Below are positions 1 through 64,000 of a stretch of 64,000 nt of DNA, piece by piece. This DNA is from Leptolyngbya sp. FACHB-261 (lineage in GTDB: Bacteria; Cyanobacteriota; Cyanobacteriia; FACHB-261). Every line of letters begins with the position of its first letter. Positions within the stretch are counted from its first letter, which is position 1. Below the pieces are notes generated by a model, which was not told the DNA's origin, did no database searches, and worked only from the letters and a program-made list of their open reading frames with translations. The translations under genes were made by a program, and so were the position numbers. The stretch lies in the NCBI RefSeq assembly GCF_014696065.1, contig NZ_JACJPL010000027.1, forward strand, positions 558,001 to 622,000, given 5' to 3'.

Positions 1-48
1 TGCTGAGCTGGTAGACAGAGTTCTCTTCCTTACAGCCCTATCCTTACA

Positions 49-831
49 ATGGAAGCCAAGAGCAGCTCATACAAACCTGAAGTGACTGTAAGGCAGGATG
101 CGATGGCTTATAGCGCTCAAGACGTTGAAGCACAGATGCCCGATACCAGCCAGCTCTTAAGCGATGAACCAGAGATGGAAAGCTCTCTGCACTACCTACA
201 ATTGCTGATTTTGGTCACCTGTCTGGAGTGGCTCTGGCGCGGGCGCGAAGACTTTTTCATTGGGGCTAACCTCACCATCTACTTCAGCCGCCAACAACTA
301 CGCAACCGCGACTTCCGAGGCCCAGACTTCTTCCTAGTCAAAGACACCGAAAAGCGGCCCCGCAAATCCTGGGTGGTATGGGAAGAAGATGGCCGCTACC
401 CCGATTTGATTATTGAACTACTGTCTAGCTCCACGGCTGATACTGACCGTAATCTCAAGAAGACCCTTTACCAGGACCGCTTCCGGACACCTGAGTATTT
501 CTGGTTTTCGCCTGAGACTTTAGAATTCGCTGGCTTTCGGCTTCATGGCAGGCAGTATGAGGCAATCACCCCTATTGCACAGGGTTGGCTTTGGAGCCAA
601 GAGCTAGAGCTGTATTTGGGTGTTGATGCAGGTCAGTTGCGCTACTTCACAGCAGAGGGCGAGAGAGTTCCCACACCTGAGGAAGCAGCACAACAACAAC
701 AGCAACGGGCCGAACAAGAACAACTACGCGCTGAGCAAGCAGAACTTGCCTTGCAACAAGCTCAAACTAGAGCCGAACAGTTGCAAGAACAGCTACGAGC
801 GCTTGGAATTGACCCAGAGGCATCAAGCTGA
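49..831 (+). CDS. Uma2 family (DUF820) restriction-fold protein with Q-rich coiled-coil tail
   Basis: This 260-residue protein has the Uma2/DUF820 fold of the PD-(D/E)XK nuclease superfamily, a family greatly expanded in cyanobacteria. Visible family marks are PDFFLVKD (about residue 95), PDLIIELLS (about 120) and YQDRFRTPEYFWF (about 145), which matches the usual Y-x-x-x-G-V-x-E-Y-W block. Residues 210-255 form a Gln/Glu/Ala-rich coiled coil with repeated RAEQ units, common in this family. The ATG at 49 follows a short leader with no strong Shine-Dalgarno. It converges on the minus-strand gene ending at 852. The cellular role of Uma2 proteins is not established; nuclease activity is inferred from the fold. 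Confidence 0.85.
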   Translation: MEAKSSSYKPEVTVRQDAMAYSAQDVEAQMPDTSQLLSDEPEMESSLHYLQLLILVTCLEWLWRGREDFFIGANLTIYFSRQQLRNRDFRGPDFFLVKDTEKRPRKSWVVWEEDGRYPDLIIELLSSSTADTDRNLKKTLYQDRFRTPEYFWFSPETLEFAGFRLHGRQYEAITPIAQGWLWSQELELYLGVDAGQLRYFTAEGERVPTPEEAAQQQQQRAEQEQLRAEQAELALQQAQTRAEQLQEQLRALGIDPEASS

Positions 832-851
832 GCCTGAACTTGCCACAGTGA

Positions 852-2021
852 TCACGAACCTTGAGCTTGAGCCCAGGATTGCCGGCGCTGTAGCCACAAC
901 CCCATAACCAAGCCCAGAAGCACGATGCTGGTGAAATATCCCAAGGCAATCAGCCGAACCAATAGCGGTGGGGCTACGCCTTCAGCCTCAATTTCTTGTA
1001 CAACTTTAAAAGGCTTAAATTGGCGTCCGGCAGTTGACTGCGGTAAAACAGTCACTTCAAGCCGATGCGGTGCCCCATCAAAAAATTGTTGTCGCCAAGC
1101 AAGTTGCCCAGCCGGATCTGGAGTGCCGGTATAAGCGAAAGCCAACCAATTTTCTTCGAGTTGCCTGGTCTGAATCTGAAAAGCTAGATCAGTCGCAGGC
1201 TGGCCTGTTTGTTGATCAATTGCCTGAATTTGCAACTGTGCTAGTTGTCCAACAGTTGCTTGAGTATCGCCGATTATTCGAACCTCTAACCCCTGCGATT
1301 GGGCAATTCCTTGAGGGATTTGAGCGGACGAAACTTCTGAATGCTCATGGTGATGCGCGTGGGATTCTGCCAGCTCAGCACTGATATTGACAACCAGTAA
1401 AGCCACAATTGCCACAAGCACAACAGCACTCAGCAATAGTCGAATCGATTGGGGAGCAATCTCACCCGGTTGGATGACTTGAGGTTTGCCAATCAGCCAA
1501 CCCCCACCTAAACCCACCAGCCAAAGCATCACCGCCAGAATTGCAAAGTTGCGATATTTGTTGCTGTGTTCGCTCACCCGCAATGTGAGTGTTTGGGCAA
1601 TGGGCGCAAAGGCATCGGTATCAACGGGTAAAACCTCCACGGCCAGTCGATAGTTGCCCCGAATCGGTAGCATCTGCTGGAGCTGCAATTCGCCGCGTTC
1701 AGTTTCAGCCGTCAGCTCTAGTAATTGAGTTCCTTCAACTACTGGAAAATCAGTCGAGAACCACGGATTGTGAGACGGTGCAAACAGTTGCAGGTGCACT
1801 TTAGCTTTCGGCAAAGGCTGTCCTGCTGCATCTCGGAGTTGCAAGGTCAAAATGGGTGCAGATTGAGCAGTTTCCCCCGTGGCATCGAAGGGCACCAACT
1901 GGTCAAGCGGCGGTTGGGTAATGAGTTGCAAGCTAGCTTGCGGCAGACGCGCTGAGGCCACAACAGCCAGGCTCAACAGCCCAATTAGGCTGAGGAGCGT
2001 TGTTGATTTGAATTTCAACAT
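852..2021 (-). CDS. His-rich membrane protein in the cobalamin-riboswitch operon, putative cobalt uptake partner
   Basis: A 389-residue protein with an N-terminal signal peptide (about 1-25), an Ig-like beta-sandwich domain (about 30-150) resembling periplasmic FixH/YtkA-like domains, two adjacent membrane helices (about 157-180 and 193-213), a histidine-rich loop AESHAHHHEHSE (about 217-228), a second beta-rich domain (about 245-345) and a last membrane helix (about 353-375). It starts 4 bases after the cbtB-like gene and so shares its riboswitch. It is not the usual CbtA, which is a compact multi-helix protein. The His cluster and the B12 control suggest cobalt binding or delivery, but that function is inference. 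I do not recognise a named family. Confidence 0.7.
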   Translation of the reverse strand: MLKFKSTTLLSLIGLLSLAVVASARLPQASLQLITQPPLDQLVPFDATGETAQSAPILTLQLRDAAGQPLPKAKVHLQLFAPSHNPWFSTDFPVVEGTQLLELTAETERGELQLQQMLPIRGNYRLAVEVLPVDTDAFAPIAQTLTLRVSEHSNKYRNFAILAVMLWLVGLGGGWLIGKPQVIQPGEIAPQSIRLLLSAVVLVAIVALLVVNISAELAESHAHHHEHSEVSSAQIPQGIAQSQGLEVRIIGDTQATVGQLAQLQIQAIDQQTGQPATDLAFQIQTRQLEENWLAFAYTGTPDPAGQLAWRQQFFDGAPHRLEVTVLPQSTAGRQFKPFKVVQEIEAEGVAPPLLVRLIALGYFTSIVLLGLVMGLWLQRRQSWAQAQGS

Positions 2022-2025
2022 AGAG

Positions 2026-2229
2026 CTAGTGGCAGCCGACCAGCAGCGTTTGATGGCGCACGGAGTGCAGCGAATTATGCACCGCTGGATAGGTGGAGAA
2101 ATAGACAGTCCAGAGGATCAAGGCACACAAGGATGTATAAAGAGTGGCCTGTACTGGCAGAGAAAGGGTGAAGCTGATCGCTTTCTGAGACAGCGTTGAT
2201 TTAGCAGAGAGCCGGGAAGAAGCGGTCAT
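2026..2229 (-). CDS. cbtB: CbtB-like cobalt transporter subunit
   Basis: A 67-residue protein with one membrane helix (TLYTSLCALILWTVYFST) and a histidine-bearing tail HNSLHSVRHQTLLVGCH. This matches CbtB, the small one-helix subunit of predicted cobalt transporters with a C-terminal His motif. The ATG at 2229 is preferred: the longer reading frame upstream is the riboswitch itself, and GAGG lies about 8 bases before this ATG. The gene is followed after 4 bases by the His-rich membrane protein. CbtA, the usual partner, is not adjacent. The identification rests on the tail motif together with the riboswitch. Confidence 0.8.
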   Translation of the reverse strand: MTASSRLSAKSTLSQKAISFTLSLPVQATLYTSLCALILWTVYFSTYPAVHNSLHSVRHQTLLVGCH

Positions 2230-2255
2230 GGGTGTACCTCGCACACTAGATTCAG

Positions 2256-2374
2256 CAGCGCATCGGCGGGCATCCTGGCTAGGAGATTTCTCCGTCACAG
2301 TTGCGGGACAGCGTTGGATTCTCACCAAACTTTCCCCGTTACCTCTGGCAGCTGTTCCCTACCAGAACCGAGCA
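2256..2374 (-). promoter_or_regulatory. Cobalamin (B12) riboswitch
   Basis: Read on the minus strand, the leader contains the hallmarks of the cobalamin aptamer in order: GGGGAAAGTTTGGTGAGAAT, then CCCGCAACTGTGACGGAG, then the B12-box-like AGCCAGGATGCCCGCC. It ends about 27 bases before the cbtB ATG with no evident intervening terminator. Control by masking the ribosome binding site is therefore the simplest model (inference). High B12 would switch off cbtB and the His-rich membrane protein. The 5' limit is approximate. Confidence 0.88.
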
Positions 2375-2479
2375 AGTGGGGCAATCTTATCACCGTTTTT
2401 GCCCTGCCGCGGACTGTGTAGAAATCTCAAGCGCCATTCACAAAGAGCAATTTAGAAGGAGCGAGTCAGAATGGGCAAG

Positions 2480-2887
2480 TTAGAACGGTTGCACCCATTC
2501 ACTGATGCCTGGACGGTTCAATAAGGGCTGAAGCTCCTGTACCGCCAGGATTAGCCCTGGCACGGCTTCTGCCTGCCATTGACCATCAGCCCGACGCCCA
2601 GTTTGCAGTTGCAATGACACACCAAATCGGTCTGGAAAGCCTCGTGCTTCCAGCCATACTTGTTCGGTTTCGGCCTCACAGACTAGCGTTTCTTCGTCCA
2701 TTAGCTCAGTTTTGAGAGCCGCCATACTTTCGCTCAATTCCAACAGTAAGCGGCAAAAATCGCGCAACTCGAGGTTGGTGAGTTCCAGTGACCAGAGATC
2801 GCTACCCACTAAACCAACAAACAGCTCTGATCCCGGTGCCCAACCCAAGCGCCAACCGGGTCCCTCTAGTAATTTTCGTTGGCTCAT
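2480..2887 (-). CDS. DUF1818 family protein
   Basis: A 135-residue protein of the cyanobacterial DUF1818 family. The family pattern is visible: a GPGWRLGW start, FVGLVGSDLWSLELTNLEL, a DFCRLLLEL helix, ELMDEETLVCEAETEQVWLE in the middle, and a C-terminal helix ILAVQELQPLL. No catalytic motif or membrane segment is seen and the function is unknown. It lies 28 bases downstream of the HigA-like gene on the same strand and may share its transcript. Confidence 0.8.
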   Translation of the reverse strand: MSQRKLLEGPGWRLGWAPGSELFVGLVGSDLWSLELTNLELRDFCRLLLELSESMAALKTELMDEETLVCEAETEQVWLEARGFPDRFGVSLQLQTGRRADGQWQAEAVPGLILAVQELQPLLNRPGISEWVQPF

Positions 2888-2915
2888 AGAAGCGATGAAA
2901 CTCGATCAGGTCAAG

Positions 2916-3284
2916 CTAGTTTTGGGCTTCAAAAAAGACAGCTGGAGAGACGTGAAAGAACTCAGTGAGTTTACGAATATGCTCTGCTGTCAGCTTACGC
3001 TGTCCCTTCAATACTTCCGAGACAATCGACTCGGTTTTGAAGATTGGAACCAAATCTTTTTGACGCAGGTTTAGGTCGAGCATCAGAGTTTTGATCAGTT
3101 CGACGCCATGAATGTCTGGGACGAGTTCCTGCTTCTGCTCGTATTCATACACCAGTGCGCCCAAGACATTCAGATAGTCTTGTTCGTCTGATGTCAGCTC
3201 ACTGCGATCCAACAAAGCATCGATCACTTTTTGAGTTGCTTGCAGCTCTGGCTCGGATGTAATGGAACACGGTAAAAATGCCAT
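2916..3284 (-). CDS. HigA-like antitoxin / HTH regulator (COG5499 type), no toxin alongside
   Basis: A 122-residue protein. The N-terminal half is helical and acidic (TSDEQDYLNVLGALVYEYEQ). The C-terminal half is a helix-turn-helix with NLRQKDLVPIFKTESIVSEV and RKLTAEHIRKLTEFFHVSP, the pattern of HigA/COG5499 antitoxins, which normally repress their own toxin-antitoxin operon. No HigB/RelE-like toxin gene lies next to it: mfd is upstream and DUF1818 downstream. A strong inverted repeat lies 29-64 bases before the ATG and is a likely operator. Confidence 0.8.
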   Translation of the reverse strand: MAFLPCSITSEPELQATQKVIDALLDRSELTSDEQDYLNVLGALVYEYEQKQELVPDIHGVELIKTLMLDLNLRQKDLVPIFKTESIVSEVLKGQRKLTAEHIRKLTEFFHVSPAVFFEAQN

Positions 3285-3312
3285 GAGAATTGAGTGTAGG
3301 CACTGGCCCTAG

Positions 3313-3348
3313 ATGACCCAGAAATCATTGTTCCGGTTTCCGGGTCAT
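3313..3348. promoter_or_regulatory. 12-bp inverted repeat, likely operator of the HigA-like gene
   Basis: The arms ATGACCCAGAAA (3313-3324) and TTTCCGGGTCAT (3337-3348) are inverted repeats with 11 of 12 positions matching and a 12-base centre. The site lies between the mfd stop and the HigA-like ATG. No T-run follows on the minus strand, which favours an operator over a terminator. Confidence 0.5.
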
Positions 3349-3366
3349 ATTTCTATTGGGCCTACA

Positions 3367-6300
3367 TTAGACAGCCACAGGTTCCGGCAAAGCACCCTGC
3401 ATTTTGCCGAGCCAGTCGATTAGGCTTTCCAATTGCTTCTCAGCGGAGAGAATACCTAGACCGCGCACAGTTACTTGGCCTCGTTGATAGACAAAGCGAG
3501 GCAATAAGTGACTGGGCAAATTGGCTTTGAGCAGGTTCCAGGCTGGTTCCTCCATTGGCGTTTCAAGGACAACATGCTGCTTACCACCTTCGGCATTCGT
3601 GCCTAAACGAATGCGCGAGAAGCCCAATTGCTTGGCGACCAATTTCAACTCCATCACCCTGAGCAATTGACTAGCAGCAGTCGGCAGCGAGCCATAACGG
3701 TCCACCCAATCCGCAGCAATCTGCGTGAGATCGCGCGACTGACTAACTGTTGCCACGGCTCGGTAAGCACTCATCTTCTGATCGAGATCGGGAATGTAAT
3801 CAGCCGGGATAAACGCTGTAAGTGGCAAATCGATTTGGGTATCGTCCACCTTGGGAATTTCTTGACCGCGAATCTCATTGATGCTCTCTTGCAGCATCTC
3901 CATATAAAGGTCAAAGCCAATCGCGTCCATTTGGCCAGACTGCTCGGCTCCCAGCAAATTACCCACGCCTCGAATTTCCATGTCGCGAACGGCTAACTGA
4001 TAGCCAGAACCCAACTGCGTAAACTCCTGAATCGCCCGTAATCGCTGACGCGCTTGATCCGAAAGAGCTGTTTCTCTGGGATAAAACAGCCAGGCATGAG
4101 CTTGAATTCCAGCTCGACCAACCCGACCGCGCAACTGATAGAGCTGGCTAAGACCGAAGCGCTGAGCATCCTCAACCAAAATCGTGTTGACGCGAGGAAT
4201 ATCCAGACCCGACTCAATAATCGTGGTGCACAACAGAATATCTGCATCCCCATTGTTAAAGGTGAGCATCGTTGCTTCGAGTTCACCTTCTTGCATCTGG
4301 CCATGGGCAATCACCAGCCGCACCCCCGGCAGCATCTCGCGCAGTTTACCTGCGATTTCTTCAATACCCTCAACGCGAGAAACCACATAAAATACCTGGC
4401 CGCCCCGGTCAAGTTCTTGACGAATGGCAGAACGCACCGTCTCCGCATTGTAGGGAGATAGGTGAGTTTTAATCGGACGACGCGAAGGCGGCGGTGTGGC
4501 AATCAGGCTCATCTCGCGCACACCCGACAAAGCCATATATAAGGTCCGAGGAATTGGTGTGGCAGTCAGCGTGAGCACATCGACCTGAGTTTTGAGAGCC
4601 TTGATTTTCTCCTTCTGGTTGACTCCGAAACGCTGCTCTTCGTCCACCACCAGCAGCCCCAAATCTCTAAACACGATACCCTTGCCCAAGAGCTGGTGCG
4701 TACCAACCACAATATCGAGTTCGCCAGTAGCGAGGCGCTGCTGAATTTCCTTACGCTCATTGGCCGAGCGGAAGCGATTGAGTAGACCGACTTGAATCGG
4801 GTAAGGTGCGAAGCGCTCCCGTAGCGTGTGGTAGTGTTGCTGCGCCAGGATCGTGGTCGGAGCCAGCAGCGCACACTGTTTGCCCGCATTCACCGCTTTG
4901 AAAATGGCCCGGATCGCTACTTCCGTTTTGCCAAAGCCAACGTCGCCACAGACTAGCCGGTCCATGGGACGGGTACTTTCCATATCCTGCTTCACATCTT
5001 GGGTCGCCTTGAGCTGATCCGGAGTGGGTTGGTAAGGGAAAGACTCCTCCATCTCCCGTTGCCAGGGCGTGTCAGAGCTAAAACTATGTCCCTGCTGCTG
5101 CGCCCGTTGAGCATAGAGCTGGAGCAGATCCACAGCCACTTTTTTGACCGCTTTTTTGACTTTGCCCTTGGTTTTTTCCCAGGCTTTGCTGGACATGCGG
5201 TTCAGCTCGGGAGCCGCACTGCCCACCGCTCGGTAGCGTGACAATGTCCCCACCTGATCCGCTGCCACGCGCAGCAGTCCATCGGCATATTGAATAACTA
5301 GGTATTCGCGCGTTTCGTGGTTGACCGTCAGGCTTTCTAGTTTCAGGAATTTGCCGATGCCGTGGTTTTTATGCACCACATAGTCGCCAGGACTAAGCTT
5401 GTTTGGATCGACCTGAAACGACGCGCTACGGCGACGTTTGCGCACATAGCTGGGAGTTGCCAGACTGTGCTGCCCAAAGAACTCCCGGTCGGTGACAAAG
5501 ACCAGTCGGAAACTCGGCAGAATGAAGCCTTCGAGTTCTGCCAGCCCAGAATATTTGAGGGCAACTGGCGTATGTTGCCCCACCAATTTGTCGATGGCGC
5601 CAGTATCGCGAGGACTGGGCACAAACTGCGCAGGGCAGTCGTGTTCCTGCAATAGGGCCACAGCTCGGGACGGCTGAGCTGAAAGCAACCAGACTTGGAA
5701 GCCCCGATCCCGCTCATCGCGTAGCGTCTTAGCTAGTTGGCCAAATTGGTGAGGGATCGCAGGCACCGCACGACTGGCCAGGTTCAGCCCCTCACTGCCC
5801 TCTTCTACCAGTTCGCTCAAGCTGAGATGGGCAAAGCCTTGAGCTTCTGCCAGGAGATCACCAAAAGGGCGATGGATCCGAGGTAGGGGCGGAGTTCCAC
5901 CCACCTCCTGCCACTGTTCCTCGGCGTGCTCAAACCAGCGTTGGGCATGGGCACGGCACTGCTCGACTTCATCCAGTGCGATCAAACTATCAGCAGGCAG
6001 GTAGTCGAGGATAGAGGCTGGGCGCTCATAAGCCAGACCCAAAAAGCGACGAATGCCCTCGGGTGCAATGCCCTCCAGCAGCTTCTCTTGCGCTTCATCA
6101 TCCAAGTGAGCTGACAAGTCGAGAGTTTGAAGCCGGGGCACCAGGATCGGAGCATAGCCAGTCGGTGTTAGAACTACCGAGGGCACAGGGTCCAGCGAAC
6201 GCTGATTGACCGGATCGAACTCGCGGATCTTCTCCAGTTCATCGCCAAACCACTCTAGGCGGACTGGCAGTTCAGAGGAGACCGGGAAAATATCGACAAT

Positions 6301-6852
6301 ATCACCCCGACGGCTCCACTGCCCTTCGGTTTCAACCAGTGACACGCGCTCATAGCCTAAACGGCTGAGCTGATCGCCCAGGTTTCCCAAGCTGAGTTCC
6401 ATACCCTGCTCTAAAGCCAGGCAGTAGTCGCGCAACACCTCGACTGGTGGTAAGTGAGGTTGCAGGGCACGGTCGGTCGCAACAACCGCTAGAGTTTTGC
6501 CCGCTTGAGGCGAAGCTAGCAAGTCTGCTAAGACCTGCAATTGCCCCCAGGTCATTTCCGACTCTGGGTTAAAGGGTTCGTAAGGCGAAGACTCGGAGGT
6601 GGGGTAGAAATGCACCGCTCGAAAGCCCATCGCCTCTAGTTGGGTGCACCAGCGCCCCGCTTCCTCTAGGGTCGAAGTGACCACCAGCAAAGTACTAATG
6701 GCTCGGGTTTGAGCAATGGCGGCGCTGACTAACCCCTTCGGCAAGCGGGAAATCCCACGCAAGGGCAGATGATGTTGTCGCTCCAGACGGGTGAGCAACT
6801 CTGACAGCAGGGGAGTACGTGCCAGAGCACGCACGACAGGCAAAAACGGCAT
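3367..6852 (-). CDS. mfd: Transcription-repair coupling factor Mfd
   Basis: Mfd removes stalled RNA polymerase from DNA lesions and recruits UvrA. The 1161-residue protein has the full family layout: a UvrB-homology region (about 1-350); the RNA-polymerase-interacting CarD-like domain starting [17 protein letters not shown] (about 485-550); an SF2 translocase with Walker [12 protein letters not shown] and Walker [12 protein letters not shown]; a second RecA lobe with [13 protein letters not shown]; and the C-terminal TRCF domain (about the last 150 residues). Length is normal for the family. The ATG at 6852 gives the typical N terminus. It is probably monocistronic or weakly linked to the HigA-like gene downstream. 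Confidence 0.97.
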
Positions 6853-6942
6853 AGCTAACAGCGGGAGACGTAGGGCAGCCTCAGTAGTCTCATTTTAAAG
6901 AAACATTGCGGACCTGGTCGGTGGAATTCACCCCGGATTGCC

Positions 6943-7509
6943 CTACCGCCAGAAACGCTGTGCTAGGTAAAAGCTGGTGATCGTCTTAGCGTCAAAGGGT
7001 TCACCGGCCAGGATTGCCGCTTCCATTTCTTCAGGCGTAAATAACTCAACCACCAAGTCTTCGTCTTCATCTTGAGCGGGCGGCTTCTCTAAAAGCTCTA
7101 AATCCAGAGCCGCAAACGCATAAATAATCTCATCCGAGTAACCAGGCGCCAGGTAAAACTGCCCTAATGTTTCCCAGCGATGAGCCCGATAACCAGTTTC
7201 TTCTTCAATTTCGCGCCGCACTGTCGCCGCCGGATCCTCTCCAGGCTCTATCGTTCCTGCCGGAAACTCTAGCAGTCGGCCTTTAACTGTAAAACGATAC
7301 TGGCGTACACATACCAGCTTGCCCTCGTTAGTTAGGGGTACTGCTAAGGCCCCACCAGGATGGGGAATCCATTCCCAATCGCCCTCAACCCCATTAGGTA
7401 AACGCAGTCGATCAACCCGGTAACCGTACTTGCGACCCTGATATTGAAGACGATTGTGCAGAAGCTGATAGGGCTCACTACCTGGTAAGCCTGGTTGGTC
7501 CGGTTGCAT
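6943..7509 (-). CDS. Nudix hydrolase, ADP-ribose pyrophosphatase type
   Basis: A 188-residue Nudix enzyme with a complete Nudix box: G, five residues, E, seven residues, then REIEEETGY (about residues 95-117). The upstream block LVCVRQYRFTVKGRLLEFPAG is typical of the ADP-ribose pyrophosphatase (NudF-like) subgroup, which cleaves ADP-ribose to AMP and ribose 5-phosphate. Substrate is inferred from the subgroup. It lies about 90 bases upstream of mfd on the same strand. Confidence 0.88.
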   Translation of the reverse strand: MQPDQPGLPGSEPYQLLHNRLQYQGRKYGYRVDRLRLPNGVEGDWEWIPHPGGALAVPLTNEGKLVCVRQYRFTVKGRLLEFPAGTIEPGEDPAATVRREIEEETGYRAHRWETLGQFYLAPGYSDEIIYAFAALDLELLEKPPAQDEDEDLVVELFTPEEMEAAILAGEPFDAKTITSFYLAQRFWR

Positions 7510-7722
7510 TCTGGCTTTCCTAATGTCTAGGCAAAAAATATTGAGGCAAGAAGTGCCCAGGCAAAAAGCCGCAGTCTAGGCCACAATCTAAGGGCGCAAT
7601 TAGAGACAAAATCAAGGCCAAAAATCAAGATAAGTACAACAGAGGCAAGCCTGGCGGTTCTAGCCTCTGAGCATATCGCTACCAGCATAGAAGCACACCA
7701 GGCTTGAGCAAGGCTTTAACCT

Positions 7723-8187
7723 CTAGCGGAATTGAGCGACCAGCTTGCTGACCGACTCTGGCGAGAAGTTGCCGCTAAATTTCTCATTGAGCATCTCGAC
7801 AAGCTCGTCATCTTCCAGATTCGGGTTGGACTTAATGGTCGTTTCCAACCATTCGCGTCGCTCACCGGTCAGACGGCTAAATTGATTATTGCGGGTTCCG
7901 GTTTTACCTCTACCAGGCCCTTTGCTGTAAGCTTTCCCCCCCCCATCTGCTGGCGCATAGCCTCTAGCAACAATCTTTTTAGCTGCCATGTAATCTGCTA
8001 ACTGGTGAGGCGATAGGCCCAGATCTTCCAGTCCATCTAGCACACTCTGGAGCTTGATGCCCTCTTCAATTCTGCCAGAGTCACGGTAAGCTGTCGGGAT
8101 GTTGATCTCGCTCTCGATCTGCTGGAGTTGCTCTTGAAGTCTACGGTACTGATCTAATTTGTCTTTGACTGTGGTCTTGGCAGCCAT
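7723..8187 (-). CDS. Unknown coiled-coil protein with basic Gly-rich linker
   Basis: I do not recognise a named family. The 154-residue protein has an N-terminal coiled coil (about 8-30, LDQYRRLQEQLQQIESEIN), a helical middle, a Gly/Lys linker with ADGGGKAYSKGPGRGKTG (about 78-96) and a C-terminal helical region ending SPESVSKLVAQFR. A coiled coil plus basic linker plus small terminal domain is the plan of H-NS-like nucleoid proteins, but no diagnostic motif is present, so DNA binding is speculative. The GGG codons form a run of nine C on the plus strand, prone to slippage. Confidence 0.6.
   Translation of the reverse strand: MAAKTTVKDKLDQYRRLQEQLQQIESEINIPTAYRDSGRIEEGIKLQSVLDGLEDLGLSPHQLADYMAAKKIVARGYAPADGGGKAYSKGPGRGKTGTRNNQFSRLTGERREWLETTIKSNPNLEDDELVEMLNEKFSGNFSPESVSKLVAQFR
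7936..7944. repeat. C9 homopolymer inside a coding region
   Basis: Nine consecutive C on the plus strand encode the Gly-Gly-Gly of the linker in the coiled-coil gene. Gain or loss of one base would truncate the C-terminal domain, so the tract could act as a phase-variable switch. Confidence 0.8.
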
Positions 8188-8786
8188 GTAGGTTAATCCT
8201 CTGGTGTAGCGTTAACGAGTTCTATAAGGTTATCAGAGTAATGACAATTTTAGCCCTCTTAAGTTCTAATTTGCCAACAGTTTGACAAGCAAAATAAGGG
8301 ATTCTCCTTAGAAAAAACAGACTCGATGATCAGCATCGCAGGCGTAGACAGAAGCTAGCTATAATTCAGTGCAATTCTGCCACCTAAGGTATCTCTCCTT
8401 TGGCAGAGCCTGTTACTACTAGCACAGCTTTTAGCACAAGCTAGGTTCCCCGTTGCTAGTACTGCTATCAAAAACTAGTGCTGCCTCAGGATAGAAGGGT
8501 GGTCTCAAAGCTTCGACAAGAGCCTTTATAGCTAGCTAAGGTTTCACTTGATACCACAAAATTCAGAAAAATGAACCGCCCAACTGGTTGAGAACAGCTG
8601 AAAGGTAATTGATGCGCGACATAGTAAAACTCAGCATCACACGCTGAGAGAGCAGACCAATAGCCCCACCAGCTTGTACAGCAGCGTACATACGCATAGA
8701 TATAGGCATGGATATAGATATATAGAGGTAGGTGAAGCAATTGCTACCCAACTGGAAGCTCAAGTCCAGCTAAAAACCTCAAGTAT
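8188..8786. other. Intergenic region, no gene supported
   Basis: About 600 bases upstream of the coiled-coil gene and downstream of the thioesterase. A small hairpin with CTGCCA at 8377 and TGGCAG at 8401 and several short TATAGATATA-like repeats near 8695-8730 are visible. No tRNA shape or convincing reading frame was seen on either strand. Confidence 0.5.
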
Positions 8787-9227
8787 TTAGCGAGCTAGAT
8801 ACTGATCGTGCCAGTCTCCAGTGCGCGGACGCTCATGCCAGGCAAAGGGTCTACCCTTCTCATCCAGTGCCACTAAAACCATTTCGCAAGCCACAATCTG
8901 GTTTGTTGCTGTAGGCGTTTCAGGATTAAAGACAAAAGCTTGTACTTCTACTGTTAGCGAAGTCCGACCCTCCCGTCGGACTCGGGTAAAAACCTCCACG
9001 ATGTCACCCTGATGGGCAGGCGAGTTAAAGACCATCTCCGAGATTTTCTTGGTAACTACAGATGCATGCTCCATGTGACAACGCCCAAACATCACAGCGG
9101 CATCATCAATCCAAGCCATGAGCTGGCCACCGAACAAGAAACCGTAGGCATTGAGTTGAGCCCCTCGGACCGTGGTGCGAAAAGAACGCAACCAACCATC
9201 CGCGAGTAGAGAGTCACTGTAGCGCAT
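8787..9227 (-). CDS. Hot-dog fold acyl-CoA thioesterase
   Basis: A 146-residue single hot-dog domain protein of the YciA/ACOT acyl-CoA thioesterase group. The signature NAYGFLFGGQLMAWIDDAA (about residues 27-45) matches the family's N-x-x-G-x-x-F-G-G-x-L-M-x-W-x-D helix that holds the catalytic Asp. The following strands TKKISEMVFNSPAHQGDIVE and GRTSLTVEVQAFV are the expected beta sheet. Such enzymes release free acids and CoA; acyl chain preference cannot be read. The gene is 13 bases downstream of the PII-like gene and probably co-transcribed with it. Confidence 0.85.
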   Translation of the reverse strand: MRYSDSLLADGWLRSFRTTVRGAQLNAYGFLFGGQLMAWIDDAAVMFGRCHMEHASVVTKKISEMVFNSPAHQGDIVEVFTRVRREGRTSLTVEVQAFVFNPETPTATNQIVACEMVLVALDEKGRPFAWHERPRTGDWHDQYLAR

Positions 9228-9240
9228 CAGCTATCCAAAC

Positions 9241-9549
9241 TTAACTGGCTAAGACTTCAACCGACTGCCGGAAGGCGATCAGCGCATGGCTTTCCAAGTA
9301 AGGCACCAAAGCAAGCAGAATGTCATCTGACACCTCTAGCGACACCACTGTTTTGATCTCGACATTGGTGTTGTAGCCTGCGATATCGCCCATACGGCTA
9401 CCATGACGACCTGCGCCTTGGGCTGCACTAATCGTATAACCAGTCGCCCCCTGGCTTTCTAAAAGACGGACTAGACGGTCCTGCAAAACCGTCTCGCCAA
9501 TGATCGTGATTAGAACAGCAGGTTTAATGGGTGTCGATTCAGGCTGCAT
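9241..9549 (-). CDS. Stand-alone PII-like signalling protein
   Basis: A 102-residue protein with a PII ferredoxin-like fold. Strand-helix-strand order is visible in AVLITIIGETVLQDRLVRLL, then SQGATGYTISAAQGAGRHGS (the T-loop start), then NVEIKTVVSLEVSDDILLAL. It lacks the GlnB uridylylation motif and resembles the PII-like group that includes SbtB and carboxysome-associated CPII proteins, which bind adenine nucleotides or bicarbonate. No sbtA or transporter gene is adjacent; its neighbour is a thioesterase. The ligand is unknown. Confidence 0.75.
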   Translation of the reverse strand: MQPESTPIKPAVLITIIGETVLQDRLVRLLESQGATGYTISAAQGAGRHGSRMGDIAGYNTNVEIKTVVSLEVSDDILLALVPYLESHALIAFRQSVEVLAS

Positions 9550-9644
9550 GAGAAACGAAAAATGACGATGTATTTCCAGTATGAATGACGGTTAACCATA
9601 TACCCTGAGAGAGTTCTGCTCCAAATTCAGGATGGATTCGAGCT

Positions 9645-10457
9645 GTGCTAGCTAAACGGATTTTGCCCTGCCTAGATGTCAAAGCTGGTCGCGTAGTCAA
9701 GGGAGTCAATTTTGTAGATTTGCGCGATGCTGGTGACCCAGTAGAACTGGCGCAAGTCTATAACGAAGCCGGTGCCGACGAACTCGTCTTTTTAGATATC
9801 ACGGCTAGCCATGAGGACCGGGGCATTATCTTTGACGTGGTTCACCGCACAGCCGAGCAGGTTTTCATTCCGCTCACCGTAGGTGGGGGCATTCGTGACT
9901 TAGACACGATCAAAGAATTGCTGCGGGCGGGTGCTGATAAAGTCAGCATCAACTCCTCTGCGGTCAGTGACCCAGACTTTATTAACCGCGCCAGTGAGCG
10001 CTTTGGCAACCAGTGCATTGTGGTGGCAATCGACGCTCGCAGACGCTCCTCCCACCAGAGCGACCAGACTGATCCGGAGCAGACTCATCAGACTGGCTCC
10101 GAGATCTGGGGCTGGGATGTCTACGTGCGTGGGGGCCGACAAAACACTGGACTCGATGCAGTGCAGTGGGCACAAGAAGTGGTCCAGCGGGGGGCAGGCG
10201 AGATCCTGCTCACCAGTATGGATGCCGATGGGACTCAGGCAGGCTACGATCTTGAACTGACTCGGCGCATTGCAGAGACAGTGGAGGTTCCGGTCATCGC
10301 CTCCGGTGGGGCAGGGACCTGTGAGCATATCCGTCAAGCTTTAACTGAAGGTCGCGCAGAAGCAGCCTTGCTTGCCTCATTGCTCCACTACGGCCAACTG
10401 TCGGTTGCTGAGATCAAAACCTATCTCGGTCAACACCAAATTCCTGTGAGGAGCTAG
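9645..10457 (+). CDS. hisF: Imidazole glycerol phosphate synthase cyclase subunit HisF
   Basis: HisF, with HisH, makes imidazole glycerol phosphate and AICAR in histidine biosynthesis. The 270-residue protein starts at GTG 9645 with the canonical [13 protein letters not shown] (catalytic Asp11) and carries VVAIDARR (second catalytic Asp near residue 130). GGGIRDL and the [11 protein letters not shown] phosphate loops are intact. It is about 15 residues longer than usual because of a polar insert after ARRR ([20 protein letters not shown], about 135-154). It is a lone his gene here, as is normal in cyanobacteria. Confidence 0.97.
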
Positions 10458-10668
10458 TCTGACAACCCTAGTGCAGCAGAGCTTGAGGTGGCTCCTCAGT
10501 TAAGGCTCGCTTGTCTACTTGAGGCTGAGAAATCTGTTCAAAAAACTTTTCACAGTCTAACTTAGCAGCCTCAAGCTTCACTTCACAGCTGCAGCTCGGG
10601 GTCAGACCTTGCGAATTGTAGACTTCCTCTGGCCAGTTGCAGGAATCAAGGTTAAGATCTATTACATT

Positions 10669-10968
10669 ATGATTATTCTTCTCATTCTGGTCGTTCTTCT
10701 GGTTGCTTGGGCGCTACAGCTCATGCAACGGGCACTGGAGTGCAAGGAGTTCTCGCTAATGCTGGCGGGCACTCTGGTCGCCACCTCAGCCGCTGGCCTC
10801 CTGGCTGTTTACTCTCTGATGGGAAGCTACATGGGCTATATGCACGGCACAGCCCACCGTTTATCTGCATATGATTTCAGCAGCTTAGAAATAGAATTTG
10901 CAACTATGCCGGTTGAGCCAGTCCAGACCCTGAGTGCTCAGCCCGAAGAGACATCCTCAAACTTATAG
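10669..10968 (+). CDS. Small two-helix membrane protein, unknown
   Basis: A 99-residue protein, from ATG 10669, with two membrane helices (IILLILVVLLVAWALQLM and LAGTLVATSAAGLLAVYSLM) and a soluble acidic tail. A TTG at 10609 in the same frame would add 20 residues; neither start has a clear ribosome binding site. Its last 31 bases overlap the 3' end of the response-regulator pseudogene on the other strand, so the tail may be recent in origin. No family is recognised. Confidence 0.5.
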   Translation: MIILLILVVLLVAWALQLMQRALECKEFSLMLAGTLVATSAAGLLAVYSLMGSYMGYMHGTAHRLSAYDFSSLEIEFATMPVEPVQTLSAQPEETSSNL

Positions 10969-11643
10969 CCAACTCCAATTACCGTCTTGATGTAGCTAGG
11001 GCGGTTGGAATCAGGCTCAATTTTCTTCCGCAAGCGGGCCACGTGAGTATCAACTACGCGGTCATCGCCATAAAAATCACTTCCCCACAGTCGGTCAGTT
11101 AACTAGGTCCGGCTCCACACACGTCCAGGTTGACTAATCAGGGTTGCTAGAAGATCGAACTCTAGCGTTGTGAGTTCTAAGGGCTCGTTTTTGTCATCTT
11201 GGTAACGGCAAGCTGCGCGCTGTTCTAAATCAACGCTGAAATGAGCTGTGCGCTGAATTTGGGCTTGGCCGGCTTGACGCAGAACCCGCCGCAACAAGGC
11301 CTGTACCCGCGCCACCAACTCACGAGGGCTAAAGGGCTTAACCACATAGTCATCTGCGGGTTGAGAGCCATACAATCCGGTCGATCTCCTCTCCTCGGGC
11401 AGTCAGCATCAAAATATAGGGATCCTTGTCTCTTGGTCGAGAACGAATCCGGGCACAGACCTCAAGACCATCTAGACCCGGAACTAGTAGGTCTAGAATG
11501 ACTAGATCCGGCTTCTGCTCCGCAAAAATTTTGAGAGCGCTCAAGCCATCCCTGGCGCAGCGGCAGGTGAAGCCTTCCTTTTCCAGATAAAGCTGAATCA
11601 GGTTGGCAATTTCAGCTTCGTCCTCGACGATCAGGATTTCCAT
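10938..11643 (-). pseudogene. OmpR-family response regulator, broken by a frameshift and a nonsense codon
   Basis: The receiver domain starts at ATG 11643 (MEILIVEDEAEIANLIQLYL, phospho-acceptor in LVILDLLVPG). Near 11352 about two bases are missing where the family reads LSTGADDYVVKPF: the first frame ends in LSTRR-stop and the next frame resumes with PADDYVVKPFSPREL. The DNA-binding domain continues to GRVWSRT and hits TAG at 11103-11105 where related proteins have Gln. After that codon the same frame runs on as LTDRLWGSDFYGDDRVVDTH to GVGYKFEDVSSG, ending at 10938. Two separate lesions argue for real decay rather than one sequencing error. No cognate kinase is adjacent. Confidence 0.88.
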
Positions 11644-11679
11644 AGGCCTGATTTTACAATTGCGATTCCAAAACTGATC

Positions 11680-12438
11680 CTAAAACTGATCTTTCATATC
11701 CCGAACTCGAGCAAAGACGCGAATGGGATCGCTTAAGCCAGCACTCTGTTGCAAAGCCGGTTGGTCCCAGCGTAAGAATGGATTAGTTCGGCGCTCTACC
11801 CCAATCTGTGAAGGTACAGTCGGCTGCTGTTGTTGTCGCGCTTGTTGCACCTGGGCAAAGCGAGTCTGAAGTTCAGCGTTGTGGGGATCAACGGTGAGTG
11901 CAAACTTTAGATTATTTAGAGTGTACTCGTGAGCACACCAAATGCGAGTGGCCTCCGGTAGGCGGCGCAATTTGCTCAAGGAATCCAGCATCTGAGCTGG
12001 AGTTCCTTCAAAAAGGCGACCGCAACCGCCAGCAAAAAGCGTATCGCCACAGAAGAGATCACCGGTTCCAGCAAAGTAATAGGCAATATGGGCTCGGGTG
12101 TGACCAGGCACAAATAGGACTTCCGCAGTCTCCTTAGCAAAGCTCACGCGATCGCCTTCGTTCAGAAAGACCTGTTGCCCTGGAATTCGGCCTCGGTCTA
12201 GTTCGCTGCCGTACACCGTAGCTTCTGGAAATGCCCGCAGCAACTCCAGGTTACCGCCGACGTGATCGCCATGATGGTGGGTGTTAAAAATCGCGACTAG
12301 GCGTGCATCCAGGATTCTAACCTGCTGTAGGACTGGCTCCGCTTGAGCAGGATCGACAACGGCAGCCGTACTAGAGGCAGGGTCGTGCAGCAGAAAGATG
12401 TAGTTGTCTGAGAGGACAGGCAGGCGGTGAACATTCAT
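11680..12438 (-). CDS. gloB: Hydroxyacylglutathione hydrolase (glyoxalase II)
   Basis: GloB hydrolyses S-lactoylglutathione to lactate and glutathione, the second step of methylglyoxal detoxification. The 252-residue metallo-beta-lactamase-fold enzyme shows the metal-binding motif [11 protein letters not shown] (about 53-63), [27 protein letters not shown] and CAHEYTLNN, the GloB-specific blocks, and the C-terminal substrate domain ending [14 protein letters not shown] at 12438 is preferred over the TTG directly before it. Confidence 0.95.
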
Positions 12439-12976
12439 CAAACTTGCTCTCGAAACTTAGGGTCGCATCAGACAAAACACCTGATGTTTTCTATTGTGAA
12501 CTGTCCAGAATTGCCCAACGCTCGCTTATTCCGAAATCTCATCCTCATGCTTGAATTGGGACGGGCACCCATCCGGCTTACACTTGCACTTTCCGCTTCC
12601 CTACCGGTTCCCTATTGATTCTGAGCCAGACTATGGCAACAGTGGATCATTGAACCCACAAAGTCATGGATCAATCAGGGCCAGACTGGGGTTTGCCTAA
12701 GTATTTTTTGACAGCCGAATTGCCTGATTCAAGCCTGAAAGCATTTAGCCCAAAATTGGGCGTTCGACACAATTTCATCAACTCTTAATAGAAGTCCTAA
12801 GCCAAGTTTACGAAAGCCAAACTAGAGACAATTAGCTTTAGAATCGAGCCCCAGAAGTTCTCACTTCAGTCGCTTTCGCAACCCGAAAAAACACCAGTTT
12901 TAGCTCCGATGCTTATTCTAAATGAGCCGTGAAATTGCTGAACTTTTGATTATTATCAGGACTTGCGTTTGCTTCC
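12439..12976. other. Intergenic region between divergent genes
   Basis: About 540 bases separating gloB (minus) and a small secreted-protein gene (plus). The right half is AT-rich and likely holds promoters for the plus-strand gene, but no clear operator, RNA or reading frame was identified. Confidence 0.5.
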
Positions 12977-13255
12977 ATGAGAAATAAAATACAGCCAATG
13001 CTGACGACTGCAACTACCTCATTTAGAACTAGGAGTTTGTTTCTCATGACGTTCGGATCTAGCGCCGCCATTGCGCAGCAAACACCCCTCGAACAATTAA
13101 CAACTCAGATTCTCAACCAAGGCTGCATGTCCCGAACCGAATACGGCGAACTCAGCTCGGCTCTGGCGACCGAGCGAGAGCTCACGGCTGGTGAGCGCCG
13201 TCAGATTCATCGCGTTTTTGACTACCTGCAAACAGGTCGTTTGCAAGTTGAATAG
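12977..13255 (+). CDS. Small secreted protein, unknown
   Basis: A 92-residue protein with a signal-peptide-like N terminus (about 1-33, cleavage probably after SSAAIAQ) and a short helical mature domain with one Cys (QGCMSRTEYGELSSALATER). The helical segment RELTAGERRQIHRVFDYLQT is typical of small conserved cyanobacterial proteins, but I cannot name it. It ends 9 bases before the convergent cobW stop. Confidence 0.6.
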   Translation: MRNKIQPMLTTATTSFRTRSLFLMTFGSSAAIAQQTPLEQLTTQILNQGCMSRTEYGELSSALATERELTAGERRQIHRVFDYLQTGRLQVE

Positions 13256-13264
13256 GAGCTAGCG

Positions 13265-14368
13265 CTAGACGGGTAAAGCCAGAAGACCAGCTCGAATTGG
13301 CTCAGCCTCTAGCCCACGCCCAATGAAAATTAAGCGAGTTTGCCGCGATTCTGTCGATAGCCAGGGACGATCGTAGAAGCGATCAAATCGCTTACCGACC
13401 CCTTGCATCACCAAACGCATAGCCTTACCAGGCACAGCAACAAAACCCTTAATACGGTAAATCTCTTGCTGCTGCACCAGCGCTTCTAAATGCGCCTGCA
13501 AACGGTCTGGATCGAACTCTTGGTTCAGCACTACGGGCACAGAGATAATACCTTCGTCGTGCTCATGATCCTCACCTTCCGCGTGGCTGTGATGGCCCTC
13601 GCGCTGCTCGAGGTCGTCTTCGACCGCAGCATTAAAGCCCAGCAGCAGAGAGGCACTGAGCTGACCATGAGCACTCGTCACAGTCTTGACTCTGGCACTG
13701 AGTTGTGGCCTCAGCTGTTCTAGAACCTGCTGTTGGTCTGCAGCACTGACCAGATCGCTCTTATTCAGAATGACTAAGTCTGCACAGGCCAACTGATCTT
13801 CAAATAGTTCTTCTAGGGGGGTTTCGTGATCCAGGCTGGGATCAGCTTGACGGGCCGCCTCTTGAGCTACTGGGTCACTGACAACCTCCCCAGCAGCAAC
13901 AGCAGCGCAGTCCACCACAGTCAAGACCCCATCTACAGTAGCGGCATTGCGGATCTCCGGCCAACGGAAGGCTCGAACCAGGGGGGCAGGCAGGGCCAAG
14001 CCAGACGTTTCGATCAGAATATGGTCAAGCTGGGCCCGCCGCTCTAGCAGAGCCTGCATGGTGGGTAGAAACTCTTCCTGGACTGTGCAGCACAGGCAGC
14101 CATTGGTGAGCTCAATGATATTAGTTGCAGCGCTAGTTGAAATGGGGGTGGTTGAGATAGGGCTGCGTTCTGCAGATCCAGTCTGAACCTCCTCAGGACA
14201 CACCTCACAGCCGCGCAATAGCTCACCGTCGATGCCCAGTTCACCAAACTCGTTGACGATGACCGCAATGCGCCGGCCCTGATTGTTCTGCAAAAGATGT
14301 CGGATCAGGGTAGTTTTCCCACTTCCAAGAAACCCGGTAATTACCGTAACCGGAATCCGTGCAGACAT
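13265..14368 (-). CDS. cobW: CobW/P47K (COG0523) metal-chaperone GTPase
   Basis: A 367-residue G3E-family GTPase. Walker A is GFLGSGKTT (about 12-20), the metal-binding CxCC motif is GCLCCTVQEE (about 92-101), and the base-recognition motif is NKSD. A His/Asp/Glu-rich segment (EGHHSHAEGEDHEHDEG, about 258-274) precedes the C-terminal CobW domain. Such proteins insert or deliver metals (Co in CobW, Zn in other members). With cbiA and cbtB nearby a cobalt role is reasonable, but the COG0523 subgroups are hard to separate by eye. No riboswitch was found upstream. Confidence 0.85.
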   Translation of the reverse strand: MSARIPVTVITGFLGSGKTTLIRHLLQNNQGRRIAVIVNEFGELGIDGELLRGCEVCPEEVQTGSAERSPISTTPISTSAATNIIELTNGCLCCTVQEEFLPTMQALLERRAQLDHILIETSGLALPAPLVRAFRWPEIRNAATVDGVLTVVDCAAVAAGEVVSDPVAQEAARQADPSLDHETPLEELFEDQLACADLVILNKSDLVSAADQQQVLEQLRPQLSARVKTVTSAHGQLSASLLLGFNAAVEDDLEQREGHHSHAEGEDHEHDEGIISVPVVLNQEFDPDRLQAHLEALVQQQEIYRIKGFVAVPGKAMRLVMQGVGKRFDRFYDRPWLSTESRQTRLIFIGRGLEAEPIRAGLLALPV

Positions 14369-14609
14369 GGCAAACCTACGTGCAAATCAGTGCTCCTTAG
14401 CTTACCACTCCAGCCTAACGACACTAAATCTATGGATTTTGCAACTATGAATTCTGAATGTGGAGTTACTTGAGGCCGTAGTTTCACTGACTGAAGACAG
14501 CTTAAGGCAAGGCTATTCTGGGTGGAATACTCGGTTAACCAACCATCAAACTCAGGCTGCATTCCAATAGATCTCCAGCCCCTTATTCTTCTGCTATGCA
14601 GATACTCGA

Positions 14610-17246
14610 ATGAAGGCCACCGTCACTGACGCTACAGCCAGCCATAAGCTCTTGGAGCTTAGCTCCAACATGCAACAGGGCTTCTCATCTAGCTTCTTAC
14701 TAACGCCAGAACACTCCTTGAGTGAAGTTGCTGCAGCGCTTCTGAAGCAAGGTCGTGAACGGCTACCAGTAGTTGCACAACATCAACTACTGGGTTGGGT
14801 TGCTCAGAAGACGCTGTTGGCTTGGCTGGCGCGAGGGCTTAACCCGGTTCAAACACACCTGTCCCAACTGCTAGATGAGTTGGAACTTAGCTCAGGCCAA
14901 GGGTTGGCACAGAGGGCAGAATCCCAGGTTCTCACGGGTCTACCAGAAGCGAGTTTGCGGCTAGGGGGCAGTTTCGGCGAAGTCTGTGACCAGGCAGTTA
15001 CAGTGCTGGCCAGTCTATTTGAGGTCGCTTATGTCACCATCGAAAGACTGCGACCCGATCCAATCCAGGGTGCTCGCGTCGAAATTGTTTCAGTCTTGGC
15101 CGATGGTCAACTCCACCACGGAGGCGAGTTGCCGCTAGCCGGTTCCCCCAGTGAGCAGGTGTATCAAACCGGTCAGGTGTACACATGCCATGGTGAGCTG
15201 CGCAAGCTATTTCCTACAGACATTTTTTTGCAATCTCAGCAGCTACGCGCCTATCTGGGTTGCCCACTGCTAACACCTCAAGGATATGTCTGGGGCATTC
15301 TGCACTTAATGGATCGCCACGAGCGGCCATTTGCTGCTGAAGAACTGCGTTTGTTGCGCATCTTCACCGAGCGTCTGAGTACAGAGTGGGAACAGGAGCG
15401 ACACTCTCAGCGCTTAGAGCAACAGGCTCAACGCCAACGCCTGGTTTATCAGATCGCGACTGATATTCGTAGTTCACTTAACTTAAAAACAGTGCTGCGT
15501 CGCGCTGTAGCTCGTCTTGGCGAAGCACTCCAAGTCGATCGCTGCGTTATTCGGCTAGTGGGTGAGGCGCGAGTCATTAGCTCAGGTCAAGATTTCTTTG
15601 AGTATTGCCAATCCCCCTGGCCCTCAGTACGCCAGAGCTTTGCTGATCATGGCGCCGTCACTGAGGATGTGCTGCGTCAACAACGCCTAATTGCCATTGC
15701 TGATGTTGAAGCTGATGAGCGCATCGACGCCAGCAGCTCTGAGTATCGCCACAGCCGCACCCGTTCGCTGTTGGTAGTGCCTCTGCTATGTCGAGCACCA
15801 GAAAGTAACGAAGCACTTTTGGTCGGGATTGCCTACCTCAACCAGTGCGCTCGCGTCCGCCACTGGACGGTCGCCGATCAGCAACTAGCTCAAGAAGTCT
15901 CTGGGCAATTAGCAACCGCAATCCAGCAGGCTACCCTGTACAAACAAGCTCAGCAACACGCCCGCCAGGAAGCGTTAGTCAATCAAATTAGCTCGGCGAT
16001 CCGCAGCAGCCTAGACCCAGAGGCGATCCTGGAGCAAACCGTGCAGTTGTTGGGGGCAGCCCTCAACGTTGACCTGTGTGTCATTGCCATTGGCTCTCTG
16101 GATCAAGAAGCGTTTACCCAGATCGCTGCCTGGAAGCGTCAGGGCCGTGCCAGTCCGCCCAGCCGTACGGTCACCATTGACAACTCCCACATTCAAGCCC
16201 TAATCCACAGTCCGGATCCAATTGCTGTTGCCGATATTCGGCAGGCCACAGAACTGGATCAGGCCATGCGTGAGCGCTTCGAGTCTTGGCAAATCAGGGC
16301 TTCGCTGGCTGTGGCCACCCGGTTTGGCCGAGAAATTAACGGCATGCTAGGGCTATACCAGTACCAAGCCCGCTCCTGGCGCAGTGAGGAGATTGAAGTG
16401 CTCCGAGCGGTGGCCGACCAGACAGCGATTGCTATCCATCAGGCCCAGCTCTACCAGAAAATTCAGCTCCACAACCAATTACTGGAGCGCCAGGTTCAAG
16501 AGCGTACCGAGCAGCTGCAACTGGCCTTGGCTCAGGCACAGCACCTCAACGAACTCAAAGACAATTTCCTCAGCACGATCAGCCACGAGCTGCGCACACC
16601 GCTGACCAGCATGAAAATGGCGCTGCAAATGCTGCGCTTAGACACCTCACCAGAAAAGCAAGAGCGTTATTGGCAAATCCTCAATGATCAGTGCCAGTAC
16701 GAAATTGACTTGGTTAATAACCTCCTAGATCTCCAACGCTTAGAAGCAAACACCCAGGAAACCAAGTTAGAGCCCATCTCATTGGAGCTTGAATTGCACT
16801 CGATCACAGAGGGCTTGCAGTCTAGTTTCTTAGCTCGCCAGCTGCGATTTACCTTGTCAATGCCGCAACATCTGCCGCTGATTTACTCCGATCTCTGTAG
16901 CCTGCGGCGCGTTGTCCATGAGCTATTGAGTAATGCCCGTAAGTACACACCAACAGGTGGTGAAATTGCGCTCCAGGTGAGTCTTGAAGCGACGCAAGAG
17001 GGCAATTGCCTACAACTGCAGGTGCTCAACAGTGGCCCTGGCATTACGCCTCAAGACCTCGACCGAATTTTTGATAAGTTCTACCGCTGCCAAGAGGCAA
17101 ACCGGCAGGCAGTCAACGGCACAGGCCTCGGCCTACCGTTAGTAAAGAAGCTATTAGAAAGCCTAAGCGGTCAAATCAAGGTCAGCAGTTTTCCAGGGCA
17201 GACTTGTTTTCAGGTGCGGTTGCCTTTGGTAGTTGTTGCTGAGTAG
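14610..17246 (+). CDS. Multi-GAF sensor histidine kinase
   Basis: An 878-residue cytosolic kinase. Order: a partial CBS-like segment (about 35-90, LSEVAAALLKQGRERLPVVA); GAF1 (about 125-255); GAF2 (about 275-445) and GAF3 (about 455-610), the last two similar to each other (SLNLKTVLRRAVARLGEAL and SLDPEAILEQTVQLLGAAL); a coiled coil; HisKA with the phospho-acceptor in STISHELRTPLTS (His about 659); and HATPase with HELLSNARKYTPTGG and GTGLGLPLVKKLLESLSG. No membrane segment is seen. GAF ligands cannot be told; no bilin-binding Cys-His motif is apparent. No response regulator gene is adjacent. Confidence 0.93.
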   Translation: MKATVTDATASHKLLELSSNMQQGFSSSFLLTPEHSLSEVAAALLKQGRERLPVVAQHQLLGWVAQKTLLAWLARGLNPVQTHLSQLLDELELSSGQGLAQRAESQVLTGLPEASLRLGGSFGEVCDQAVTVLASLFEVAYVTIERLRPDPIQGARVEIVSVLADGQLHHGGELPLAGSPSEQVYQTGQVYTCHGELRKLFPTDIFLQSQQLRAYLGCPLLTPQGYVWGILHLMDRHERPFAAEELRLLRIFTERLSTEWEQERHSQRLEQQAQRQRLVYQIATDIRSSLNLKTVLRRAVARLGEALQVDRCVIRLVGEARVISSGQDFFEYCQSPWPSVRQSFADHGAVTEDVLRQQRLIAIADVEADERIDASSSEYRHSRTRSLLVVPLLCRAPESNEALLVGIAYLNQCARVRHWTVADQQLAQEVSGQLATAIQQATLYKQAQQHARQEALVNQISSAIRSSLDPEAILEQTVQLLGAALNVDLCVIAIGSLDQEAFTQIAAWKRQGRASPPSRTVTIDNSHIQALIHSPDPIAVADIRQATELDQAMRERFESWQIRASLAVATRFGREINGMLGLYQYQARSWRSEEIEVLRAVADQTAIAIHQAQLYQKIQLHNQLLERQVQERTEQLQLALAQAQHLNELKDNFLSTISHELRTPLTSMKMALQMLRLDTSPEKQERYWQILNDQCQYEIDLVNNLLDLQRLEANTQETKLEPISLELELHSITEGLQSSFLARQLRFTLSMPQHLPLIYSDLCSLRRVVHELLSNARKYTPTGGEIALQVSLEATQEGNCLQLQVLNSGPGITPQDLDRIFDKFYRCQEANRQAVNGTGLGLPLVKKLLESLSGQIKVSSFPGQTCFQVRLPLVVVAE

Positions 17247-17420
17247 TTGCTAGAGCTTCAGCGGAGGCTTTATCCTACCTAAGTGCGCGGCTCCTTCTAA
17301 TCCCTTACTAATCAATCAGTTCAGCCACTCACTCCAGTCACTTAAACTAACTAGCTAACCCGGCTAGCCAACTCAACTGGCCAACCGGCAACTGTTAACC
17401 TCAACCTCTAAAGGCACGCC

Positions 17421-17783
17421 ATGATACCGGGTGAATACTTTCTCCATGACGCCGAGGTCATTGCCAATCGAGGGCGCGAGATTCTCGACTTAGAGGTAAC
17501 CAATACTGGAGACCGCCCGATCCAAGTTGGTTCTCATTTCCATTTTTTTGAGGTCAATCGGGCTCTAGAGTTTGAGCGTAGTGTAGCTTTTGGCAAGCGC
17601 TTAAATATTCCATCGGGTAATGCAGTCCGCTTTGAACCGGGTCAAACCCACCGCGTGAGCTTGGTCGCTCTGGGCGGCAAAGGATTAGTGCATGGGTTCA
17701 ATAATCTGACTGCAGGCTCTGTGCGCACCGAACGCGGACGCAATCGTGCCCTGGGCAGCCTGGAAGCCTGGTTAGAAGAGTAA
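17421..17783 (+). CDS. ureB: Urease beta subunit, without ureA or ureC alongside
   Basis: A 120-residue urease beta subunit. The family core is clear: MIPGEYFL start, [20 protein letters not shown] (about 24-43), [24 protein letters not shown] and [19 protein letters not shown]. UreB sits with UreA and UreC in the nickel urease that splits urea to ammonia and CO2. Here it stands alone between a histidine kinase and a YcxB-like gene; scattered urease genes are known in cyanobacteria, so the other subunits are probably elsewhere. The C-terminal extension of about 15 residues is modest. Confidence 0.93.
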
Positions 17784-17864
17784 GGGAAGGCGGAGTCAGG
17801 CTTGGGGCAGACATTGAGGTGGAGCTGGCACAGTAATATACGGAGGTTTGCGCTTTCCAGCTCC

Positions 17865-18377
17865 ATGCACATTCAGTTGACTTATACGCCTGAAGACTTC
17901 TATCAAGCTAACCTGCTGCACTGGCGGCGGAAACCGTTAGCTCGTTTGTTTCCCATTCTGGGGGCTGTAGCTCTGTTGCTGGCCGGTAGTGACTTCTATC
18001 TCTCGCCAACGTTTCTCGGGCGAGACATCTTACTATCTGCGATTGGCTTTTATCTGCTGCTCTATACCAGCGTCTTCTTGCGACTGTTTGCCACACTCGG
18101 TTTTCGCGATCAACGGGCTTTGCGTCAACCTCTGAATCTAGATATTGATGAAGAGCAGGTTCAGGTCAGCGGTCAGACGCTACAGGGCCAGACAGCTTGG
18201 TCTCAATATCAAAAGGCCATTTGGAACCAGGCTGTTCTGCTACTCTATCCCACCCCCGAGATCTTTCAGATTGTGCCTCGACGAGCGCTAGCTGCCGATC
18301 AAGATTGGCGCGAACTGTTGACACTAACCGCAAGTAAAGTCGCCCAAAGCCAGGGGCCAGACCCCAGCACAGTCTGA
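17865..18377 (+). CDS. YcxB-like membrane protein
   Basis: A 170-residue protein with two adjacent membrane helices (LARLFPILGAVALLLAGSDF and LLSAIGFYLLLYTSVFLRLF) followed by a small beta domain with the YcxB-like pattern: LDIDEEQVQVSGQTLQGQTAW, then LLLYPTPEIFQIVPRRAL. Function is unknown for the family. ATG 17865 is chosen over an upstream in-frame TTG at 17802; CGGAGG lies rather far (18 bases) upstream. It may be co-transcribed with ureB 81 bases earlier. Confidence 0.65.
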   Translation: MHIQLTYTPEDFYQANLLHWRRKPLARLFPILGAVALLLAGSDFYLSPTFLGRDILLSAIGFYLLLYTSVFLRLFATLGFRDQRALRQPLNLDIDEEQVQVSGQTLQGQTAWSQYQKAIWNQAVLLLYPTPEIFQIVPRRALAADQDWRELLTLTASKVAQSQGPDPSTV

Positions 18378-18407
18378 TAACTATCATCTGGGTCTCAATT
18401 GACTCGT

Positions 18408-19472
18408 TTACCGTGAGCGAACCACAGCATCAATTGCTTTACGAATTTGGGATTCGCCGCCAGGGTTATTGGTCGTTACCGAAAGATAGCAGATCTGCTC
18501 CCCCAGCTTGAAGGCCAGCGTAGTGCCTAGAACTCGGGAAGTGCCCCCGGTTTTTTCGCCGAGCCAACGCACCGTTCGCCCTTCCAAAATATTGAAGCCA
18601 GCAAGGGCACTGATACCCATTGTGTCGTCGTACTGCTTGGCTAGAGCTGCGCGAATGGCATGGTAACCAGTTGTATTACGCGTGTAAATGAGCTGCATCA
18701 TCTGGTTCAGCTCATTGCTGGTAATGCGGTTGGCAACTGTGCCAGGGTTTTGTGGAAAAATCTGATCACCGACCACCTTGTAGGTCACGCTGGTCCGAGT
18801 AAAGCCCATTGCCTTCAGCTCTCGGTTAATTGTATCCATGCCCAGGTAGTCAATCAGCTGATTGGTGGCCGTGTTGCTGCTATTGGCTAGCATTTCGGTC
18901 ATCAAATAACGCAGCGTCTGAGGTCGGCCAATAGCGATCGCTGAGTGGTCTTCGGTGTAGTTACCTGGGTCAAGATAGATAGCAGTATTCAGGCTAGTGT
19001 TAGTTGCCTCCAAACGGGACACTAGCACCAGCGCAATTGGGACTTTAATCAGACTGGCAGCAGCAGCAGGCTGCAAATCACCGTTGAAGTCTACGCAGTA
19101 AAGCGGTCCTGTGCACAGTGAGATCGTGCCGTCAGAGCCCAAACCACTCTTCTGAGCAATCGTTCGCAGCAGTTGGGAATCCGCCTTCTTTTGCTTAACT
19201 AAAAGGTGGTCGTAAACCAGCGTAAGGCGGTTCAAGCCAAGATCAGATGGCACACCGCTATGGAGTAGGGGCAGCAGAGTTGCCGCGGCCGATTGCTGAC
19301 CAAAGGAGCGGACCGCTCTGCTCTGATCAGCGGCACATAACACCCCTGCCAAGATAAGGCTGAGCCAAACTCGCCAGGGTGCGTAAGGTGCTCGCGGCAA
19401 TAGAGCCGACCAGGAGTGGGGAGAGGGATCTGGTGGCGCGAGCGGGGCAGATTCAGGAATTTTGGGCAGCAA
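18408..19472 (-). CDS. Class A beta-lactamase-fold serine hydrolase, membrane anchored
   Basis: A 354-residue protein with a proline-rich cytosolic start and one membrane helix or signal anchor (about 33-50, WRVWLSLILAGVLCAADQ). The penicillin-recognition motifs are present: S-x-x-K as ASLIKVPIA, the second Ser motif as ANSSNTATNQLI, and K-T-G in GEKTGGTS. Many cyanobacterial proteins of this kind are annotated beta-lactamase-like; the Glu166 region of true lactamases is not clear, so peptidoglycan or unknown hydrolysis is as likely as antibiotic resistance. Confidence 0.85.
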   Translation of the reverse strand: MLPKIPESAPLAPPDPSPHSWSALLPRAPYAPWRVWLSLILAGVLCAADQSRAVRSFGQQSAAATLLPLLHSGVPSDLGLNRLTLVYDHLLVKQKKADSQLLRTIAQKSGLGSDGTISLCTGPLYCVDFNGDLQPAAAASLIKVPIALVLVSRLEATNTSLNTAIYLDPGNYTEDHSAIAIGRPQTLRYLMTEMLANSSNTATNQLIDYLGMDTINRELKAMGFTRTSVTYKVVGDQIFPQNPGTVANRITSNELNQMMQLIYTRNTTGYHAIRAALAKQYDDTMGISALAGFNILEGRTVRWLGEKTGGTSRVLGTTLAFKLGEQICYLSVTTNNPGGESQIRKAIDAVVRSR

Positions 19473-19664
19473 GCGGCTGTAGAAGGATCACAAAACACCC
19501 ACTACCATACAGCTTTGTCGCAAACCTGAATGGGAGTTTCTGATACCTCTCAGGCATAATTTGCGGCATCAGTGGGGTAGCTCACTAATTTAGCCAGTAA
19601 TTCGCGCAGCAGTCCAGGCACAGGCACCCTGACTGAATGACAACCTAAACGCACAGAACCGACC

Positions 19665-20198
19665 CTAGAGCGACTGAGCGAGCAGGCGATCTTGAGCAAT
19701 ATTGACATCGCTCATCGCTGGACTAGCGGGAAGGCCCATCCCTTTACGAGCCATCGTCATCGTATTCGGTAGAACCCCGCACACCTGACAGAGCCATTCG
19801 TCCGATAGATCAGCGATTGCTTTGGCACCTGCTGCTTGTATGAGCTTCGTCAGACATTTTTGGGCACGCTGTAGAGGAACGACCTCACAAGCCAACTCAG
19901 ACAGATCATTGATCCAGGCAATGCGCTCCTCAAAAGCGGCTCGTCGTTCTTCAGAGCTTTGGGAGTGAGCGAAGTGAATGGAGCCTAGGAGGAAGATCTT
20001 CTGGCAGGAGTAGTCTGCGACTCCCCCGACCATGGCATCGGAACCCACGACATCAACGTAATGTTCTTTACAAAGCAGGACCAGCCCCTGTCCTCGCGCG
20101 ATGAGGGTTTGACCACTGCTAAATAGGTGCAGTAGCTCCCCCTCGTGCCGAGGGGTAACCGAGCTCATCCTTTCAGGTCTATTAGAGTTTGTATCCAT
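19665..20198 (-). CDS. Unknown protein with possible C-terminal HTH
   Basis: A 177-residue protein I cannot place. The N-terminal half is beta-rich (GELLHLFSSGQTLIARGQGL, LVLLCKEHYVDVVGSD). The middle is helical (EERRAAFEERIAWINDLSEL). The C-terminal part ADLSDEWLCQVCGVLPNTMT reads like a helix-turn-helix of CRP-type regulators, and the N-terminal beta region could be a degenerate cNMP-like barrel. This is a weak structural guess. It is preceded by about 620 bases without a gene. Confidence 0.5.
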   Translation of the reverse strand: MDTNSNRPERMSSVTPRHEGELLHLFSSGQTLIARGQGLVLLCKEHYVDVVGSDAMVGGVADYSCQKIFLLGSIHFAHSQSSEERRAAFEERIAWINDLSELACEVVPLQRAQKCLTKLIQAAGAKAIADLSDEWLCQVCGVLPNTMTMARKGMGLPASPAMSDVNIAQDRLLAQSL

Positions 20199-20822
20199 CT
20201 GATGACCTCTAGGGCAGGATTGCTAAGTGATGGGTACTTCTTCAAGTAACGGGTAGCTACTTCAGGAGCAGGCGAACTGGAAATCTCTACCTAAATCCCC
20301 TAATCCTCACAGGAGGATATCGGTGCCAGTTGGCATATACAGCAATGTGACTGCTGCAAGGTTGGGGCAGTCAGGGTTACACCCAGGGCCTTTAACCTGT
20401 GAAATCCCGTTGCTGTAAACGTTTGTTCACGAAGGTTTATTCAAGGACATGACCCAGAAATAACCCCAATTTTGATTGGAGAGCTTTCAGGTAGCCCCAG
20501 CCAGATCTGCACCAAACTGACTCTCGACGGCAGACGGTAGATGAAATGACTGAAAAGGCACCCTAGCAACCACCCTGTTCTGTTGGTAGTTGCCGCCTAT
20601 TGGCATCTAACCATGTCAGCAGGAGGCGAACCGTCAAGATTCACCTTAGCTGGTGCACTCAATTATTAAATATTGGTAAACCTTGCCAGCAAGTGGTGTG
20701 ATCTTCAGCACAGCGGAGGCTAAAGAGCTGTTACTGCCTGGTTTACCAGTTTTTCGGGATGCTCACTGGTGGAATTGCTAGCCAGAAATGAGATGGTCAA
20801 AAACGGGTCAGTCAAAAATGGG
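20199..20822. other. Intergenic region, possible structured RNA
   Basis: About 620 bases between two minus-strand genes. The stretch about 20310-20430 has several short self-complementary pieces (for example GACTGC near 20350 and GGGCAGTC near 20366) and could hold a small RNA, but nothing matches a known family well enough to call. Confidence 0.3.
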
Positions 20823-21338
20823 CTAGTCAAAGTAGAACAGCGTGACTACCTTACGCTGTTCTTCAGCATCCCGACAAGTTTGGAGCAGTGTATTGCTGTC
20901 ATGAAAAGCAAAGCAAATCAACTGCTGACACTTGGAGACAATCTCCTGATTGCACTGAGCACTTGCCTCAGCTAGAGACAGGTTATCGTTCTCGCCGTGC
21001 TCGATCAGATGAATAACAGTTTCAAGCTGCTCTCGAGATTCCCGAGGTTGACGATCGAGGCTCTGAGGCAGGATAACGGTAAGCAAGTTGGGGTCGGCGC
21101 GTAGGGCCCCACGAATCGCAGCGAGGTTGATGCCCGTGGCGCCGGACGTCAGCAGCCGATTCCCACCCAGTACCAAGGCATAACTGAGGGTTTCGACTAA
21201 ATTTTGATGGGTGATCGGAACGTGGCGAGAACCGAGTAGTGCAATCCGCTTGGAACTGGTCTGCTGGATGGCGGCCAGCTCCTGAACGAGCTCATCAACC
21301 CTCTCATCAACCTTGGGCAGGTCTATCGACTGGCTCAA
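20823..21338 (-). CDS. DprA/SMF-like Rossmann protein
   Basis: A 171-residue protein with the DprA/LOG-type Rossmann core: KRIALLGSRHVPITHQNLVE, then LVLGGNRLLTSGATGINLAA (the S-G-G-A-x-G-x-D-like loop), LLTVILPQSLDRQPRESREQ and LICFAFHDSNTLLQTCRDAE. It lacks the SAM and winged-helix domains of full DprA, so it is not a standard competence loader. Cyanobacteria carry such short versions, often labelled DNA recombination-mediator protein A. It lies 33 bases after cbiA and ends the long minus-strand run. Confidence 0.7.
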   Translation of the reverse strand: MSQSIDLPKVDERVDELVQELAAIQQTSSKRIALLGSRHVPITHQNLVETLSYALVLGGNRLLTSGATGINLAAIRGALRADPNLLTVILPQSLDRQPRESREQLETVIHLIEHGENDNLSLAEASAQCNQEIVSKCQQLICFAFHDSNTLLQTCRDAEEQRKVVTLFYFD

Positions 21339-21371
21339 GTGGTAAGCAACCTGGGAAACAACCCGATGATT

Positions 21372-22724
21372 TTAACAGAGTTTTGCGAATCGCTGACAAA
21401 CCCGTAAAAAGTGTGCAGGTAGCTCTGGAGTAGCTCCCCAGTGCAGATGAACGTAGGAGGCGGTGAGCTTGCCCAACTGCCATCCCTCTTGCCTACCGTC
21501 AGCAAATTGGTATAGCGGTTGCGTAGCATCAGGATTCTGGGTAGAGCGGTGAAACTCATGCCCCTGTATTGGCTGTCCGGCTTGGCCGAGCACGCTGTCT
21601 TGCGCAGTGGTGGCTAGGCGGTAGCCCAAGGTTAAGCGTGCTCCCATGCAGGTTTGAGTAGGCAGAGCACCTACCAGTTTGTAAGTGTCGCCTTCAAAGG
21701 TAGTAATTGATTGGCTCAGGTACATTAGGCCACCGCACTCGGCATAGACTGGCATAGCAGCTTGAATGGCTTGCCGAACCTGGGCTAGGGCTGCTTGATT
21801 CTCTGCCAATACCGAAGCAAACATTTCGGGAAAGCCACCTCCGAAGTACAGCCCCTGCGTACCAACCGGTAACTCGCGATCCTGCAAAGGACTCCAGAAC
21901 TGCACCTCGGCGCCTAACTCAGCCAGTAACTCCAGGTTATCTGCGTAGTAAAAACTGAAGGCAGGGTCCCGGGCCACAGCAATGATTGGCCCACCTTTTT
22001 GCCAAATTTTGGGTAGAACTCCGGCTGGCTCCCTAGTCTGAGAGGCAAGCGGAGCCGCCTGCAATAGCGGCATTAACTGGGCCCAGTCGAAGTGAGTTTC
22101 TGCCAGATGCGCAAGCTGGTCAGTGAGCTGCAACAGCGCAGGTAACTCCTCAGTCGGCACCAACCCCAGATGGCGACTCGGCAGTTGAATTTGCTCGTGT
22201 CGGTACAGAACGCCCAGGATAGGCAAACCCAGAGGTTCAAGCGCGGCCTCCAGCAATTGGCGATGGCGCTCGCTGCCCACCCGATTGAGCACAACGCCGG
22301 CGAACTGAAGCTGGGGATCGAAACTGCAGTAGCCGTGAACCATAGCCGCAACTGACTGTGCCATCCGGGCACAATCAACTACTAGCAATACCGGCAATTG
22401 CAGCAGGTGGGCCAGATGAGCAGTGCTAGCCCTTCCTTGCGAGTCGCCATCAAACAATCCCATCACCCCTTCAACCAGGACGGCGTCTACCCCTTGGGCC
22501 TGGCTTGCAAAGCAGCGAGTGACGTAAGCCTCACTAGTCAGCACCGGATCCAAATTGCGGCAGGGACGACCGGTGATCTGGGTGTGAAACATGGGGTCAA
22601 TGTAATCAGGCCCCACCTTGAATGACTGCACACATAAGCCCCGCCGGACGAGTGCCGCCAGCAGGGCCAGGGTAACGGTGGTTTTGCCCACACCACTGTG
22701 GGTGCCCGCAATGATCAAAGCCAT
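21372..22724 (-). CDS. cbiA: Cobyrinic acid a,c-diamide synthase
   Basis: CbiA amidates the a and c side chains of cobyrinic acid using glutamine and ATP in corrin synthesis. The 450-residue enzyme has an N-terminal MinD/BioD-like ATPase (GTHSGVGKTTVTLALLAALV) with VEGVMGLFDGDS, and a C-terminal class I-like glutamine amidotransferase domain with the nucleophile in YAECGGLMYLSQ and the closing His in SYVHLHWGATPE. Length is typical. It is preceded after 61 bases by a small secreted-protein gene and lies downstream of opcA. Confidence 0.95.
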   Translation of the reverse strand: MALIIAGTHSGVGKTTVTLALLAALVRRGLCVQSFKVGPDYIDPMFHTQITGRPCRNLDPVLTSEAYVTRCFASQAQGVDAVLVEGVMGLFDGDSQGRASTAHLAHLLQLPVLLVVDCARMAQSVAAMVHGYCSFDPQLQFAGVVLNRVGSERHRQLLEAALEPLGLPILGVLYRHEQIQLPSRHLGLVPTEELPALLQLTDQLAHLAETHFDWAQLMPLLQAAPLASQTREPAGVLPKIWQKGGPIIAVARDPAFSFYYADNLELLAELGAEVQFWSPLQDRELPVGTQGLYFGGGFPEMFASVLAENQAALAQVRQAIQAAMPVYAECGGLMYLSQSITTFEGDTYKLVGALPTQTCMGARLTLGYRLATTAQDSVLGQAGQPIQGHEFHRSTQNPDATQPLYQFADGRQEGWQLGKLTASYVHLHWGATPELPAHFLRVCQRFAKLC

Positions 22725-22785
22725 AAGTGGCTCAGCAAAGCTTCAGGACAACTGGCTTCAAGACAACGAGTACCACCAATCGAAT

Positions 22786-23100
22786 CTACTGATAGAGAGA
22801 TGGCTGCCCCCGAAGCTGACGCAGGGCATTGAGATGAGCAGGGCAATCGCAGCCAAACTTAGCAATCGATGCATTGCTCTCTTCCTCAGTGAACTCCAAC
22901 AGTCGGTATTCTGGAGCTTGCTCCGCCAGTTGCACCTCTAATACAGGTGGGCGCGAAGCAGCGGGCACAACTGCTGGCTGAGGGGCAGGCGCACTGGATT
23001 GAGGCATAGCCAGCTCTGCAGCGACTGCAGCGTTAGCAGTTAGTAACAGAGCTCCGATTACACTTCGAGAACCCAGCCAGGTCAACACTGATTGGTCCAT
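22786..23100 (-). CDS. Small secreted Pro-rich protein, unknown
   Basis: A 104-residue protein with a signal peptide (about 1-28, cleavage after ANAAVAAE), a Pro/Ala linker and a compact C-terminal segment with paired cysteines in KFGCDCPAHLNALRQLRGQ. The Cys-x-Cys-Pro-x-His pattern could bind metal or form a disulfide. No family is recognised. It sits between opcA and cbiA with gaps of 60-70 bases, so it is probably co-transcribed with them. Confidence 0.65.
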   Translation of the reverse strand: MDQSVLTWLGSRSVIGALLLTANAAVAAELAMPQSSAPAPQPAVVPAASRPPVLEVQLAEQAPEYRLLEFTEEESNASIAKFGCDCPAHLNALRQLRGQPSLYQ

Positions 23101-23169
23101 AGATTACACTCCCAGTTCTGCTTGAGTTCTCGGTTGTATAGTCAGGGCAGGAGGGGTCAGGGCAGGCGC

Positions 23170-24327
23170 TCAGGCTTGCACTGGAGCATTGGCAGATTCC
23201 ACAATGGCCGCAGCGATCGTTAAGCTATCGGTGTAGAGCGCGTCCACACTCCAACGCTGAAGTTGCTGACCCAGTAGGGCATCGGCGTCTTGATCTGCCA
23301 GCGAGGTAACTTGCTGAATTCGGCAAGATTGGGCACCGCCACTCGCTTCCATGCGCATACAGCCCGTGCTTTCTGAGCAGAGGACTGTGCAACAATCCGC
23401 CTCGTCGTCGGTCGAGGTCAGACGTAAGCCAATCAAGTCGCCGACCACGCTGCCCACATTGCCAACCGGGACAGCGGCCAGTTCAGCTTCAACCGTTTGA
23501 CCATTGGGACCGACAAAGGTGATGTGACGCAGCTCGTAGTCATCTGTGCCAATGCTATAGGATAGCGGGCGCCACTGTAAACGGCTCGCTAACCAGCCTA
23601 AGTAGAGCAACGCCTGGGTACTATTACCCTTTTCAAAGTCAACAGTGACGCGGTCCACGGCTTGTAGCGAGGCCCGACGCTCGGGGGGGTCAAAGGCTTG
23701 TGCGGTTAGTTCTTGCCAGGGGGCCAGACGGGACCAATTGAGGTCACTCATATGGACGCCTTTGCTGCTCAAGCGCTGCACTTGCAGCAGGTCGGCCTCA
23801 GGGCTACTGAAGAACGCCGAGTCTATGATGACCCGATTGCTCAACGAAACTAGACGGTCAAACAGGCCACTGTCAGAGACCGGACTGGCTTTCCACCACA
23901 AAAATACGGGTAGACCGGTGATTAGCAGGGGCTCTACAGTGCTGTGCAGCCGCTCATGAGCCTCAAGATTGCCCTGGATGGTGATGTACTCACAGCAGAC
24001 TAGGGTGCTGCGACGCTTCTGCACCGGACAATAGGCGGCAACTTGAGCGGTCAGCCCTTCGTCCTTGCCATCAGGACTAGGGCACAGGTCAATGACCCGG
24101 CAAGGATTTTGAGTGGCAATAGCCTCAACCGAAGCCGAGGGAATACCTGCTGCTTCTTCGGGCTCATAAACCAGAAGGTTGAAGGTAGCTGCACGGGCTA
24201 CACTCGTTTCACCGTGGAACTGCCAAATTTTGCCAAGCTCCGCCTCGATCTCGCCAACTGAGACATCTTTGGGCGTCTGGAGCGGCACAATGGACTGCTG
24301 GTCAAGCGTGGAGGTTTGGGTATTCAT
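23170..24327 (-). CDS. opcA: Glucose-6-phosphate dehydrogenase assembly protein OpcA
   Basis: OpcA is the allosteric partner that assembles and activates Zwf in cyanobacteria and links it to redox state. The 385-residue protein shows the family blocks VARAATFNLLVYEPE, NPCRVIDLCPSPDGKDEG, CCEYITIQGNLEAHERLHST and VEPLLITGLPVFLWWKASP. Several cysteines are present; which ones are regulatory cannot be told. It starts 57 bases after zwf in the fbp-tal-zwf-opcA operon order known from Nostoc. Confidence 0.95.
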   Translation of the reverse strand: MNTQTSTLDQQSIVPLQTPKDVSVGEIEAELGKIWQFHGETSVARAATFNLLVYEPEEAAGIPSASVEAIATQNPCRVIDLCPSPDGKDEGLTAQVAAYCPVQKRRSTLVCCEYITIQGNLEAHERLHSTVEPLLITGLPVFLWWKASPVSDSGLFDRLVSLSNRVIIDSAFFSSPEADLLQVQRLSSKGVHMSDLNWSRLAPWQELTAQAFDPPERRASLQAVDRVTVDFEKGNSTQALLYLGWLASRLQWRPLSYSIGTDDYELRHITFVGPNGQTVEAELAAVPVGNVGSVVGDLIGLRLTSTDDEADCCTVLCSESTGCMRMEASGGAQSCRIQQVTSLADQDADALLGQQLQRWSVDALYTDSLTIAAAIVESANAPVQA

Positions 24328-24384
24328 AGTCTAGGTGAGGGCTTAAGCCTGGGTCTATGTTAGCTAATTCGAATTAACTCCGAG

Positions 24385-25914
24385 TTAAAGCCGACGCCAT
24401 TGTCTGCCATCGCGGTTCATGAGCAGTTCGGCTTCGGCAGGTCCCCAGGTGCCAGCTTCGTATTGAGGAACTAGAGCTGGGTCAGAGGGAGCATCCCAGG
24501 CGTTGATCGCAGGCGTAACGACGCGCCAAGCTTCTTCCACTTCATCAGCACGGGTGAAGAGAGTTTGGTCTCCCAACATGCAGTCAAACAACAGACGGTC
24601 ATAGGCATCACTGCCTGAGACACCGAACGTATTGCCATAGCGGAAGTCCATATCCACCGAGCGGGTGCTGAGACTTTGACCCGGCATTTTGGCCTCAAAC
24701 TTGAGCGAGATCCCTTCATCCGGCTGAATGCGCATAGCTAACACGTTAGGGCTAATCTGCTGAGCCGCTGACTGGTAGATCATGTGCGGCACCTGTCGGA
24801 ACTGGATCGCAATCTCCGAGACCTTCTTGGGCATACGCTTGCCAGTGCGCAGGTAGAAGGGAACGCCCTGCCAGCGCCAGTTGTCAACCAGAAACTTGGC
24901 ACAGACATAACTGGGCGTGGTGGATTGGGGATTGACGTTGGGTTCCTCACGGTAGCCCGGTACCTGCTTACCCTTCATCCAACCGGCAGCATATTGACCT
25001 CGAACGCAAGACAATTCCAGACGGCGAGTATCAGCTAAATGGGTCGCCTGGATCGCTTTGACCTTCTCAGTGCGTAAAGAATCAGCGTCTAACGCATTGG
25101 GTGGTTCCATCGCGGTCAGGCAGAACACCTGCATCAGGTGGTTCTGAAGCATGTCCCGCAGAGCACCGGAGGTTTCGTAATAACCAGCTCGGTCTTCAAC
25201 GCCCACCGTTTCCGCCACCGTGATTTGCACATGGTCTACATATTGACGGTTCCAGATCGGCTCAAAAATTGTGTTAGCAAAGCGCAGCACCAAGAGGTTC
25301 TGCACGGTTTCTTTGCCCAAATAGTGGTCGATGCGATAGATCTGCTCTTCTTTGCAGACCTCACGCACAACCCGATTCAGCTCTTGAGCAGAAGCCAGAT
25401 CCCGGCCAAAGGGCTTTTCGATTACCAGCCGCGTCTTGCGCGGATCCTGGATCATGTTAGCCGCGCCCAACTGCTGGATCGCTTCTGGGAAGAACTTGGG
25501 CGCAACGGATAAATAAAAGACCCGATTGCCCCTTGTGCCCCGCTTTTGGTCGAGTTCACTAAGCAGCTCATTGAGCTTGTGGTAGTCTTCGACCTTGCTC
25601 ATGTCAGCGGGGCAATAGAAAAGGCCTTCCGCAAAGTCTTTCCAAACTTCTTCTGAGCCAATACCACTAGAAAACTGCTCGACCCCTTCCCGCATTTGTT
25701 CGCGGAAGTAGTCGTGGCTCCAGTCGCGTCGGGCTACCCCCACAATCGTCAGCTCGGGGGGCATTTTGCGTTCCTTACGCAAACCATAAAGGGCTGGGAC
25801 TAATTTGCGCTGGGTCAGGTCACCCGAAGCACCAAAGATAACCAGGATGGACGGCTCCGGGATACGCTCCTGCTGCAAACCGACCCGTAGCGGATTTTCG
25901 AGCAGACTGACCAT
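24385..25914 (-). CDS. zwf: Glucose-6-phosphate 1-dehydrogenase
   Basis: Zwf oxidises glucose 6-phosphate with NADP and opens the oxidative pentose-phosphate pathway, the main source of NADPH in the dark. The 509-residue protein has the nucleotide motif [19 protein letters not shown], the substrate/active-site motif [13 protein letters not shown], and the conserved EKPFGRDL. Length is typical. A 177-base gap with a hairpin separates it from tal, so it may have an extra promoter. Confidence 0.97.
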
Positions 25915-26039
25915 GGCAACTAAAGTCCTTTAGTCCTGTAAGGGGTCCTAAACTGAGTTCGAAAGAGATTCTCTAGAAATTGCACTAGAAATTGTTCTGG
26001 GGCAAGTTTTATCGAGTTTAGATATCGAGTTAGAAGTAA

Positions 26040-26069
26040 TGGGGCACTCCTCAGCTGAGGTCTGCCCCA
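26040..26069. terminator. Hairpin between tal and zwf
   Basis: GGGGCA (26041-26046) and TGCCCC (26063-26068) enclose the palindrome CCTCAGCTGAGG. There is no long T-run, so it may be a weak terminator or an RNA processing or stabilising hairpin that sets the tal to zwf ratio. Confidence 0.45.
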
Positions 26070-26091
26070 ATCATCTAAACGTTTAGTCTAC

Positions 26092-27231
26092 TTAAGCCGG
26101 CGTGAGACGCTGGATTTTCTCTTGCAAAGAGTTGAGCAAGGAGGTGTAGGGCTGCACGAACTTCTCGATGCCTTCAACCTGCAACTCGCGCATCACATCA
26201 TCCAAATTGATGCCAATTTCGGGTAGGGAGTCAATGAGGCGATGAGCGCCCTCCAAGCCAGTCTCAATCCGATCTTGGATGTCACAGTGATCAGCGCAGG
26301 CTTCAACGGTTTGGGGTGGCATAGTGTTGACGGTGTCTGGTCCCACCAGCTCATCAACATACATGACATCGCTGTAGTTGGGGTTCTTGGTACCGGTGCT
26401 AGCCCACAATAGGCGTTGCACTTTAGCTCCCTTAGCTGCCAAGGCTTGCCAACGGTCGCTAGCGTAGATCCCCTTGTACTTCTCGTAGGCTAATTTGGCG
26501 TTGGCAATGGCGATTTTGCCCTGGTAGGCCCGCAGTTGCGCTTCTTTGTTGAGGTCATCGTCGCCCTTGAGCATGGCTTCGATGCGGTCATCAATATTAG
26601 AGTCGATGCGGCTGAGGAAGAAGCTAGCAACCGAAGCAACCTTGCTGATGTCGCCACCAGTAGCAGCAAACTTCTCTAGGCCCTCAATGTAGGCGTAGGC
26701 AGCGTTCTCGTAATCTTGCACTGAGAACAGCAGCGTCACATTCACATTGATGCCGCGCCCGACCACTTCTGAGATGGCTTGAGCAGCCTCAGAGGTGCCG
26801 GGGATTTTGATCATGACGTTCTTGCGCCCGATCGTCTCATAAAGACGTACGGCATCCCGAACCGTCCCCTCAGCATCGTGGGCGAGCGTGGGTGAAACTT
26901 CGATGCTGATGTAGCCATCAAGGCCGTCGGATTCTTCGTAGATTCCTTGGAAAATGTCGCAGGCATCCTGGATGTCTTTGATCACCAAAGATTCGTAGAT
27001 GTCTTCAACTGATTTACCAGCTTTGGCACCCGTTTCGATGTCGGCATCGTAGATTGCATTGCCATTAATCGCTTTTTCGAAAATGGCTGGGTTTGATGTA
27101 ATCCCACGCAGACCACGGGTCTCAATCAGTCGTTTGAGTTCGCCGGACTGGATCAAATCACGGGTGAGATTGTCCAGCCAGACGCTCTGACCGTGTTCTT
27201 TGAGTTCGAACAGGGGATTGGTTGCTGTCAT
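26092..27231 (-). CDS. tal: Transaldolase
   Basis: Transaldolase moves a dihydroxyacetone unit between sugar phosphates in the non-oxidative pentose-phosphate pathway. The 379-residue form is the longer type typical of cyanobacteria and actinobacteria. Family marks are LRGITSNPAIFEKAI near the N terminus, the Schiff-base Lys in KNVMIKIPGT, and LLWASTGTKNPNYSDVMYVD. It starts 2 bases after the fbp stop, so the two are translationally linked. Confidence 0.96.
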   Translation of the reverse strand: MTATNPLFELKEHGQSVWLDNLTRDLIQSGELKRLIETRGLRGITSNPAIFEKAINGNAIYDADIETGAKAGKSVEDIYESLVIKDIQDACDIFQGIYEESDGLDGYISIEVSPTLAHDAEGTVRDAVRLYETIGRKNVMIKIPGTSEAAQAISEVVGRGINVNVTLLFSVQDYENAAYAYIEGLEKFAATGGDISKVASVASFFLSRIDSNIDDRIEAMLKGDDDLNKEAQLRAYQGKIAIANAKLAYEKYKGIYASDRWQALAAKGAKVQRLLWASTGTKNPNYSDVMYVDELVGPDTVNTMPPQTVEACADHCDIQDRIETGLEGAHRLIDSLPEIGINLDDVMRELQVEGIEKFVQPYTSLLNSLQEKIQRLTPA

Positions 27232-27233
27232 AG

Positions 27234-28313
27234 TTACCTTCTGAGTTCGCTGACTTGAACAGGTTCTTGAGCCGATGCCCCCGAGCCTACGAAAGATTCC
27301 ACTAGAGCTACATCGTCCGGGCTACCGATAATAAGCGGCGTCCGTTGATGGAGTTTCTTCGGGATCACGTCGAGCACGTTTTGAGTGCCAGTGCTGGCCC
27401 TACCGCCAGCCTGTTCCATCAAAAAGGCCATCGGTGCGGTTTCGTAGAGCAGTCTCAGCTTGCCATCGGGGTGACTTTCAGTGCCGGGATACAAATACAC
27501 CCCACCCAACATCAAAATGCGATGCATATCGGCCACCAACGCTCCGGAGTAGCGGGAGGTGTAGCCGGGGGTCCGGTGCAAATGCATAACATACTGACGA
27601 ATTGACTCTGGCCAAGAGCAGAAATTGCCCTCGTTAATGCTGTAGGTGTTGCCCGTCGATGGAACCTGAATATTCTCTTGGACCAGAATAAATTCACCCA
27701 AGCTGGGATCCAGGTAGAACGAGTGGACCCCCTTACCAATTGTGTAGACCAACACGGTGCCGGAGCCGTACAGGATATAGCCTGCAGCCAGTTGCTTGCG
27801 CCCGTCCTGCAACAGATCTAAGGCTTCGCCAGTTTCGTCATTGCCTTCTTGCTGACGCACCGAGAAAATAGAGCCAACCGCCAGATTCACATCAATGTTG
27901 GAGGACCCATCAATGGGGTCAAACAGCAAGGTGTAGCGTCCAACCGGGCAGTTTTCGGGGATGTAATAGGGTTTCTCCATCTCCTCTGAGGCTAGACGGC
28001 AGACTAAGCCACTCTGCTCCAAGGCGCGAATGAAGATCCGATTGGCGTACTGGTCCATCTTTTTGACTTCTTCGCCCTGCACGTTCACCGAGCCGGTTGA
28101 ACCAAGGGCATCTTCTACTAGACCTGAACGGCTGAGATGGCGAGAGATGAGTTTGCCTGCTAGGGCGATGCGCCCCATCAAAGCGCTGAGATCCTGCGCC
28201 TGAGCGTCATAACTGCCACCGCCCACTTGCTGTAGCACATGGCGTGACAAAGTCATCAGGTCACGGCTAATCGCCAGTTCCTGGGCAGGAGGTAGTTGCG
28301 TGTTATCCACCAT
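27234..28313 (-). CDS. fbp: Class I fructose-1,6-bisphosphatase
   Basis: This 359-residue class I FBPase removes the 1-phosphate of fructose 1,6-bisphosphate. The metal site [15 protein letters not shown], the SEEMEKPYY motif and the sugar-phosphate block [20 protein letters not shown] are intact. It is the first gene of fbp-tal-zwf-opcA. Cyanobacteria also use a bifunctional GlpX-type enzyme in the Calvin cycle; this class I form in an oxidative pentose-phosphate operon likely regenerates hexose phosphate for the cycle. Confidence 0.96.
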
Positions 28314-28919
28314 GGGGAAATGTAAAAGTTAAGAACAAAATGTCTTGAAATGTCTTGAAATGCCTAGGCTCAAGCCCGCCCCAAGAAATTACCAGTGAGC
28401 AAATGGCTAAGGCCAAATAATCCAGAAGCAAGTAGCCCAAAGCAAATAACCAAGTAGTAAGCCAGTTAAGACGAACAGCAAATAATCGGGTGACGGCGGG
28501 CAAGAACAACCTAGCTACTTGAGGCTAGCAATCTCAGGCTAGCAACCTTAGGACAGGGCCCGACTACACACCCCCATATCCCGATCTTAGGAAGCCCATC
28601 CTAAAAAAGGGCCGACTTCAAAGAAATTACAGAATTGCAAGCAGAAGTGAGCCAGTTTTCGAATTGGCTTTTGTGCACCCCCAAAGGGATGAGTTGATGG
28701 GTAAGGTTCGCTACCTATTTAGATAGATGCCGGATTCTTCGTCAGAACCCTGAAAGTATCGATAGTTCTAGCACCCAGCCTCTGGCAACAGTTAGGTAGG
28801 CACCGACAGCTGTAACGCGTGGCAGAGTCCTGCCACAAAAGTGACACAGGTGTGGCACTGCGATCCGGTTGAATTGCCTAAGGTGCGAGTGTGGGTCACT
28901 CACCCAGGGAGCTATCACC
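28314..28919. other. Divergent promoter region fbp / TPR gene
   Basis: About 600 bases between divergent genes. It holds short direct duplications (TGTCTTGAAA twice near 28340, GGCTAGCAA twice near 28525) and one consensus NtcA site at 28701-28714. A hydrophobic reading frame just upstream of fbp (28303-28509, minus) has no supporting feature and is not called. Confidence 0.5.
28701..28714. promoter_or_regulatory. Candidate NtcA binding site
   Basis: GTA-AGGTTCGC-TAC matches the consensus GTA-N8-TAC of NtcA, the cyanobacterial nitrogen regulator. It lies 388 bases upstream of fbp and 206 upstream of the TPR gene. No good -10 box is found about 22 bases away on either strand, so it could be chance. 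Confidence 0.35.
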
Positions 28920-29519
28920 ATGAAGGTTAGTCTTACTTCTACCCAATTTGGTTTGTCCCGGCCAGTCCAGCTACGGACAGGTCTGCGCATCCGTCGTCGT
29001 CCCCATGCACGGGTTTCATCCCTACACCAGCGTTCACTGTCTCGCCTGACGCAAATTCGCTTGCGTCGCTCGATTACCGCTCTCACCGAGCAAATCCAAA
29101 CCTGCCCCAGTGTCAGCCTCTACAACCAACGAGGCAATCTCTACGCCATTCTCGGCCAGTATAGTGATGCACTTACTGACTACGACGAAGCCCTCTGCCT
29201 AAACCCCGAGGACATCAGCACCTACATCAACCAGGGCATGATTTTCCGCCTTCTAGGCGAGTTTGAACTGGCAATCACCAGCTTTGACTACGCGCTCATG
29301 CTCTCGGAGCAGCGCAAGCTCAAGCCTGCACTGCTCAAGGCTCATGCCTACGCTGAGTCTGGCCTAGCTCGGCATCAGATGGGGGACTGGAACTTGGCTG
29401 CCGGTCACTACCGTCGAGCATTGGATTTGATTGAGGCCGATCAATCAGCTGAGGCCGAAGCGGTACGCCGTCGCGTTTATGCTCGTCTGGCCAGTATGGG
29501 CATTTTTCCAGATGCCTAA
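28920..29519 (+). CDS. TPR-repeat protein
   Basis: A 199-residue protein with a basic N-terminal tail (Arg-rich, about 20-50) and three tetratricopeptide repeats: SLYNQRGNLYAILGQYSDAL, STYINQGMIFRLLGEFELAI and a third with AYAESGLARHQMGDWNLAAG. TPR domains hold protein partners. ATG 28920 has GGGAG 9-13 bases upstream. It is a stand-alone gene; a partner cannot be deduced. Confidence 0.85.
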   Translation: MKVSLTSTQFGLSRPVQLRTGLRIRRRPHARVSSLHQRSLSRLTQIRLRRSITALTEQIQTCPSVSLYNQRGNLYAILGQYSDALTDYDEALCLNPEDISTYINQGMIFRLLGEFELAITSFDYALMLSEQRKLKPALLKAHAYAESGLARHQMGDWNLAAGHYRRALDLIEADQSAEAEAVRRRVYARLASMGIFPDA

Positions 29520-29784
29520 AGCCCAAACGCCTAGAGCCCGAAACACCGAAGGCCAAACTACCTGAAGCTCAAAATGCCTACAGCCCAAGTTCTCTGAAGC
29601 TCAAGGTGTTTGGAGTTCTGGAGGTAGCTATTTAAGATCCCCAAGGGCTTAATTGCCATCGGCTCCTGACAAGATTAGGGGACTTGACAACAGCAACCGT
29701 TGGCAAACATGGAAATAATGGAAGGAGCCTGTTCGAAAACCGGGCCAAAATAGTTACTCAGCCAACTAAATCCTTGAGGGTCCA

Positions 29785-31050
29785 GTGAGTCCAGAAGCCT
29801 TGGTCCAGCCCGTCTCTTTGCAACCAACCGCTCAACACCAAGCCTCTACTGAGGCGGAGCAGTTTGATGCCCATGTGATGACGACCTATGCCCGGTTCCC
29901 TGTGGTGCTGGAGCGTGGTGAAGGCTGCCGAGTTTGGGACACCGAAGGCCGGGAGTATCTAGATTTTGTGGCTGGAATTGCCACCTGTGCGCTGGGTCAT
30001 GCCCATCCGGCTCTGATTGATGCCGTGAGTCAGCAGATGCGCAAGCTGCATCACGTTTCCAATCTCTACTACATTCCCGAGCAGGGGCAACTGGCGCAGT
30101 GGCTGGTCGAACACTCCTGCGCGGACCGAGCCTTCTTCTGTAACTCTGGTGCAGAAGCAAACGAAGCTGCGATCAAGTTGGCCCGCAAGTATGCCCACAT
30201 TCAGCGGGGCATCAGTGAGCCGGTGATTATCACAGCCCTTGCTAGCTTCCACGGACGCACGCTGGCGACGATCACGGCTACAGGCCAGCCCAAATATCAA
30301 AAGAACTTTGACCCCCTGATGCCGGGGTTCCACTACGTCCCCTATAACGACTTGGCAGCTTTAGAGGCAGCAGTTGAAGCGCTAGAGGGCCGTGTCTGCG
30401 CCATTCTGCTTGAAGCTTTGCAGGGTGAGGGCGGTGTCCGTCCTGGCGACCGAGCCTATTTCCAACGCATCCGCGAACTCTGCAACGAGAAAGGGATTCT
30501 GCTCATCCTGGACGAAGTGCAGGTAGGGATGGGCCGTAGTGGCAAGCTCTGGGGCTATGAAAACCTGGGCATTGAGCCAGATATTTTCACTTCTGCCAAG
30601 GCCTTGGGCGGTGGCGTGCCGATTGGGGCCATGCTGTGCAAGGAGTTCTGCAATGTTTTCGGCCCTGGCGACCATGCCAGCACCTTTGGGGGTAATCCTC
30701 TTGCCTGCGCGGCTGGCCTCTGTGTTGCTCAGACGCTGGTCAGTGATGGCTTGATTGAGAATGCCGCAGAGCGAGGTGCTCAATTGCAGGCAGGTTTGAA
30801 TGAGCTGGTATCCCGTTTCCCGAATCTGCTTGATCACGCACGCGGTTGGGGTCTGATCCAGGGATTGGTGCTGAAAGAAGACAATGGCTTGACTGCACCG
30901 GCCTTGGTCAAAACTGCTTTGGAGCAAGGTCTATTGCTGGTGCCCGCAGGCCCCAAGGTAGTGCGCTTTGTGCCGCCGCTGATTGTCACGGCTGAGGAGA
31001 TCGATCGAGCGCTGACAATTGTGGCAGAAGCGCTAACGGCAATCGTGTAA
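29785..31050 (+). CDS. argD: Acetylornithine aminotransferase
   Basis: ArgD makes N-acetylornithine from the semialdehyde in arginine synthesis. The 421-residue PLP enzyme starts at GTG 29785. It has FVAGIATCALGHAHP, FFCNSGAEANEAAIKLARKY, ALLEALQGEGGV-type substrate contacts (ILLEALQGEGGVRPGD), ILDEVQVGMGRSG and the PLP Lys in TSAKALGGGVPIGAM. Length and motifs are complete. A perfect terminator follows the stop. Confidence 0.95.
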   Translation: MSPEALVQPVSLQPTAQHQASTEAEQFDAHVMTTYARFPVVLERGEGCRVWDTEGREYLDFVAGIATCALGHAHPALIDAVSQQMRKLHHVSNLYYIPEQGQLAQWLVEHSCADRAFFCNSGAEANEAAIKLARKYAHIQRGISEPVIITALASFHGRTLATITATGQPKYQKNFDPLMPGFHYVPYNDLAALEAAVEALEGRVCAILLEALQGEGGVRPGDRAYFQRIRELCNEKGILLILDEVQVGMGRSGKLWGYENLGIEPDIFTSAKALGGGVPIGAMLCKEFCNVFGPGDHASTFGGNPLACAAGLCVAQTLVSDGLIENAAERGAQLQAGLNELVSRFPNLLDHARGWGLIQGLVLKEDNGLTAPALVKTALEQGLLLVPAGPKVVRFVPPLIVTAEEIDRALTIVAEALTAIV

Positions 31051-31072
31051 GCGCATTTTTAGATAATGCTTA

Positions 31073-31104
31073 GGTGAGGGGCACACGTTTGTGTGCCCCT
31101 CACC
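31073..31104 (+). terminator. Rho-independent terminator of argD
   Basis: A perfect 14-bp stem (GGTGAGGGGCACAC and its complement) with a GTTT loop, followed by GTTTTAAAG. Confidence 0.9.
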
Positions 31105-31554
31105 GTTTTAAAGACAAAAAAGACAAAGAAATAGTCATCAGGCTCTCAGATTCTTGGAAGGTTTCGAATTGAAAGCAGCAAATTGAAGACAGCGATTGAA
31201 GGCAAGCTATCACTTATTCTGAAAGGCCAGATAAGCTTAAACCCAAGATTAGATCTCAAGCTTAGACCGCAACAGCAAGTCAGATAACAAGAGCTTCTTT
31301 AGACTGGATCCTTCGCTCTGGCCTCAAATAGCAGATCAAGATATTTTTCGACAACCATACTAGTTTTTCATAACAGTCTGAAGATCTAGCTAAAGCCTGT
31401 GGACATCGCAAGTCTTAGGCTAGCTTGGGGCTGCATTTGCCTATTTGTATTCGTTCACCTCTTAAGCGTTAAAGCAGGTGAACTCGCCTTGTATTTAACT
31501 TCACTACAGATCTAGTGACCTGAAATTGCACAAGACTTAGAAGGTCGGCAAGAG
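31105..31554. other. Intergenic region upstream of the dioxygenase-like gene
   Basis: About 450 AT-richer bases with no reading frame or RNA that I can support. It presumably holds the promoter for the gene at 31555. Confidence 0.5.
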
Positions 31555-32469
31555 ATGTCAAGCCTGATTCAGAAATCTCTCAAGCCCATCAGCACCCAAA
31601 ATTATCAAGGTTTGCTGCGACGAGTCCGGCAGAAAGTTTTACAACTCCCTTCAGAGTTTCGCTATCGGACAGAACTACTTAAATATGCCAGTCACCTGCC
31701 CAAGCTATCCGCAAGCGAGCATTCTATTGTTAATACCTTGCGGTCTGAGGGCGCTTACGTAACCTCGCTTGCGGCGTTGTCTCTGCCCTCAACAGCCCAA
31801 CTGTTGCAAGCAGCTTGCGGCTTGTTCCAGGAACTAGAAGCAAACCGAGTCACCAGGCGAGGTAGACATTCGGTTTATGCCACACCCGAACAGATCTCGC
31901 ATTATCCAGAGCTGTTTTTAGCAGGGCTGGATCAACAGCTTCTCAATATCGTTGAAACTTACATCGGCGTCCCTGTGGCCTATTTAGGCGTTTCCTGTCG
32001 CCGAGAAGTGGCGAATGGAAGGGAAGTTGCTACTCGCCTTTGGCATCAGGATCTCGAAGACCGCCGGATGATTAGAATTATTGTCTATTTAAATGAAGTA
32101 GACCAAGAGGGAGGACCCTTTGAATACATCGCCAAGAATTCTATTGCCCCTGTTCAATGGTTAAAGTATCATTCCCATCGCTTGCATAAAGCTTCGGTGG
32201 ATAGGGCAGTTAAGTCTGTAGTTCCCAGACAGGACTGGAAAGCTTGCGTGGGGCCAGCTGGCACAGTAGTTTTTGCGGATACAGGCAGCATCTTTCATCG
32301 AGGTAGATTGCCCGTTGCGTCAGAACGCAAGGCCTTGTTTTTTACCTATACGTCCAGGCAGCCGCTTAACTTAACCTATGCCAAGCAATTGCTCTCTCAA
32401 GAGCAGTTATTAACCCTAACCCAATCTTTAGGCCAACGCCAGCGAGACTGTGTGTTTTGGCAGGGTTAG
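31555..32469 (+). CDS. Phytanoyl-CoA dioxygenase-like Fe(II)/2OG protein
   Basis: A 304-residue protein with the jelly-roll iron site of 2-oxoglutarate oxygenases: H-x-D in RLWHQDLEDRRMIRI, then LNEVDQEGGPFEYI, and the distal His plus Arg in FADTGSIFHRGRLPV. This order is that of the phytanoyl-CoA dioxygenase group. The N-terminal 50 residues are basic and helical. Substrate is unknown. It is monocistronic by context, flanked by repeat-rich gaps. Confidence 0.75.
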   Translation: MSSLIQKSLKPISTQNYQGLLRRVRQKVLQLPSEFRYRTELLKYASHLPKLSASEHSIVNTLRSEGAYVTSLAALSLPSTAQLLQAACGLFQELEANRVTRRGRHSVYATPEQISHYPELFLAGLDQQLLNIVETYIGVPVAYLGVSCRREVANGREVATRLWHQDLEDRRMIRIIVYLNEVDQEGGPFEYIAKNSIAPVQWLKYHSHRLHKASVDRAVKSVVPRQDWKACVGPAGTVVFADTGSIFHRGRLPVASERKALFFTYTSRQPLNLTYAKQLLSQEQLLTLTQSLGQRQRDCVFWQG

Positions 32470-32478
32470 CACTTGAGC

Positions 32479-32524
32479 GACTAACTCCCCAGAAGCTAAC
32501 TCCCCAGAAGCCTGCTCCCCAGAA
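32479..32524. repeat. Tandem repeat, three 15-16 bp units
   Basis: Three near-identical units ending CTCCCCAGAA (32479-32494, 32495-32509, 32510-32524) directly after the dioxygenase-like gene. Confidence 0.85.
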
Positions 32525-32639
32525 GGGACTGGCTCTCTAGAGAGCATCTCGTTGACCTACCATTCTTCCTGCGCAGATTTTTTGAAGCTTCTCTTGGTTT
32601 CTTTAGTACGTGCAAGTCCAACAAGATCAAGTTTCAGCC

Positions 32640-32785
32640 CTGCCAATTTAAAAGCTGCCCTGCCAACATTAAATATTGGCGCGGTCAAACTAAAAGTTAG
32701 CGCGTCAACATCAAATGTTGGCCCGACCGATCTAGCTCCAGCCAGACCAAACCAGAAATTGGTGGGCTTCAACTAAAAGCTGGCT
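32640..32785. repeat. Run of short palindromes in an intergenic gap
   Basis: At least three small palindromes follow one another at about 20-28-bp spacing: one starting GCCAACATT at 32662, CTAAAAGTTAG at 32690, and CAACATCAAATGTTG at about 32706. A weaker related element with CCAGAAATTGG lies near 32752. Reading frames on both strands here are by-products of this repetition. Confidence 0.6.
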
Positions 32786-32959
32786 GGAGGCAAGCAGATT
32801 TCAGACCCATTCCTCCAGCAGTGGTTTGGGAGGCACTGCTTCAGGGGCCGGTTGACTCAATGCTGGTGGGCAAAGAGCTGCCAAAGACTTTGCCAAATCA
32901 AGTCAAATAGCTCCCGGTCAATTTCCTGAGGCGAAGTGAGCTAGAAGGGCCAGCTTGAC

Positions 32960-33610
32960 TCAGGCAGAAAAGGCAATCGGCGGGGAAGCCGGATTAGTAG
33001 GCGGCTGGGTTGGTGCTTTGGTGCTTTGGCGCGAACGGCTCATATGTTGGGCCAACAGCAGTAAACTACGCGCTACCGAGCGGCGCTCCTGCGTATTCAC
33101 GCCAATCACAGGCGGGCAGGTCTGCCGATCAAAACCTAGAGCCAACAGCAGTTCTACCGGTGGCCAAGCATCCGGTGAGTCGAGATGGGTAAGCCCAATG
33201 ACGCAGGGAGACAGGGTGCGCTCACTCATGAAGCGGTGAATGTAGCGGGCCGTCTCAAACTGAGCCGGTCGATGTGCAGCCACCAGCAGCACATAGCCAT
33301 GCGCTCGCTGGATCAACAGGTCCCACATAAAGTCAAAGCGCATTTGCCCCGGTGTGCCATAGAGATGAACCGCCATGCGAGGGTTTAGCGTAATGCGACC
33401 AAAGTCCATGGCCACTGTGGTTTCGGGTTTTAAGCGACGCGTAGCAGGCGTACAAGCTTGGCGCTCGGTGCGCACGACCTCGATCTCACTGGTGGTTTCA
33501 ATGTAGGTCGACTTACCTGCGCCGACTGGACCCGTAATCACCACTCGCAAAATTTGGCTGAGAGCACGAGGCTGAGCAGAACCTGGTTGAGAGAGCGGTA
33601 CAGCCGACAT
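32960..33610 (-). CDS. Small Ras-like GTPase (COG2229/CvnD type)
   Basis: A 216-residue G protein with P-loop GPVGAGKSTYIETTSE (about 27-42). The G3 region is HLYGTPGQMRFDFMW, in which the usual Asp of D-x-x-G is replaced, as in CvnD-type proteins. G4 is GLTHLDSPDAW in place of N-K-x-D. A Ser/Pro-rich tail of about 25 residues follows. It belongs with the Streptomyces conservon GTPases and MglA relatives, switches that work with roadblock-domain partners. Its ATG overlaps the stop of the PATAN gene by one base, so the two are translationally coupled. Confidence 0.85.
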   Translation of the reverse strand: MSAVPLSQPGSAQPRALSQILRVVITGPVGAGKSTYIETTSEIEVVRTERQACTPATRRLKPETTVAMDFGRITLNPRMAVHLYGTPGQMRFDFMWDLLIQRAHGYVLLVAAHRPAQFETARYIHRFMSERTLSPCVIGLTHLDSPDAWPPVELLLALGFDRQTCPPVIGVNTQERRSVARSLLLLAQHMSRSRQSTKAPTQPPTNPASPPIAFSA

Positions 33611-34509
33611 CAGGCAACTCCTTTAAGAAAATCGACAAACGCTCGCAGAATTGGCACTTGCTCACCTTGCTCACTTTGACTGGTACTGCCAGGCTCATTG
33701 CCTGGCACACTAGCTAGCCCCTGGCGGTCTTCTACACAAGGCACAGGCAAGTCAGGTGGCATTCCAGGCAGCACCAAAGGCTTGGGCGAATGAATGGACC
33801 GAGCAAAATCTTCTTGAACCAGATCGAGCACTTGGAGCCGAAAGATCGCCTGTCGAATCTGCTGACCAGAAACTGGCATTCGACGCTCCAGCTCACTAAC
33901 CTGGCAGCAAGGATCTAACTGCTGCAAAACCTGACGCTCTAGAGAGTTGAGCCGCAAGCTGGGATTGGAAGCAGGCTTAAGGCGAACCACCGCCCCCGGC
34001 GCTAACAGCTGATGTTGCAGGGCTTGCCAGTCCTGCAATTGGCGTAGACCTAGAACCAGCGCCTCTCGACCCCGCAGGCTCAACCCTGTCAACTCCGAAC
34101 GAGGGGCAGCTTGCCGCTCCTCAAAACGGAACCACCCGGCTGAAGCCGAGAGCAAGCGATTAAAGCTGTTACGCAATTGCAAACTGAACAGCAATTGCAG
34201 ATGTTCGGGCAGGAGAATGCCCTCGGTCTTAAGGGCCATCCCAAGAGGCACAGAGCTGCGCGCGAGCTGGCGCAGCAAGCCCACCTGGTGTTGATGGATC
34301 AAGCAGCGCTGGGCCATAAGTTTGACCAACGCGGAGGGCTCCCCCTGCACAGTGCTCGCCACGACATGTCCTTCTCGAAACCAAATCAGAAGCGTGGGTT
34401 GAGGAGCCTGAGGCAATTGAACTGCTAGACGGCCTGTTTTTACTCCCCGGTCGAGCAGTTGAACTAGTTGTGTGAACTGATAGTCTTTCAGATCGCCACA
34501 GACAGGCAT
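33610..34509 (-). CDS. DUF4388/PATAN domain protein
   Basis: A 299-residue protein beginning with a PATAN/DUF4388 domain: GDLKDYQFTQLVQLLDRGVK, TGRLAVQLPQ, LLIWFREGHVVAS. PATAN domains occur in cyanobacterial response regulators that control phototaxis and type IV pili. A winged-helix-like region follows (LERQVLQQLDPCCQVSELER, QIRQAIFRLQVLDLVQEDF), and then a disordered Pro/Ser tail. ATG 34509 is chosen because the domain begins at once after it and nothing upstream is conserved-looking. It has no receiver domain and is coupled to the GTPase gene. Confidence 0.8.
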   Translation of the reverse strand: MPVCGDLKDYQFTQLVQLLDRGVKTGRLAVQLPQAPQPTLLIWFREGHVVASTVQGEPSALVKLMAQRCLIHQHQVGLLRQLARSSVPLGMALKTEGILLPEHLQLLFSLQLRNSFNRLLSASAGWFRFEERQAAPRSELTGLSLRGREALVLGLRQLQDWQALQHQLLAPGAVVRLKPASNPSLRLNSLERQVLQQLDPCCQVSELERRMPVSGQQIRQAIFRLQVLDLVQEDFARSIHSPKPLVLPGMPPDLPVPCVEDRQGLASVPGNEPGSTSQSEQGEQVPILRAFVDFLKGVA

Positions 34510-35366
34510 GGCGTACCATCTCAGGGTTTGCAAATGTAACCACGGCACCGAATTGCGCCAAGCAGCCCCAATGAGCCGACCTTGACGCAAATCATTGACG
34601 TAAATCAGGCGCTCAGCCTATCACCATGAGCCAATTGCACCCTTGTAGTCTCTTGTAGGCGCCATCTTGTAGGCACCACTGACCCAGCCACTCATAATCT
34701 TAAAGGTCGGAAAGACTTTAAGCCGGGTAGAGCGGCTTACGAGCAGAAGCACCCTTTACTCTGCATCCTGCTCTTTGCAAAATTGTAAAGCTTGTCACGT
34801 AGCTTAACAGCCAGCAGTAGTGACGGCAAGAGTTAAACACAAAAAGTTGAGGGTTTCATACCCAAGTAACGCTCTTATAGGGAAATATTCCGTCAGAGTG
34901 GAAGTTAAAAAATCAGTTTTGGTGGCTAGGCCCTGATCTCCAGAAATCGACTTCCGGTCAATCTGAAGCAAACCGAAAGATTCCTGCCGCAGTTGCAATT
35001 CTGAACGATTTGCAACAGTATATTGAGCCTGTTTTTCCTGATTGCGAAACCCAAGACTGAACAATAGGGTGAGGCATCCTCAAAGCGAGCCAAAGCGCTG
35101 CAGTTCGCCTCCATAGACGTTTAGAAAACTGCGTTTTGGCTGATTAAGGGCTGACTACTGCATTAGATTGAGTCAGGTCATTTAGGTGTGCATCAACCCG
35201 TGATAGCGAGCACTGAAACGTCTAATAGTTCAAGGCCAAGAAGAGCGCCTTGCGTTACCTCATGGCCCAGAATCTGCAGTTATTGAATTAGACTTTTCTG
35301 CTGCGGCATCAACCGCAACAAATACAGACATAGTCATCTATTCCCTCTCAACTCAGGACCCCCTCA
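34510..35366. other. Intergenic region between PATAN and roadblock genes
   Basis: About 850 bases. A 13-base near-duplication CTTGTAGGCGCCA / CTTGTAGGCACCA lies near 34652-34680. A minus-strand reading frame at 34804-35064 has no protein-like feature and is not called. Promoters for both divergent genes are expected here but not resolved. Confidence 0.45.
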
Positions 35367-35735
35367 ATGATTAATGCAAATGCTCTGTTGACTGTGCTGC
35401 GAAACTTCGTCAGTGGCACCCCAGATGTTCAAGGCGCAGTCTTGGTAACCCCAGACGGCTTGCCTCTGGCCGCTTCACTACCCGGTGGCATGGACGAAGA
35501 GCGCACCTCAGCAATGTCAGCGGCCATGCTCTCCTTGGGAGAGCGGATCGGGGCTGAGTTAGCACGTGGCGTTGTCGAGCGCATCTTTGTGCAAGGCGAA
35601 AAAGGCTACGGCATTCTGGTGGGCTGCGGGAGCGAGGCAGTGCTGCTGGTGCTGGCTGGCTCCTCAGCTAAGCAAGGGCTTCTGTTTTTGGAAATCAAGC
35701 GAGTTGTCACCGAACTAACAGTTCTCATGGGTTGA
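35367..35735 (+). CDS. Roadblock/LC7 domain protein (MglB/CvnB-like)
   Basis: A 122-residue single roadblock domain: an N-terminal helix ALLTVLRNFVSGTPDVQGAV, then LVTPDGLPLAASLPGGMDEE, the long helix TSAMSAAMLSLGERIGAELA and a final strand-helix EAVLLVLAGSSAKQGLLFLE. Bacterial members (MglB, CvnB) act as GTPase-activating or docking partners for Ras-like GTPases. It lies between two such GTPase genes, which supports a shared pathway. Confidence 0.9.
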   Translation: MINANALLTVLRNFVSGTPDVQGAVLVTPDGLPLAASLPGGMDEERTSAMSAAMLSLGERIGAELARGVVERIFVQGEKGYGILVGCGSEAVLLVLAGSSAKQGLLFLEIKRVVTELTVLMG

Positions 35736-36240
35736 GGTCTGAGGGGCTGAGATCTGAGGGGTTAAAGTCTGATGGGTCAAGGCGGCTTCTAAGGCTCCCG
35801 CTCTGGCTAATGGCTCTAAGCAACTTAAACTGGGCAACTTAAGACCTAGCAACTGGGGGAGCACTTTCCCCCGGTGACTAAGCAGGCTCTTGTCCAGCAG
35901 ATTGACCTCCTTCTGCAACCCATGCCCCTCTGCACTGGGTGGACCTTGCACTGAGTGGACCTCCGGCTCTCTCCGGCGGCCTTTGATTTTTTGTTACTTG
36001 AATTCCAACTGGTCAACCAGGGTCATAAGATCAGTCTGCTTATGTTTAAATCTCGGGGCGCACTGAATATAGTGTCGCAAGATATAGCGTCGCAAGCGTC
36101 AACGTAGCACTTCCCCTTTTGCTGGCAGAGGTGGAGCCAGCTATCGGCACAAACACTAAGCTACAGACACTAAGCCATAGACACTAAGCCACCAGCATCT
36201 CTGTTGCAACCTCTCGTCAGTTTTTGAAAGGGAAGGCCGG
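35736..36240. other. Repeat-rich gap between roadblock and second GTPase gene
   Basis: About 500 bases with many short duplications: TCTGAGGGG twice near 35737, GGACCT-containing units near 35940, ATATAG-GTCGCAAG twice near 36068, and a 14-bp triple repeat at 36153. No gene is supported. Confidence 0.6.
36153..36194. repeat. 14-bp tandem repeat, three units
   Basis: Units ACACTAAGCTACAG, ACACTAAGCCATAG and ACACTAAGCCACCA lie head to tail about 50 bases before the second GTPase gene. Confidence 0.9.
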
Positions 36241-36774
36241 ATGACCGTTCTGCGTATCGTCGTGACGGGGACTGTAGGTTCGGGCAAGACAACCTTTATT
36301 CGCTCAATCAGTGAGATTGAGGTCGTTGACACTGACCGCACAGCAACTGACGTAACAGCTCAATTGAAGTCGCAAACTACAGTAGCCCTCGACTTTGGCC
36401 GCATGACCATTCCACCCGGTCTGTCACTCCATCTGTATGGCACACCGGGTCAACCCCGCTTTGATTTCATGTGGGACATTCTGATTCGCAAGGCCCACGC
36501 CTACGTTCTATTAGTAGCAGCCAATCGTCCTGACCACTTTCGGCTCGCTCACCAGATTCTCAGCTTCATGCAGGAACGCTCAAAGCGTCCCATGTTGATT
36601 GGCCTGACCCACACTGACTGTCCTGATTGCTGGACTGAGGAAGACCTGACACTCGCCTTGGGCTACGGCGAACAGTACCCACCCGTCGTGATTGTCAATC
36701 CAACTCAGCCGGAATCAGTCCATGCCATGCTGCTCAAACTCACTGAGTTGACGACCGCTCAACCGTCTGTGTGA
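36241..36774 (+). CDS. Small Ras-like GTPase, second copy
   Basis: A 177-residue paralogue of the GTPase at 32960-33610, without its Ser/Pro tail. P-loop is GTVGSGKTTFIRSISE. G3 is HLYGTPGQPRFDFMWDILI, again lacking the Asp. G4 is GLTHTDCPDCW. The two share most core positions, including SEIEVV and FDFMWD. It lies on the same strand as the roadblock gene, 505 bases downstream. A role in a polarity or motility-type switch is inference from MglA/CvnD relatives. Confidence 0.87.
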   Translation: MTVLRIVVTGTVGSGKTTFIRSISEIEVVDTDRTATDVTAQLKSQTTVALDFGRMTIPPGLSLHLYGTPGQPRFDFMWDILIRKAHAYVLLVAANRPDHFRLAHQILSFMQERSKRPMLIGLTHTDCPDCWTEEDLTLALGYGEQYPPVVIVNPTQPESVHAMLLKLTELTTAQPSV

Positions 36775-36845
36775 TTTGAGATCTGGCCTACACGTGTCCA
36801 GCTCACCGAATGTATGGCTCAGCGATGTATAGCCTACCGAACGAC

Positions 36846-37316
36846 CTAAGGCGATTGGGGTTGCAGCAGCGCCATGATTTTGTCGCGATTCTTCTGAATC
36901 AAGTCCTGCTGCTCTGGCCAAAACAGCTTCGGCATCGTGTCCAGTGGCGCCCAAGCCAGCTTGTAATGGTGCTTGGGGTCGGTCGGAACGCCATCAACTT
37001 GTTCGGTCAAGAATAAGAAGTAATGGGCCGTGATCCAGCGACGCTTGCGATAGTCAAGCCGTTCTCGTACATCGAGCTTGCTAATCAGTTGCAACTCGGT
37101 CAGGCCAGCTTCTTCTTGAATTTCGCGCCAGGCTGCCTGCTCCAGAGTTTCACCCGCTTCTACACCACCCTTCGGTAGAACGTAATGGTAGAGCCCAACC
37201 TCGCGCACCAGAGCGATATAGATTTTTCCACTTTCGATGCGGACGATCACGCCGCCAGAGGTGGTCCGTTCAGCAATGCTAGCGGGGCGTTTGTACCAGC
37301 TTTCATCGATGCGCAT
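36846..37316 (-). CDS. Nudix hydrolase
   Basis: A 156-residue Nudix enzyme with a complete box: YVLPKGGVEAGETLEQ followed by AAWREIQEEAGL. The LPKGG start is like diadenosine polyphosphate or diphosphoinositol phosphate hydrolases rather than ADP-ribose ones. ATG 37316 is preferred, with GGAG about 9 bases upstream; a longer frame to 37421 would overlap the macro-domain gene. It is 61 bases downstream of the macro-domain gene and probably co-transcribed. Confidence 0.88.
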   Translation of the reverse strand: MRIDESWYKRPASIAERTTSGGVIVRIESGKIYIALVREVGLYHYVLPKGGVEAGETLEQAAWREIQEEAGLTELQLISKLDVRERLDYRKRRWITAHYFLFLTEQVDGVPTDPKHHYKLAWAPLDTMPKLFWPEQQDLIQKNRDKIMALLQPQSP

Positions 37317-37377
37317 AGGCTTGAGTCTCCGCACAAATTTGAACCAGCGTTTGAACGACTTTCGAAGCTTCCCTGAA

Positions 37378-37899
37378 TCAAACTTGAAAAATTTCGGCAA
37401 CAGCCGCTTGATAGTGGCCATAGACCCCGTTGTTAAAACAAACCACTATAACCTGGTTGAGCGAACGGTTGCGCTCCAGAGCCGCCTTGATTTCAGTGAG
37501 GGCAATTCTACAAGCTTGTTCAATTGGAAAATTGTAAACCCCTGTACTGATCGAAGGGAATGCTAGACGGCTCAGAGTGTATTGTTCTGCTAAGGCAAAA
37601 CAACTCTGGTAGCAATGCGCTAACAGCTCGTCCTCATTAGCGGTGCCGCCCTGCCAGACCGGACCGACGGTATGAATAACCCAACGGGCAGGCAAGTTAT
37701 AGCCACGCGTAATTTTGGCTTGGCCCGTGGGGCAACCTCCCAAACTACGGCACTCGGCCAGAAGTTCGGGGCCAGCAGCGCGGTGAATAGCCCCATCAAC
37801 GCCGCCTCCGCCCAGCAGAGAGTTATTGGCCGCGTTGACAATGGCATCTACGCTTTGCTGGGTAATGTCGCCTTGCGTGATCGTTAGTTTCTCTAGCAT
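37378..37899 (-). CDS. Macro domain protein, O-acetyl-ADP-ribose deacetylase type
   Basis: A 173-residue macro domain (YmdB/MacroD type): ITQGDITQQSVDAIVNAANN, SLLGGGGVDGAIHRAAGPEL (the ADP-ribose and catalytic loop), YNLPARWVIHTVGPVW, and LAFPSISTGVYNFPIEQA. Such enzymes remove acetyl from O-acetyl-ADP-ribose or ADP-ribose from proteins. ATG 37899 is preferred over the TTG at 37929. Pairing with the Nudix gene downstream suggests linked nucleotide salvage, which is inference. Confidence 0.93.
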   Translation of the reverse strand: MLEKLTITQGDITQQSVDAIVNAANNSLLGGGGVDGAIHRAAGPELLAECRSLGGCPTGQAKITRGYNLPARWVIHTVGPVWQGGTANEDELLAHCYQSCFALAEQYTLSRLAFPSISTGVYNFPIEQACRIALTEIKAALERNRSLNQVIVVCFNNGVYGHYQAAVAEIFQV

Positions 37900-37957
37900 G
37901 CCTTTACCGCCGTTTTGATCGATACTCAAGTTCTGTATCGAGTTCTGTATGAACCTG

Positions 37958-37988
37958 AAGACTCAATCTCTAATTAAGATTGAGTCTT
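37958..37988. promoter_or_regulatory. Perfect 12-bp inverted repeat between divergent genes
   Basis: AAGACTCAATCT, a 7-base centre CTAATTA, and the exact complement. It lies between the macro-domain gene (minus) and the methyltransferase gene (plus). A shared operator is more likely than a terminator as no gene ends here. Confidence 0.6.
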
Positions 37989-38092
37989 GACAAGTTAGTG
38001 CATTGGTTCCGCGACTGTCGCCCAATCTTCCCGGTTGGGGGTCAGTGTGTCAATTCTCACTTTAAGCATCTAACCCTGTACAACAGCGAGTA

Positions 38093-38728
38093 ATGGCGAT
38101 GGTCAATCAGTGGACTCAGGCAGAGCACGCATTGGGATATCTGTCTCGTGCTGAACAACTGCCTCACCGTCTTGAAGGCGAGGCCGTGCTACTTGAGCAA
38201 ATCCCCAGAAATGTCGAGCGTGTTCTGGATCTGGGTACTGGCGATGGTCGGCTCCTAGCGCTAGTGAAGCGGAAATGCCCTCACACCAAGGGCGTGGCGC
38301 TCGATTTCTCCCCGGCGATGCTACAAGCTGCCCAAGCCCGCTTTGCTGATGACGCAACCGTCGAAATTGTGGCGCATGACTTCGATCAGCCTCTACCACC
38401 TCTGGGCTGCTTTGATGTGGTGGTGTCTAGCTTTGCGATTCATCACTGCCCCCACGAACGCAAGCGCTCTCTCTACGAGGAAATCTTTGACCTTTTGGAG
38501 CCCGGCGGCGTGTTTTGCAACCTAGAACATGTTGCCTCGCCCACACCTGCTCTGCACGAACGCTTTCTCTACGCCATCGGCCAGAGCCCCCACACTGACG
38601 ACCCTTCCAATAAGCTGCTGGATGTGGAAACGCAATTAGGCTGGTTGAGACAAGTCGGCTTCGCGGATGTCGATTGTTATTGGAAGTGGTTAGAACTAGC
38701 ACTGTTGGTTGGCGTTAAACCGGCCTGA
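38093..38728 (+). CDS. Class I SAM-dependent methyltransferase
   Basis: A 211-residue methyltransferase with motif I ERVLDLGTGDGRLL (about 42-55), GVALDFSPAMLQAAQARF, the motif II region FDVVVSSFAIHHCPHERKRS, and LLEPGGVFCNLEHV. The His-His-Cys after the AI loop is typical of small-molecule methyltransferases of the UbiE-like group. Substrate is unknown. It is divergent from the macro-domain gene. Confidence 0.85.
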   Translation: MAMVNQWTQAEHALGYLSRAEQLPHRLEGEAVLLEQIPRNVERVLDLGTGDGRLLALVKRKCPHTKGVALDFSPAMLQAAQARFADDATVEIVAHDFDQPLPPLGCFDVVVSSFAIHHCPHERKRSLYEEIFDLLEPGGVFCNLEHVASPTPALHERFLYAIGQSPHTDDPSNKLLDVETQLGWLRQVGFADVDCYWKWLELALLVGVKPA

Positions 38729-39031
38729 AGCCCCACTCTATACTGCTAGTTTACGACTGATTAATCACCTAACTAACAGGCCAGCTAACGGTCCAGCTAA
38801 CGGTTCAATCGTCAGCCTTCGTCAGCCTTGAAAAGGTGCTTTTCAAGGCAGCCCAACTTCGGATGGACACTCAATAAAGGTCTAAAACCAAGACTAAAAT
38901 AAAGGCCAAGAAGTATTATGATTCTTGATGGATTTTGATAATCAATGTTTAGCTCATTGATTCATCTCAATTCATCCATCTCAGTTTGTCTATCTCACTC
39001 CATTATTTTACGGGGCTTGTAGCGATCCACT
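38729..39031. other. Intergenic region upstream of dapL
   Basis: About 300 bases with duplications (CAGCTAACGGT twice near 38783, CGTCAGCCTT twice near 38811) and AT-rich sequence before dapL. No gene or terminator hairpin is clear. Confidence 0.5.
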
Positions 39032-40270
39032 GTGGCAACCATTAACGATAACTACCTCAAGCTTAAAGCCGGTTACTTGTTTCCAGAAATTGCTCGACGA
39101 GTCAATGCCTTTGCGTCAGAAAATCCTGATGCCAAAATTATTCGGCTGGGCATCGGTGATGTGACTGAACCGTTGCCGGAAGCTTGCCGCACGGCCATGA
39201 TCAAAGCTGTTGAAGACATGGGCGAACAGGCCAGCTTCAGAGGTTATGGCCCAGAACAGGGCTATGCCTGGTTACGCGAGAAGATTGCGACGCAAGACTT
39301 CCAAGCACGGAACTGTGCGGTCGAAGCAGAGGAAATTTTCGTCTCCGACGGCTCCAAGTGCGATTGCGGCAATATCCTCGACATCTTCGGTGACAACAAT
39401 ACCATCGCCGTCACTGACCCTGTTTATCCTGTGTACGTGGATACGAATGTGATGGCAGGGCATACGGGACTTGCCAATGAACAGGGCGAGTTTGAGGGCT
39501 TAGTGTATTTGCCAATCACGGCTGACAACAATTTCACGGCTCAAATTCCCACGCAGAAAGTCGATTTGATCTACCTCTGCTTTCCCAATAACCCAACGGG
39601 AGCCGTTGCTACACGGGAGCACCTGAAAGCCTGGGTCGATTATGCCAGAGCTAATGGCTCAATCATCTTCTTTGATGCCGCCTACGAAGCCTTCATTACC
39701 GATCCAGATCTACCCCATTCAATCTATGAGATTGAGGGGGCCAGGGAATGTGCAATTGAGTTCCGCTCGTTCTCGAAAAATGCAGGTTTTACTGGCACTC
39801 GTTGTGCCTTTACTGTAGTACCCAAAGCCCTCACGGCAAAAGCAGCCGATGGCTCGGATGTAGAACTTTGGAAGTTATGGAACCGACGCCAGTCGACTAA
39901 GTTCAATGGCGTGTCCTACATCGTTCAACGCGGTGCGGAAGCCGTTTATTCCGAAGAAGGACAGGCGCAAACCAAAGCCCTGATCCAGTTCTACATGGAG
40001 AATGCTCGCATCATTCGTGAGCAACTCACAGCTGCTGGCATAGCCGTCTACGGCGGTGTGAATGCGCCCTATGTTTGGGTCAAAACACCTGCTGGTTTGT
40101 CCAGTTGGGAATTTTTCGACAAGTTACTGCATACCTGCAATGTGGTCGGCACGCCAGGCTCTGGCTTTGGTGCCGCAGGTGAGGGCTACTTCCGCATTTC
40201 GGCTTTCAATAGCCGCGCAAATGTAGAAGAGGCTATGAAGCGAATCACCGAGAAATTCAAGGCTTCTTAG
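39032..40270 (+). CDS. dapL: LL-diaminopimelate aminotransferase
   Basis: DapL converts tetrahydrodipicolinate directly to LL-diaminopimelate, the short lysine/peptidoglycan route of cyanobacteria and plants. The 412-residue PLP enzyme starts at GTG 39032 ([20 protein letters not shown]). It carries [42 protein letters not shown] and the PLP Lys in [16 protein letters not shown]. Length is typical and a terminator follows. Confidence 0.96.
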
Positions 40271-40282
40271 TGTCAAAGCTTG

Positions 40283-40301
40283 GGGTGGGCATTGCCCACC
40301 C
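40283..40301 (+). terminator. Terminator hairpin after dapL
   Basis: An 8-bp GC stem GGGTGGGC / GCCCACCC with an ATT loop, 12 bases after the stop, followed by a short T-containing tail. Confidence 0.65.
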
Positions 40302-40353
40302 TTCCTGATTAACCTAGTGGTGTAACTCTGATGGCTGATTGTCAATTCTCGTT

Positions 40354-41007
40354 ATGACTGCTGCCCTCCCTATTGTCAAACCTGTTAGTCGAATGAGGCT
40401 GGCTCCTGGTAGCGCCGTGACGATTCCAGATGTTAGTTGGCAGGAGTTCGAGGCGATTTTGCAGGAGTTGGGTGAAAGACGAGCCGCACGGGTTGCCTAC
40501 AGCCAGGGCACGTTGGAAATCATGGTTCCTCTACCTGAACACGAAAGGCCGAAAGACTTAATTTCAGATATTGTAAAGAGTTTGCTAAAGCTAGCAAACA
40601 AAGGGTACGAACCATTTGGTTCAACAACTTTTAAGCGGGAAGGTACGGCAGGAGTTGAGCCTGATGCTTGCTTCTATATACAGAATTATCAGCGCATGAT
40701 TGGTCGCCGTAGGCTCCAATCGGATGACCCACCTCCTGATTTGGCTATCGAGACAGATGTAACCTCAAGAACAACTCTCGATGCCTACACAGCTATTGGA
40801 GTTCCAGAAGTGTGGATCTACAGCGCTGGAAAATTAATTATCTATTTACTTCAAAATGAAATATATGTAGAGTCTGCTACTAGCCCTAACTTCCCGAACA
40901 TACCAGTTACTCAACTTACTCCTATTGCAGTAGAACGTACTTGGCAGGTTGGAAGTGTTCAAGCACTAGAGGAATTTGAAGCAGCGGTCACTAAGATTAT
41001 TCATTGA
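40354..41007 (+). CDS. Uma2 family (DUF820) protein
   Basis: A 217-residue Uma2 family protein. Visible marks are RMRLAPGSAVTIPDVSWQEF, GTLEIMVPLPEHERPKDLI, VEPDACFYIQ, PDLAIETDVTSRT and YTAIGVPEVWIY, the last matching the family Y-x-x-x-G-V-P-E-Y-W block. The PD-(D/E)XK residues are intact (PD, E). ATG 40354 is preferred over an in-frame TTG at 40339. It is unrelated in detail to the first Uma2 gene of the window. Confidence 0.9.
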   Translation: MTAALPIVKPVSRMRLAPGSAVTIPDVSWQEFEAILQELGERRAARVAYSQGTLEIMVPLPEHERPKDLISDIVKSLLKLANKGYEPFGSTTFKREGTAGVEPDACFYIQNYQRMIGRRRLQSDDPPPDLAIETDVTSRTTLDAYTAIGVPEVWIYSAGKLIIYLLQNEIYVESATSPNFPNIPVTQLTPIAVERTWQVGSVQALEEFEAAVTKIIH

Positions 41008-41081
41008 GCCTAGTAGCATGAACCCTATCTAATCTTGAGCCTCGACATTTATCAATTGAAGAAAGCGCCGTAATGACAATT

Positions 41082-41121
41082 AAACAGTAAGGCAGCCATC
41101 ATTGCGGCTGCCTTACTGTTT
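41082..41121. terminator. Bidirectional terminator
   Basis: A perfect 16-bp stem starting AAACAGTAAGGCAGCC, 8-base loop, with A-run and T-run at the two ends. It serves the convergent Uma2 and HdeD-like genes. Confidence 0.9.
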
Positions 41122-41146
41122 ATTCAATTATCGAAGCCAAAGTAAC

Positions 41147-41725
41147 TTAAGCGGAAGCGGTCTGGTCAGGCTGACTTGGAGCAGGATTGGCATTCAACGC
41201 CAGCATCACGCGGGAGAAGCCAGTGGAAAGAATGCTAGCACCGACTGCTGTACCAAGGAGCCACGGAGCATTGGTGGGCCAGCCAAACCAGATGAAGGCG
41301 CCTAAAGCTAGGGTCACGATACCGTCAACCAGTACCCAGAACCAGTTGGGGTTATGACGCAACCGGAAGGCCAGAATCAAGTTAAACGCGCCTTCGGCCA
41401 ACAAGAAGCTACCGAGCAGCAGGGTCAGGGTGAGAACGCCTGTGAGGGGGTTCGTAAACAGCATTACACCCGTTCCGATGTAGAGAATGCTCAGGACCAG
41501 CTTCCAAACGAAGCCGCCTTGGTCACGGGTTTGGAATGAGTAAAACAGCTTAGCAGAGCCCGTAGAAATCAAGATTAAAGCGAGCCAAGTCTCTGCGACA
41601 AAGGTTGAAATATTGGGCAGGACAATGGCAACGAGCCCTAAAACGATCAGGAGCGCACCCGTCCAGATCGAGGTATGAGTATCACGTTTGAGATTGGGAG
41701 AATCAGGAGAAACGTTAGTTGTCAT
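41147..41725 (-). CDS. HdeD-family (DUF308) membrane protein
   Basis: A 192-residue protein with six membrane helices in the DUF308/HdeD pattern of paired hydrophobic repeats: ALLIVLGLVAIVLPNISTFV, LALILISTGSAKLFYSF, LVLSILYIGTGVMLFTNPL, LLGSFLLAEGAFNLILAF, LVDGIVTLALGAFIWFGWP and a last helix near VGASILSTGFSRV. HdeD of enteric bacteria takes part in acid resistance at high cell density; the cyanobacterial role is unknown. Confidence 0.88.
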   Translation of the reverse strand: MTTNVSPDSPNLKRDTHTSIWTGALLIVLGLVAIVLPNISTFVAETWLALILISTGSAKLFYSFQTRDQGGFVWKLVLSILYIGTGVMLFTNPLTGVLTLTLLLGSFLLAEGAFNLILAFRLRHNPNWFWVLVDGIVTLALGAFIWFGWPTNAPWLLGTAVGASILSTGFSRVMLALNANPAPSQPDQTASA

Positions 41726-42094
41726 AGAAATATCTTCCCTATGCTTTTACAAAGACTAATCTCAAGGCTAGGGAATTTCTCAGAGTCTCAACATCACCCT
41801 CAGGTAGAGCCTGCTGCCACAGGCTACAACAGGCTACAACAGTTGATCTCCCTATCCAGCTCATAGCTCTATCTTGGGTTGGAGACAACGCTCACATTGT
41901 ATTGGAGCTTTTGTATTGGATCTGATGCTGGCAACAATGCCCAGAACACAGAGAACAAAAGGTTTTTGTGCCTAAGCTAGGGTCTACCCAAAGGCTGAGG
42001 TAATCACTGATTTGAGCCTAGATTTAGGTTCGAATTGCTCTAGCAATGGAATTAGATGACGGGCCAAGGTAGCACTCAATACTGAGTCTGTTTA
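41726..42094. other. Intergenic region
   Basis: About 370 bases between two minus-strand genes. It contains a direct duplication CAGGCTACAA near 41820 and TTGTATTGGA-like repeats near 41895; no gene is supported. Confidence 0.5.
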
Positions 42095-42982
42095 TTAATC
42101 AGCCTCATAACTGTGAGCTGCTCTTAGAATCTCCTTAATCTGAGTGACGTAACCAAAAAACTCTGGCGTTTCTGTCGTGTCCATCGTGCGCGGTTGCGGA
42201 AGATCAATGTTGACAATCTGCTCGATCTTGCCGGGACGTGGTGTCATAACTACAACTCGTGTTGACAGGAAAACGGCTTCTGAGATCGAGTGAGTTACGA
42301 AGACCACCGTCTTGCCAGTGGTAGACCACAGCCGCAATAATTCCAGGTTCAGGCGCTCGCGGGTAATTTCATCCAGCGCTCCGAAGGGTTCATCCATGTA
42401 AAGCAAATCGGGGTCGAAGGATAGCGCTCGCGCAATCGAAACTCGCTGCTGCATACCGCCGGAAAGCTGCCAGGGATAGCGAGTCTCAAACTCTGACAGG
42501 CCCACCAATTTGAGCATTGCCTGCGCTCGGCTCTTGCGCTCCGTTGCCGGGAAGCCCATTACTTCCAAAGGCAGCATCACATTCTTGAGCACTGTACGCC
42601 ACTCGTAGAGCACAGGGGACTGAAACACATAGCCGTACTGCCGCTCCAGCCGAGCCTCTAGAGGCGTACCGCGCAGAATCCTAACGCTGCCACTGGTCGG
42701 CTCGATCAGGTCAGCCAAGACCCGGAGCAAAGTCGTCTTGCCGCAGCCAGAAGGACCCACCAGAGAGATAAATTCGCCCTGCTCTACCTGCAAACTGACA
42801 TCGCGCAGAGCCACAGTCTGCTGGGAACCACTCCCGTAAATCAGCCACAGCCCCTCAATGTCAATTACAGGACCTTCGAGGCCAGGATCCGTTGCCTCTT
42901 CTGGTGGCGCCTCTGGTGTAGAGGTTTCAGGTGCAGAGGTCTCAGGTCCGGGCAGTGACGTTTCAGGCGGTTGCAATTCCAT
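42095..42982 (-). CDS. ABC transporter ATPase, NitT/TauT family, without its permease
   Basis: A 295-residue nucleotide-binding subunit. Walker A is VGPSGCGKTTLLRVLADL, the signature is WQLSGGMQQRVSIARAL, Walker B is LLYMDEPFGALDEITRE and the switch His is FVTHSISEAVFLS. Sequence type is that of nitrate/sulfonate/taurine importers (SsuB, TauB). The first 35 residues are a Pro/Glu/Thr-rich extension with repeated PETS units. No permease or binding-protein gene adjoins it. It is divergent from a nitrilase gene. Confidence 0.9.
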   Translation of the reverse strand: MELQPPETSLPGPETSAPETSTPEAPPEEATDPGLEGPVIDIEGLWLIYGSGSQQTVALRDVSLQVEQGEFISLVGPSGCGKTTLLRVLADLIEPTSGSVRILRGTPLEARLERQYGYVFQSPVLYEWRTVLKNVMLPLEVMGFPATERKSRAQAMLKLVGLSEFETRYPWQLSGGMQQRVSIARALSFDPDLLYMDEPFGALDEITRERLNLELLRLWSTTGKTVVFVTHSISEAVFLSTRVVVMTPRPGKIEQIVNIDLPQPRTMDTTETPEFFGYVTQIKEILRAAHSYEAD

Positions 42983-43137
42983 CGACTAGGCTGAAGCACA
43001 TCGGTTAGCTTCAGTATCCTCCGTTGCCGAACAGGATTGTCGATCTGCTGCCAACGTGTTGTATCTGGAGCGACACAGCAAATGCGAGAAGTTTGTAGGC
43101 TGGTGTTGTCTGACCTCGACTCCTCTCCCGTCGGCCT

Positions 43138-43202
43138 TTGGCTGGCTCCTTTGGTTGGCTCCTTTGGTTGGCTCTTTTAGCTAGCTCCTTTTATTGGCTC
43201 GC
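43138..43202. repeat. 13-bp tandem repeat, five units
   Basis: TTTGGCTGGCTCC, TTTGGTTGGCTCC, TTTGGTTGGCTCT and two more diverged units run up to 28 bases before the nitrilase ATG. They create a spurious hydrophobic extension if the reading frame is extended upstream. Confidence 0.92.
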
Positions 43203-43230
43203 TTACTTGCCCTTCTACCGGCTCTGTTTT

Positions 43231-44100
43231 ATGTCTTCTACTGTGCGTTGCGCTGTTACTCAGGCCACGAATGCTGTTCCCGTCGAGAAATCGCTGGCAG
43301 AAATCCGCCAGGGCAATCTAGACAAACACATTGGCTTCCTGGAGCAGGCTGCCACTCAGGGCGTGCAAATTCTCTGCTTCCAAGAGATTTTCACGGGTCC
43401 CTACTTCGCGGCGGAGCAATCGCCACGCTGGTATGACATGGCTGAAGAGATTCCCAATGGCCCCACGATTCAGCTGTTGTGCGAGAAGGCTAAGCAGTAC
43501 GGCATGGTGTTGATTGTGCCTATTTATGAAAAAGAAATCACAGGCATCTACTACAACACGGCTGCGGTAATCGATGCTGATGGCACCTATCTGGGCAAGT
43601 ACCGCAAAAATCATTTGCCACAGGTGAATCCTGGCTTTTGGGAGAAGTTCTATTTCAAACCAGGCAACCTAGGTTATCCGGTTTTTAAAACTCGCTTTGC
43701 CACGATTGGCGTTTATATCTGCTACGACCGCCATTTTCCTGAAGGCGCAAGAGCTTTGGGACTAAACGGTGCTGAAATTGTTTTTAATCCTAGTGCTACC
43801 GTTGCCGGTTTGAGCGAGTATTTGTGGCGATTGGAACAGCCTGCGCACGCTGTTGCCAACGGTTACTTTTTGGGAGCGAATAACCGGGTTGGCCTGGAAG
43901 CGCCCTGGAACATCGGTGAGTTCTACGGCTCCAGCTATTTCTGCGATCCGCGTGGCAAGATTTTGGCGCAGGGTTCGCGGGACCAGGATGAAGTGGTGAT
44001 TGCGGATTTGGATCTGGATTTGGTGCGGGAAGTGCGTCACACCTGGCAGTTCTTCCGGGACCGTCGCCCTGAGACGTACAGTAGTCTTACACAGCCCTAG
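43231..44100 (+). CDS. Nitrilase superfamily amidohydrolase, beta-ureidopropionase type
   Basis: A 289-residue carbon-nitrogen hydrolase. The Glu-Lys-Cys triad is visible in LCFQEIFTGPYF, GKYRKNHLPQ and GVYICYDRHFPEGARAL. The CYDRHFPEG form and length fit N-carbamoyl-beta-alanine amidohydrolases (pyrimidine breakdown) or N-carbamoylputrescine amidases. ATG 43231 is chosen: MSSTVRCAVTQ starts the fold, and the upstream frame is the 13-bp repeat. It is followed after 26 bases by a DUF427 gene. Confidence 0.88.
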   Translation: MSSTVRCAVTQATNAVPVEKSLAEIRQGNLDKHIGFLEQAATQGVQILCFQEIFTGPYFAAEQSPRWYDMAEEIPNGPTIQLLCEKAKQYGMVLIVPIYEKEITGIYYNTAAVIDADGTYLGKYRKNHLPQVNPGFWEKFYFKPGNLGYPVFKTRFATIGVYICYDRHFPEGARALGLNGAEIVFNPSATVAGLSEYLWRLEQPAHAVANGYFLGANNRVGLEAPWNIGEFYGSSYFCDPRGKILAQGSRDQDEVVIADLDLDLVREVRHTWQFFRDRRPETYSSLTQP

Positions 44101-44126
44101 CTTACATACCCTCGCAGGAGTTTCCC

Positions 44127-44624
44127 GTGTTTGGACCTCGCCGTATTGAGCCCGGCCCCGGCCAGGAATCGGTTTGGGATTACCCTCGCCCGCCTCGGCT
44201 GGAGGATTCTGACAAGCAAATTCAGGTCGTGTTCAACGGCGTGGTCATTGCCGAATCTAACCGTACCAAGCGAGTGCTGGAGACTAGTCATCCGCCGGTT
44301 TACTACATCCCGCCGGAGGATGTGAAGCGCGAATATTTCCAAGACAGCCCTCGTTCCACCTTCTGCGAGTGGAAAGGGAACGCTCGCTATTACACGATTA
44401 CGGTCGGTGAGCAGAGCTTACCCAATGGGGCCTGGTATTATCCTGAGCCCACAGCCTACTTTGCGGCGCTTCGCGATTACATTGCAGTCTATCCAAGCAA
44501 GATGGAAGCTTGTTATGTCAATGGCGAACGCGTGCAGGCTCAACCCGGCGATTTCTACGGCGGCTGGGTTACAAGCGATATTGTTGGCCCTTTCAAAGGC
44601 AGCATCGGCACGATGGGCTGGTGA
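44127..44624 (+). CDS. DUF427 family protein
   Basis: A 165-residue protein with the DUF427 beta-barrel pattern: IQVVFNGVVIAESNRTKRVL, HPPVYYIPPEDV, STFCEWKGNARYYTI and AWYYPEPTAYFAALRDYIAV. Function is unknown; such proteins often sit beside metabolic enzymes. The start is GTG 44127 with CAGGAG about 8 bases upstream. It forms a two-gene unit with the nitrilase and ends at a terminator. Confidence 0.88.
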   Translation: MFGPRRIEPGPGQESVWDYPRPPRLEDSDKQIQVVFNGVVIAESNRTKRVLETSHPPVYYIPPEDVKREYFQDSPRSTFCEWKGNARYYTITVGEQSLPNGAWYYPEPTAYFAALRDYIAVYPSKMEACYVNGERVQAQPGDFYGGWVTSDIVGPFKGSIGTMGW

Positions 44625-44631
44625 GCTGGAG

Positions 44632-44665
44632 TTCCTGAGCTGAATTTAGTTAGCCAGCTCAGGAA
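44632..44665 (+). terminator. Terminator after the nitrilase-DUF427 unit
   Basis: An 11-bp perfect stem TTCCTGAGCTG / CAGCTCAGGAA with a 12-base loop. Confidence 0.65.
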
Positions 44666-44994
44666 TTAGCATAAAAAAAGTACAAAATGCTTTCTGGCAA
44701 GAACAATTTGTAAAGAAAGGTTTACAGAATTCTTTACAAGAGCGTTTCTAAACAGGCAATTTTTTAGAGGCAGCTTTTTAGAGGCGATTTTCAAAGTGCT
44801 CTATTAGGCTCAAACCCCTGTCTCAAGCTAGGCTCAAGACCCGGCTACAAGTTGTAAGAACTTTGATAAGCAATTGTACTATCTCTCTCGATAGAGTAAT
44901 GAATGTAACCTCTGAAAGAGAGTTTCAGCTCATTTACTTCCTATTCTTGAGACATTAAGACCTCGATAAGGCGGACAACGCCTAGGAGCATAGT
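44666..44994. other. Intergenic region upstream of the CsbD gene
   Basis: About 330 AT-rich bases with a duplication TTTTTAGAGGC (44760-44785) and a likely stress promoter for the CsbD gene; no further element could be fixed. Confidence 0.45.
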
Positions 44995-45183
44995 ATGAGC
45001 GCTGACGAAAAAGCAAAAGCAGCTGGTAAAAATATCGAAGGTAAAGCCCAAGAAGCTTTCGGGAACCTCACTGGAGACCCCGAGCATCAAGCTGAAGGCC
45101 AAGCCAAGCAAGCCGAAGCCAAGGCTCGTAACGTCAAAGAAGACGTGAAAGATAAAGCCAAAGACATCGTAGATCGCGCCTAG
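44995..45183 (+). CDS. CsbD family stress protein
   Basis: A 62-residue, highly charged helical protein of the CsbD/YjbJ family: EKAKAAGKNIEGKAQEAFGN, LTGDPEHQAEGQAKQAEAKA and a final KDKAKDIVDRA. Family members are induced by general stress; molecular role unknown. GGAG lies 6-9 bases before the ATG, and a hairpin follows at once after the stop. Confidence 0.95.
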   Translation: MSADEKAKAAGKNIEGKAQEAFGNLTGDPEHQAEGQAKQAEAKARNVKEDVKDKAKDIVDRA

Positions 45184-45184
45184 T

Positions 45185-45208
45185 TTTAGATTCTGGGTGG
45201 AATCTAAA
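45185..45208 (+). terminator. Terminator after CsbD
   Basis: A 9-bp stem TTTAGATTC / GAATCTAAA with a 6-base loop, then GCCTTTATTT. Confidence 0.7.
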
Positions 45209-45387
45209 GCCTTTATTTACAGGCGATAGCTAGAGTCAGGGGCAGGTCGGAACTGGCCTGCCTCTGTTGGTCTAAAGCTTGATTAAAAGTGCATTGGCAC
45301 AAGCTGTAGCAATCCACTGTTGGGTTTCGCCCTTGGGGTTGCTGCCAACGATTCCAATCATTTTGTTGTGAAACAGGAGGTTACTAA

Positions 45388-45831
45388 GTGAACTTTATGA
45401 GCCGAGGCAAACAGCTTCTTACTGTTTGTGTTCTCTTTTTAGTATTGACCCTATCGACTGCCTGTGGAGGCAATTCAGTTGCTCAGGCTCCTCGGAGCTT
45501 ACCCTCAGCGCAAACCCAGGTTGGGCAATCTCCCTACAGCCAACTAGAGCGGGGAACATCTGCAACTGGCGCGAACTTTGGCGAATGGGTAGTGCAAAAG
45601 AGCCGAGGCATGGTTAAAGATGCCTTCGTGCGTGATGACAACAAACTAGGCGTTGTTATTGCTCCTCAAGTTCGTCCGACTGAAGTTCGCGATTTAGCGT
45701 CTTCTTTGGTCCAAGGATTCCGTCGTAATTTCCCGGAGCGCGACTTGAAAGTTTTGGTCTACGCGCCGGACAAGAAATTAATCCTGACGGCCAATTATGA
45801 CGACAGTGCCAATCGGATTGAGTACGAGTAA
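45388..45831 (+). CDS. Small lipoprotein, unknown
   Basis: A 147-residue protein with a lipoprotein signal (TVCVLFLVLTLSTACGG, lipobox Cys about residue 26) and a C-terminal alpha/beta domain (LGVVIAPQVRPTEVRDLASS, DLKVLVYAPDKKLILTANYD). It starts at GTG 45388 with AGGAGG 8 bases upstream. No family is recognised. It is 20 bases before the next gene and may be in one operon with it. Confidence 0.7.
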   Translation: MNFMSRGKQLLTVCVLFLVLTLSTACGGNSVAQAPRSLPSAQTQVGQSPYSQLERGTSATGANFGEWVVQKSRGMVKDAFVRDDNKLGVVIAPQVRPTEVRDLASSLVQGFRRNFPERDLKVLVYAPDKKLILTANYDDSANRIEYE

Positions 45832-45851
45832 GCACATTAGGAGTTTGAGTC

Positions 45852-46376
45852 ATGCCAAGTAGTAATGAATATCGTCGTCAGGTTATGAATGACCTGGCGG
45901 GTGGTGATGTCGAGCAGTTGCCCGACAACCACGCTTCAGCTCCGGCTGAGAACTACGACAACTTTGATGATTTCGCTAACCGTTCTAGCCGCGAAGAGCG
46001 CCGGGGCTTGTTTGGTCGCTCTTTCCATCCCGACCGCATTCCTTCCGCTCAAATGGAGCCAGAACTCCAGCAAGCGATTAGCCGCATTCAGCCAAATCAG
46101 CGGGATGATGTTGCCCGTGATTTCCTGAAGCACTTTAAGCAACGCGGTCTCTCTGAAAAGGACATTGAGAGACAACTGGGTCTGTCAACCCACCACGCCA
46201 GCCACATGAGTGCTGATGATGTGAGCAAGTTGGCTGCCTTTGCTTATCGCTCTCACCCCGATATTTTCCAGGATGTTCTGGCCGACCAGCCTTTCCTGGT
46301 GAAGTTCCTGAGCAACCCCATGGTGGGTGCTGCGTTGGGTGCGATTGCTGCTAAGTGGATGGGCGGTCGTCGCTAG
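45852..46376 (+). CDS. Unknown conserved-looking protein with terminal hydrophobic helix
   Basis: A 174-residue protein: an acidic disordered N-terminal third (NYDNFDDFANRSSREERRGL), a helical domain (DDVARDFLKHFKQRGLSEKD, HMSADDVSKLAAFAYRSHPD) and a Gly/Ala-rich hydrophobic end (NPMVGAALGAIAAKWMGG) that could insert in or lie on a membrane. AGGAG precedes the ATG by 10 bases. No named family. The stress-type neighbours (CsbD, lipoprotein) are the only hint of a role. Confidence 0.65.
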   Translation: MPSSNEYRRQVMNDLAGGDVEQLPDNHASAPAENYDNFDDFANRSSREERRGLFGRSFHPDRIPSAQMEPELQQAISRIQPNQRDDVARDFLKHFKQRGLSEKDIERQLGLSTHHASHMSADDVSKLAAFAYRSHPDIFQDVLADQPFLVKFLSNPMVGAALGAIAAKWMGGRR

Positions 46377-46488
46377 GCCCCTAACCCCCAAGTTTGGGGG
46401 AGTGGAAGTCTGGTTACGTTCTAAGTCTGCTTGAGAGTCTCGTTTTGAGGCTCCGCCGCTCGAATCTAAGGCTATAGATTAGAGACCT

Positions 46489-46512
46489 CGAAGACCGCTT
46501 AGGCGGTCTTCG
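46489..46512. terminator. Terminator hairpin
   Basis: A perfect 10-bp stem CGAAGACCGC / GCGGTCTTCG with a TTAG loop, followed by a T-rich tail; it separates convergent genes. Confidence 0.8.
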
Positions 46513-46564
46513 TTGTTGTGTGGCCTTTTTGGTTTGGCAAGTTCGGGGGGAGCAAGATGCAGAG

Positions 46565-46909
46565 CTAATGGAAGTTTTGCACGGCTTGCAGCAGGGTAGC
46601 GGAAAGACTGTAGAGCACTATGGTGGGGCCACCGCCTTCTGGATGAACAATGACTCTACTCACTAAGTTGCGACCTTCGAGGCTGAGCAATAACAAGCTG
46701 AGTTCTGAGGTTTCGAGGTTGCTGTCGCGGCTGAGCAAGGTGAGGGGAACGCGGGAGCAGCCACCGTTGGGTTCGATGTAGTTAGCAATTACCAGCAGAA
46801 TCAGTTTGAGTTGGGCCGGGAGTTTGAGGCGACGGACGATGTGGTCCCACAGAGCGAGACGAGCTTGGGAGGACATGGCGTTTGCATCGTGAGAACTGAG
46901 CTGAGACAA
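46565..46909 (-). CDS. Winged-helix protein (HTH_36, Rep-like), next to an iteron-like array
   Basis: A 114-residue protein. LPAQLKLILLVIANYIEPNG, RVPLTLLSRDSNLETSELSL and LLLSLEGRNLVSRVIV fit the HTH_36 winged helix found in phage and plasmid replication initiators (helix, turn, recognition helix, wing). An internal ATG at residue 12 is an alternative start. It lies 23 bases from a dozen 20-bp repeats, the usual setting of a protein that binds its own repeats. Replication function is inference. Confidence 0.65.
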   Translation of the reverse strand: MSQLSSHDANAMSSQARLALWDHIVRRLKLPAQLKLILLVIANYIEPNGGCSRVPLTLLSRDSNLETSELSLLLLSLEGRNLVSRVIVHPEGGGPTIVLYSLSATLLQAVQNFH

Positions 46910-46931
46910 GGGCTATAAGTTTTCCAAATCA

Positions 46932-47222
46932 GACAAACGAAACTTTGCTTAGAATTAGCAAAACTTGCTTAGAATTAGCGAACTTTCGGTCACGATTAAC
47001 AAACGTTGGCTGCCAGTAGACAAACTTTGCTCCGAACGATTGATTTTTCTAATCTGAGTAGCAAATTTTGCTTGGAATTAGCGAAGTTTGCTTAGAATTA
47101 GCGAACTTTTGGTCTTGAGTAGCGAAGTTTCGGTCTTGAGTAGCAAAATTTCGCTACCAGCAGGCAAATTTCAATCAAGACGATTGACTTTTCCAGAGCG
47201 AACAACGAAATTTTGCATTAGC
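46932..47222. repeat. Iteron-like array, about 12 units of 19-22 bp
   Basis: Units share an imperfect palindrome close to GCRAARTTYGC, for example TTAGCGAAGTTTGCTTAGAA (47078), TTAGCAAAACTTGCTTAGAA (46955), TAGCGAAGTTTCGGTCTTGA (47120) and TAGCAAAATTTCGCTACCAG (47141). Unit starts: 46932, 46955, 46975, 46996, 47017, 47059, 47078, 47098, 47120, 47141, 47161 and 47199. Two similar spacers starting CGATTGA (47037 and 47181) interrupt the array. Phasing near 21 bp places the palindromes on one face of the helix. Confidence 0.85.
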
Positions 47223-47265
47223 GGATGAGTCTTTCCCAGCCAGGACCGGAATTTTGGTTCTGCGT

Positions 47266-47622
47266 TCAGGCGGTTGATTGCTGCGGTTGAAGCTCTCGGT
47301 AGCGCCGTTGCCAGAGATGCCGCCAGTAGACTAGGACGTCTTCGGGATAAGCAAAGCGCTGAACCTCGCTTTTAATCACGTGTCCCAGCCATTCAAGCAA
47401 GCGTAAATCGGTGCAACTGAGGATGGTGCGGGCGCAAGCTTCGCTCCAAGCAGCGAATTTTCGATAGCTGATGAACTGACCACCCTGATCGGTGCGATGG
47501 ACGAACAAGACGTGCATCCAGTGTTCGATGCGGCAGATGCGCGATTTGGGAATGCCCAAGAAACGGGCGACTTGAAGTAGGGAAATGCAAAGCTGCGGCT
47601 GCAACACCTGGGTAAGGTGCAT
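47266..47622 (-). CDS. Small HTH-like protein, unknown
   Basis: A 118-residue protein beginning MHLTQVLQPQLCISLLQVAR, with a MerR/excisionase-like helix-turn-helix (FLGIPKSRICRIEHWMHVLF) and a basic helical end (YWRHLWQRRYRELQPQ). ATG 47622 has GGAG 9 bases upstream. It lies on the far side of the iteron-like array from the winged-helix gene, in the same direction, so the array may be its 3' flank and the promoter region of the other gene. No named family. Confidence 0.55.
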   Translation of the reverse strand: MHLTQVLQPQLCISLLQVARFLGIPKSRICRIEHWMHVLFVHRTDQGGQFISYRKFAAWSEACARTILSCTDLRLLEWLGHVIKSEVQRFAYPEDVLVYWRHLWQRRYRELQPQQSTA

Positions 47623-47698
47623 GGAAAGGACTCCAAAAGTTTGAGGGCAATGGGATCCTGTGACCCTATTTAGGGCCAAGGAAGGCAAGTGCTAAACT

Positions 47699-47782
47699 GC
47701 CCCCTAGCCGCCAGGTTGCGCATAACAACCTGGCGGTTAGTTCCCCAGAGTTTATCTAAGACTCTGGGGGACGCCTAGGGGT
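47699..47782 (-). ncRNA. Structured leader, predicted three-way junction
   Basis: Three perfect or near-perfect helices nest: an outer stem CCCCTAG (47701-47707) with CTAGGGG (about 47775-47781); hairpin 1 with 11 bp CCGCCAGGTTG / CAACCTGGCGG (47708-47736); and hairpin 2 with 9 bp CCCCAGAGT / ACTCTGGGG (47743-47769). It lies 77 bases upstream of the HTH gene at 47622 and reads as its 5' leader; a tandem-terminator role is the alternative. Confidence 0.5.
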
Positions 47783-48029
47783 CCAGTCGCTTAATTAGGA
47801 ACCCTATCAGGGCTGAAGTGCAGAGTCAAGGGGTCAGCGGAAAATTCTCTGCTGGGCCAGCTTGTATCGTTGCAAACACAGGACTGTGAGGAGCAAAACT
47901 TAGTTTCAACCGCACTTCGTTCCATTGAATTTCTTCCTACCCAGTAGGAAAAATGGCAGCTATGCTGGGATGAATACCTCAGCTCGGCTTGAGATCTGGA
48001 AGGAGACTTGTTCATCAGTGTGTTGAACT
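47783..48029. other. Gap without a supported gene
   Basis: About 250 bases. The reading frame on the minus strand at 47791-48015 shows no protein-like pattern. It is here that a divergent integrase gene would be expected if the repeats to the right are attI, and none is present. Confidence 0.5.
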
Positions 48030-48190
48030 TGAAAATATGCGGAAAGATTCTGCCTATTTGGCTGAATCGGCGTACTATGCGGTAAAGATTCTACTTATCT
48101 ACCTGGTTTGGGGTGTTATACGGAAATTATCCACCTAATCACGACTATGAGGGTGTTATACGGAAACTTTCAGTCTAATAATAGTTATGC
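48030..48190 (+). other. Repeat region, possible attI site or attI relic
   Basis: Four repeats with core TATRCGG(T)AAA start at 48036, 48076, 48117 and 48157, spaced 40-41 bp. The last two share GGGTGTTATACGGAAA. The region ends in GTCTAATAATAGTTATGC (48173-48190), which resembles the core of attI sites (CTAAAACAAAGTTAG type) and whose GTTATGC is the exact complement of the R'' box closing the first cassette (49189). A transposon end is an alternative reading. Confidence 0.45.
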
Positions 48191-48306
48191 CGCTTAGTCC
48201 TTGGTGGAGACGTTACCTGAAGCTTGTCTGTTTGTTGCGCTACTGGCTTTATGAGGGTTGGAGGAAACGCAATCTCTCCGGATACCAGCATCCAAATAGA
48301 GAATAG
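48187..48306 (+). CDS. Candidate micro-ORF whose ATG is in the R box
   Basis: A 39-codon frame starts inside the GTTATGC core and encodes a basic, Trp-rich peptide (MPLSPWWRRYLKLVCLLRYW then LYEGWRKRNLSGYQHPNRE). It has no ribosome binding site. The composition suggests membrane association. It could be chance. Confidence 0.25.
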   Translation: MPLSPWWRRYLKLVCLLRYWLYEGWRKRNLSGYQHPNRE

Positions 48307-48357
48307 TAATATGCTTTCAATCCCTGATAAATCAACGTTGTCGAGGTAAAAACTAGA

Positions 48358-49149
48358 ATGGGGCTTTTATTGCCAGAACAGAAAGCAGCATATAATTACG
48401 AAGCTATAAGAAAGCGACTTGCTGCACAAGCTCAGGAATATTTTGAACCTCAATTAGCAGAATTGGGGTTTTCTAAAAGCCAAATAGAGACACAATCATT
48501 GGATGAGCTTAGGCAAAGTTTAGAGTCAATTAATGAAGCTATAAAACACCCTGGTTCCTTTGGTTCTTTAAGCTTCAGTGTGGGAGCCGAAGGAAAGATT
48601 TTTGTCACAAGCTCCAAATCAAATGCTCAGTTTGAAATAGGTATATTACCTTTACTTCTCGATAGGAAAAAACTCATTTTAGAGAAGATTAGAATACTCT
48701 CTTCAAATGAGAAAATTGAAACGATACAAGACCTAATCAATCGAGTTAATAATGAGGAAATCAAGAAAAAACTTGAAAAAGAAGTTAATGAGCTTAGAGA
48801 TGAAGCTCAACGCTTAAGAGAACAGTCTAAAGAGGTTGAGCAAGAGCAGAATCAGGAGCGAGTAAAATCACAAGCAGATCTTGCCAAACTAAATATAGAG
48901 CTTTTTGAGAGGAGATCAAAAGTTTGGTTTACTCTTCTAGAACGGGAATCAGCAGCGACTATTTTAGGAGGAATTCTATTATTTATTATCCTAATAGCCC
49001 ATGTGACTGCTATCTTTACTAAATTCTCAATCCCGGAGATTTTAAACAATGCCTTTCTGATAATATTAGGTTACTTTTTCGGTCAGTCTACAAACGAAAA
49101 AGGAGCAACAAGATCAGATAGAACCACTGTAGAAGATGAGGGAACCTAA
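48358..49149 (+). CDS. Cassette 1: coiled-coil protein with two C-terminal membrane helices, unknown
   Basis: A 263-residue protein. A helical N-terminal half (YEAIRKRLAAQAQEYFEPQL) leads to a small beta region (SLSFSVGAEGKIFVTSSKSN), then a long Glu/Lys/Gln coiled coil (about 120-190, EIKKKLEKEVNELRDEAQRL) and two closely spaced membrane helices (AATILGGILLFIILIAHVTA and NAFLIILGYFFG). The soluble part is most likely cytosolic. Codon use is AT-rich compared with the flanking core genes. It is framed by R boxes at 48184 and 49189, so it is a gene cassette. No family is recognised. Confidence 0.7.
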   Translation: MGLLLPEQKAAYNYEAIRKRLAAQAQEYFEPQLAELGFSKSQIETQSLDELRQSLESINEAIKHPGSFGSLSFSVGAEGKIFVTSSKSNAQFEIGILPLLLDRKKLILEKIRILSSNEKIETIQDLINRVNNEEIKKKLEKEVNELRDEAQRLREQSKEVEQEQNQERVKSQADLAKLNIELFERRSKVWFTLLERESAATILGGILLFIILIAHVTAIFTKFSIPEILNNAFLIILGYFFGQSTNEKGATRSDRTTVEDEGT

Positions 49150-49188
49150 TCTTTATTTAAAGAGCTGCTAATTACCATAGCAGACGCG

Positions 49189-49275
49189 GCATAACAAGCC
49201 TAGTGCAGCGGATTGAATGAAGCCGCCTTGTGTTGCTGCAAAGTCTCTGGCAACCGCTGACTAGGAACGTTAGAC
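49189..49275 (+). other. Integron attC site 1
   Basis: R'' GCATAAC (49189-49195), 5-base spacer, L'' TAGTGCAGCGG (49201-49211), loop, L' CCGCTGACTA (49254-49263), 5-base spacer, R' GTTAGAC (49269-49275). L'' equals the complement of L' plus one extra G, the extrahelical base that integron integrases recognise. Spacer symmetry and total length (87 bases) are standard for attC. R'' pairs exactly with the GTTATGC that opens this cassette at 48184. Confidence 0.85.
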
Positions 49276-49354
49276 AGACTGCTAACCTACAAGTGTATCG
49301 ATATAGGTTTCGTATTCGAGTGTTCATCAGTTCATTAAGTTCCGAGTAATTTAC

Positions 49355-49969
49355 ATGAGTTTTAGCCAAGATTTTTTTGAAAAAGTTCTTCTTTTGATAC
49401 TCACTGCTGGTGTAACCGGTCTTCTCATACCCTGTGTTCTCAAAATAGTTGATGAGAGAAAAGCTCAGAAGCAGAAGGAGATTGATGATAGGCGACTTAG
49501 AGAACAAAAATTATATGAAGCGGCTCTCCTAAGACAAAATAAAATTATAGATGCTCAGGTTCAGCTTCTCGATAATCTTGCAAACTTGATCTGGGAGTAT
49601 CAGTTATTAGCTATTGAAGTATCATATTTCAATCCTATTGAGCAAAGTGATCTCTACTCTGCTGCTGTAAAAGAATACGATAAAAGAACAGGAGCAACTT
49701 TCGCCAAAATACGTGCGGAGATTAGCAAGGCGTTATATCTAACAAGCACTGATACCTATCAAGAACTCAGAGAGTTATATTACAAAAAGCTAATACCACT
49801 CGATATGGAATTGTACAGATTGATGAAGAAACAGCGTGACACAAAGCAAAAAATTCCTGATTGGAAACATTTTAATGACAACACTGTTCATGATTTAGGA
49901 GATATAATAGATGACACCTTGAATAATCTAGCTAAAGAACTTCGGTTGAAGAGTGTAGAGCAAAAGTGA
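49355..49969 (+). CDS. Cassette 2: membrane-anchored helical protein, unknown
   Basis: A 204-residue protein with one N-terminal membrane helix (VLLLILTAGVTGLLIPCVLK), a charged coiled coil (IVDERKAQKQKEIDDRRLRE) and an alpha-helical cytosolic domain (AQVQLLDNLANLIWEYQLLA, TYQELRELYYKKLIPLDMEL). The gene starts 80 bases after R' of attC 1 and its stop lies just before attC 2, the normal layout of a one-gene cassette. No family is recognised; the plan is like that of the gene at 53263. Confidence 0.7.
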   Translation: MSFSQDFFEKVLLLILTAGVTGLLIPCVLKIVDERKAQKQKEIDDRRLREQKLYEAALLRQNKIIDAQVQLLDNLANLIWEYQLLAIEVSYFNPIEQSDLYSAAVKEYDKRTGATFAKIRAEISKALYLTSTDTYQELRELYYKKLIPLDMELYRLMKKQRDTKQKIPDWKHFNDNTVHDLGDIIDDTLNNLAKELRLKSVEQK

Positions 49970-49979
49970 GCCTAAAGCA

Positions 49980-50062
49980 GTCTAACAATCACGTTGCAGG
50001 CGGACAGAAGCTGAATTTTAGTTTTTTAAGTTACTAGCTGCCGCTGAACGCGAACGTTATGC
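49980..50062 (+). other. Integron attC site 2
   Basis: R'' GTCTAAC (49980-49986), 5-base spacer, L'' CGTTGCAGGCGG (49992-50003), loop, L' CCGCTGAACG (50041-50050), 5-base spacer, R' GTTATGC (50056-50062). L'' matches the complement of L' (CGTTCAGCGG) with two extra G. R'' is the exact complement of GTTAGAC at 49269, the box opening this cassette, as cassette circularisation requires. Confidence 0.85.
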
Positions 50063-50136
50063 TGCGTACTTCTTCAAAGTAAATCAGTTAGCGAATTGGC
50101 AGGATATTTTTGATTGCATTTTTTGGCTGTATATTT

Positions 50137-51495
50137 ATGAACCAGAAACCCTTAATTCAGCATCTCGAAAAGAGCTTATTAGGAAGACTACGCCTTAAAT
50201 TGTTTTCAGAAATATCTAAAAATACGCCTATTCCAAGTAAAGAGAAGGTGGAATCATTTGTTCTGGAGAAAATCAAACTGAGTACGCCAATAGGCAAGTT
50301 ATATGCATCGATATTGTTCTTATCAGATTTTACCTGGGAACCGTATAGCAACTTGAAAAGTGTGGAAGAGGTCAAGAAACTATTGATTGCCTTGGAAAGG
50401 TTTCCCCTGAAAAACGATTTCTTCATTGAGCTTGAACATTGTCCAAATCCATTACCTGAGTCTATTGGAATTTTGATCAAATGTTCCGAGCTTGCAAAAG
50501 CAGAACATGGATTTGTTTATTCAGTTTATATTCTAGGAGAAGAAAGATTTCCGGAAGCAATCATTGATTATATAGAAGTACGCGCTTGTCAAACTGCGCC
50601 AGACCCCATTATTTGCTCTTATACAATAGATGGTACGAGCACTTCAGATTTGAGAAGAATTACCGATTCTTTAACTATACAGGTAGCAATAAAAGTTCTT
50701 TATCTTTTATTGGACAAACATTTGAAGAAAGAAGAGCAACGTAGACAGAGCGAAATAGTAAAAGCCACCGAGCTTATGCCCATATCGAGGAATTTATCTG
50801 CTCGCTTTCTAAAACAGACATCAGGAAGAATGGAGCTTGCAATAATCATTAAAGAAGAAGCATCAGCAGAAGAACTACGATCAGCATGGGCAAAAATAGA
50901 TCTTCTCAGAACTAGACTGAGAGAGAACCAAGGAACTAACTTAAATCAAATCCAATACTCTTTGCTATATAACTATCACCAAATGCATAAAAATGGCTGG
51001 AGCTATAACTTAATTGCAATGGATATCAACTATGACTGCCTGGTTAATTTGTGTAAGGCTTCTGATGAGATTATTAGTATCGACGTAGAAACTATAAGTT
51101 CATCAGGCTTTACCAATGCTCATCAGCTGCTTACGTCAGTTCGGATGAAAGAAAAAGATATTTTAGATTGCTTACTTAATGGTTTAGAGGATATCCGAAG
51201 TGGTAATCCTCCGTGGCTTCCTAAAAGCGGACCAGTGGACGGACAGAGAGTTCGAGCCGCTATTCGACAGTGGGAACGCGAAGAGGTATCCCAAAAGGTA
51301 ATTGTTCGCAAACCTCCAGAAACAAAAATGGCCCCACTTCGCACATTAACAAGTCCGTCCACAAATCGATACCAGCAGATGGCTAAAGAGTTGCTCAACC
51401 AAAAGTCTCCTCGTGCCTATGAAGAATACCAAGAAGCTTTAGCCCAAACAATAATTAAAACAGGTTATATCGGGTACATCCATTCAAATGATTGA
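50137..51495 (+). CDS. Cassette 3: large protein of unknown function
   Basis: A 452-residue soluble protein I do not recognise. It is alpha/beta in pattern: LGRLRLKLFSEISKNTPIPS, IGKLYASILFLSDFTWEP, VYSVYILGEERFPEAIIDYI. A helical C-terminal region (SPRAYEEYQEALAQTIIKTG) closes it. An in-frame TTG at 50110 with AGGA upstream would add 9 residues. No membrane helix, nuclease or ATPase motif is seen. It begins about 75 bases after R' of attC 2. Confidence 0.65.
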   Translation: MNQKPLIQHLEKSLLGRLRLKLFSEISKNTPIPSKEKVESFVLEKIKLSTPIGKLYASILFLSDFTWEPYSNLKSVEEVKKLLIALERFPLKNDFFIELEHCPNPLPESIGILIKCSELAKAEHGFVYSVYILGEERFPEAIIDYIEVRACQTAPDPIICSYTIDGTSTSDLRRITDSLTIQVAIKVLYLLLDKHLKKEEQRRQSEIVKATELMPISRNLSARFLKQTSGRMELAIIIKEEASAEELRSAWAKIDLLRTRLRENQGTNLNQIQYSLLYNYHQMHKNGWSYNLIAMDINYDCLVNLCKASDEIISIDVETISSSGFTNAHQLLTSVRMKEKDILDCLLNGLEDIRSGNPPWLPKSGPVDGQRVRAAIRQWEREEVSQKVIVRKPPETKMAPLRTLTSPSTNRYQQMAKELLNQKSPRAYEEYQEALAQTIIKTGYIGYIHSND

Positions 51496-51542
51496 AACAG
51501 GTCATATCAGTACATCATTTAGAGACATGGGAAATCCATAGG

Positions 51543-51578
51543 GGGTATGGAAAAAATCGTCCGGTTTTTTCCATACCC
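51543..51578 (+). terminator. Perfect hairpin after the cassette 3 gene
   Basis: A 14-bp stem GGGTATGGAAAAAA / TTTTTTCCATACCC with an 8-base loop. The T-run is inside the right arm, so it could end transcription in either direction. Confidence 0.6.
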
Positions 51579-51636
51579 ATGCAGTTTGATAAAGAATACG
51601 CTTCAGATAGCTCATGAAAGTTGTCTGGAGAAGTAA

Positions 51637-51798
51637 ATGATTGAATACGTTGTGATTCTGAGTTTTGCTACAGCTATCGTTGAACTAACTGAAACTTGTC
51701 TCAAGCTCTATCTGGAGCTTAGACAAGCTAGTAGAGGTGATAGTAAGCGATCAAGAGATCAGGATCAGGATCAGGAGCAAGAGCAAGAGCGTACTTAG
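51637..51798 (+). CDS. Candidate small ORF, 53 codons
   Basis: MIEYVVILSFATAIVELTET opens a hydrophobic or amphipathic helix; the tail is a charged repeat RDQDQDQEQEQERT encoded by GATCAG and GAGCAA repeats. GGAG lies 7-10 bases before ATG 51637. The size and plan (one helix and a charged tail) fit small cassette-borne peptides. It lies in the same cassette as the gene at 50137. No homologue is known to me. Confidence 0.4.
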   Translation: MIEYVVILSFATAIVELTETCLKLYLELRQASRGDSKRSRDQDQDQEQEQERT

Positions 51799-51851
51799 AA
51801 TTCTTCTGATCTTATCTAGGGATCAAAGTTGGAGGGTGTAGCAGCTTGTAG

Positions 51852-51957
51852 CATAAGACCCCTTCAGAGCGGACTAATGGGAGAGCTTAGTGGGACTGTC
51901 GGTAACCTTTGCATTCCCTCAACTTTGCTATTAGGCCGCTTCACTCCCTGTGGTGGC
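51852..51957 (+). other. Degenerate attC-like site
   Basis: GCATAAG (51852-51858) differs by one base from the R'' GCATAAC expected to close cassette 3. A 5-base spacer and TTCAGAGCGG (51864-51873) follow, and CCGCTTCACT lies at 51936. The right R box (GTGGTGG) no longer fits GTTRRRY. It could be a decayed attC. Confidence 0.35.
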
Positions 51958-52186
51958 ACAAGATATCGTGGGATGCAATGCTCAGTAACTGGATGTCTTT
52001 GATCGAGACGTGGTTGGGAAAATGGTTGCCTAGTTTATTCGTTCAAGTTTTGTTCAATCTCCTCGCTATCAGGAATTACATTTCGAGGAAAATTTTAGAG
52101 TGAAACACTCTATTAGGGCGTAACATTAGGTTGAAGTTTATCTGTGAGGCGTTGCTTTGAAACTGTCAGCAAGGCAATCACAGGGA

Positions 52187-52422
52187 TCAGTAAGGCTCAA
52201 AACAATCCAATGAAGCATTGCTCATAAAATCTTGAATTGTCTCAGCCTCAGAGCGAAAGATTGCTTCCTCATTAATCGTTCGTGCATTACCAACCGTAAC
52301 CAAATCACTTTCAGAGGAGAATCGTAAAGACGGGTTCGTTCGATGAAATCAGCATCTTGGGTCACAAGATGAAACTGAACATGACCACAGCCAGGGAAAA
52401 AGCTGCAAGCGGTATTAAACAT
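52187..52422 (-). pseudogene. DUF5615 (PIN-like toxin) remnant, frameshifted
   Basis: The minus strand reads HLVTQDADFIERTRLYDSPL, KVIWLRL, the core of DUF5615 proteins. The frame then shifts by one base: GNARTINEEAIFRSEAETIQ continues in another frame to a stop at 52187. The usual N-terminal part is missing or unrecognisable. No DUF433 antitoxin lies upstream. Confidence 0.65.
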
Positions 52423-52573
52423 AACAACCCTGTGTATTCACTTGCTGCGGGATCTTAGATAGAAACGTTCTGCCTATCAATCGTCAGGTATCGTAGGAAA
52501 TGGCATGATAAGATCGCCAGATAACCTTAATGTCAGCTCGTGAACAATCAGTAGACATCAGTAGGTATCTCCA

Positions 52574-53113
52574 ATGAAAGAATTTCAACTCCAAGGCATT
52601 AATCATCTTGCTCTCGTATGCAAGGACATGACCCGCACTGTTGATTTCTACTGCAATACCTTAGGTTTACGTCTAATAAAGACAATCCAAATGCCTGAAG
52701 GAGGACAACACTTCTTCTTTGACATTGGAAATGGTGATGCACTGGCTTTCTTCTGGTTTCCCCAAGCTCCTGAGGCCGCACCAGGTATCGCATCTGTAAA
52801 TCCAGCGGCAATGCAAACGGGTGACATCAGAACTGCGCATGGTTCAATGAATCATGTCTCTTTCAACGTTGCACCTGAAGAACTAGAAGAGTATCGAAAT
52901 CAGCTAGTCGCTAAAGGCGTCCAAACAACACCAATTTTGCACCATGCCGATGTGCCCTCCGGTTACGTTCCAGAAGCGGATGAGAGCACCTTCCTATCTT
53001 CCTTCTACTTTTTCGACCCAGATGGCATTCTCCTAGAGTTTGCAGCAACAGTTCGTGAATTGGGCCATCCCGAACGAGACCTTAACCATATGGCCGCAAT
53101 GCCCCAAGCCTAG
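52574..53113 (+). CDS. VOC family protein (glyoxalase/dioxygenase fold)
   Basis: A 179-residue protein with two VOC beta-alpha-beta modules: INHLALVCKDMTRTVDFYCN, TLGLRLIKTIQMPEGGQHFF; and MNHVSFNVAPEELEEYRNQL with a closing SSFYFFDPDGILLEFAATVR. The metal ligands His (INHLAL), His (MNHVSF) and Glu (LLEFAA) are visible. Substrate is unknown; the family covers isomerases, dioxygenases and antibiotic-binding proteins. Base composition is closer to the host than in the neighbouring cassette genes. Confidence 0.88.
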   Translation: MKEFQLQGINHLALVCKDMTRTVDFYCNTLGLRLIKTIQMPEGGQHFFFDIGNGDALAFFWFPQAPEAAPGIASVNPAAMQTGDIRTAHGSMNHVSFNVAPEELEEYRNQLVAKGVQTTPILHHADVPSGYVPEADESTFLSSFYFFDPDGILLEFAATVRELGHPERDLNHMAAMPQA

Positions 53114-53251
53114 CTGGGGCCTGGAACAGTGCAGACAACTTCGCTCATAGTTGAGTGGAGAAACAAAACCCAAGAGCCACAGACTTTACAGGTCTAAGAC
53201 GACACTGCACTGGAATAGCACAATCGCCTGATAAAGTAAACGAGACATGTA

Positions 53252-53331
53252 AGCTACCAAAGATGAAGCCGGAACTATTGATAGCCATTGTGTCAGGACT
53301 CATTACACTATTGGCTTCATCTTTGGTAGCT
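53252..53331 (+). repeat. 19-bp perfect inverted repeat spanning a start codon
   Basis: AGCTACCAAAGATGAAGCC (53252-53270) and its exact complement (53313-53331), 42-base loop. The left arm contains the ATG at 53263 of the following gene; the right arm is inside its membrane-helix codons. In mRNA this would bury the start codon in a stem. Confidence 0.9.
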
Positions 53332-53817
53332 ATATATCAAGCACGCACTGAATTTCGAAAACTAACTAGACAATTAGAGCAGAAATACACAACATCGTTA
53401 TTTGACAAACGACTTGAAGTATATCCAGTTCTCTTCAAGGCACTCAATGACTTCAACAATGTAATTGAGTATGATTCTCCGAGTAAGCAACACCTCGTTG
53501 AACTTCAGAAGCAATACGACACTTGGATTTCTTCTCACGCTATTCTGCTGACTCCAACGACAGCCCAAGTAGTCTGGGGCTATCATAACTACTTGATTGA
53601 CTTGCTAGAGCAGCATCATGACATTCCCCTACCCCAAGAGCGCTGGGTCGAGATCAGAAATATACAGATTGTTATTACTAAGTTTTTACGGTCAGAGATA
53701 GGTGTATTTGACACAACAGCAGCCGGTATCCCTGACCTTGAAAAGCCTTATGTTAAAATGATAATCGACAAGTTGCATCAAAGCTCGAAGAAAATTCGCA
53801 GTCGATTTGGTTATTGA
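53263..53817 (+). CDS. Membrane-anchored helical protein, unknown
   Basis: A 184-residue protein with one N-terminal membrane helix (LLIAIVSGLITLLASSLVAI), then a basic coiled coil (YQARTEFRKLTRQLEQKYTT) and a helical cytosolic domain (DKRLEVYPVLFKALNDFNNV, YHNYLIDLLEQHHDIPLPQE). ATG 53263 starts directly before the membrane helix; a GTG at 53155 is a weak alternative. Same overall plan as the cassette 2 product. It is followed by attC 3, so it probably belongs to a cassette. No family is recognised. Confidence 0.65.
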   Translation: MKPELLIAIVSGLITLLASSLVAIYQARTEFRKLTRQLEQKYTTSLFDKRLEVYPVLFKALNDFNNVIEYDSPSKQHLVELQKQYDTWISSHAILLTPTTAQVVWGYHNYLIDLLEQHHDIPLPQERWVEIRNIQIVITKFLRSEIGVFDTTAAGIPDLEKPYVKMIIDKLHQSSKKIRSRFGY

Positions 53818-53888
53818 AGAGTTCGTTAGCAAACACTATACATTGAGGAGAATAAACTTGAGTAATAAAATCAGACAAAACAATCGTA

Positions 53889-53975
53889 GCCTAACACCGC
53901 GCTGCACAGAAACATCCAAAAATCGTTGACTGAGTTTCAGAGGTTATCTGCGTCCAGTTAGCTTAAGCGTTAGGC
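53889..53975 (+). other. Integron attC site 3
   Basis: R'' GCCTAAC (53889-53895) and R' GTTAGGC (53969-53975) are exact complements, 87 bases overall, with the classical ending TTAAGCGTTAGGC. The L boxes are less regular (GCTGCACAG on the left, CCAGTTAGC on the right), so the fold is weaker than at sites 1 and 2. The ankyrin gene starts 30 bases after R'. Confidence 0.65.
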
Positions 53976-54005
53976 GTATTTGCTAATTGCATCTTAATTG
54001 AAACT

Positions 54006-55709
54006 ATGCAGATTCATGATTGCGTGAAACGGGGAGACATTGCAGGAGTAGCACGCCAGCTCGCTAATGGTATTGATGTTAATGCTGTAGAGCAATATTC
54101 CTTGCAGACCCCATTAATGTGTGCAGTAATCAGTGCAGATGCAGATACCGACATGCTTCGGTTCCTTGCAAGAAACGGTGCTAATGTCAACGCGGCTGGC
54201 GGAGAATTTCAACAAACCGTGCTTAGCTTAGCAGTGCAATCAGGAAACCTTGATAAAGTTCGGTTCCTTCTAGATGTTGGCTCGAACATCCACTGCCGAA
54301 GACCGAATGGCTATAGTGCATTGATTGATGCTATGTATGATCGAAACATTTCAAAAGCTGCAAACTTAATACCCATTTTGAATTTATTAATTGAGAGGGG
54401 TGCCAAAGTCAATCGTGTCAACGGTAATGGAGAGTCTGCGCTTGAAGTTGCCTCAAGAGTAGGAAGATTTGATGCTGTCAAGGTTTTACTAGCCGCAGGC
54501 GCCGATCCCACTCAACTAGAATGGACTGGGTTAATGCATGAAATTGCCCTAGGAAGTCTAGATGGGGTAAAGGCTTTACTGGATCAAGATGCTGATCTTT
54601 CTGCGCGTGACCGTTGCGACAGAACGCCCTGGCTCTTAAGCCTTCAAGTAGGCGACTTGGATAAGGCAAAGTTACTCCTTCTATCAGGAGCAGATCCAAG
54701 TGATTGGGCACCTTGTGGAAAGTTAACACTGATGTACCCTATCGAGCATAACAGGGCTGACATCCTAGAGTGGTTGATTGAAGAAGGATTTGATATCGAA
54801 GCTACCGCTGGCTGCGATATTACCCCTCTCATGATGGCAGCAGAATACGGTGCTACTGACTGCGTAGATGTCCTTCTTAGAAATGGTGCCAATCCATCGC
54901 GTGTCAATATTTCAGGTGAAACAGCGATTAAAATCGCTAGTGATATTCCAATTGTAAGGATGCTCGTTCAAGCAGGCGAAGATTTGAGTGATATTAGTGA
55001 TGAGGCTCGTCAGCTTCTTTTAGGAGTTGGTGGTCAAGACCTGCAAGTGTCACAGGAGCAGTACTTAGCGGGAAGATATCGGAGATTTGGTAACAAGAAT
55101 CCAGAACTAATGGAAGTCGATTTCTGGAAGGCAATGATTCGTTGCAATAGGCCTGCATATGTAGCACGAGACAGCTTCGCTCAAACAAATAACTGTAATG
55201 AGCCAGTATGGGGCTACCAACGATTTGGCAGAACAATTACAGAGTTGCCGGACGGAAGAATCGTTGAAATAGCTGGTGAGCATGAAGACTACTATGACTC
55301 TAACTTCTGTATATATAACGATGTTGTAGTTTATCAGAGTGACGATACTTTTAAGATTTTTGGTTATCCTAAGAATATCTTTCCTCCAACTGACTTCCAT
55401 ACTGCGACATTAGTTGGAAATCATATATATATCATTGGAAATTTAGGCTACCAAAACGAGAGAATCCATAATGAAACACCAGTTTATCGGCTTTACTGTG
55501 ACACATTCAGAATAGAAAAGATTGAAACTACTGGAGATAAACCCGGATGGATTAGTCGGCATAAGGCTTACTACAAAGAGTCAGCTAAAATATATGTCAC
55601 CGGCGGTAAGATTGCCACCATGATGAGCGGCAAGGAGAAATATATTGAAAACTCTGTGAATTACACTTTGGACTTGACGAACTTAAGCTGGAGTCACATA
55701 GATGCTTAA
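54006..55709 (+). CDS. Cassette-borne ankyrin-repeat protein with C-terminal Kelch-like region
   Basis: A 567-residue protein. Residues 1-330 hold about nine ankyrin repeats, such as TPLMCAVISADADTDMLRFL, TVLSLAVQSGNLDKVRFLLD, SALEVASRVGRFDAVKVLLA and TPLMMAAEYGATDCVDVLLR. Residues about 390-567 are beta-rich with Kelch/propeller-like strands (ITELPDGRIVEIAGEHEDYY, FHTATLVGNHIYIIGNLGY, AKIYVTGGKI). No signal peptide or catalytic motif. It lies directly downstream of attC 3. A protein-binding role is inferred from the repeats. Confidence 0.8.
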   Translation: MQIHDCVKRGDIAGVARQLANGIDVNAVEQYSLQTPLMCAVISADADTDMLRFLARNGANVNAAGGEFQQTVLSLAVQSGNLDKVRFLLDVGSNIHCRRPNGYSALIDAMYDRNISKAANLIPILNLLIERGAKVNRVNGNGESALEVASRVGRFDAVKVLLAAGADPTQLEWTGLMHEIALGSLDGVKALLDQDADLSARDRCDRTPWLLSLQVGDLDKAKLLLLSGADPSDWAPCGKLTLMYPIEHNRADILEWLIEEGFDIEATAGCDITPLMMAAEYGATDCVDVLLRNGANPSRVNISGETAIKIASDIPIVRMLVQAGEDLSDISDEARQLLLGVGGQDLQVSQEQYLAGRYRRFGNKNPELMEVDFWKAMIRCNRPAYVARDSFAQTNNCNEPVWGYQRFGRTITELPDGRIVEIAGEHEDYYDSNFCIYNDVVVYQSDDTFKIFGYPKNIFPPTDFHTATLVGNHIYIIGNLGYQNERIHNETPVYRLYCDTFRIEKIETTGDKPGWISRHKAYYKESAKIYVTGGKIATMMSGKEKYIENSVNYTLDLTNLSWSHIDA

Positions 55710-55836
55710 CCAACATTTGCACCACACGGCAACAAAGATTTAGATATCTTGACGGCTCTACACTCGATCAACAAGCGTTTGCTCGACTACAATTCGAAGT
55801 ATCCATCAGTGGCGAGCTGTCAGGTGTAGCGTCAAT

Positions 55837-56145
55837 ATGGAGAACTTTGAGAAGAATGCGCTGAAACTGAGATTAAAGCGCTATAACAAGATCCGCGACA
55901 CCATGTGGAGCGGGATGCACTGGCATGATTGGATAGAACCTATAGGGCTGGTCATTTTCATGTGCTTCTACATAGGTTTTGAGGGCGATAAAAGTTTTGG
56001 GTGGTTTATAGCCCAGTTATTAATAATAGGTTGGGTCATGCATCAGGTGCAAAAATTGCACAGGCGCATGGACGCTCTGATCGAAGGCATAGGTAAAGAT
56101 GAGATTGAGAGACGATTGACCTCAAAATTTAGAATCGAAAACTGA
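55837..56145 (+). CDS. Small two-helix membrane protein, unknown
   Basis: A 102-residue protein: a basic N-terminal helix (LKLRLKRYNKIRDTMWSGMH), two membrane helices (IGLVIFMCFYIGFEG and WFIAQLLIIGWVMHQ) and a charged C-terminal helix (LHRRMDALIEGIGKDEIERR). It is plus-strand, like all cassette genes. A weak attC-like pair (GCTTAAC 55704, GTTTGCT 55777) lies between it and the ankyrin gene. No family is recognised. It marks the right limit of the accessory region. Confidence 0.55.
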   Translation: MENFEKNALKLRLKRYNKIRDTMWSGMHWHDWIEPIGLVIFMCFYIGFEGDKSFGWFIAQLLIIGWVMHQVQKLHRRMDALIEGIGKDEIERRLTSKFRIEN

Positions 56146-56244
56146 GGCTCCTGCAAGTTTTAAAAAGTTGCAGTCACAGCACAACATAGTCCCGAACAGA
56201 AAGCTTCAGGAAAGCCTAGCCAACCCCTTCTGTGTGAGCTAACA

Positions 56245-57471
56245 CTAATCCAACTGCAACTGAGTTGCTTTTTTCTCCGGTACCTCAATAGCTAGGGGCA
56301 GCGTCACCGTGAAGGTTGAACCAACCCCCACCTCAGAGACAAGCTGAATCTCCCCTCGCAAAAGCTTAACCAAGCGCGAGACAATCGCTAAACCTAAACC
56401 AGTGCTATTGGCAATATAGGACTTGTCGATTGCAGGAACTCGGAAATAGGGATCAAAAATGCGAGCCTGATCCTCTAACTCAATGCCAACCCCAGTATCT
56501 TTTACAGTAATCGACCAACATTGCCCCGGCTGACTTTGACAAGTTAGGGAAATAGAACCGGATTGAGTGTAGCGGATTGCATTGCTCAAAAGATTGGTGA
56601 GAATCTGCTGCAAGCGTAAGGGGTCAGTCACAACCTCCTCAGGCGCATCCTCACAGTTGACAACCAGTTCTAAATCTTTGGAACAAGCCAGAGGCTCAAC
56701 CATCTCAACGACATTATTGACCAATCCACGCACATCAGTTTGGTTAGGATGCAAACGCATTTCCCCCGCTTCGCAGCGCGAGATCTCCAGCGCATCATTG
56801 ATCAAATGTAGTAGTTGACGCCCACTATTCAGCACCCGTTGTACATGCTCTAGATTGGGAAAGGAATCTCTGACCTCAGATGCACTACGATGTGAGCGAA
56901 GAAACAGATCCGAATAGCCGATGATCGAAGTCAGAGGTGTCTTGAGCTCGTGGGCGAGGTGCGAAAGATTATCTTGATTGGCCCGAAGCAACCGGGTTAG
57001 CTCCTGATTAGTCAGAGTTAGTTGGCTCTGTAGTTGCTCCAGCTCTTTTAAGCGAGTCTCCGTATAGCTTTTGAAGCAACGGGCAATGGCCTCATCAATT
57101 ACAGCATCCGTTAAACGGATCACCCGAAAAACTTCTAGAGCGGATGCTTCCATCAAATCTGCTTCCAACATCGAAGAGATCACCGAGCGCAACAGCCGGT
57201 ATTCTCGTGCAATTTCTAAAGGCTCAAACCCCTGTTCAGCTCGCAGGATCCCGTGTTCTAAACTCGTTTCCACCAACAACTGAGTGTCGTTGCTCTCAGA
57301 CTGAGATAGCACCGTCGCTAGAGCCTGCAAAACGCGCGGCAGGCTATCTCTCACAGCTTTGTAAGGCAGAGAGTTAACACTCTCGATTTGACTATCTTGC
57401 TGGACAGCTTCGACCCAATGCTCAATGATGAGGTCACTCTTTTCTCGTAGCAATTTACTAAAATCAATCAT
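56245..57471 (-). CDS. Sensor histidine kinase with RsbRD-like N-terminal domain
   Basis: A 408-residue cytosolic kinase. The N-terminal helical domain (FSKLLREKSDLIIEHWVEAV, then VRDSLPRVLQALATVL and LEHGILRAEQGFEPLEIARE) matches the RsbRD N-terminal sensor of stressosome-type proteins. A coiled coil leads to HisKA (NLSHLAHELKTPLTSIIGYS) and HATPase (LTNLLSNAIRYTQSG, DTGVGIELEDQARIFDPYF, STGLGLAIVSRLVKLLRG). ATG 57471 is preferred over a frame extending 11 codons upstream. No response regulator is adjacent. Confidence 0.92.
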   Translation of the reverse strand: MIDFSKLLREKSDLIIEHWVEAVQQDSQIESVNSLPYKAVRDSLPRVLQALATVLSQSESNDTQLLVETSLEHGILRAEQGFEPLEIAREYRLLRSVISSMLEADLMEASALEVFRVIRLTDAVIDEAIARCFKSYTETRLKELEQLQSQLTLTNQELTRLLRANQDNLSHLAHELKTPLTSIIGYSDLFLRSHRSASEVRDSFPNLEHVQRVLNSGRQLLHLINDALEISRCEAGEMRLHPNQTDVRGLVNNVVEMVEPLACSKDLELVVNCEDAPEEVVTDPLRLQQILTNLLSNAIRYTQSGSISLTCQSQPGQCWSITVKDTGVGIELEDQARIFDPYFRVPAIDKSYIANSTGLGLAIVSRLVKLLRGEIQLVSEVGVGSTFTVTLPLAIEVPEKKATQLQLD

Positions 57472-58086
57472 GACCCATCCGCAGTCTAAAAGCAGGCAAG
57501 ACATTTCCTGCTTCAGATTAGCTTAATAACTGGCCTCGAAAAAATATGCCTGCGGACTGATTAAAAACAAAGAGATATAAGCTCCACCTCCTGACGAAAA
57601 ACATCAACACCCAGTTGAAATTATTGCCAAGCTCAGACGAAAACTCGACTGCGACAAATTATTAAATTCAAGCTGTTTTTAGAATCTAATCCAGAAGCAT
57701 GTGTTGCTACAAATAATCTTCTAGGCCGCAAGGAAATGTAGGGGAGAAAAATTCTGGAGGTCTCTTCTAGGAATCTAACAGCTAGCTATTGCTGTCACTA
57801 AGCTGAGTTGTCGTCAATTCATGACTATCCTATGACCCAACCAGTAAGCGCAGCATCTTGACATAAATGCAAATGTAGTAGAGAGCACTTTTTTGACTAC
57901 TATCGTTAAACAATCCCTAAGGTTCTCTATACCTTATCTATCTCTGGATGAGTAGACACATAATAACTATGGTGATATGGTCCCATTGTGCAGGGTCAAT
58001 GCTCTACCATTTTAGCTTCTTAATCCTAAAAAGCTAAAAGAATGAGCGCGGTGTTGCTAATTGTGGTTTAAGTCAGGAGTTAAGAA
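57472..58086. other. Intergenic region between divergent genes
   Basis: About 600 AT-rich bases; no reading frame, tRNA or clear palindrome was found. Promoters of the kinase and channel genes must lie here. Confidence 0.5.
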
Positions 58087-59838
58087 ATGCAGGAGTTCCA
58101 GGTAACACTGCAACAAATTGCGCAGGATATTGGCACGTATGTCCCTAGTATCTTAGGGGCCGTGCTCATGTTAGTGGTGGGGTGGCTACTGGCGCTGGCC
58201 CTCTCCGCACTGACTCGTGGGATTCTAAATCGCACATCAATCGATAATCGGTTGGCAGCTATGCTCACCGGCGAGTCAGGCCGCCGCTCACCTATTGAGA
58301 TCGAGAAGTGGGCCGCTACTGCCGTCTTCTACTTAGTGTTACTGCTGGTTCTGGTCGCTTGTCTCAATGTTCTTAATCTACCAGCAGTCACGACTCCTCT
58401 AACTAATCTACTCAACCAGGTCTTTGTCTTTCTGCCCAAGCTTTTGGGGGCAGGCATTTTGCTCCTGGTTGCTTGGGTATTAGCAACGGTGCTACGCCTA
58501 ATTGTTGAGCGAGCACTACGAGCAACCAATCTAGACGAACGCTTAAGTGCCCAAGCTGGCATTAATCAACCTCGTCGCTATTCTCGGCTAATTGACCCCG
58601 CCGAAACTACGCCTGCAACAACTGCGCCTGATACAACGACTCAGGTTTCAGTCAGCGAAACACTGGCTAATGCTGTCTACTGGTTTGTCTTTCTTCTCTT
58701 TCTGCCCGCGATTCTAAGCACCTTACAACTGAATGGCTTACTACAGCCTGTGCAGAATCTGCTCAATGAAATTCTGGCAATGCTGCCTAACATTCTGGCA
58801 GCTGGCATCATCCTGGTGGTGGGCTGGCTGTTAGCTCGTATTGTGCGAGGCATTGTCACGAATTTGGCAGCAGCCGTTGGTCTGGATCAGGTAGGCCGTT
58901 CAGTTGGCATGGATGCTGGGATTGGCGGGCAATCGCTCTCTGGTCTGTTGGGCATCGTGGTCTACGCGCTGATTCTGATCCCAACTGTGATTGCAGCGCT
59001 CAATGCTCTGCAAATTGCAGCCATTTCTCAGCCCGCAACCAACATGTTGAACGCCATCCTGTTGGCGATTCCTCAGATTTTCGCGGCGGCGTTGGTTTTG
59101 GGAATTGCTTATGTGGTGGGGCGCTTAGTTGCGGGTCTGGTGACGAGTATTCTCACCGGCTTTGGCTTCAATAATGTTCTGGCCTGGCTGGGTGTGACCG
59201 ACCGTCCAGCGGGTGCCGCCACTGTCAATCAGGCAGCTAGTGGCACTGCTGATGATTTGCCACCGCCGCCTTCGGTGCCCAGTACAGCACCACCAGATAC
59301 AACCACTCGAATTCAAACTACGACTCAAGTCCAGCCCCCTCAGCCGAGTGCCTATCCAGCAACCACACCGGTAAGGGTACAGACCCAAGCACCCAAAACG
59401 CCTTCAGAAATTGCGGGCACGCTGGTGTTAGTTGGCATTATGCTCTTTGCTGCGGTGGAAGCCGCTAATTTGCTAGGTTTCGTGGTGCTAACCAGTGTAG
59501 TCGCGCAGTTTATTGAGTTTGCTGGACGGGTGGTGCTGGCTCTCGTGATCTTCGCACTGGGTCTGTATCTAGCTAATCTGGCCTACACCGTGATCTGGAG
59601 CGCGCGCAGCCAACAGGCGAAATTCCTAGCTCAAGCTGCTCGGGTGGCAATTCTGATTCTGATTGGTGCCATGGCACTGCAACAGCTCGGCATCGCCAGC
59701 AGCATCGTTAATTTAGCCTTCGGCTTGCTATTTGGAGCAGTCGCAGTCGCGGTGGCTATTGCCTTTGGTCTAGGCAGCCGCGAGATTGCCGGTCGAGAGC
59801 TGAACAATTGGCTGCAAGAGTTCCGCGCCAAACAATAG
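58087..59838 (+). CDS. TM-helix-repeat mechanosensitive channel-like protein
   Basis: A 583-residue membrane protein with four copies of the conserved TM-helix unit (about residues 8-60, 95-150, 215-275 and 315-375): VPSILGAVLMLVVGWLLALA, LPKLLGAGILLLVAWVLATV, LPNILAAGIILVVGWLLARI and IPQIFAAALVLGIAYVVGRL. A Pro/Thr-rich linker (about 390-435) and a C-terminal MscS-type segment (VNLAFGLLFGAVAVAVAIAF) follow. This is the CmpX/YkkC-like group related to small-conductance mechanosensitive channels. Gating is inferred. Confidence 0.88.
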   Translation: MQEFQVTLQQIAQDIGTYVPSILGAVLMLVVGWLLALALSALTRGILNRTSIDNRLAAMLTGESGRRSPIEIEKWAATAVFYLVLLLVLVACLNVLNLPAVTTPLTNLLNQVFVFLPKLLGAGILLLVAWVLATVLRLIVERALRATNLDERLSAQAGINQPRRYSRLIDPAETTPATTAPDTTTQVSVSETLANAVYWFVFLLFLPAILSTLQLNGLLQPVQNLLNEILAMLPNILAAGIILVVGWLLARIVRGIVTNLAAAVGLDQVGRSVGMDAGIGGQSLSGLLGIVVYALILIPTVIAALNALQIAAISQPATNMLNAILLAIPQIFAAALVLGIAYVVGRLVAGLVTSILTGFGFNNVLAWLGVTDRPAGAATVNQAASGTADDLPPPPSVPSTAPPDTTTRIQTTTQVQPPQPSAYPATTPVRVQTQAPKTPSEIAGTLVLVGIMLFAAVEAANLLGFVVLTSVVAQFIEFAGRVVLALVIFALGLYLANLAYTVIWSARSQQAKFLAQAARVAILILIGAMALQQLGIASSIVNLAFGLLFGAVAVAVAIAFGLGSREIAGRELNNWLQEFRAKQ

Positions 59839-60113
59839 CTGCACATTGAACCGGCTTCGGAGACAGAGCACATCACGTCCCTATTCAGTGCTCCTCTTAA
59901 GCGCAGATGTGACTTCAGCTTGCAGTTCAGCCAGGTTCCGTTACACACAAATTAGAGGCTATTTTCCCAGGTTTCACCTGTGAGCATTAGGCGTGAGTCT
60001 TGGACGAGTGAACCTAGCTCAAAAGATTGCCAAAGATTGGGTAACGGACCTGTCTCGTCTTGCTCTTTCGTGTCCTGGCCTCGCATATTTCAGAGATTTC
60101 AGAGCTAACGACC

Positions 60114-61142
60114 ATGACGAATTCCCCTCCTCCTGATCCCCGTTCGCCTCAAAATCAGCCCATAGGATTCGATGAAGCTCTCGCCGTTTTTATTGCTCTG
60201 ACTGTCTTGGGTGGCATCTTTTTCTGGTCGATCAACCAGGGCGAACGGGGTTCTGATTTACTAGGAACTCCATTGATCTCAGCACCTGCCCCAGCTGCTT
60301 CATCAGCCATTCTGGCTCCCACAGACCCAGCAATATCTGATGTTGTGCCTGTCGATCCAACTGATGAGCTGCCGCCAGAGAATCTCGATACCACATCTCA
60401 ATTGCCGACCGTGCTGCCTATACCCGCAGGGCGATTGCCAGTTGAGCCGCGGTCGAGTCGGTACACCACTTCAGAGCAAGAGCAATCGACTGCAGTGGTA
60501 CCCGTCCCCGTTTCACCCGCCCCAGCCACGCCTGCCGTGTCAAGCTTTTCAGATGTGCCTACAGATTATTGGGCACGTTCGTTCATTGACGCTTTGGCAG
60601 TGCGCAATATCATTACCGGTTTTCCAGATGGCACATTTCGGCCCAATCAAGCAGTTACCCGCGCTGAATATGCCTCCATTCTTGAAAGGGCTTTTGGTAC
60701 TTCAGCCAGTAGCCCAACGGGTCAAGGCACAGCCAGAAGTTTCAAAGATGTTCCCAGCAATCATTGGGCAGCCAATGCCATCCGTGAGGCTGATCAAACG
60801 CAGTTCCTAAAAGGCTATCCCAATGGTGTTTTCCAGCCTGAGCAAGAGATTTCCAGAGTGCAATCTCTGATTGCTTTAGCCAATGGCCTGGGTCTATCGG
60901 CGGGCACCCCTGCGGCAACTACGGTACAGGTTTATCAAGATGCGTCCCAAATTCCAAATTACGCCACTGACAAGGTTGCTGCAGCAACTCAGGCAGAGCT
61001 AGTTGTTAACTATCCAGAGACGAATCTCCTCAAGCCTAACCAGGTGACTACTCGGGCTGATGTGGCTGCTTTCATTTACCAAGCACTAGTTCAACAGGGT
61101 AAGGCAGAAAGACTAAACTCAAACTATGTAGTCCGACCATAG
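60114..61142 (+). CDS. SLH-domain envelope protein
   Basis: A 342-residue protein with one N-terminal membrane helix (ALAVFIALTVLGGIFFWSIN), a Pro/Thr/Ser-rich linker and three S-layer homology domains: VPTDYWARSFIDALAVRNII (with GFPDGTFRPNQAVTRAEYAS), VPSNHWAANAIREADQTQFL (with GYPNGVFQPEQEISRVQSLI) and a third, more diverged one near YPETNLLKPNQVTTRADVAA. SLH domains bind pyruvylated cell-wall polymer or peptidoglycan. ATG 60114 is chosen over an upstream frame because MTNSPPPDPRS is the natural start. Confidence 0.92.
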   Translation: MTNSPPPDPRSPQNQPIGFDEALAVFIALTVLGGIFFWSINQGERGSDLLGTPLISAPAPAASSAILAPTDPAISDVVPVDPTDELPPENLDTTSQLPTVLPIPAGRLPVEPRSSRYTTSEQEQSTAVVPVPVSPAPATPAVSSFSDVPTDYWARSFIDALAVRNIITGFPDGTFRPNQAVTRAEYASILERAFGTSASSPTGQGTARSFKDVPSNHWAANAIREADQTQFLKGYPNGVFQPEQEISRVQSLIALANGLGLSAGTPAATTVQVYQDASQIPNYATDKVAAATQAELVVNYPETNLLKPNQVTTRADVAAFIYQALVQQGKAERLNSNYVVRP

Positions 61143-61317
61143 GTTCGGCCATAGGTCTCTAGTTCATTAACAGGCCAATGAACAGTAACATTGCCCTATT
61201 TTAGGCATCAAAAAAGTTTGGTTCTGGCTGAGAAATTCCATTCCTAAAAACCTTGCAGCTAGCTACAGGCTCACCTTCGATAGTCAAAGTTTTTTAAAGG
61301 ATAGTTTTCTAGAGGTT

Positions 61318-61357
61318 GTCCTCTACTACTCGACGAAGCGTTAGGGCAGTAGAGGAC
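61318..61357 (-). terminator. Hairpin after the small gene at 61370
   Basis: GTCCTCTACT (61318-61327) and AGTAGAGGAC (61348-61357) form a 10-bp stem, 12 bases downstream of the minus-strand stop. Confidence 0.55.
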
Positions 61358-61369
61358 GACTAGCCATAA

Positions 61370-61552
61370 CTACCGTTCTGGAAAGTGCTCCACCAGAAAG
61401 CGGAGACCCGCAGCGATGTCGTACCAGTGATAACGATGTGGTTCTCTTTCAAGTTGGGTATCAAGAATTTCAGCTAGAGTGCTCAGAACTTGGTGGATAC
61501 CATGCTGGTCCACTAGGTCTTGGAGCAATTTTTTGGCTTCGGGCGTAGGCAC
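61370..61552 (-). CDS. Small conserved-type protein, 60 residues
   Basis: A helical protein, EAKKLLQDLVDQHGIHQVLS then TLAEILDTQLEREPHRYHWY, starting at GTG 61552. Such short proteins are frequent in cyanobacterial genomes and have no known role. A hairpin follows the stop, supporting an independent transcript. Confidence 0.6.
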   Translation of the reverse strand: MPTPEAKKLLQDLVDQHGIHQVLSTLAEILDTQLEREPHRYHWYDIAAGLRFLVEHFPER

Positions 61553-61968
61553 TTCGTAGCTCCTGTCAGGGTAAAGCAGCAGGGAATCACTGACCCAGAA
61601 ACCTTACCAAGCCCCGAGTTGGTCAACTAGAGCATCAGGTGCTCGAATATACACCAATTAGAGCAACTTTCATCTCCTATAACTGCTCCACGAAAGCTCT
61701 CACAACTGTGGACAGAACTTGTACCAGATTAGCTGCCCCCAAGCACTCAGACCTAAAGGTCTGAGTGCTTGGACCGCCTGCAATTTTAATTCTGTCCTTG
61801 CCCTGAGTGCCCGTTCCCTGGCATTGCACCAGCCGAGCTAGCTCCAGATCGTGAATTTATTCTCAGCATGGAAAAGTTTATCTATCGGACGAAGGCAAAT
61901 TCACTCGATAGTTAGGTGCGCTTGGACAGTTCTCAGTAGAGGCTGGATAAAAATACCAGATCAAAAAA
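61553..61968. other. Intergenic region with one strong palindrome
   Basis: About 415 bases between divergent genes. A perfect 15-bp stem starting CCAAGCACTCAGACC with a TAAA loop spans 61739-61772. As no gene ends here it may be an operator, a small-RNA terminator or a REP-like element. Confidence 0.55.
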
Positions 61969-62253
61969 ATGGTTAAACAACTATACGAAACCTGTGACGA
62001 AACCCTAAGAGCGCTGCTTGAGCAATGTTTAATGACCCGCGTGCCTGCACTCGACGATCTGCCAGGCTTGGTCATTACTAGCCCCTCCCCCTGGGTAACT
62101 ACCCAACTCATGGAATACGCGGTGTACCTGTCAATTTTTCTAGAAGCGCTTGCAGGCACAACTAACGTCGCTGTTGCGGATGAAGAAGGACTACACCGCT
62201 TCAACAGCACCGAGGTTTATGTTTGGTGGCAGGCAACGTCTAGAGCAGCCTAG
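61969..62253 (+). CDS. Small unknown protein, 94 residues
   Basis: The protein reads MVKQLYETCDETLRALLEQC, then a hydrophobic helix TTQLMEYAVYLSIFLEALAG and an end VYVWWQATSRAA. No motif or family is seen. Support comes from its open frame, the ATG and the perfect terminator placed just after it. Confidence 0.5.
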   Translation: MVKQLYETCDETLRALLEQCLMTRVPALDDLPGLVITSPSPWVTTQLMEYAVYLSIFLEALAGTTNVAVADEEGLHRFNSTEVYVWWQATSRAA

Positions 62254-62287
62254 GTCTTAGAGCTTAGACCTAAAAGCTGAGAGCTAA

Positions 62288-62335
62288 ATACCTTGAGCCC
62301 GATGCTGAGCAAGTTCAGCATCGGGCTCAAGGTAT
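62288..62335. terminator. Bidirectional terminator, perfect 21-bp stem
   Basis: ATACCTTGAGCCCGATGCTG begins a perfect 21-bp stem with a GCAAGT loop, between the convergent small gene and alaS. Confidence 0.88.
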
Positions 62336-62396
62336 ATCAGGTTCAAACTATTCAGGGGTCTCAGGTTCCCCTTTGGTCAGGACCTAGGCCAGCTAA

Positions 62397-64000
62397 TTAG
62401 CTGAGGTCTTGAGACAACTGCGTCCAGGCTGCTTCCAGCGCTTCTTTTAGCTTGCTAGGCTCGCGACCACCGGCTTGAGCTAAGTTGGGTCGCCCACCAC
62501 CCCCACCACCGCACAGCCTGGCAATACCGCCAATAAACTTGCCGGCTTGGAGACCCTTTTTGATTACAGAAGGACTGAAGGCAGCAACTAAGCTGACCTT
62601 ATCAGCTTCAGGGACTGAGCCGAGGATCACAGCGCCTTCGCCCAGCTTTTGCAGCAGACGTTCGGCAGCAGTTTTTAGAGCTTCCGGGTCACTATCGCCC
62701 AAATTTGCGACCAGCACCTTGAAGTCTCCTACGGCTTGGGCCTGCTCCAGCAGAGTCTCAGAACGGGCGATGGCTAGCTCACTCTTGAGCGCTTCCAGTT
62801 GCTTTTGCGCACCCTTGAGTTCTTCTTGAAGACTCGTGATCCGGGCAGGGATTTCTTCAGGTTTGACTTTGAATCGGTCACTGAGATCGCGCACCACACT
62901 ATCGCGCAGGGTCAGGTATTCCAAGACAGCTGAGCCTGCAATTGCCTCAATCCGGCGAATACCGGAGGCGACCCCCGTTTCTGCCACGATTTTGAATAGG
63001 CCAATCTCGGCAGTGTTGTTGACATGGGTGCCGCCACACAGCTCCATCGAAACCCCTGGCACGTCGATTACCCGGACCTGTTCGCCGTACTTCTCACCAA
63101 ACATCGCTACCGCGCCTTTGGCTTTGGCCTCGGTAAGAGCCATGGTGCTGCTTTGCAGGCTGTGGGTCTCAGAGATCCACAGGTTGACCTGCTCCTCGAT
63201 TTGCTGAATTTCAGCAGGGGTGAGAGGACGATTAAAGGTGTAGTCGAAGCGCAGTCGGTCAAAGGCCACCAGCGAACCGGCCTGCCCAATATTGGCGTCA
63301 ATCAGTTGCTTGAGCGCTGCCTGCAATAGATGAGTGGCAGTGTGATGGGCTTGAGCGCGCCGCCGACAGGCCAAGTCAATCTGGGCAGTGACCGGATCAC
63401 CGACCTTCAATTCACCCCGCTCCACGCGCCCGAAATGCACAAATAGACTACCGTCTTTCTTCACATCCTCAACGCGCACAACCACCGCGTCACCCAGAAG
63501 ATAACCACGGTCACCGATCTGCCCCCCCGACTCGGCATAAAAAGGTGTTTGGTCCAGGACCACCTGCACCTCAGTGCCCACACAGGCAGACTGCACAGGT
63601 TCACCTCCAACCAAGAGCACTTGCACGGCTGCCGGGGTCGAGTTGTCCTTGTAACCCGTAAACTCAGTCGCCTGTAAGCTTGCAGCTAAACTATCGAGGC
63701 TGCCTTGAACAGTCAGGTCAACTGTTTCGTGGGCATCACGGGAGCGCTCACGGGCCTGCTCTAACTCTCGCTCGTAGCCAGCCACATCAATGCTGAGCCC
63801 TTCCTCTTCAGCAATCTCCTGCGTTAGCTCCACAGGAAAACCATAGGTGTCAAAGAGCGTAAAGGCATCCAGTCCTGTGATCTGCTTAGAAGTTTGGGTT
63901 TCGGGCCGCTCCAAAATCTCCGCCAGCAACTTCTCGCCGCGCTCCAGAGTCTTGAGGAAGCGTTCTTCTTCGCGCTGAAGTTCGGCCTTAATCGCTGTTT
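62397..64000 (-). CDS. alaS: Alanine-tRNA ligase, 3' part (5' end beyond window)
   Basis: AlaS charges tRNA-Ala and edits mischarged Ser and Gly. The visible part covers the end of the catalytic/tRNA-recognition region ([20 protein letters not shown]), the editing domain with the zinc ligands [15 protein letters not shown] and [16 protein letters not shown], and the C-terminal DHHA1 domain with [20 protein letters not shown]. The frame stays open to base 64000, so the gene starts outside the window. About 535 codons are present of an expected 870-880. Confidence 0.96.

Follow-up and report, generated by a model that had tools for sequence, protein, structure and literature searches.

A cobalamin riboswitch, a divergent CbtB and an undescribed Ig-like membrane protein: a candidate cobalt uptake module in cyanobacteria

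Cobalt uptake for pseudo-B12 is unsettled in many cyanobacteria, as HupE and CbiMNQO miss some genomes. The locus described here, located in a 64-kb window (the whole stretch of DNA that was analysed), raises the question of whether cbtB, preceded by a cobalamin riboswitch and followed by the gene of a large protein at the position where CbtA would be expected, encodes a variant cobalt uptake system, as a sequence-only reading of this DNA had suggested. The three elements form one consecutive run on the minus strand (Table 1). The riboswitch, at 2387-2248, is the sole Rfam match in the window; run on the leader, as the reading had proposed, the Rfam cobalamin model scores above its gathering threshold over its full length, which confirms that the aptamer core and the B12 box had been correctly recognised. 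The element had been placed at 852-2374, an interval whose end cuts off 13 bases of the riboswitch. The succession of cbtB and, four bases on, a 389-residue protein is borne out by the ORF coordinates and, for cbtB, by the match to PF09489. The neighbouring genes, without evident cobalt link, encode a Uma2-type nuclease (49-831, plus strand), a DUF1818 protein (2480-2887, minus strand) and a helix-turn-helix protein (2916-3284, minus strand).

Translational cobalamin riboswitches have a kissing-loop hairpin, and the expression-platform hairpin of cbtB fits that description. Its loop holds the Shine-Dalgarno sequence GAGG of cbtB (2240-2237). The hairpin is found in 39 of 55 leaders, 3-8 nt ahead of the start codon, and its third stem pair covaries (C-G in 22, G-C in 6, U-A in 6); RF01482 is drawn with a similar CGAGG loop at its 3' end. 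When the leader was folded by minimum free energy, the result carried no information (z 0.16). Judging from the leader, the operon is almost certainly under the control of the cobalamin riboswitch. We propose that, when B12 is plentiful, the kissing-loop hairpin of the aptamer would hide the ribosome site and neither CbtB nor its partner would be made, and that both would be produced when B12 (or cobalt) is short.

Table 1. Features of the operon, with their positions in the window and the evidence for each.
Feature	Position	Strand	Evidence
Cobalamin riboswitch aptamer, RF00174	2248..2387	-	cmscan 54.5 bits, gathering 31.5, E 8.8e-11, full model 1-189
Expression-platform hairpin, stem GUG/CAC, loop CGAGGUA	2230..2246	-	directly before the cbtB ATG
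cbtB, 67 aa, one TM helix	2026..2229 (ATG 2229, stop 2026)	-	PF09489 29.8 bits, cut-off 27
CbtB partner, 389 aa, undescribed family	852..2021	-	ORF; 4 bases after cbtB stop; family survey
Partner, predicted signal peptide, about residues 1-25	1947..2021	-	N-terminal hydrophobic segment by sequence reading; helix 6-17, low pLDDT
Partner, Ig-like domain 1, residues 30-149	1575..1934	-	AlphaFold2, full protein and domain alone
Partner, TM helix, residues 153-178, Gly-rich	1488..1565	-	AlphaFold2 helix
Partner, TM helix, residues 191-223	1353..1451	-	AlphaFold2 helix
Partner, His/Met-rich loop, residues 217-234, ESHAHHHEHSEV in the window protein	1320..1373	-	composition
Partner, Ig-like domain 2, residues 239-347	981..1307	-	AlphaFold2
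Partner, C-terminal TM helix, residues 353-388	858..965	-	AlphaFold2

The first protein of the operon exceeds the Pfam cut-off for CbtB, a model matched by 32 of 33 homologues at E<=0.01, and remains below the TIGR02459 equivalog cut-off (22.8 against 64.4 bits); on this profile evidence, it is a divergent cyanobacterial CbtB. The C-terminal invariants among the 33 homologues are H51, H55, R58-H59 and C66-H67 (numbering of the window protein), and this His/Cys tail, H-x3-H-x2-RH-x6-CH, would face the periplasm according to the positive-inside rule. At one locus (L060, G083:C4:25554-26372), cbtB is in two pieces about 600 bases apart, apparently through an insertion, the partner gene being intact.

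The partner exceeded the cut-off of no Pfam or NCBIfam model, and the CbtA profile PF09490 gave no match to it at E<=1, nor to any of 50 homologues at E<=0.01. The AlphaFold2 model, computed from a 50-sequence alignment (mean pLDDT 85.7, pTM 0.79), backs the Ig-like domains that had been read in the sequence; there are two of them, homologous in register (hhalign P 7e-4), i.e. duplicated. The protein had been described as exported; its predicted signal peptide and three helices indicate that it is membrane-anchored and not simply exported. In the Gly-rich helix, G170, G173, G174 and G178 are invariant in the family alignment (A5). Invariant residues of the family also include D91-F92-P93, E96-G97-T98, R121-G122, E151, K155, V257-G258, W309, F314, H319, P351-P352 and R356. 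The helices have no invariant His, Cys or Met, so that they do not readily suggest a pore. In the loop that follows the second helix, of low confidence in the model, His accounts for 14.9% of the residues and Met for 6.2%, compared with 1.7% for each overall. The HAHHHEHS motif that had drawn attention is present in the window protein at about residues 221-228, but was ruled out as a conserved metal site: only the composition of the loop is kept across the family, with at least one His or Met in 45 of 45 members and a sequence that otherwise varies freely. As regards the fold, domain 1 matches macroglobulin domains and the copper proteins CrdA (Z 9.4), PmoD (8.6) and FetP (7.7), and domain 2 matches macroglobulin domains and FetP/P19/FtrA with Z of about 7-8, values that unrelated Ig-like folds also reach and that are no proof of function. 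Of 50 members, 2 match PF13115 (YtkA-like), with E 0.0039 at best, a PDB sequence search returned only weak transthyretin and adhesin matches, and Foldseek with the whole protein retrieved generic Ig-like folds. At L084 (G157:C6:73403-74556), the partner gene lies in two overlapping frames, an apparent frameshift.

The extent to which the two proteins belong together was evaluated with a profile of five homologues against 388 cyanobacterial genomes. The partner family occurs in 54 of them, one (G312) having only a 32-residue fragment, which leaves 54 full loci in 53 genomes (G212 has two). CbtB is directly upstream, on the same strand, at all 54 full loci, a recurrence of the same order that is not chance. 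A second set, overlapping the first, was obtained from GTDB contigs by an alignment-based scan (a single-sequence scan of these contigs gave no relatives): the best 80 of 148 relatives are all cyanobacterial by title, and the family is found so far only in cyanobacteria. CbtB is upstream in 77 of these 80, or 77 of 78 without the contig-edge loci L140 and L169; the true orphan, from Aliterella atlantica (L149), has pyrE in its place. The partner family therefore follows cbtB as anticipated. CbtB without the partner was found in one of the 388 genomes (G338), whose operon consists of riboswitch, cbtB, DUF1636 and cobW; a match in G021 was set aside as spurious. CbtA (PF09490) was above cut-off in none of the 388 genomes, and the search for it in the whole source genome gave no match either. 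The suggestion that the partner replaces or joins CbtA thus holds as to position, and the absence of CbtA from the survey fits replacement better than joining. Having no CbtA subunit, the operon does not qualify as a CbtAB transporter, but it may still work like one.

The riboswitch is less constant than the gene pair. A covariance model was built from 21 riboswitches of these loci, 52 bits or more being taken as a strong match. Such a match exists at 41 of the 54 survey loci, including one (L090) where it precedes cbiX, the first gene of a cbiX-cbtB-partner run; the riboswitch is weak at L048 (29.5 bits) and absent at 12. Among the 80 GTDB loci, where Nostocales abound, a strong upstream riboswitch is present at only about 19; most Nostocales loci are without a canonical one, and Rfam found none in seven of them even at E 0.5. 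At several Nostocales loci (L104, L107, L126, L129, L151, L106, L130), the outer frame ATCGGTT...ACCGAT is kept upstream of cbtB and the core GGGGAAAG/CCCGCAACTGT is lost. We read such coreless leaders as riboswitches that have decayed or been altered, perhaps into a variant that recognises another ligand. Others in this order (L134, L138, L143, L158, L160, L155, L175) have upstream of cbtB a different, well conserved leader, TTGTCAAATA..TATCGTATATCTTTTTGCAATC, without riboswitch. Further cobalamin riboswitches less than 4 kb from the partner, not ahead of cbtB, were seen at L111:2314-2463 (minus strand) and L163:2886-3029 (plus strand); matches to microRNAs at Nostoc loci (E 5e-4 or weaker, far below gathering) were taken as chance.

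On plasmids, the riboswitch-cbtB-partner run lies inside heavy-metal islands in Leptolyngbya boryana, Chroococcidiopsis thermalis, Oscillatoria nigro-viridis and Stanieria cyanosphaera, and the pair occurs without the riboswitch in Anabaena cylindrica and Tolypothrix, so that the riboswitch is kept in four of six annotated plasmid islands. In total, 14 cyanobacterial plasmids carry both genes, the partner being annotated as 'hypothetical protein' or 'unknown protein'. The large plasmids L190-L195, about half of them predicted conjugative, have islands with P-type ATPases, ArsR/SmtB, multicopper oxidase and ZIP, Nramp, RND and RppAB. This distribution suggests that the module spreads horizontally with metal-handling cargo. 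Five changes of the riboswitch label are seen on the protein tree, at least three of them forced by well-supported branches, and repeated loss would be the simplest reading. Its retention in most plasmid islands, together with this piecemeal loss, indicates that the riboswitch is probably ancestral.

The link between the family and cobalt or B12 genes extends beyond cbtB, as the neighbourhoods show. In both locus sets taken together, which overlap, DUF1636 is found downstream on the same strand at 18 loci, nearly always immediately adjacent (0 of 40 control regions), and a CobW GTPase on the same strand at 9 loci, downstream except at L086, where it is upstream (1 of 40 controls); cbiX and CbiMNQO genes complete the list. 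In the source genome, the RF00174 element before cbtB is the only cobalamin riboswitch over the cut-off. On contig C15 (L188:2150-3319), cbiX, whose product has a His-rich tail, is preceded by a riboswitch of the AdoCbl type that stays below threshold (RF01482, 43.7 bits of 50). No HupE was found in this genome; its ECF CbiM/NikM protein scores 81 bits against a CbiM equivalog cut-off of 184 and has no riboswitch nearby. The genome also encodes a NicO/RcnA-like protein that contains a long run of His. An operon of Anabaena that has a cobalamin riboswitch and begins with alr4027, a putative metal-binding protein, is up about 100-fold without cobalt (PMC10878165), and no CbtAB-type transporter was listed in 16 cyanobacteria (Zhang et al, 2009; PMC2667541).

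Since the partner stands where CbtA would be across cyanobacteria, the pair is probably part of cobalt acquisition for B12. The reading to which we lean is that of a B12-repressed module for cobalt capture and import, with the partner in place of CbtA. The partner, anchored by its three helices, would present its two Ig-like domains and the His/Met-rich loop on the side of the CbtB tail; on the outside of the plasma membrane, Co2+ would be captured by the two proteins together and then moved inward, with the partner as a stand-in for CbtA. That cobalt is the main physiological metal is likely, and import is equally to be preferred to export. A physical complex of CbtB and the partner appears reasonably probable, and it is somewhat doubtful that the two proteins themselves form the permease instead of feeding another one. 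Tentatively, and on the unlikely side, CbtB and the Ig-domain protein could transport cobalt on their own, as a permease of novel architecture where the place of CbtA has been taken by a three-helix protein unrelated to it whose periplasmic metal-capture domain is duplicated; in some cyanobacteria, this permease would be the only cobalt importer. Counting against the main reading, that of a B12-repressed import module, are the 13 of 54 survey loci without canonical riboswitch, the many loci among Cu/Zn/Ni resistance genes, the presence of CbiM/NikM or HupE in many module genomes, and the two genomes in which one member of the pair occurs without the other (G338 and L149). Of the variant cobalt uptake system first suggested, the riboswitch control, the protein in the position of CbtA and the links to cobalt and B12 genes stand; given that metal-resistance islands on plasmids also harbour the module and that its riboswitch is lost in most Nostocales, the metal is one that we infer.

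It could be argued that the pair works as an accessory, capturing the metal or serving as a metallochaperone, and feeds CbiMNQO, NikMNQO or HupE, like NikK/NikL or CbiN of ECF transporters, an explanation that we consider unlikely. In Plectonema radiosum (L167), a complete CbiM-CbiN-CbiQ-CbiO set, three members of which pass the NCBIfam cobalt models (CbiM 305 bits against 184, CbiN 111 against 105, CbiQ 165 against 112), comes right after the partner, and at L062/L162 (same genome), L063 and L179 the partner is followed by a CbiM/NikM-PDGLE fusion, CbiQ and CbiO, sets that look more like the nickel type. The lack of ligand residues in the partner helices and the copper-binding proteins among the best bacterial fold matches would also suit such a role. 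ECF genes, however, are directly downstream at only 5 of 134 loci (from overlapping sets, two loci being from one genome), and these fold matches are no higher than those of unrelated Ig-like domains. In favour of an accessory role, CbiM/NikM is found in 44 of 53 module genomes against 235 of 335 others (p 0.07, in the direction of co-occurrence). HupE is found in 31 of 53 against 236 of 335 (p 0.11); a clean exclusion between the module and either of them was rejected as not significant. Two genomes, G024 (one contig, 99% complete) and G060, possess the module, and CbtA, HupE, CbiM and NicO were not detected in them, which speaks against a purely accessory function.

The surroundings of the module could also reflect general Cu/Zn/Ni homeostasis or resistance, the B12 riboswitch being a lineage-specific overlay, although we judge this improbable. 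Many chromosomal loci, like the plasmids, lie beside metal-resistance genes, with an enrichment at survey loci relative to 40 control regions for P-type ATPases (15/54 against 1/40), multicopper oxidases (13/54 against 0/40), ArsR (11/54 against 0/40) and Nramp (8/54 against 0/40), the p-values of which are too small because related genomes were counted apart; the repeated loss of the riboswitch points in the same direction. Against it stand the probable ancestry of the riboswitch and the neighbours DUF1636, CobW, CbiX and CbiMNQO, which are cobalt genes. Location in resistance islands would also suit a cobalt exporter or tolerance device, which is very improbable: a cobalamin riboswitch normally turns genes off when B12 is plentiful, and an exporter would call for the opposite sense. 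In Methylococcus, canonical CbtBA acts like an importer, and cobalt toxicity is relieved by knock-down of canonical cbtB (PMC13108547). The operon of G338, devoid of the partner, might suggest that CbtB alone does the cobalt work and that the partner is a passenger; this is hardly credible in view of a linkage maintained at 54 of 54 and 77 of 78 loci although the members are mostly 37-55% identical to the window partner.

A B12-repressed cobalt import module would provide a two-gene candidate for cobalt uptake in roughly one of every seven genomes sampled, as well as in the laboratory strains Leptolyngbya boryana, Chroococcidiopsis thermalis, Anabaena cylindrica and Tolypothrix. In L. boryana, the two genes are NIES2135_62540 (cbtB) and NIES2135_62530 (partner). 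No description of the CbtB-partner pairing was found in the literature, where it may already have been listed in a B12 regulon. Among known systems, CbiMNQO and NikKMLQO comprise membrane-bound or periplasmic accessories of Co/Ni uptake (CbiN, NikK, NikL), some under B12 riboswitches, and in a few genomes the module is directly upstream of such ECF genes. Unlike ECF transporters, it has no ECF genes adjacent in the window or at nearly all loci, and the partner and 50 members match no Pfam domain of NikK, NikL or CbiN, the comparison being made at the Pfam level. The beta-sandwich fold of the partner domains is that of CrdA, the soluble domain of PmoD, FetP/P19 and YtkA-like proteins (Z about 7-9), but identity is 11-17% and no conserved copper site was identified in the partner; as complement and transglutaminase domains give similar Z values, only the fold class is shared. 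HupE, a cobalt permease controlled by B12 riboswitches in cyanobacteria, would have a comparable role in B12-regulated cobalt uptake, but is an unrelated protein and is absent from the source genome. The closest parallel is CbtAB (CbtBA), with which the module has in common the B12 riboswitch control, the RH...CH tail of CbtB and a second membrane protein encoded right after cbtB. It differs from CbtAB in that this second protein is unrelated by profile to CbtA, with predicted periplasmic Ig-like domains and three transmembrane helices, and in that CbtA is missing from the source genome and the sampled class. To our knowledge, CbtB has been known only as the small companion of CbtA; its persistence with an entirely different partner makes its own role testable.

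Follow-up and report, generated by a model that had tools for sequence, protein, structure and literature searches.

To our knowledge, the inputs of bacterial MglA-like GTPases are largely open beyond Myxococcus and some actinobacteria; for many single-domain sensor globins, no partner is known. The closest described systems combine a roadblock protein and a small GTPase: in the Myxococcus MglA/MglB polarity switch, a roadblock dimer controls the GTPase, which acts on type IV pili; in the actinobacterial conservons (CvnA-D, mfp), both are clustered and receive sensory input. The available sections of PMC4316618 (Wuichet and Sogaard-Andersen 2014) describe MglA Groups 3-5 with a coupled MglB/roadblock (naming Cyanobacteria for Group 5) and an Asp-Gly pair in the MglB partners of Groups 2-5; these sections do not mention a sensor globin or V4R partner. 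An overlapping set of parts (small GTPase, roadblock, V4R/Bet3 fold, winged helix) is found in Ragulator/GATOR1, TRAPP and Asgard relatives, according to the available part of PMC10933270, and the PATAN domain occurs in the phototaxis regulators PixG, PixE and LsiR (PATAN-REC proteins; available part of PMC7690835).

The window (the whole stretch of 64,000 nucleotides analysed, from Leptolyngbya sp. FACHB-261) includes four genes at 32960-36774 that the preliminary description had read as one PATAN, two GTPase and one roadblock gene, an identification borne out by Pfam matches:

32960..33610, minus strand: GTPase 1, MglA-like small GTPase, 216 aa (PF03029 ATP_bind_1, E 1.5e-12); intact P-loop GPVGAGKS, YGTPGQ, THLD
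33610, minus strand: TGATG, one-base stop-start overlap of the PATAN and GTPase 1 genes
33610..34509, minus strand: PATAN (DUF4388) and winged-helix protein, 299 aa (PF14332 DUF4388, E 2.3e-20)
33616..33654, minus strand: C-terminal helix of the PATAN protein, FVDFLKG type, kept among relatives (alignment and model)
33796..34023, minus strand: winged-helix domain of the PATAN protein, model residues 163-238 (predicted structure)
35367..35735, plus strand: roadblock/LC7 protein, 122 aa (PF03259 Robl_LC7, E 2.1e-16)
36241..36774, plus strand: GTPase 2, MglA-like small GTPase, 177 aa (PF03029 ATP_bind_1, E 1.7e-12); P-loop GTVGSGKT, YGTPGQ, THTD
36607..36618, plus strand: THTD, variant G4 guanine motif of GTPase 2 (His replacing Lys), common to cyanobacterial members

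The longest PATAN frame, from a TTG at 34590 (326 aa), is also possible; since the alignment places the start of homologues level with the ATG at 34509, the gene was taken as 33610-34509. The one-base overlap, likewise correctly described beforehand, recurs in the copy of the module on another contig of the same genome (C26) and at loci L037, L119, L190, L191 and L193; AAAGGAG precedes the GTPase 1 ATG. The roadblock and GTPase 2 genes are separated by 505 bp, and so need not form one operon; promoter and terminator scans of the window were near shuffle level (3 versus 2.1 and 5 versus 5.0, respectively).

Both GTPases show the features of MglA Groups 2-5: the GxxxxGK[ST] P-loop, GTPGQ in G3 (Myxococcus MglA, of Group 1, has TVPGQ and an intrinsic arginine finger, according to the available sections of PMC4316618) and Thr in G2 (TTVA). 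The roadblock protein carries PDG, that is, the Asp-Gly pair of the MglB proteins coupled to these groups. The difference lies in G4, given as [NT]KxD for Group 5 in the same sections, which THLD and THTD do not fit. His or Tyr replaces Lys in all 49 cyanobacterial rows compared (THxD 41, SHxD 7, TYxD 1); THxD is an unusual guanine motif, and GTP binding by the window GTPases is predicted. Compared with solved structures, the GTPase 2 sequence matched Arf-like chains only. The window genes belong to the known kind of MglA-like GTPase near PATAN/roadblock, and the roadblock, GTPase and PATAN genes lie side by side, the arrangement by which we define the module.

The roadblock gene adjoins the GTPase gene in 45 of 48 distinct cyanobacterial loci, and the PATAN gene in 44; the three missing roadblocks (L035, L186, L194) are near contig ends. 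This set excludes L184 and L196 (copies of L033 and L036) and L180 (without GTPase), and locus counts are limited to the best 80 of 587 loci kept from a scan of genome contigs. Among 292 sampled genomes, 25 encode the GTPase (weak matches in G008 and G036 excluded), and all 25 have a roadblock over the cut-off (Fisher 7e-24, shared ancestry ignored). Within the class there are also weak roadblock matches in G095, G097, G133 and G237, two of them over the cut-off, and roadblock genes are present in 19 genomes outside it. Gene order shifts while linkage is kept: B-R-G-P, R-G-P-X-B, P-G-R-B and R-B-P-G (B, protoglobin; X, V4R-fold; R, roadblock; G, GTPase; P, PATAN). Roadblock, GTPase and PATAN form a near-fixed module in cyanobacteria, whereas the available sections of PMC4316618 call the PATAN linkage "occasional". 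The three genes are found together in nearly all relatives' loci, indicating that their grouping in the window is beyond chance; of the proposed co-occurrence of four genes, this part stood, but the layout with two GTPases was found in one locus of 48, the window itself.

Most cyanobacterial modules also include a gene for a sensor-type protein: protoglobin at 31 of the 48 loci, a V4R/Bet3-fold protein at 17, hemerythrin at 5, any of the three at 40, and none at 8. Protoglobin is encoded in 24 of the 25 GTPase genomes, compared with 5 of the 267 others (Fisher 3e-29, shared ancestry ignored), and in all 24 a protoglobin copy adjoins a module. The neighbour globins were identified by PF11563, over the cut-off (E 2e-20 for L112), and the 30 listed all carry the proximal-His-type motif R..[IV]G..H, whose His we take to be the haem ligand. 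The only strong protoglobin in the class without a GTPase, that of G245, belongs to what is left of a decayed module: a truncated PATAN gene, V4R and protoglobin, but no roadblock or GTPase. Of the 25 GTPase genomes, 13 encode the V4R protein, as do three others (G062, G070, where it is broken, and G245). The V4R protein gave no Pfam match in the two members scanned; its AlphaFold2 model (pLDDT 77.5) matched MopR/PoxR, Bet3 and TRAPPC3 in Foldseek (E 2e-6), with a VIA Z of 15.6 (rmsd 2.7, 143 aligned). Outside cyanobacteria, a protoglobin adjoins the module in 7 of 74 loci across three phyla (5 of 34 in Pseudomonadota, 0 of 25 in Chloroflexota). The globin of L131 resembles the Pseudomonadota subtype more than other cyanobacterial globins.

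None of the top-ranked matches of a literature search that covered few subscription journals joins a protoglobin or sensor globin with MglA, roadblock or PATAN, and PMC5862535 never mentions roadblock, globin, GTPase, MglB or DUF4388. The linkage of sensor genes to the module is, as far as this search extends, new; it suggests a haem- or ligand-sensing input to the GTPase switch, and hints at the signal heard by bacterial Ras-like switches. It unites the question of the GTPase input and that of the globin partner in one small gene set: if the reading is true, it provides single-domain sensor globins with a partner and the roadblock GTPases with a chemical input. Where the V4R/Bet3-fold neighbour is present, roadblock, GTPase and Bet3 fold occur in one bacterial cluster, a finding relevant to how the eukaryotic TRAPP and Ragulator GTPase platforms arose.

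The PATAN protein had been proposed as the sensor; the separate sensor-type proteins encoded at 40 of the 48 loci make this less likely, and PATAN the likelier output arm. Unlike PixG, PixE and LsiR, the window PATAN protein has no receiver domain, and instead has a winged helix and the C-terminal helix. Its sequence matched no solved structure. A search with its AlphaFold2 model (mean pLDDT 86.0) gave matches confined to the winged-helix part, and none in the PATAN N-terminal part: VIA-align Z was 9.6 to a chain (subunit unspecified) of the GATOR1-KICSTOR complex and 8.9 to the winged helix of the RNA polymerase III 39-kDa subunit. The likeness to Ragulator/GATOR1 is one of predicted folds, compared for two parts at very low sequence identity, with the PATAN domain unmatched to longin.

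The C26 copy is more typical than that of the window, with the order roadblock-protoglobin-PATAN-GTPase; a ComFB-like gene adjoins it (score 23.4, cut-off 25), with no recurrence in the neighbour clusters listed. In the window, tblastn searches for protoglobin, V4R or hemerythrin genes or relics gave nothing better than E 0.05, so that sensing at this locus is deduced from the relatives and the C26 copy; nor do pilus or chemotaxis genes occur among the ten neighbours (27234-41725). GTPase 1 groups with the C26 GTPase (85-87% SH-aLRT), and the window roadblock is 86% identical to an orphan roadblock on another contig (C18) and 78% to that of the C26 copy. The window PATAN end branch is 3.78 long versus 0.77 for the C26 copy, and the GTPase branches are 1.17 (GTPase 1) and 0.86 (GTPase 2) versus 0.31. 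Judged by sequence, the window cluster is a diverged, rearranged and fast-evolving second copy of the cyanobacterial Ras-like switch module, itself composed of roadblock, MglA-like GTPase and PATAN/winged-helix genes and sensor-linked in most relatives.

We somewhat favour, as the best overall explanation, a diverged second copy of a sensor-linked GTPase switch working as follows. The roadblock protein, which like MglB is probably dimeric, would set the nucleotide state of the GTPase (as GAP, GEF or both), and this roadblock-controlled step would change when the sensor binds a gas or small ligand. The GTP form would then bind the PATAN/winged-helix protein, the C-terminal helix being a candidate docking element, and PATAN would relay the signal; the type IV pilus motor is the most plausible target, since it is reached by PATAN response regulators via PilB1 (binding of PATAN-REC proteins to PilB1 is reported in the available parts of PMC7690835 and PMC9090330). 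In the window the GTPase would have been duplicated, one copy overlapping PATAN and the other downstream of the roadblock, with no sensor gene; we expect that the sensor of the C26 copy is shared, or else that the input has switched to something else. We give even odds to the full generalization, in which a stand-alone haem protoglobin (or V4R ligand-binding or hemerythrin protein) as input, a Ras-like GTPase/roadblock switch and a PATAN/winged-helix output would extend over cyanobacteria and three other phyla, the window being a lineage-specific derivative with two GTPases.

The long branches may reflect relaxed constraint instead of new function, and together with the missing sensor gene, the scattering of module parts (the orphan C18 roadblock) and the whole-module decay in G245, they are what a decaying duplicate of the C26-type module, drifting after sensor loss and with no function of its own, would leave. 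We regard such decay as unlikely: all four reading frames are intact, both GTPases retain the P-loop, YGTPGQ and THxD, the PATAN gene still overlaps that of GTPase 1, and the PATAN model is of high confidence. The preferred reading, a diverged switch, takes the second GTPase as a duplicate; a lineage-specific cascade would instead pair GTPase 1 with PATAN and GTPase 2 with the roadblock, the two acting mutually or on one output, much as Myxococcus motility is subject to both MglA and SofG (available sections of PMC4316618). The two GTPases are indeed distinct (55-57% identical), linked and intact, each on its own strand with a different partner; but the layout is unique among the 48 loci, and family f1 has no further member in the genomes searched with which conservation could be compared, making the cascade quite improbable.

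The window had also been called conservon-like, with CvnD-type GTPases. Roadblock and small GTPase are common to both systems, and the roadblock (PF03259) corresponds to CvnB, but no counterparts of CvnA, CvnC or CvnD were identified. Where conservons carry a NIT/HATPase kinase and DUF742, the module described here has PATAN/winged helix, to which relatives add separate globin or V4R proteins. PF05331 (DUF742, CvnC) matched none of the four window proteins or ten neighbours (positive controls L105 and L109: 5.5e-35 and 8.3e-34), no histidine kinase occurs among these neighbours, as the preliminary description had noted for its gene set, and neither DUF742 nor a CvnA-like gene is among the identified recurrent neighbour families of cyanobacterial modules. 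The GTPases form separate clades, cyanobacterial (SH-aLRT 99) and conservon (100; CvnD belongs to the MglA Group 2 clade; four actinobacterial loci, of which L105 and L109 were checked as full conservons), and the N-type G4 motifs of Actinomycetota (NxFD in conservons) differ from the cyanobacterial THxD. The window was consequently rejected as a conservon, and a true conservon-type system minus its histidine kinase is highly improbable, even though 11 loci have a HisKA_3 kinase gene and a LuxR-type regulator gene upstream in the same orientation; every one of these loci belongs to family f7, and the pair was therefore treated as family-level synteny, not as part of the core.

The four genes of the preliminary description were confirmed in the window, all intact and with Pfam matches:

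32960-33610, minus strand: GTPase 1 (PF03029)
33610-34509 (or to 34590), minus strand: PATAN protein (PF14332)
35367-35735, plus strand: roadblock protein (PF03259)
36241-36774, plus strand: GTPase 2 (PF03029)

One base (TGATG) is common to the PATAN and GTPase 1 genes, a ribosome-binding-like AAAGGAG precedes the ATG at this overlap, and the P-loop and YGTPGQ are kept in both GTPases. The ten neighbouring genes scanned (FBPase, TPR protein, two aminotransferases, NUDIX, Macro, methyltransferase, Uma2, DUF308 and one without match) look unrelated to the module. The Macro-domain (37378-37929) and NUDIX (36846-37421) genes, just past GTPase 2 on the minus strand, overlap by 44 bases.

We compared 48 distinct cyanobacterial GTPase loci: the window, 27 loci of the phylum survey (including a copy on contig C26 of the same genome), 14 of the relatives search and six named ones. 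A roadblock gene adjoins the GTPase in 45 of them and a PATAN gene in 44. The GTPase was found in 25 of the 292 sampled genomes (two weak matches excluded), all 25 with a roadblock gene over the cut-off; beyond these, just two genomes of the same class pass the roadblock cut-off, both weakly. This kind of module has been described previously: in the available text of PMC4316618 the roadblock-PATAN gene link is cited as an earlier observation and, for MglA Groups 1 and 5, linkage to PATAN is termed occasional, whereas it is nearly constant in cyanobacteria. At L136 (5160-9165), two PATAN genes stand in tandem and share a strand with roadblock, protoglobin and GTPase genes. In 11 loci of one cyanobacterial family (L113, 5293-7172, and ten more), genes for a HisKA_3 kinase and a LuxR-type response regulator precede the roadblock gene and share its strand.

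The earlier suggestion of a conservon-like module with CvnD-type GTPases was not borne out: the cyanobacterial GTPases form a single clade (SH-aLRT 99), and the GTPases of four actinobacterial loci group separately from it (100). Two of these loci (L105, L109) were confirmed to be conservons carrying a kinase and DUF742. The G4 motif of the 49 cyanobacterial rows is THxD (41), SHxD (7) or TYxD (1), so that its Lys is replaced in every row; NKQD is found in 23 of 24 Chloroflexota rows.

Clustering of the flanking genes gave three further families: a 184-aa protoglobin (PF11563, E 2e-20; 31 of the 48 loci), a 155-aa protein without Pfam match (17 loci) and a hemerythrin (PF01814; five loci), at least one of them being present in 40 loci. 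The 155-aa protein is predicted (pLDDT 77.5) to adopt a V4R/Bet3 fold, matching the phenol sensors MopR/PoxR, Bet3/TRAPPC3 and, more distantly, H-NOX. The protoglobin gene lies on the module strand in 30 of 31 loci (divergent in L037), and all 30 proteins checked have the motif R..[IV]G..H, whose His is presumably the haem-proximal His of protoglobins. Protoglobin is present in 24 of the 25 GTPase genomes versus 5 of the 267 others (Fisher 3e-29, a test that ignores shared ancestry), and all 24 have a module-adjacent copy. A simple inherited gene order does not explain this linkage, since positions vary between genome groups (B-R-G-P, R-G-P-B, R-G-P-X-B, X-R-G-P-B, P-G-R-B and R-B-P-G; B, protoglobin; R, roadblock; G, GTPase; P, PATAN; X, V4R-fold). 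Six GTPase genomes have a second, module-distant protoglobin, with no module genes beside it in the three examined (G072, G231, G064). Genome G245 has a protoglobin and no GTPase, its decayed module consisting of a kinase, an unrelated gene, a truncated PATAN, V4R and protoglobin. Outside cyanobacteria, protoglobin adjoins the module in 7 of 74 loci (5 of 34 in Pseudomonadota, one in Caldifarciminota and one in Caldisericota, whose globin is without the His motif) and in none of the 25 Chloroflexota loci. That protoglobin, V4R-fold and hemerythrin genes are linked to the module is foremost among the points for which the accessible portions of the literature searched gave no report, the others being the constancy of the module in cyanobacteria and the THxD motif.

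By analogy, the roadblock protein would act on the GTPase like MglB, credited with GAP and GEF activity in the accessible text of PMC11016934 and PMC10933270, acts on MglA; the sensor protein would feed this step and the PATAN protein would be the output. A pilus connection is suggested by Synechocystis, where response regulators with a PATAN domain bind PilB1 according to the available text of PMC7690835 and PMC9090330. The model of the window PATAN protein (pLDDT 86.0) predicts a PATAN domain, a winged helix (residues 163-238) and a sequence-conserved C-terminal helix (286-298); the winged helix matches GATOR1-KICSTOR chains (Z 9.6) and the RNA polymerase III 39-kDa subunit (Z 8.9), a predicted likeness of fold that does not show common function. 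A receiver-domain regulator of ~395 aa (Pfam gives the receiver domain alone, E 1e-5; its N-terminal part may be PatA-like) adjoins the module at L134 and at L199 of G072, where a second PATAN-V4R-roadblock cluster without GTPase (5293-8851) adjoins a series of receiver-domain proteins.

The window holds a derived copy of the module without its own sensor, which makes the C26 copy and the relatives the best material for studying the finding. The window is among the eight of 48 loci lacking a sensor gene, and the only one with two GTPases. Its 6.9-Mb cyanobacterial genome, whose family had no second member among the genomes searched, encodes three such GTPases, three roadblock genes and eight DUF4388 matches. 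The C26 copy (L112) runs roadblock-protoglobin-PATAN-GTPase on a single strand; its PATAN and GTPase genes overlap by one base as in the window, and its protoglobin (11012-11566) is the sole match in this genome; a ComFB-like gene below the Pfam cut-off (23.4 vs 25) lies just downstream (8488-8850). No module gene adjoins the third roadblock gene, on contig C18. The window roadblock protein is 86% identical to the C18 copy and 78% to the C26 copy, and the three cluster together (85% SH-aLRT), which fits a lineage-specific duplication. The window PATAN and GTPases are far more diverged than their C26 counterparts (end branches of 3.78 versus 0.77 for PATAN, and of 1.17 and 0.86 versus 0.31 for the GTPases, in quick trees where long branches may be misplaced). 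DNA identity to the C26 GTPase is 71.7% over 424 bp for GTPase 2 and 66.6% over 371 bp for GTPase 1, whereas the protein tree joins GTPase 1 with the C26 GTPase, so that the two comparisons point to different orders of duplication. On contig C24 (L202) of this genome, an orphan V4R-fold gene (6546-7073) and the gene of a large MHYT-PAS-GAF histidine kinase (3705-6428) are convergently oriented.

What the first reader, a model, noticed from the sequence alone, without database searches (positions are those of the whole stretch)
46565..47622. Iteron-like array between two HTH genes: possible replicon relic or new regulatory locus
About 12 units of 19-22 bp with a shared imperfect palindrome close to GCRAARTTYGC sit directly upstream of a winged-helix gene of the replication-initiator type. 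Two copies of a spacer starting CGATTGA interrupt them. Iterons beside a Rep-like wHTH are the layout of plasmid origins, yet this is in chromosomal context. It borders the integron region, so the two may have arrived together.
Basis: partly seen in the sequence, partly recalled or inferred. Interest (0 to 1): 0.75.

Follow-up and report, generated by a model that had tools for sequence, protein, structure and literature searches.

The report
RNA-led multicopy small-protein loci
The repeat array is real but is not a plasmid origin: it belongs to one of about 75 loci of similar plan in this cyanobacterial genome, each headed by a previously undescribed folded RNA and nearly all followed by a small, often DNA-binding, protein gene, and the same RNA heads related genes in other cyanobacteria.

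Summary
The 20-21 bp array (46935-47225) is real (0 of 2000 dinucleotide shuffles reach its periodicity). It is not a replicon relic: its two genes have about 46-48 paralogues each in this genome, are under purifying selection, and have no relative among 72,556 plasmid records. Its two main stems covary strongly (271 double-changed cells against 107 in shuffles, 0/500). The genome holds about 75 copies, nearly all followed by a small-protein gene of one of at least five families (two HTH-like). It matches no Rfam family. The RNA also occurs in 11 of 386 other cyanobacteria and in Symploca, mostly ahead of a ~80-aa family or of the 118-aa family; 28 of 34 of those copies are followed at once by a terminator-like hairpin (attenuator layout). 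21-bp arrays cluster at the RNA loci (141/Mb against 5/Mb background), but each group of loci has its own unrelated repeat, independent of the adjoining protein, so they are not iterons read by either HTH protein. The mechanism (an RNA leader controlling small regulators) is inferred.

The parts
47824..47829 (-). -35 promoter hexamer TTGACT, conserved across RNA loci
   Evidence: read in sequence; TTGAC/TTGC conserved in alignment of 27 loci
47801..47806 (-). -10-like hexamer TAGGGT, 17 nt from the -35
   Evidence: read in sequence; TAnnnT-like at the same place in most sister loci
47684..47793 (-). structured RNA (model R1; core 47680-47774 in model R2)
   Evidence: 121 bits with R1; 93 bits with R2; covariation
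47740..47772 (-). RNA stem-loop P2 (12 pairs)
   Evidence: 11 of 12 pairs with changes on both sides over 61 copies
47708..47736 (-). RNA stem-loop P3 (11 pairs)
   Evidence: 10 of 11 pairs with changes on both sides over 61 copies
47269..47622 (-). gene B, 118 aa: HTH, three-strand wing, C-terminal helices; about 48 paralogous ORFs in the genome
   Evidence: dN/dS 0.04-0.20 in the named close pairs; AF2 mean pLDDT 92
46935..47225 (+). array of 20-21 bp repeats with two CGATTGA-type spacers
   Evidence: shared with the L006 and L007 copies
46568..46876 (-). gene A, 103 aa winged-helix protein; about 46 paralogous ORFs in the genome

Best explanation
The locus is one member of a family of about 75 dispersed chromosomal units in this cyanobacterium. 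Each unit is a promoter, a ~100-nt folded RNA at the predicted 5' end of the transcript, and one or two small-protein genes (families A, B, C, D or E). Shown by sequence: the RNA, its fold by covariation, its copy number, its place ahead of the genes, selection on A and B, and its presence ahead of related genes in other cyanobacteria. Inferred: the RNA is a cis-acting leader that sets expression of the small gene, by attenuation where a terminator-like hairpin follows (most copies in other genomes) and by translation or mRNA stability where the U-tract is missing (this genome). Also inferred: A and B are small DNA-binding regulators. The 21-bp array is an accessory, fast-turning-over repeat tract beside such units, not a sequence-specific target of A or B; its two-helical-turn period would fit a structural or one-face protein-binding role, which is unproven.
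For: RNA covariation: 19 pairs with double changes in 27 copies and 21 in 61 copies, 0/500 shuffles and far above slid controls. 73-75 copies in the genome. Most lie upstream of A/B genes, and those without A/B precede families C, D or E. RNA in 11 of 386 other genomes and at 9 Symploca B loci, mostly ahead of E or B, once RNA-E-B. Terminator-like hairpin with T-run right after the RNA in 28 of 34 copies from other genomes against 2 of 340 shuffles. Purifying selection. Array enrichment near RNA 141/Mb against 5/Mb. Array families do not follow protein families.
Against: In this genome only 2 of 61 copies have a T-run after a hairpin, so attenuation is not shown here. No ligand, protein-binding or expression data. 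The outer helix P1 pairs well mainly in one clade. The RNA could instead be a separate small RNA. The array's role rests on exclusion and position.
Confidence: 0.6

Rival explanations
1. Plasmid or integrated-replicon origin relic: the array is a set of iterons bound by a Rep-like winged-helix protein (A).
For: Iteron-like period next to a wHTH gene; weak HTH_36 similarity of some relatives.
Against: About 47 chromosomal copies; no plasmid relative of A or B and no phage relative of A; unrelated arrays beside near-identical proteins; the protein consists of the wHTH alone; no recurring partner genes.
Confidence: 0.03
2. Orthogonal autoregulation: each small HTH protein binds its own locus-specific array, and the array sequence has diverged to avoid cross-talk between paralogues.
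For: Arrays sit beside DNA-binding-type genes and differ between loci; A changes faster than B.
Against: A proteins of L114 and L116 are 97% identical yet their arrays are unrelated; B proteins of L073 and L076 are over 90% identical yet arrays are unrelated. One array family is shared by A loci (L114, L117) and C loci (L258, L259).
Confidence: 0.12
3. The RNA is a free-standing small RNA ending at the following terminator hairpin; the small ORF is a separate or read-through gene.
For: Terminator-like hairpin at a constant distance after the RNA in most copies of other genomes; the RNA is shared by several unrelated ORF families.
Against: The ORF begins only tens to about 200 nt later in most loci; in this genome the U-tract is mostly absent, so transcripts should run on. 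No search for a second promoter before the ORF was made.
Confidence: 0.22
4. The units are non-autonomous mobile elements (about 1-1.8 kb) spread by a transposase or recombinase acting in trans, and the folded sequence acts as DNA.
For: Dispersed copies in unrelated contexts with homology limited to about 1-1.8 kb.
Against: No common end sequence was seen in the upstream flanks of 14 loci (not an exhaustive test); promoter, fold and ORF start are kept in register; genes under purifying selection.
Confidence: 0.15

Closest known systems
Cis-regulatory leader RNAs (riboswitches, protein-binding leaders, attenuators)
   Same: Covarying fold at the predicted 5' end of the transcript, promoter directly upstream, terminator-like hairpin then ORF in other genomes
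   Different: No Rfam match; about 75 copies in one genome; precedes several unrelated small-protein families of unknown function; U-tract mostly absent in this genome
Iteron plasmid origins (Rep plus iterons)
   Same: 20-21 bp tandem units next to a winged-helix gene
   Different: Chromosomal and multicopy, no Rep, units unrelated between near-identical paralogues
Partition loci of the TubR/tubC or ParR/parC type
   Same: Small winged-helix or HTH protein and tandem repeats
   Different: No NTPase or any other gene family recurs beside the loci; arrays do not follow the protein
Type III toxin-antitoxin loci (ToxIN)
   Same: Tandem-repeat tract near a small gene
   Different: No toxin family match for A or B; arrays detected at only part of the loci; the folded RNA is single-copy per locus

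Membership tests
Cis-regulatory leader RNA (attenuator type) | Conserved secondary structure supported by covariation | tested here: met
Cis-regulatory leader RNA (attenuator type) | Located ahead of an ORF, behind a promoter | tested here: met
   position and promoter-like hexamers; the transcript itself was not measured
Cis-regulatory leader RNA (attenuator type) | Terminator hairpin plus U-tract between RNA and ORF | tested here: inconclusive
   28/34 copies in other genomes, 2/61 in own genome
Cis-regulatory leader RNA (attenuator type) | Response to a ligand, protein or condition | not testable with these tools
   needs expression or binding assays
Any Rfam family | Covariance-model match | tested here: not met
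   no match up to E=5 in window 46300-48400; none at gathering score in seven sister loci
Iteron plasmid replicon | Rep initiator gene beside iterons | tested here: not met
   103-aa wHTH only; no Rep match in Pfam, NCBIfam or PHROGs; weak HTH_36 in 8/43 relatives
Iteron plasmid replicon | Iterons conserved as targets of the initiator | tested here: not met
   unrelated arrays beside 97% identical A proteins
Iteron plasmid replicon | Relatives on plasmids | tested here: not met
Iteron plasmid replicon | DnaA boxes and unwinding element | not tested
TubR/ParR partition locus | Motor NTPase gene in the same locus | tested here: not met
   no recurring neighbour family apart from A and B

The most novel reading that the evidence does not exclude
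A previously unknown RNA-headed class of multicopy genetic unit in cyanobacteria: one RNA fold used by at least five unrelated small-protein families, spread to about 75 loci in a genome and accompanied by locus-specific 21-bp repeat tracts, acting as a genome-wide network of RNA-controlled small regulators.
Probability: 0.35. Interest if true: 0.9.

Novelty: new variant of a known kind. Interest (0 to 1): 0.72.

Why it matters
An apparently undescribed structured RNA with about 75 copies in one genome, ahead of several small-protein families, would be an unusually amplified leader RNA and gives an entry point to cyanobacterial small proteins with no assigned function. The strength of the covariation makes the RNA directly testable by probing and reporters. 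It also warns that iteron-looking arrays beside wHTH genes need a paralogue check before they are called replicons.

Tried and rejected
Replicon relic: rejected. Array as coding heptad repeats: no codon-position signal in any array tested. Array as palindromic operators: no general dyad excess. Known RNA family: no Rfam match. Viral origin: no confirmed relative of B in viral contigs. B fold by Foldseek: no PDB or viral match below E=0.001. Element ends: upstream alignment of 14 loci showed decaying homology without a common end. Literature searches on iterons, RNA motifs and minisatellites in cyanobacteria gave no description among the titles listed; the library lacks most subscription papers.

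Full report
OBSERVATION. The window region holds two minus-strand ORFs with a repeat tract between them. Repeat periodicity at 21 and 41 bp is far above dinucleotide shuffles (0/2000 each). GCRAARTTYGC-like words are in excess here (6 against 0.55), but unit consensuses of the arrays show no general dyad excess. Better starts give gene A = 46568-46876 (103 aa) and gene B = 47269-47622 (118 aa).

THE LOCUS IS MULTICOPY. The array DNA matches two other places in the genome at 88-90%, with homology over about 1.25 kb in different surroundings. Gene B has 47 matches and gene A 46 in the genome; among 95 same-class genomes gene B has one marginal match. Profile searches of the fetched stretches give 47 A and 48 B ORFs (a few stretches overlap), mostly paired B then A on one strand. 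The named close pairs have dN/dS of about 0-0.25, with two more distant A pairs at 0.39 and 0.44, so the proteins are maintained. No other gene family recurs at a fixed place beside the loci. B relatives exist in Symploca (many copies per genome), Microcoleus, Coleofasciculus, Moorena and others, with no detected A gene in the stretches held. No confirmed relative of B occurs in viral contigs or on plasmids, and none of A on plasmids or in phages.

THE RNA. The 5' flank of B is strongly conserved. Aligning 27 loci shows TTGACT, a 17-nt gap and a TAnnnT-like hexamer and, directly downstream, a folded RNA with stem-loops P2 and P3. On 27 copies, 19 pairs have changes on both sides; the covariation score is 0.314 against 0.191 in shuffles and at most 0.139 in slid versions. 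A mutual-information ranking made without a given structure puts P2 and P3 pairs at the top. On 61 copies 271 cells are double-changed against 107 in shuffles and at most 77 in slid versions; 84% of cells pair. Shuffles do not remove relatedness, but the slid controls keep it. A 3' segment AGTTTANCAC is strongly conserved and forms a further hairpin in many copies but hardly in the window's clade; the outer helix P1 pairs well mainly in that clade. Rfam has no match.

COPY NUMBER AND PARTNERS. Models R1 and R2 find 73 and 75 copies in the genome. Most lie at A/B loci (the weakest rows there are partial or antisense matches). Seventeen copies had no A or B hit and were read separately. Other small ORFs follow at 65-200 nt: family C (73 aa) at nine, family D (63-72 aa) at five, family E at one (L257). 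One (L253) is a shortened RNA lying about 2.8 kb from a B gene, and one (L252) has no clear partner. None of the proteins reaches a Pfam cut-off.

OTHER GENOMES. R2 finds the RNA in 11 of 386 other cyanobacterial genomes, with up to nine matches each, and upstream of B in nine Symploca loci, roughly 0.1-0.9 kb away. The following ORF is mostly E or B; L175 has RNA, E and B in a row. E occurs in 32 of 386 genomes (own included), often in many copies; C is essentially confined to this genome among 146 searched. Right after the RNA, 28 of 34 copies from other genomes have a GC-rich hairpin with a T-run, against 2 of 340 mononucleotide shuffles; in the home genome only 2 of 61 do, although similar hairpins without the T-run are visible. 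Many of the 34 are close relatives of each other, so 28 is not a count of independent events. This is the layout of an attenuator, or of a small RNA with its own terminator.

THE ARRAYS. Different loci carry unrelated 21/42-bp arrays. Arrays pass the detection threshold at 26 of 71 RNA copies, 141 per Mb against 5 per Mb in 400 kb of background chosen away from RNA copies; the window's own, more degraded array falls below that threshold. They lie between B and A in clade 1 and upstream of the RNA in most others. Array families do not follow the proteins: A of L114 and L116 is 97% identical but the arrays are unrelated; L114/L117 (A) and L258/L259 (C) share one array family; L076 and L084 share one although their proteins are clearly diverged. 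Arrays show no coding signal. Similar arrays, again locus-specific, occur near 6 of 34 RNA copies in other genomes, but near only 4 of 101 B genes there. Further 21-bp arrays lie in other multicopy segments without A, B or a detected RNA.

PROTEINS. AlphaFold2 gives B mean pLDDT 92 (HTH, three-strand wing, C-terminal helices) and A mean pLDDT 90 (winged helix). A resembles MarR, TFE and RPC62 winged helices; B has no significant structural match.

CONCLUSION. The array is a real but secondary feature of an RNA-headed, multicopy small-protein unit. The replicon reading fails. That the RNA is a leader controlling the small gene is the best-supported mechanism, inferred from position, covariation and the terminator layout in relatives; no expression evidence was available. 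Whether the array is functional DNA or a tolerated minisatellite at these loci remains open.

Noticed in passing
L072:171-419, L073:1829-2096, L077:14318-14558, L080:1945-2084; L085:12264-12395, L102:14018-14157: Other 21-bp arrays embedded in further multicopy segments of about 600-770 bp without A, B or a detected RNA copy; possibly additional unit families.
   Followed up: partly
window 47926-48189; L007:1400-1791 and 7261-7703; L079 upstream flank: A repeated stretch with several TAGGCAGAATCTTTCC-like units lies upstream of the RNA; in L007 it occurs as a direct repeat flanking about 5.5 kb of small genes.
   Followed up: partly
L308-L325 (mostly family f32 genomes): E genes there seem to lack the RNA; several share a promoter like TTGACAAGTATAAA..TATACTT and a GCGATCGC hairpin, and others have what looks like a divergent HTH gene upstream.
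   Followed up: no
L253 (G000:C20:56179-56256): A 78-nt RNA copy that has lost stem P3 entirely, about 2.8 kb upstream of a B gene.
   Followed up: no
L284 (G031): An RNA copy followed at +369 by an ABC transporter ATPase gene instead of E.
   Followed up: no
window 47269-47622: Part of the B model resembles T4 UvsW.1 (2jpn, TM 0.65 by target, E 1.6, not significant).
   Followed up: no
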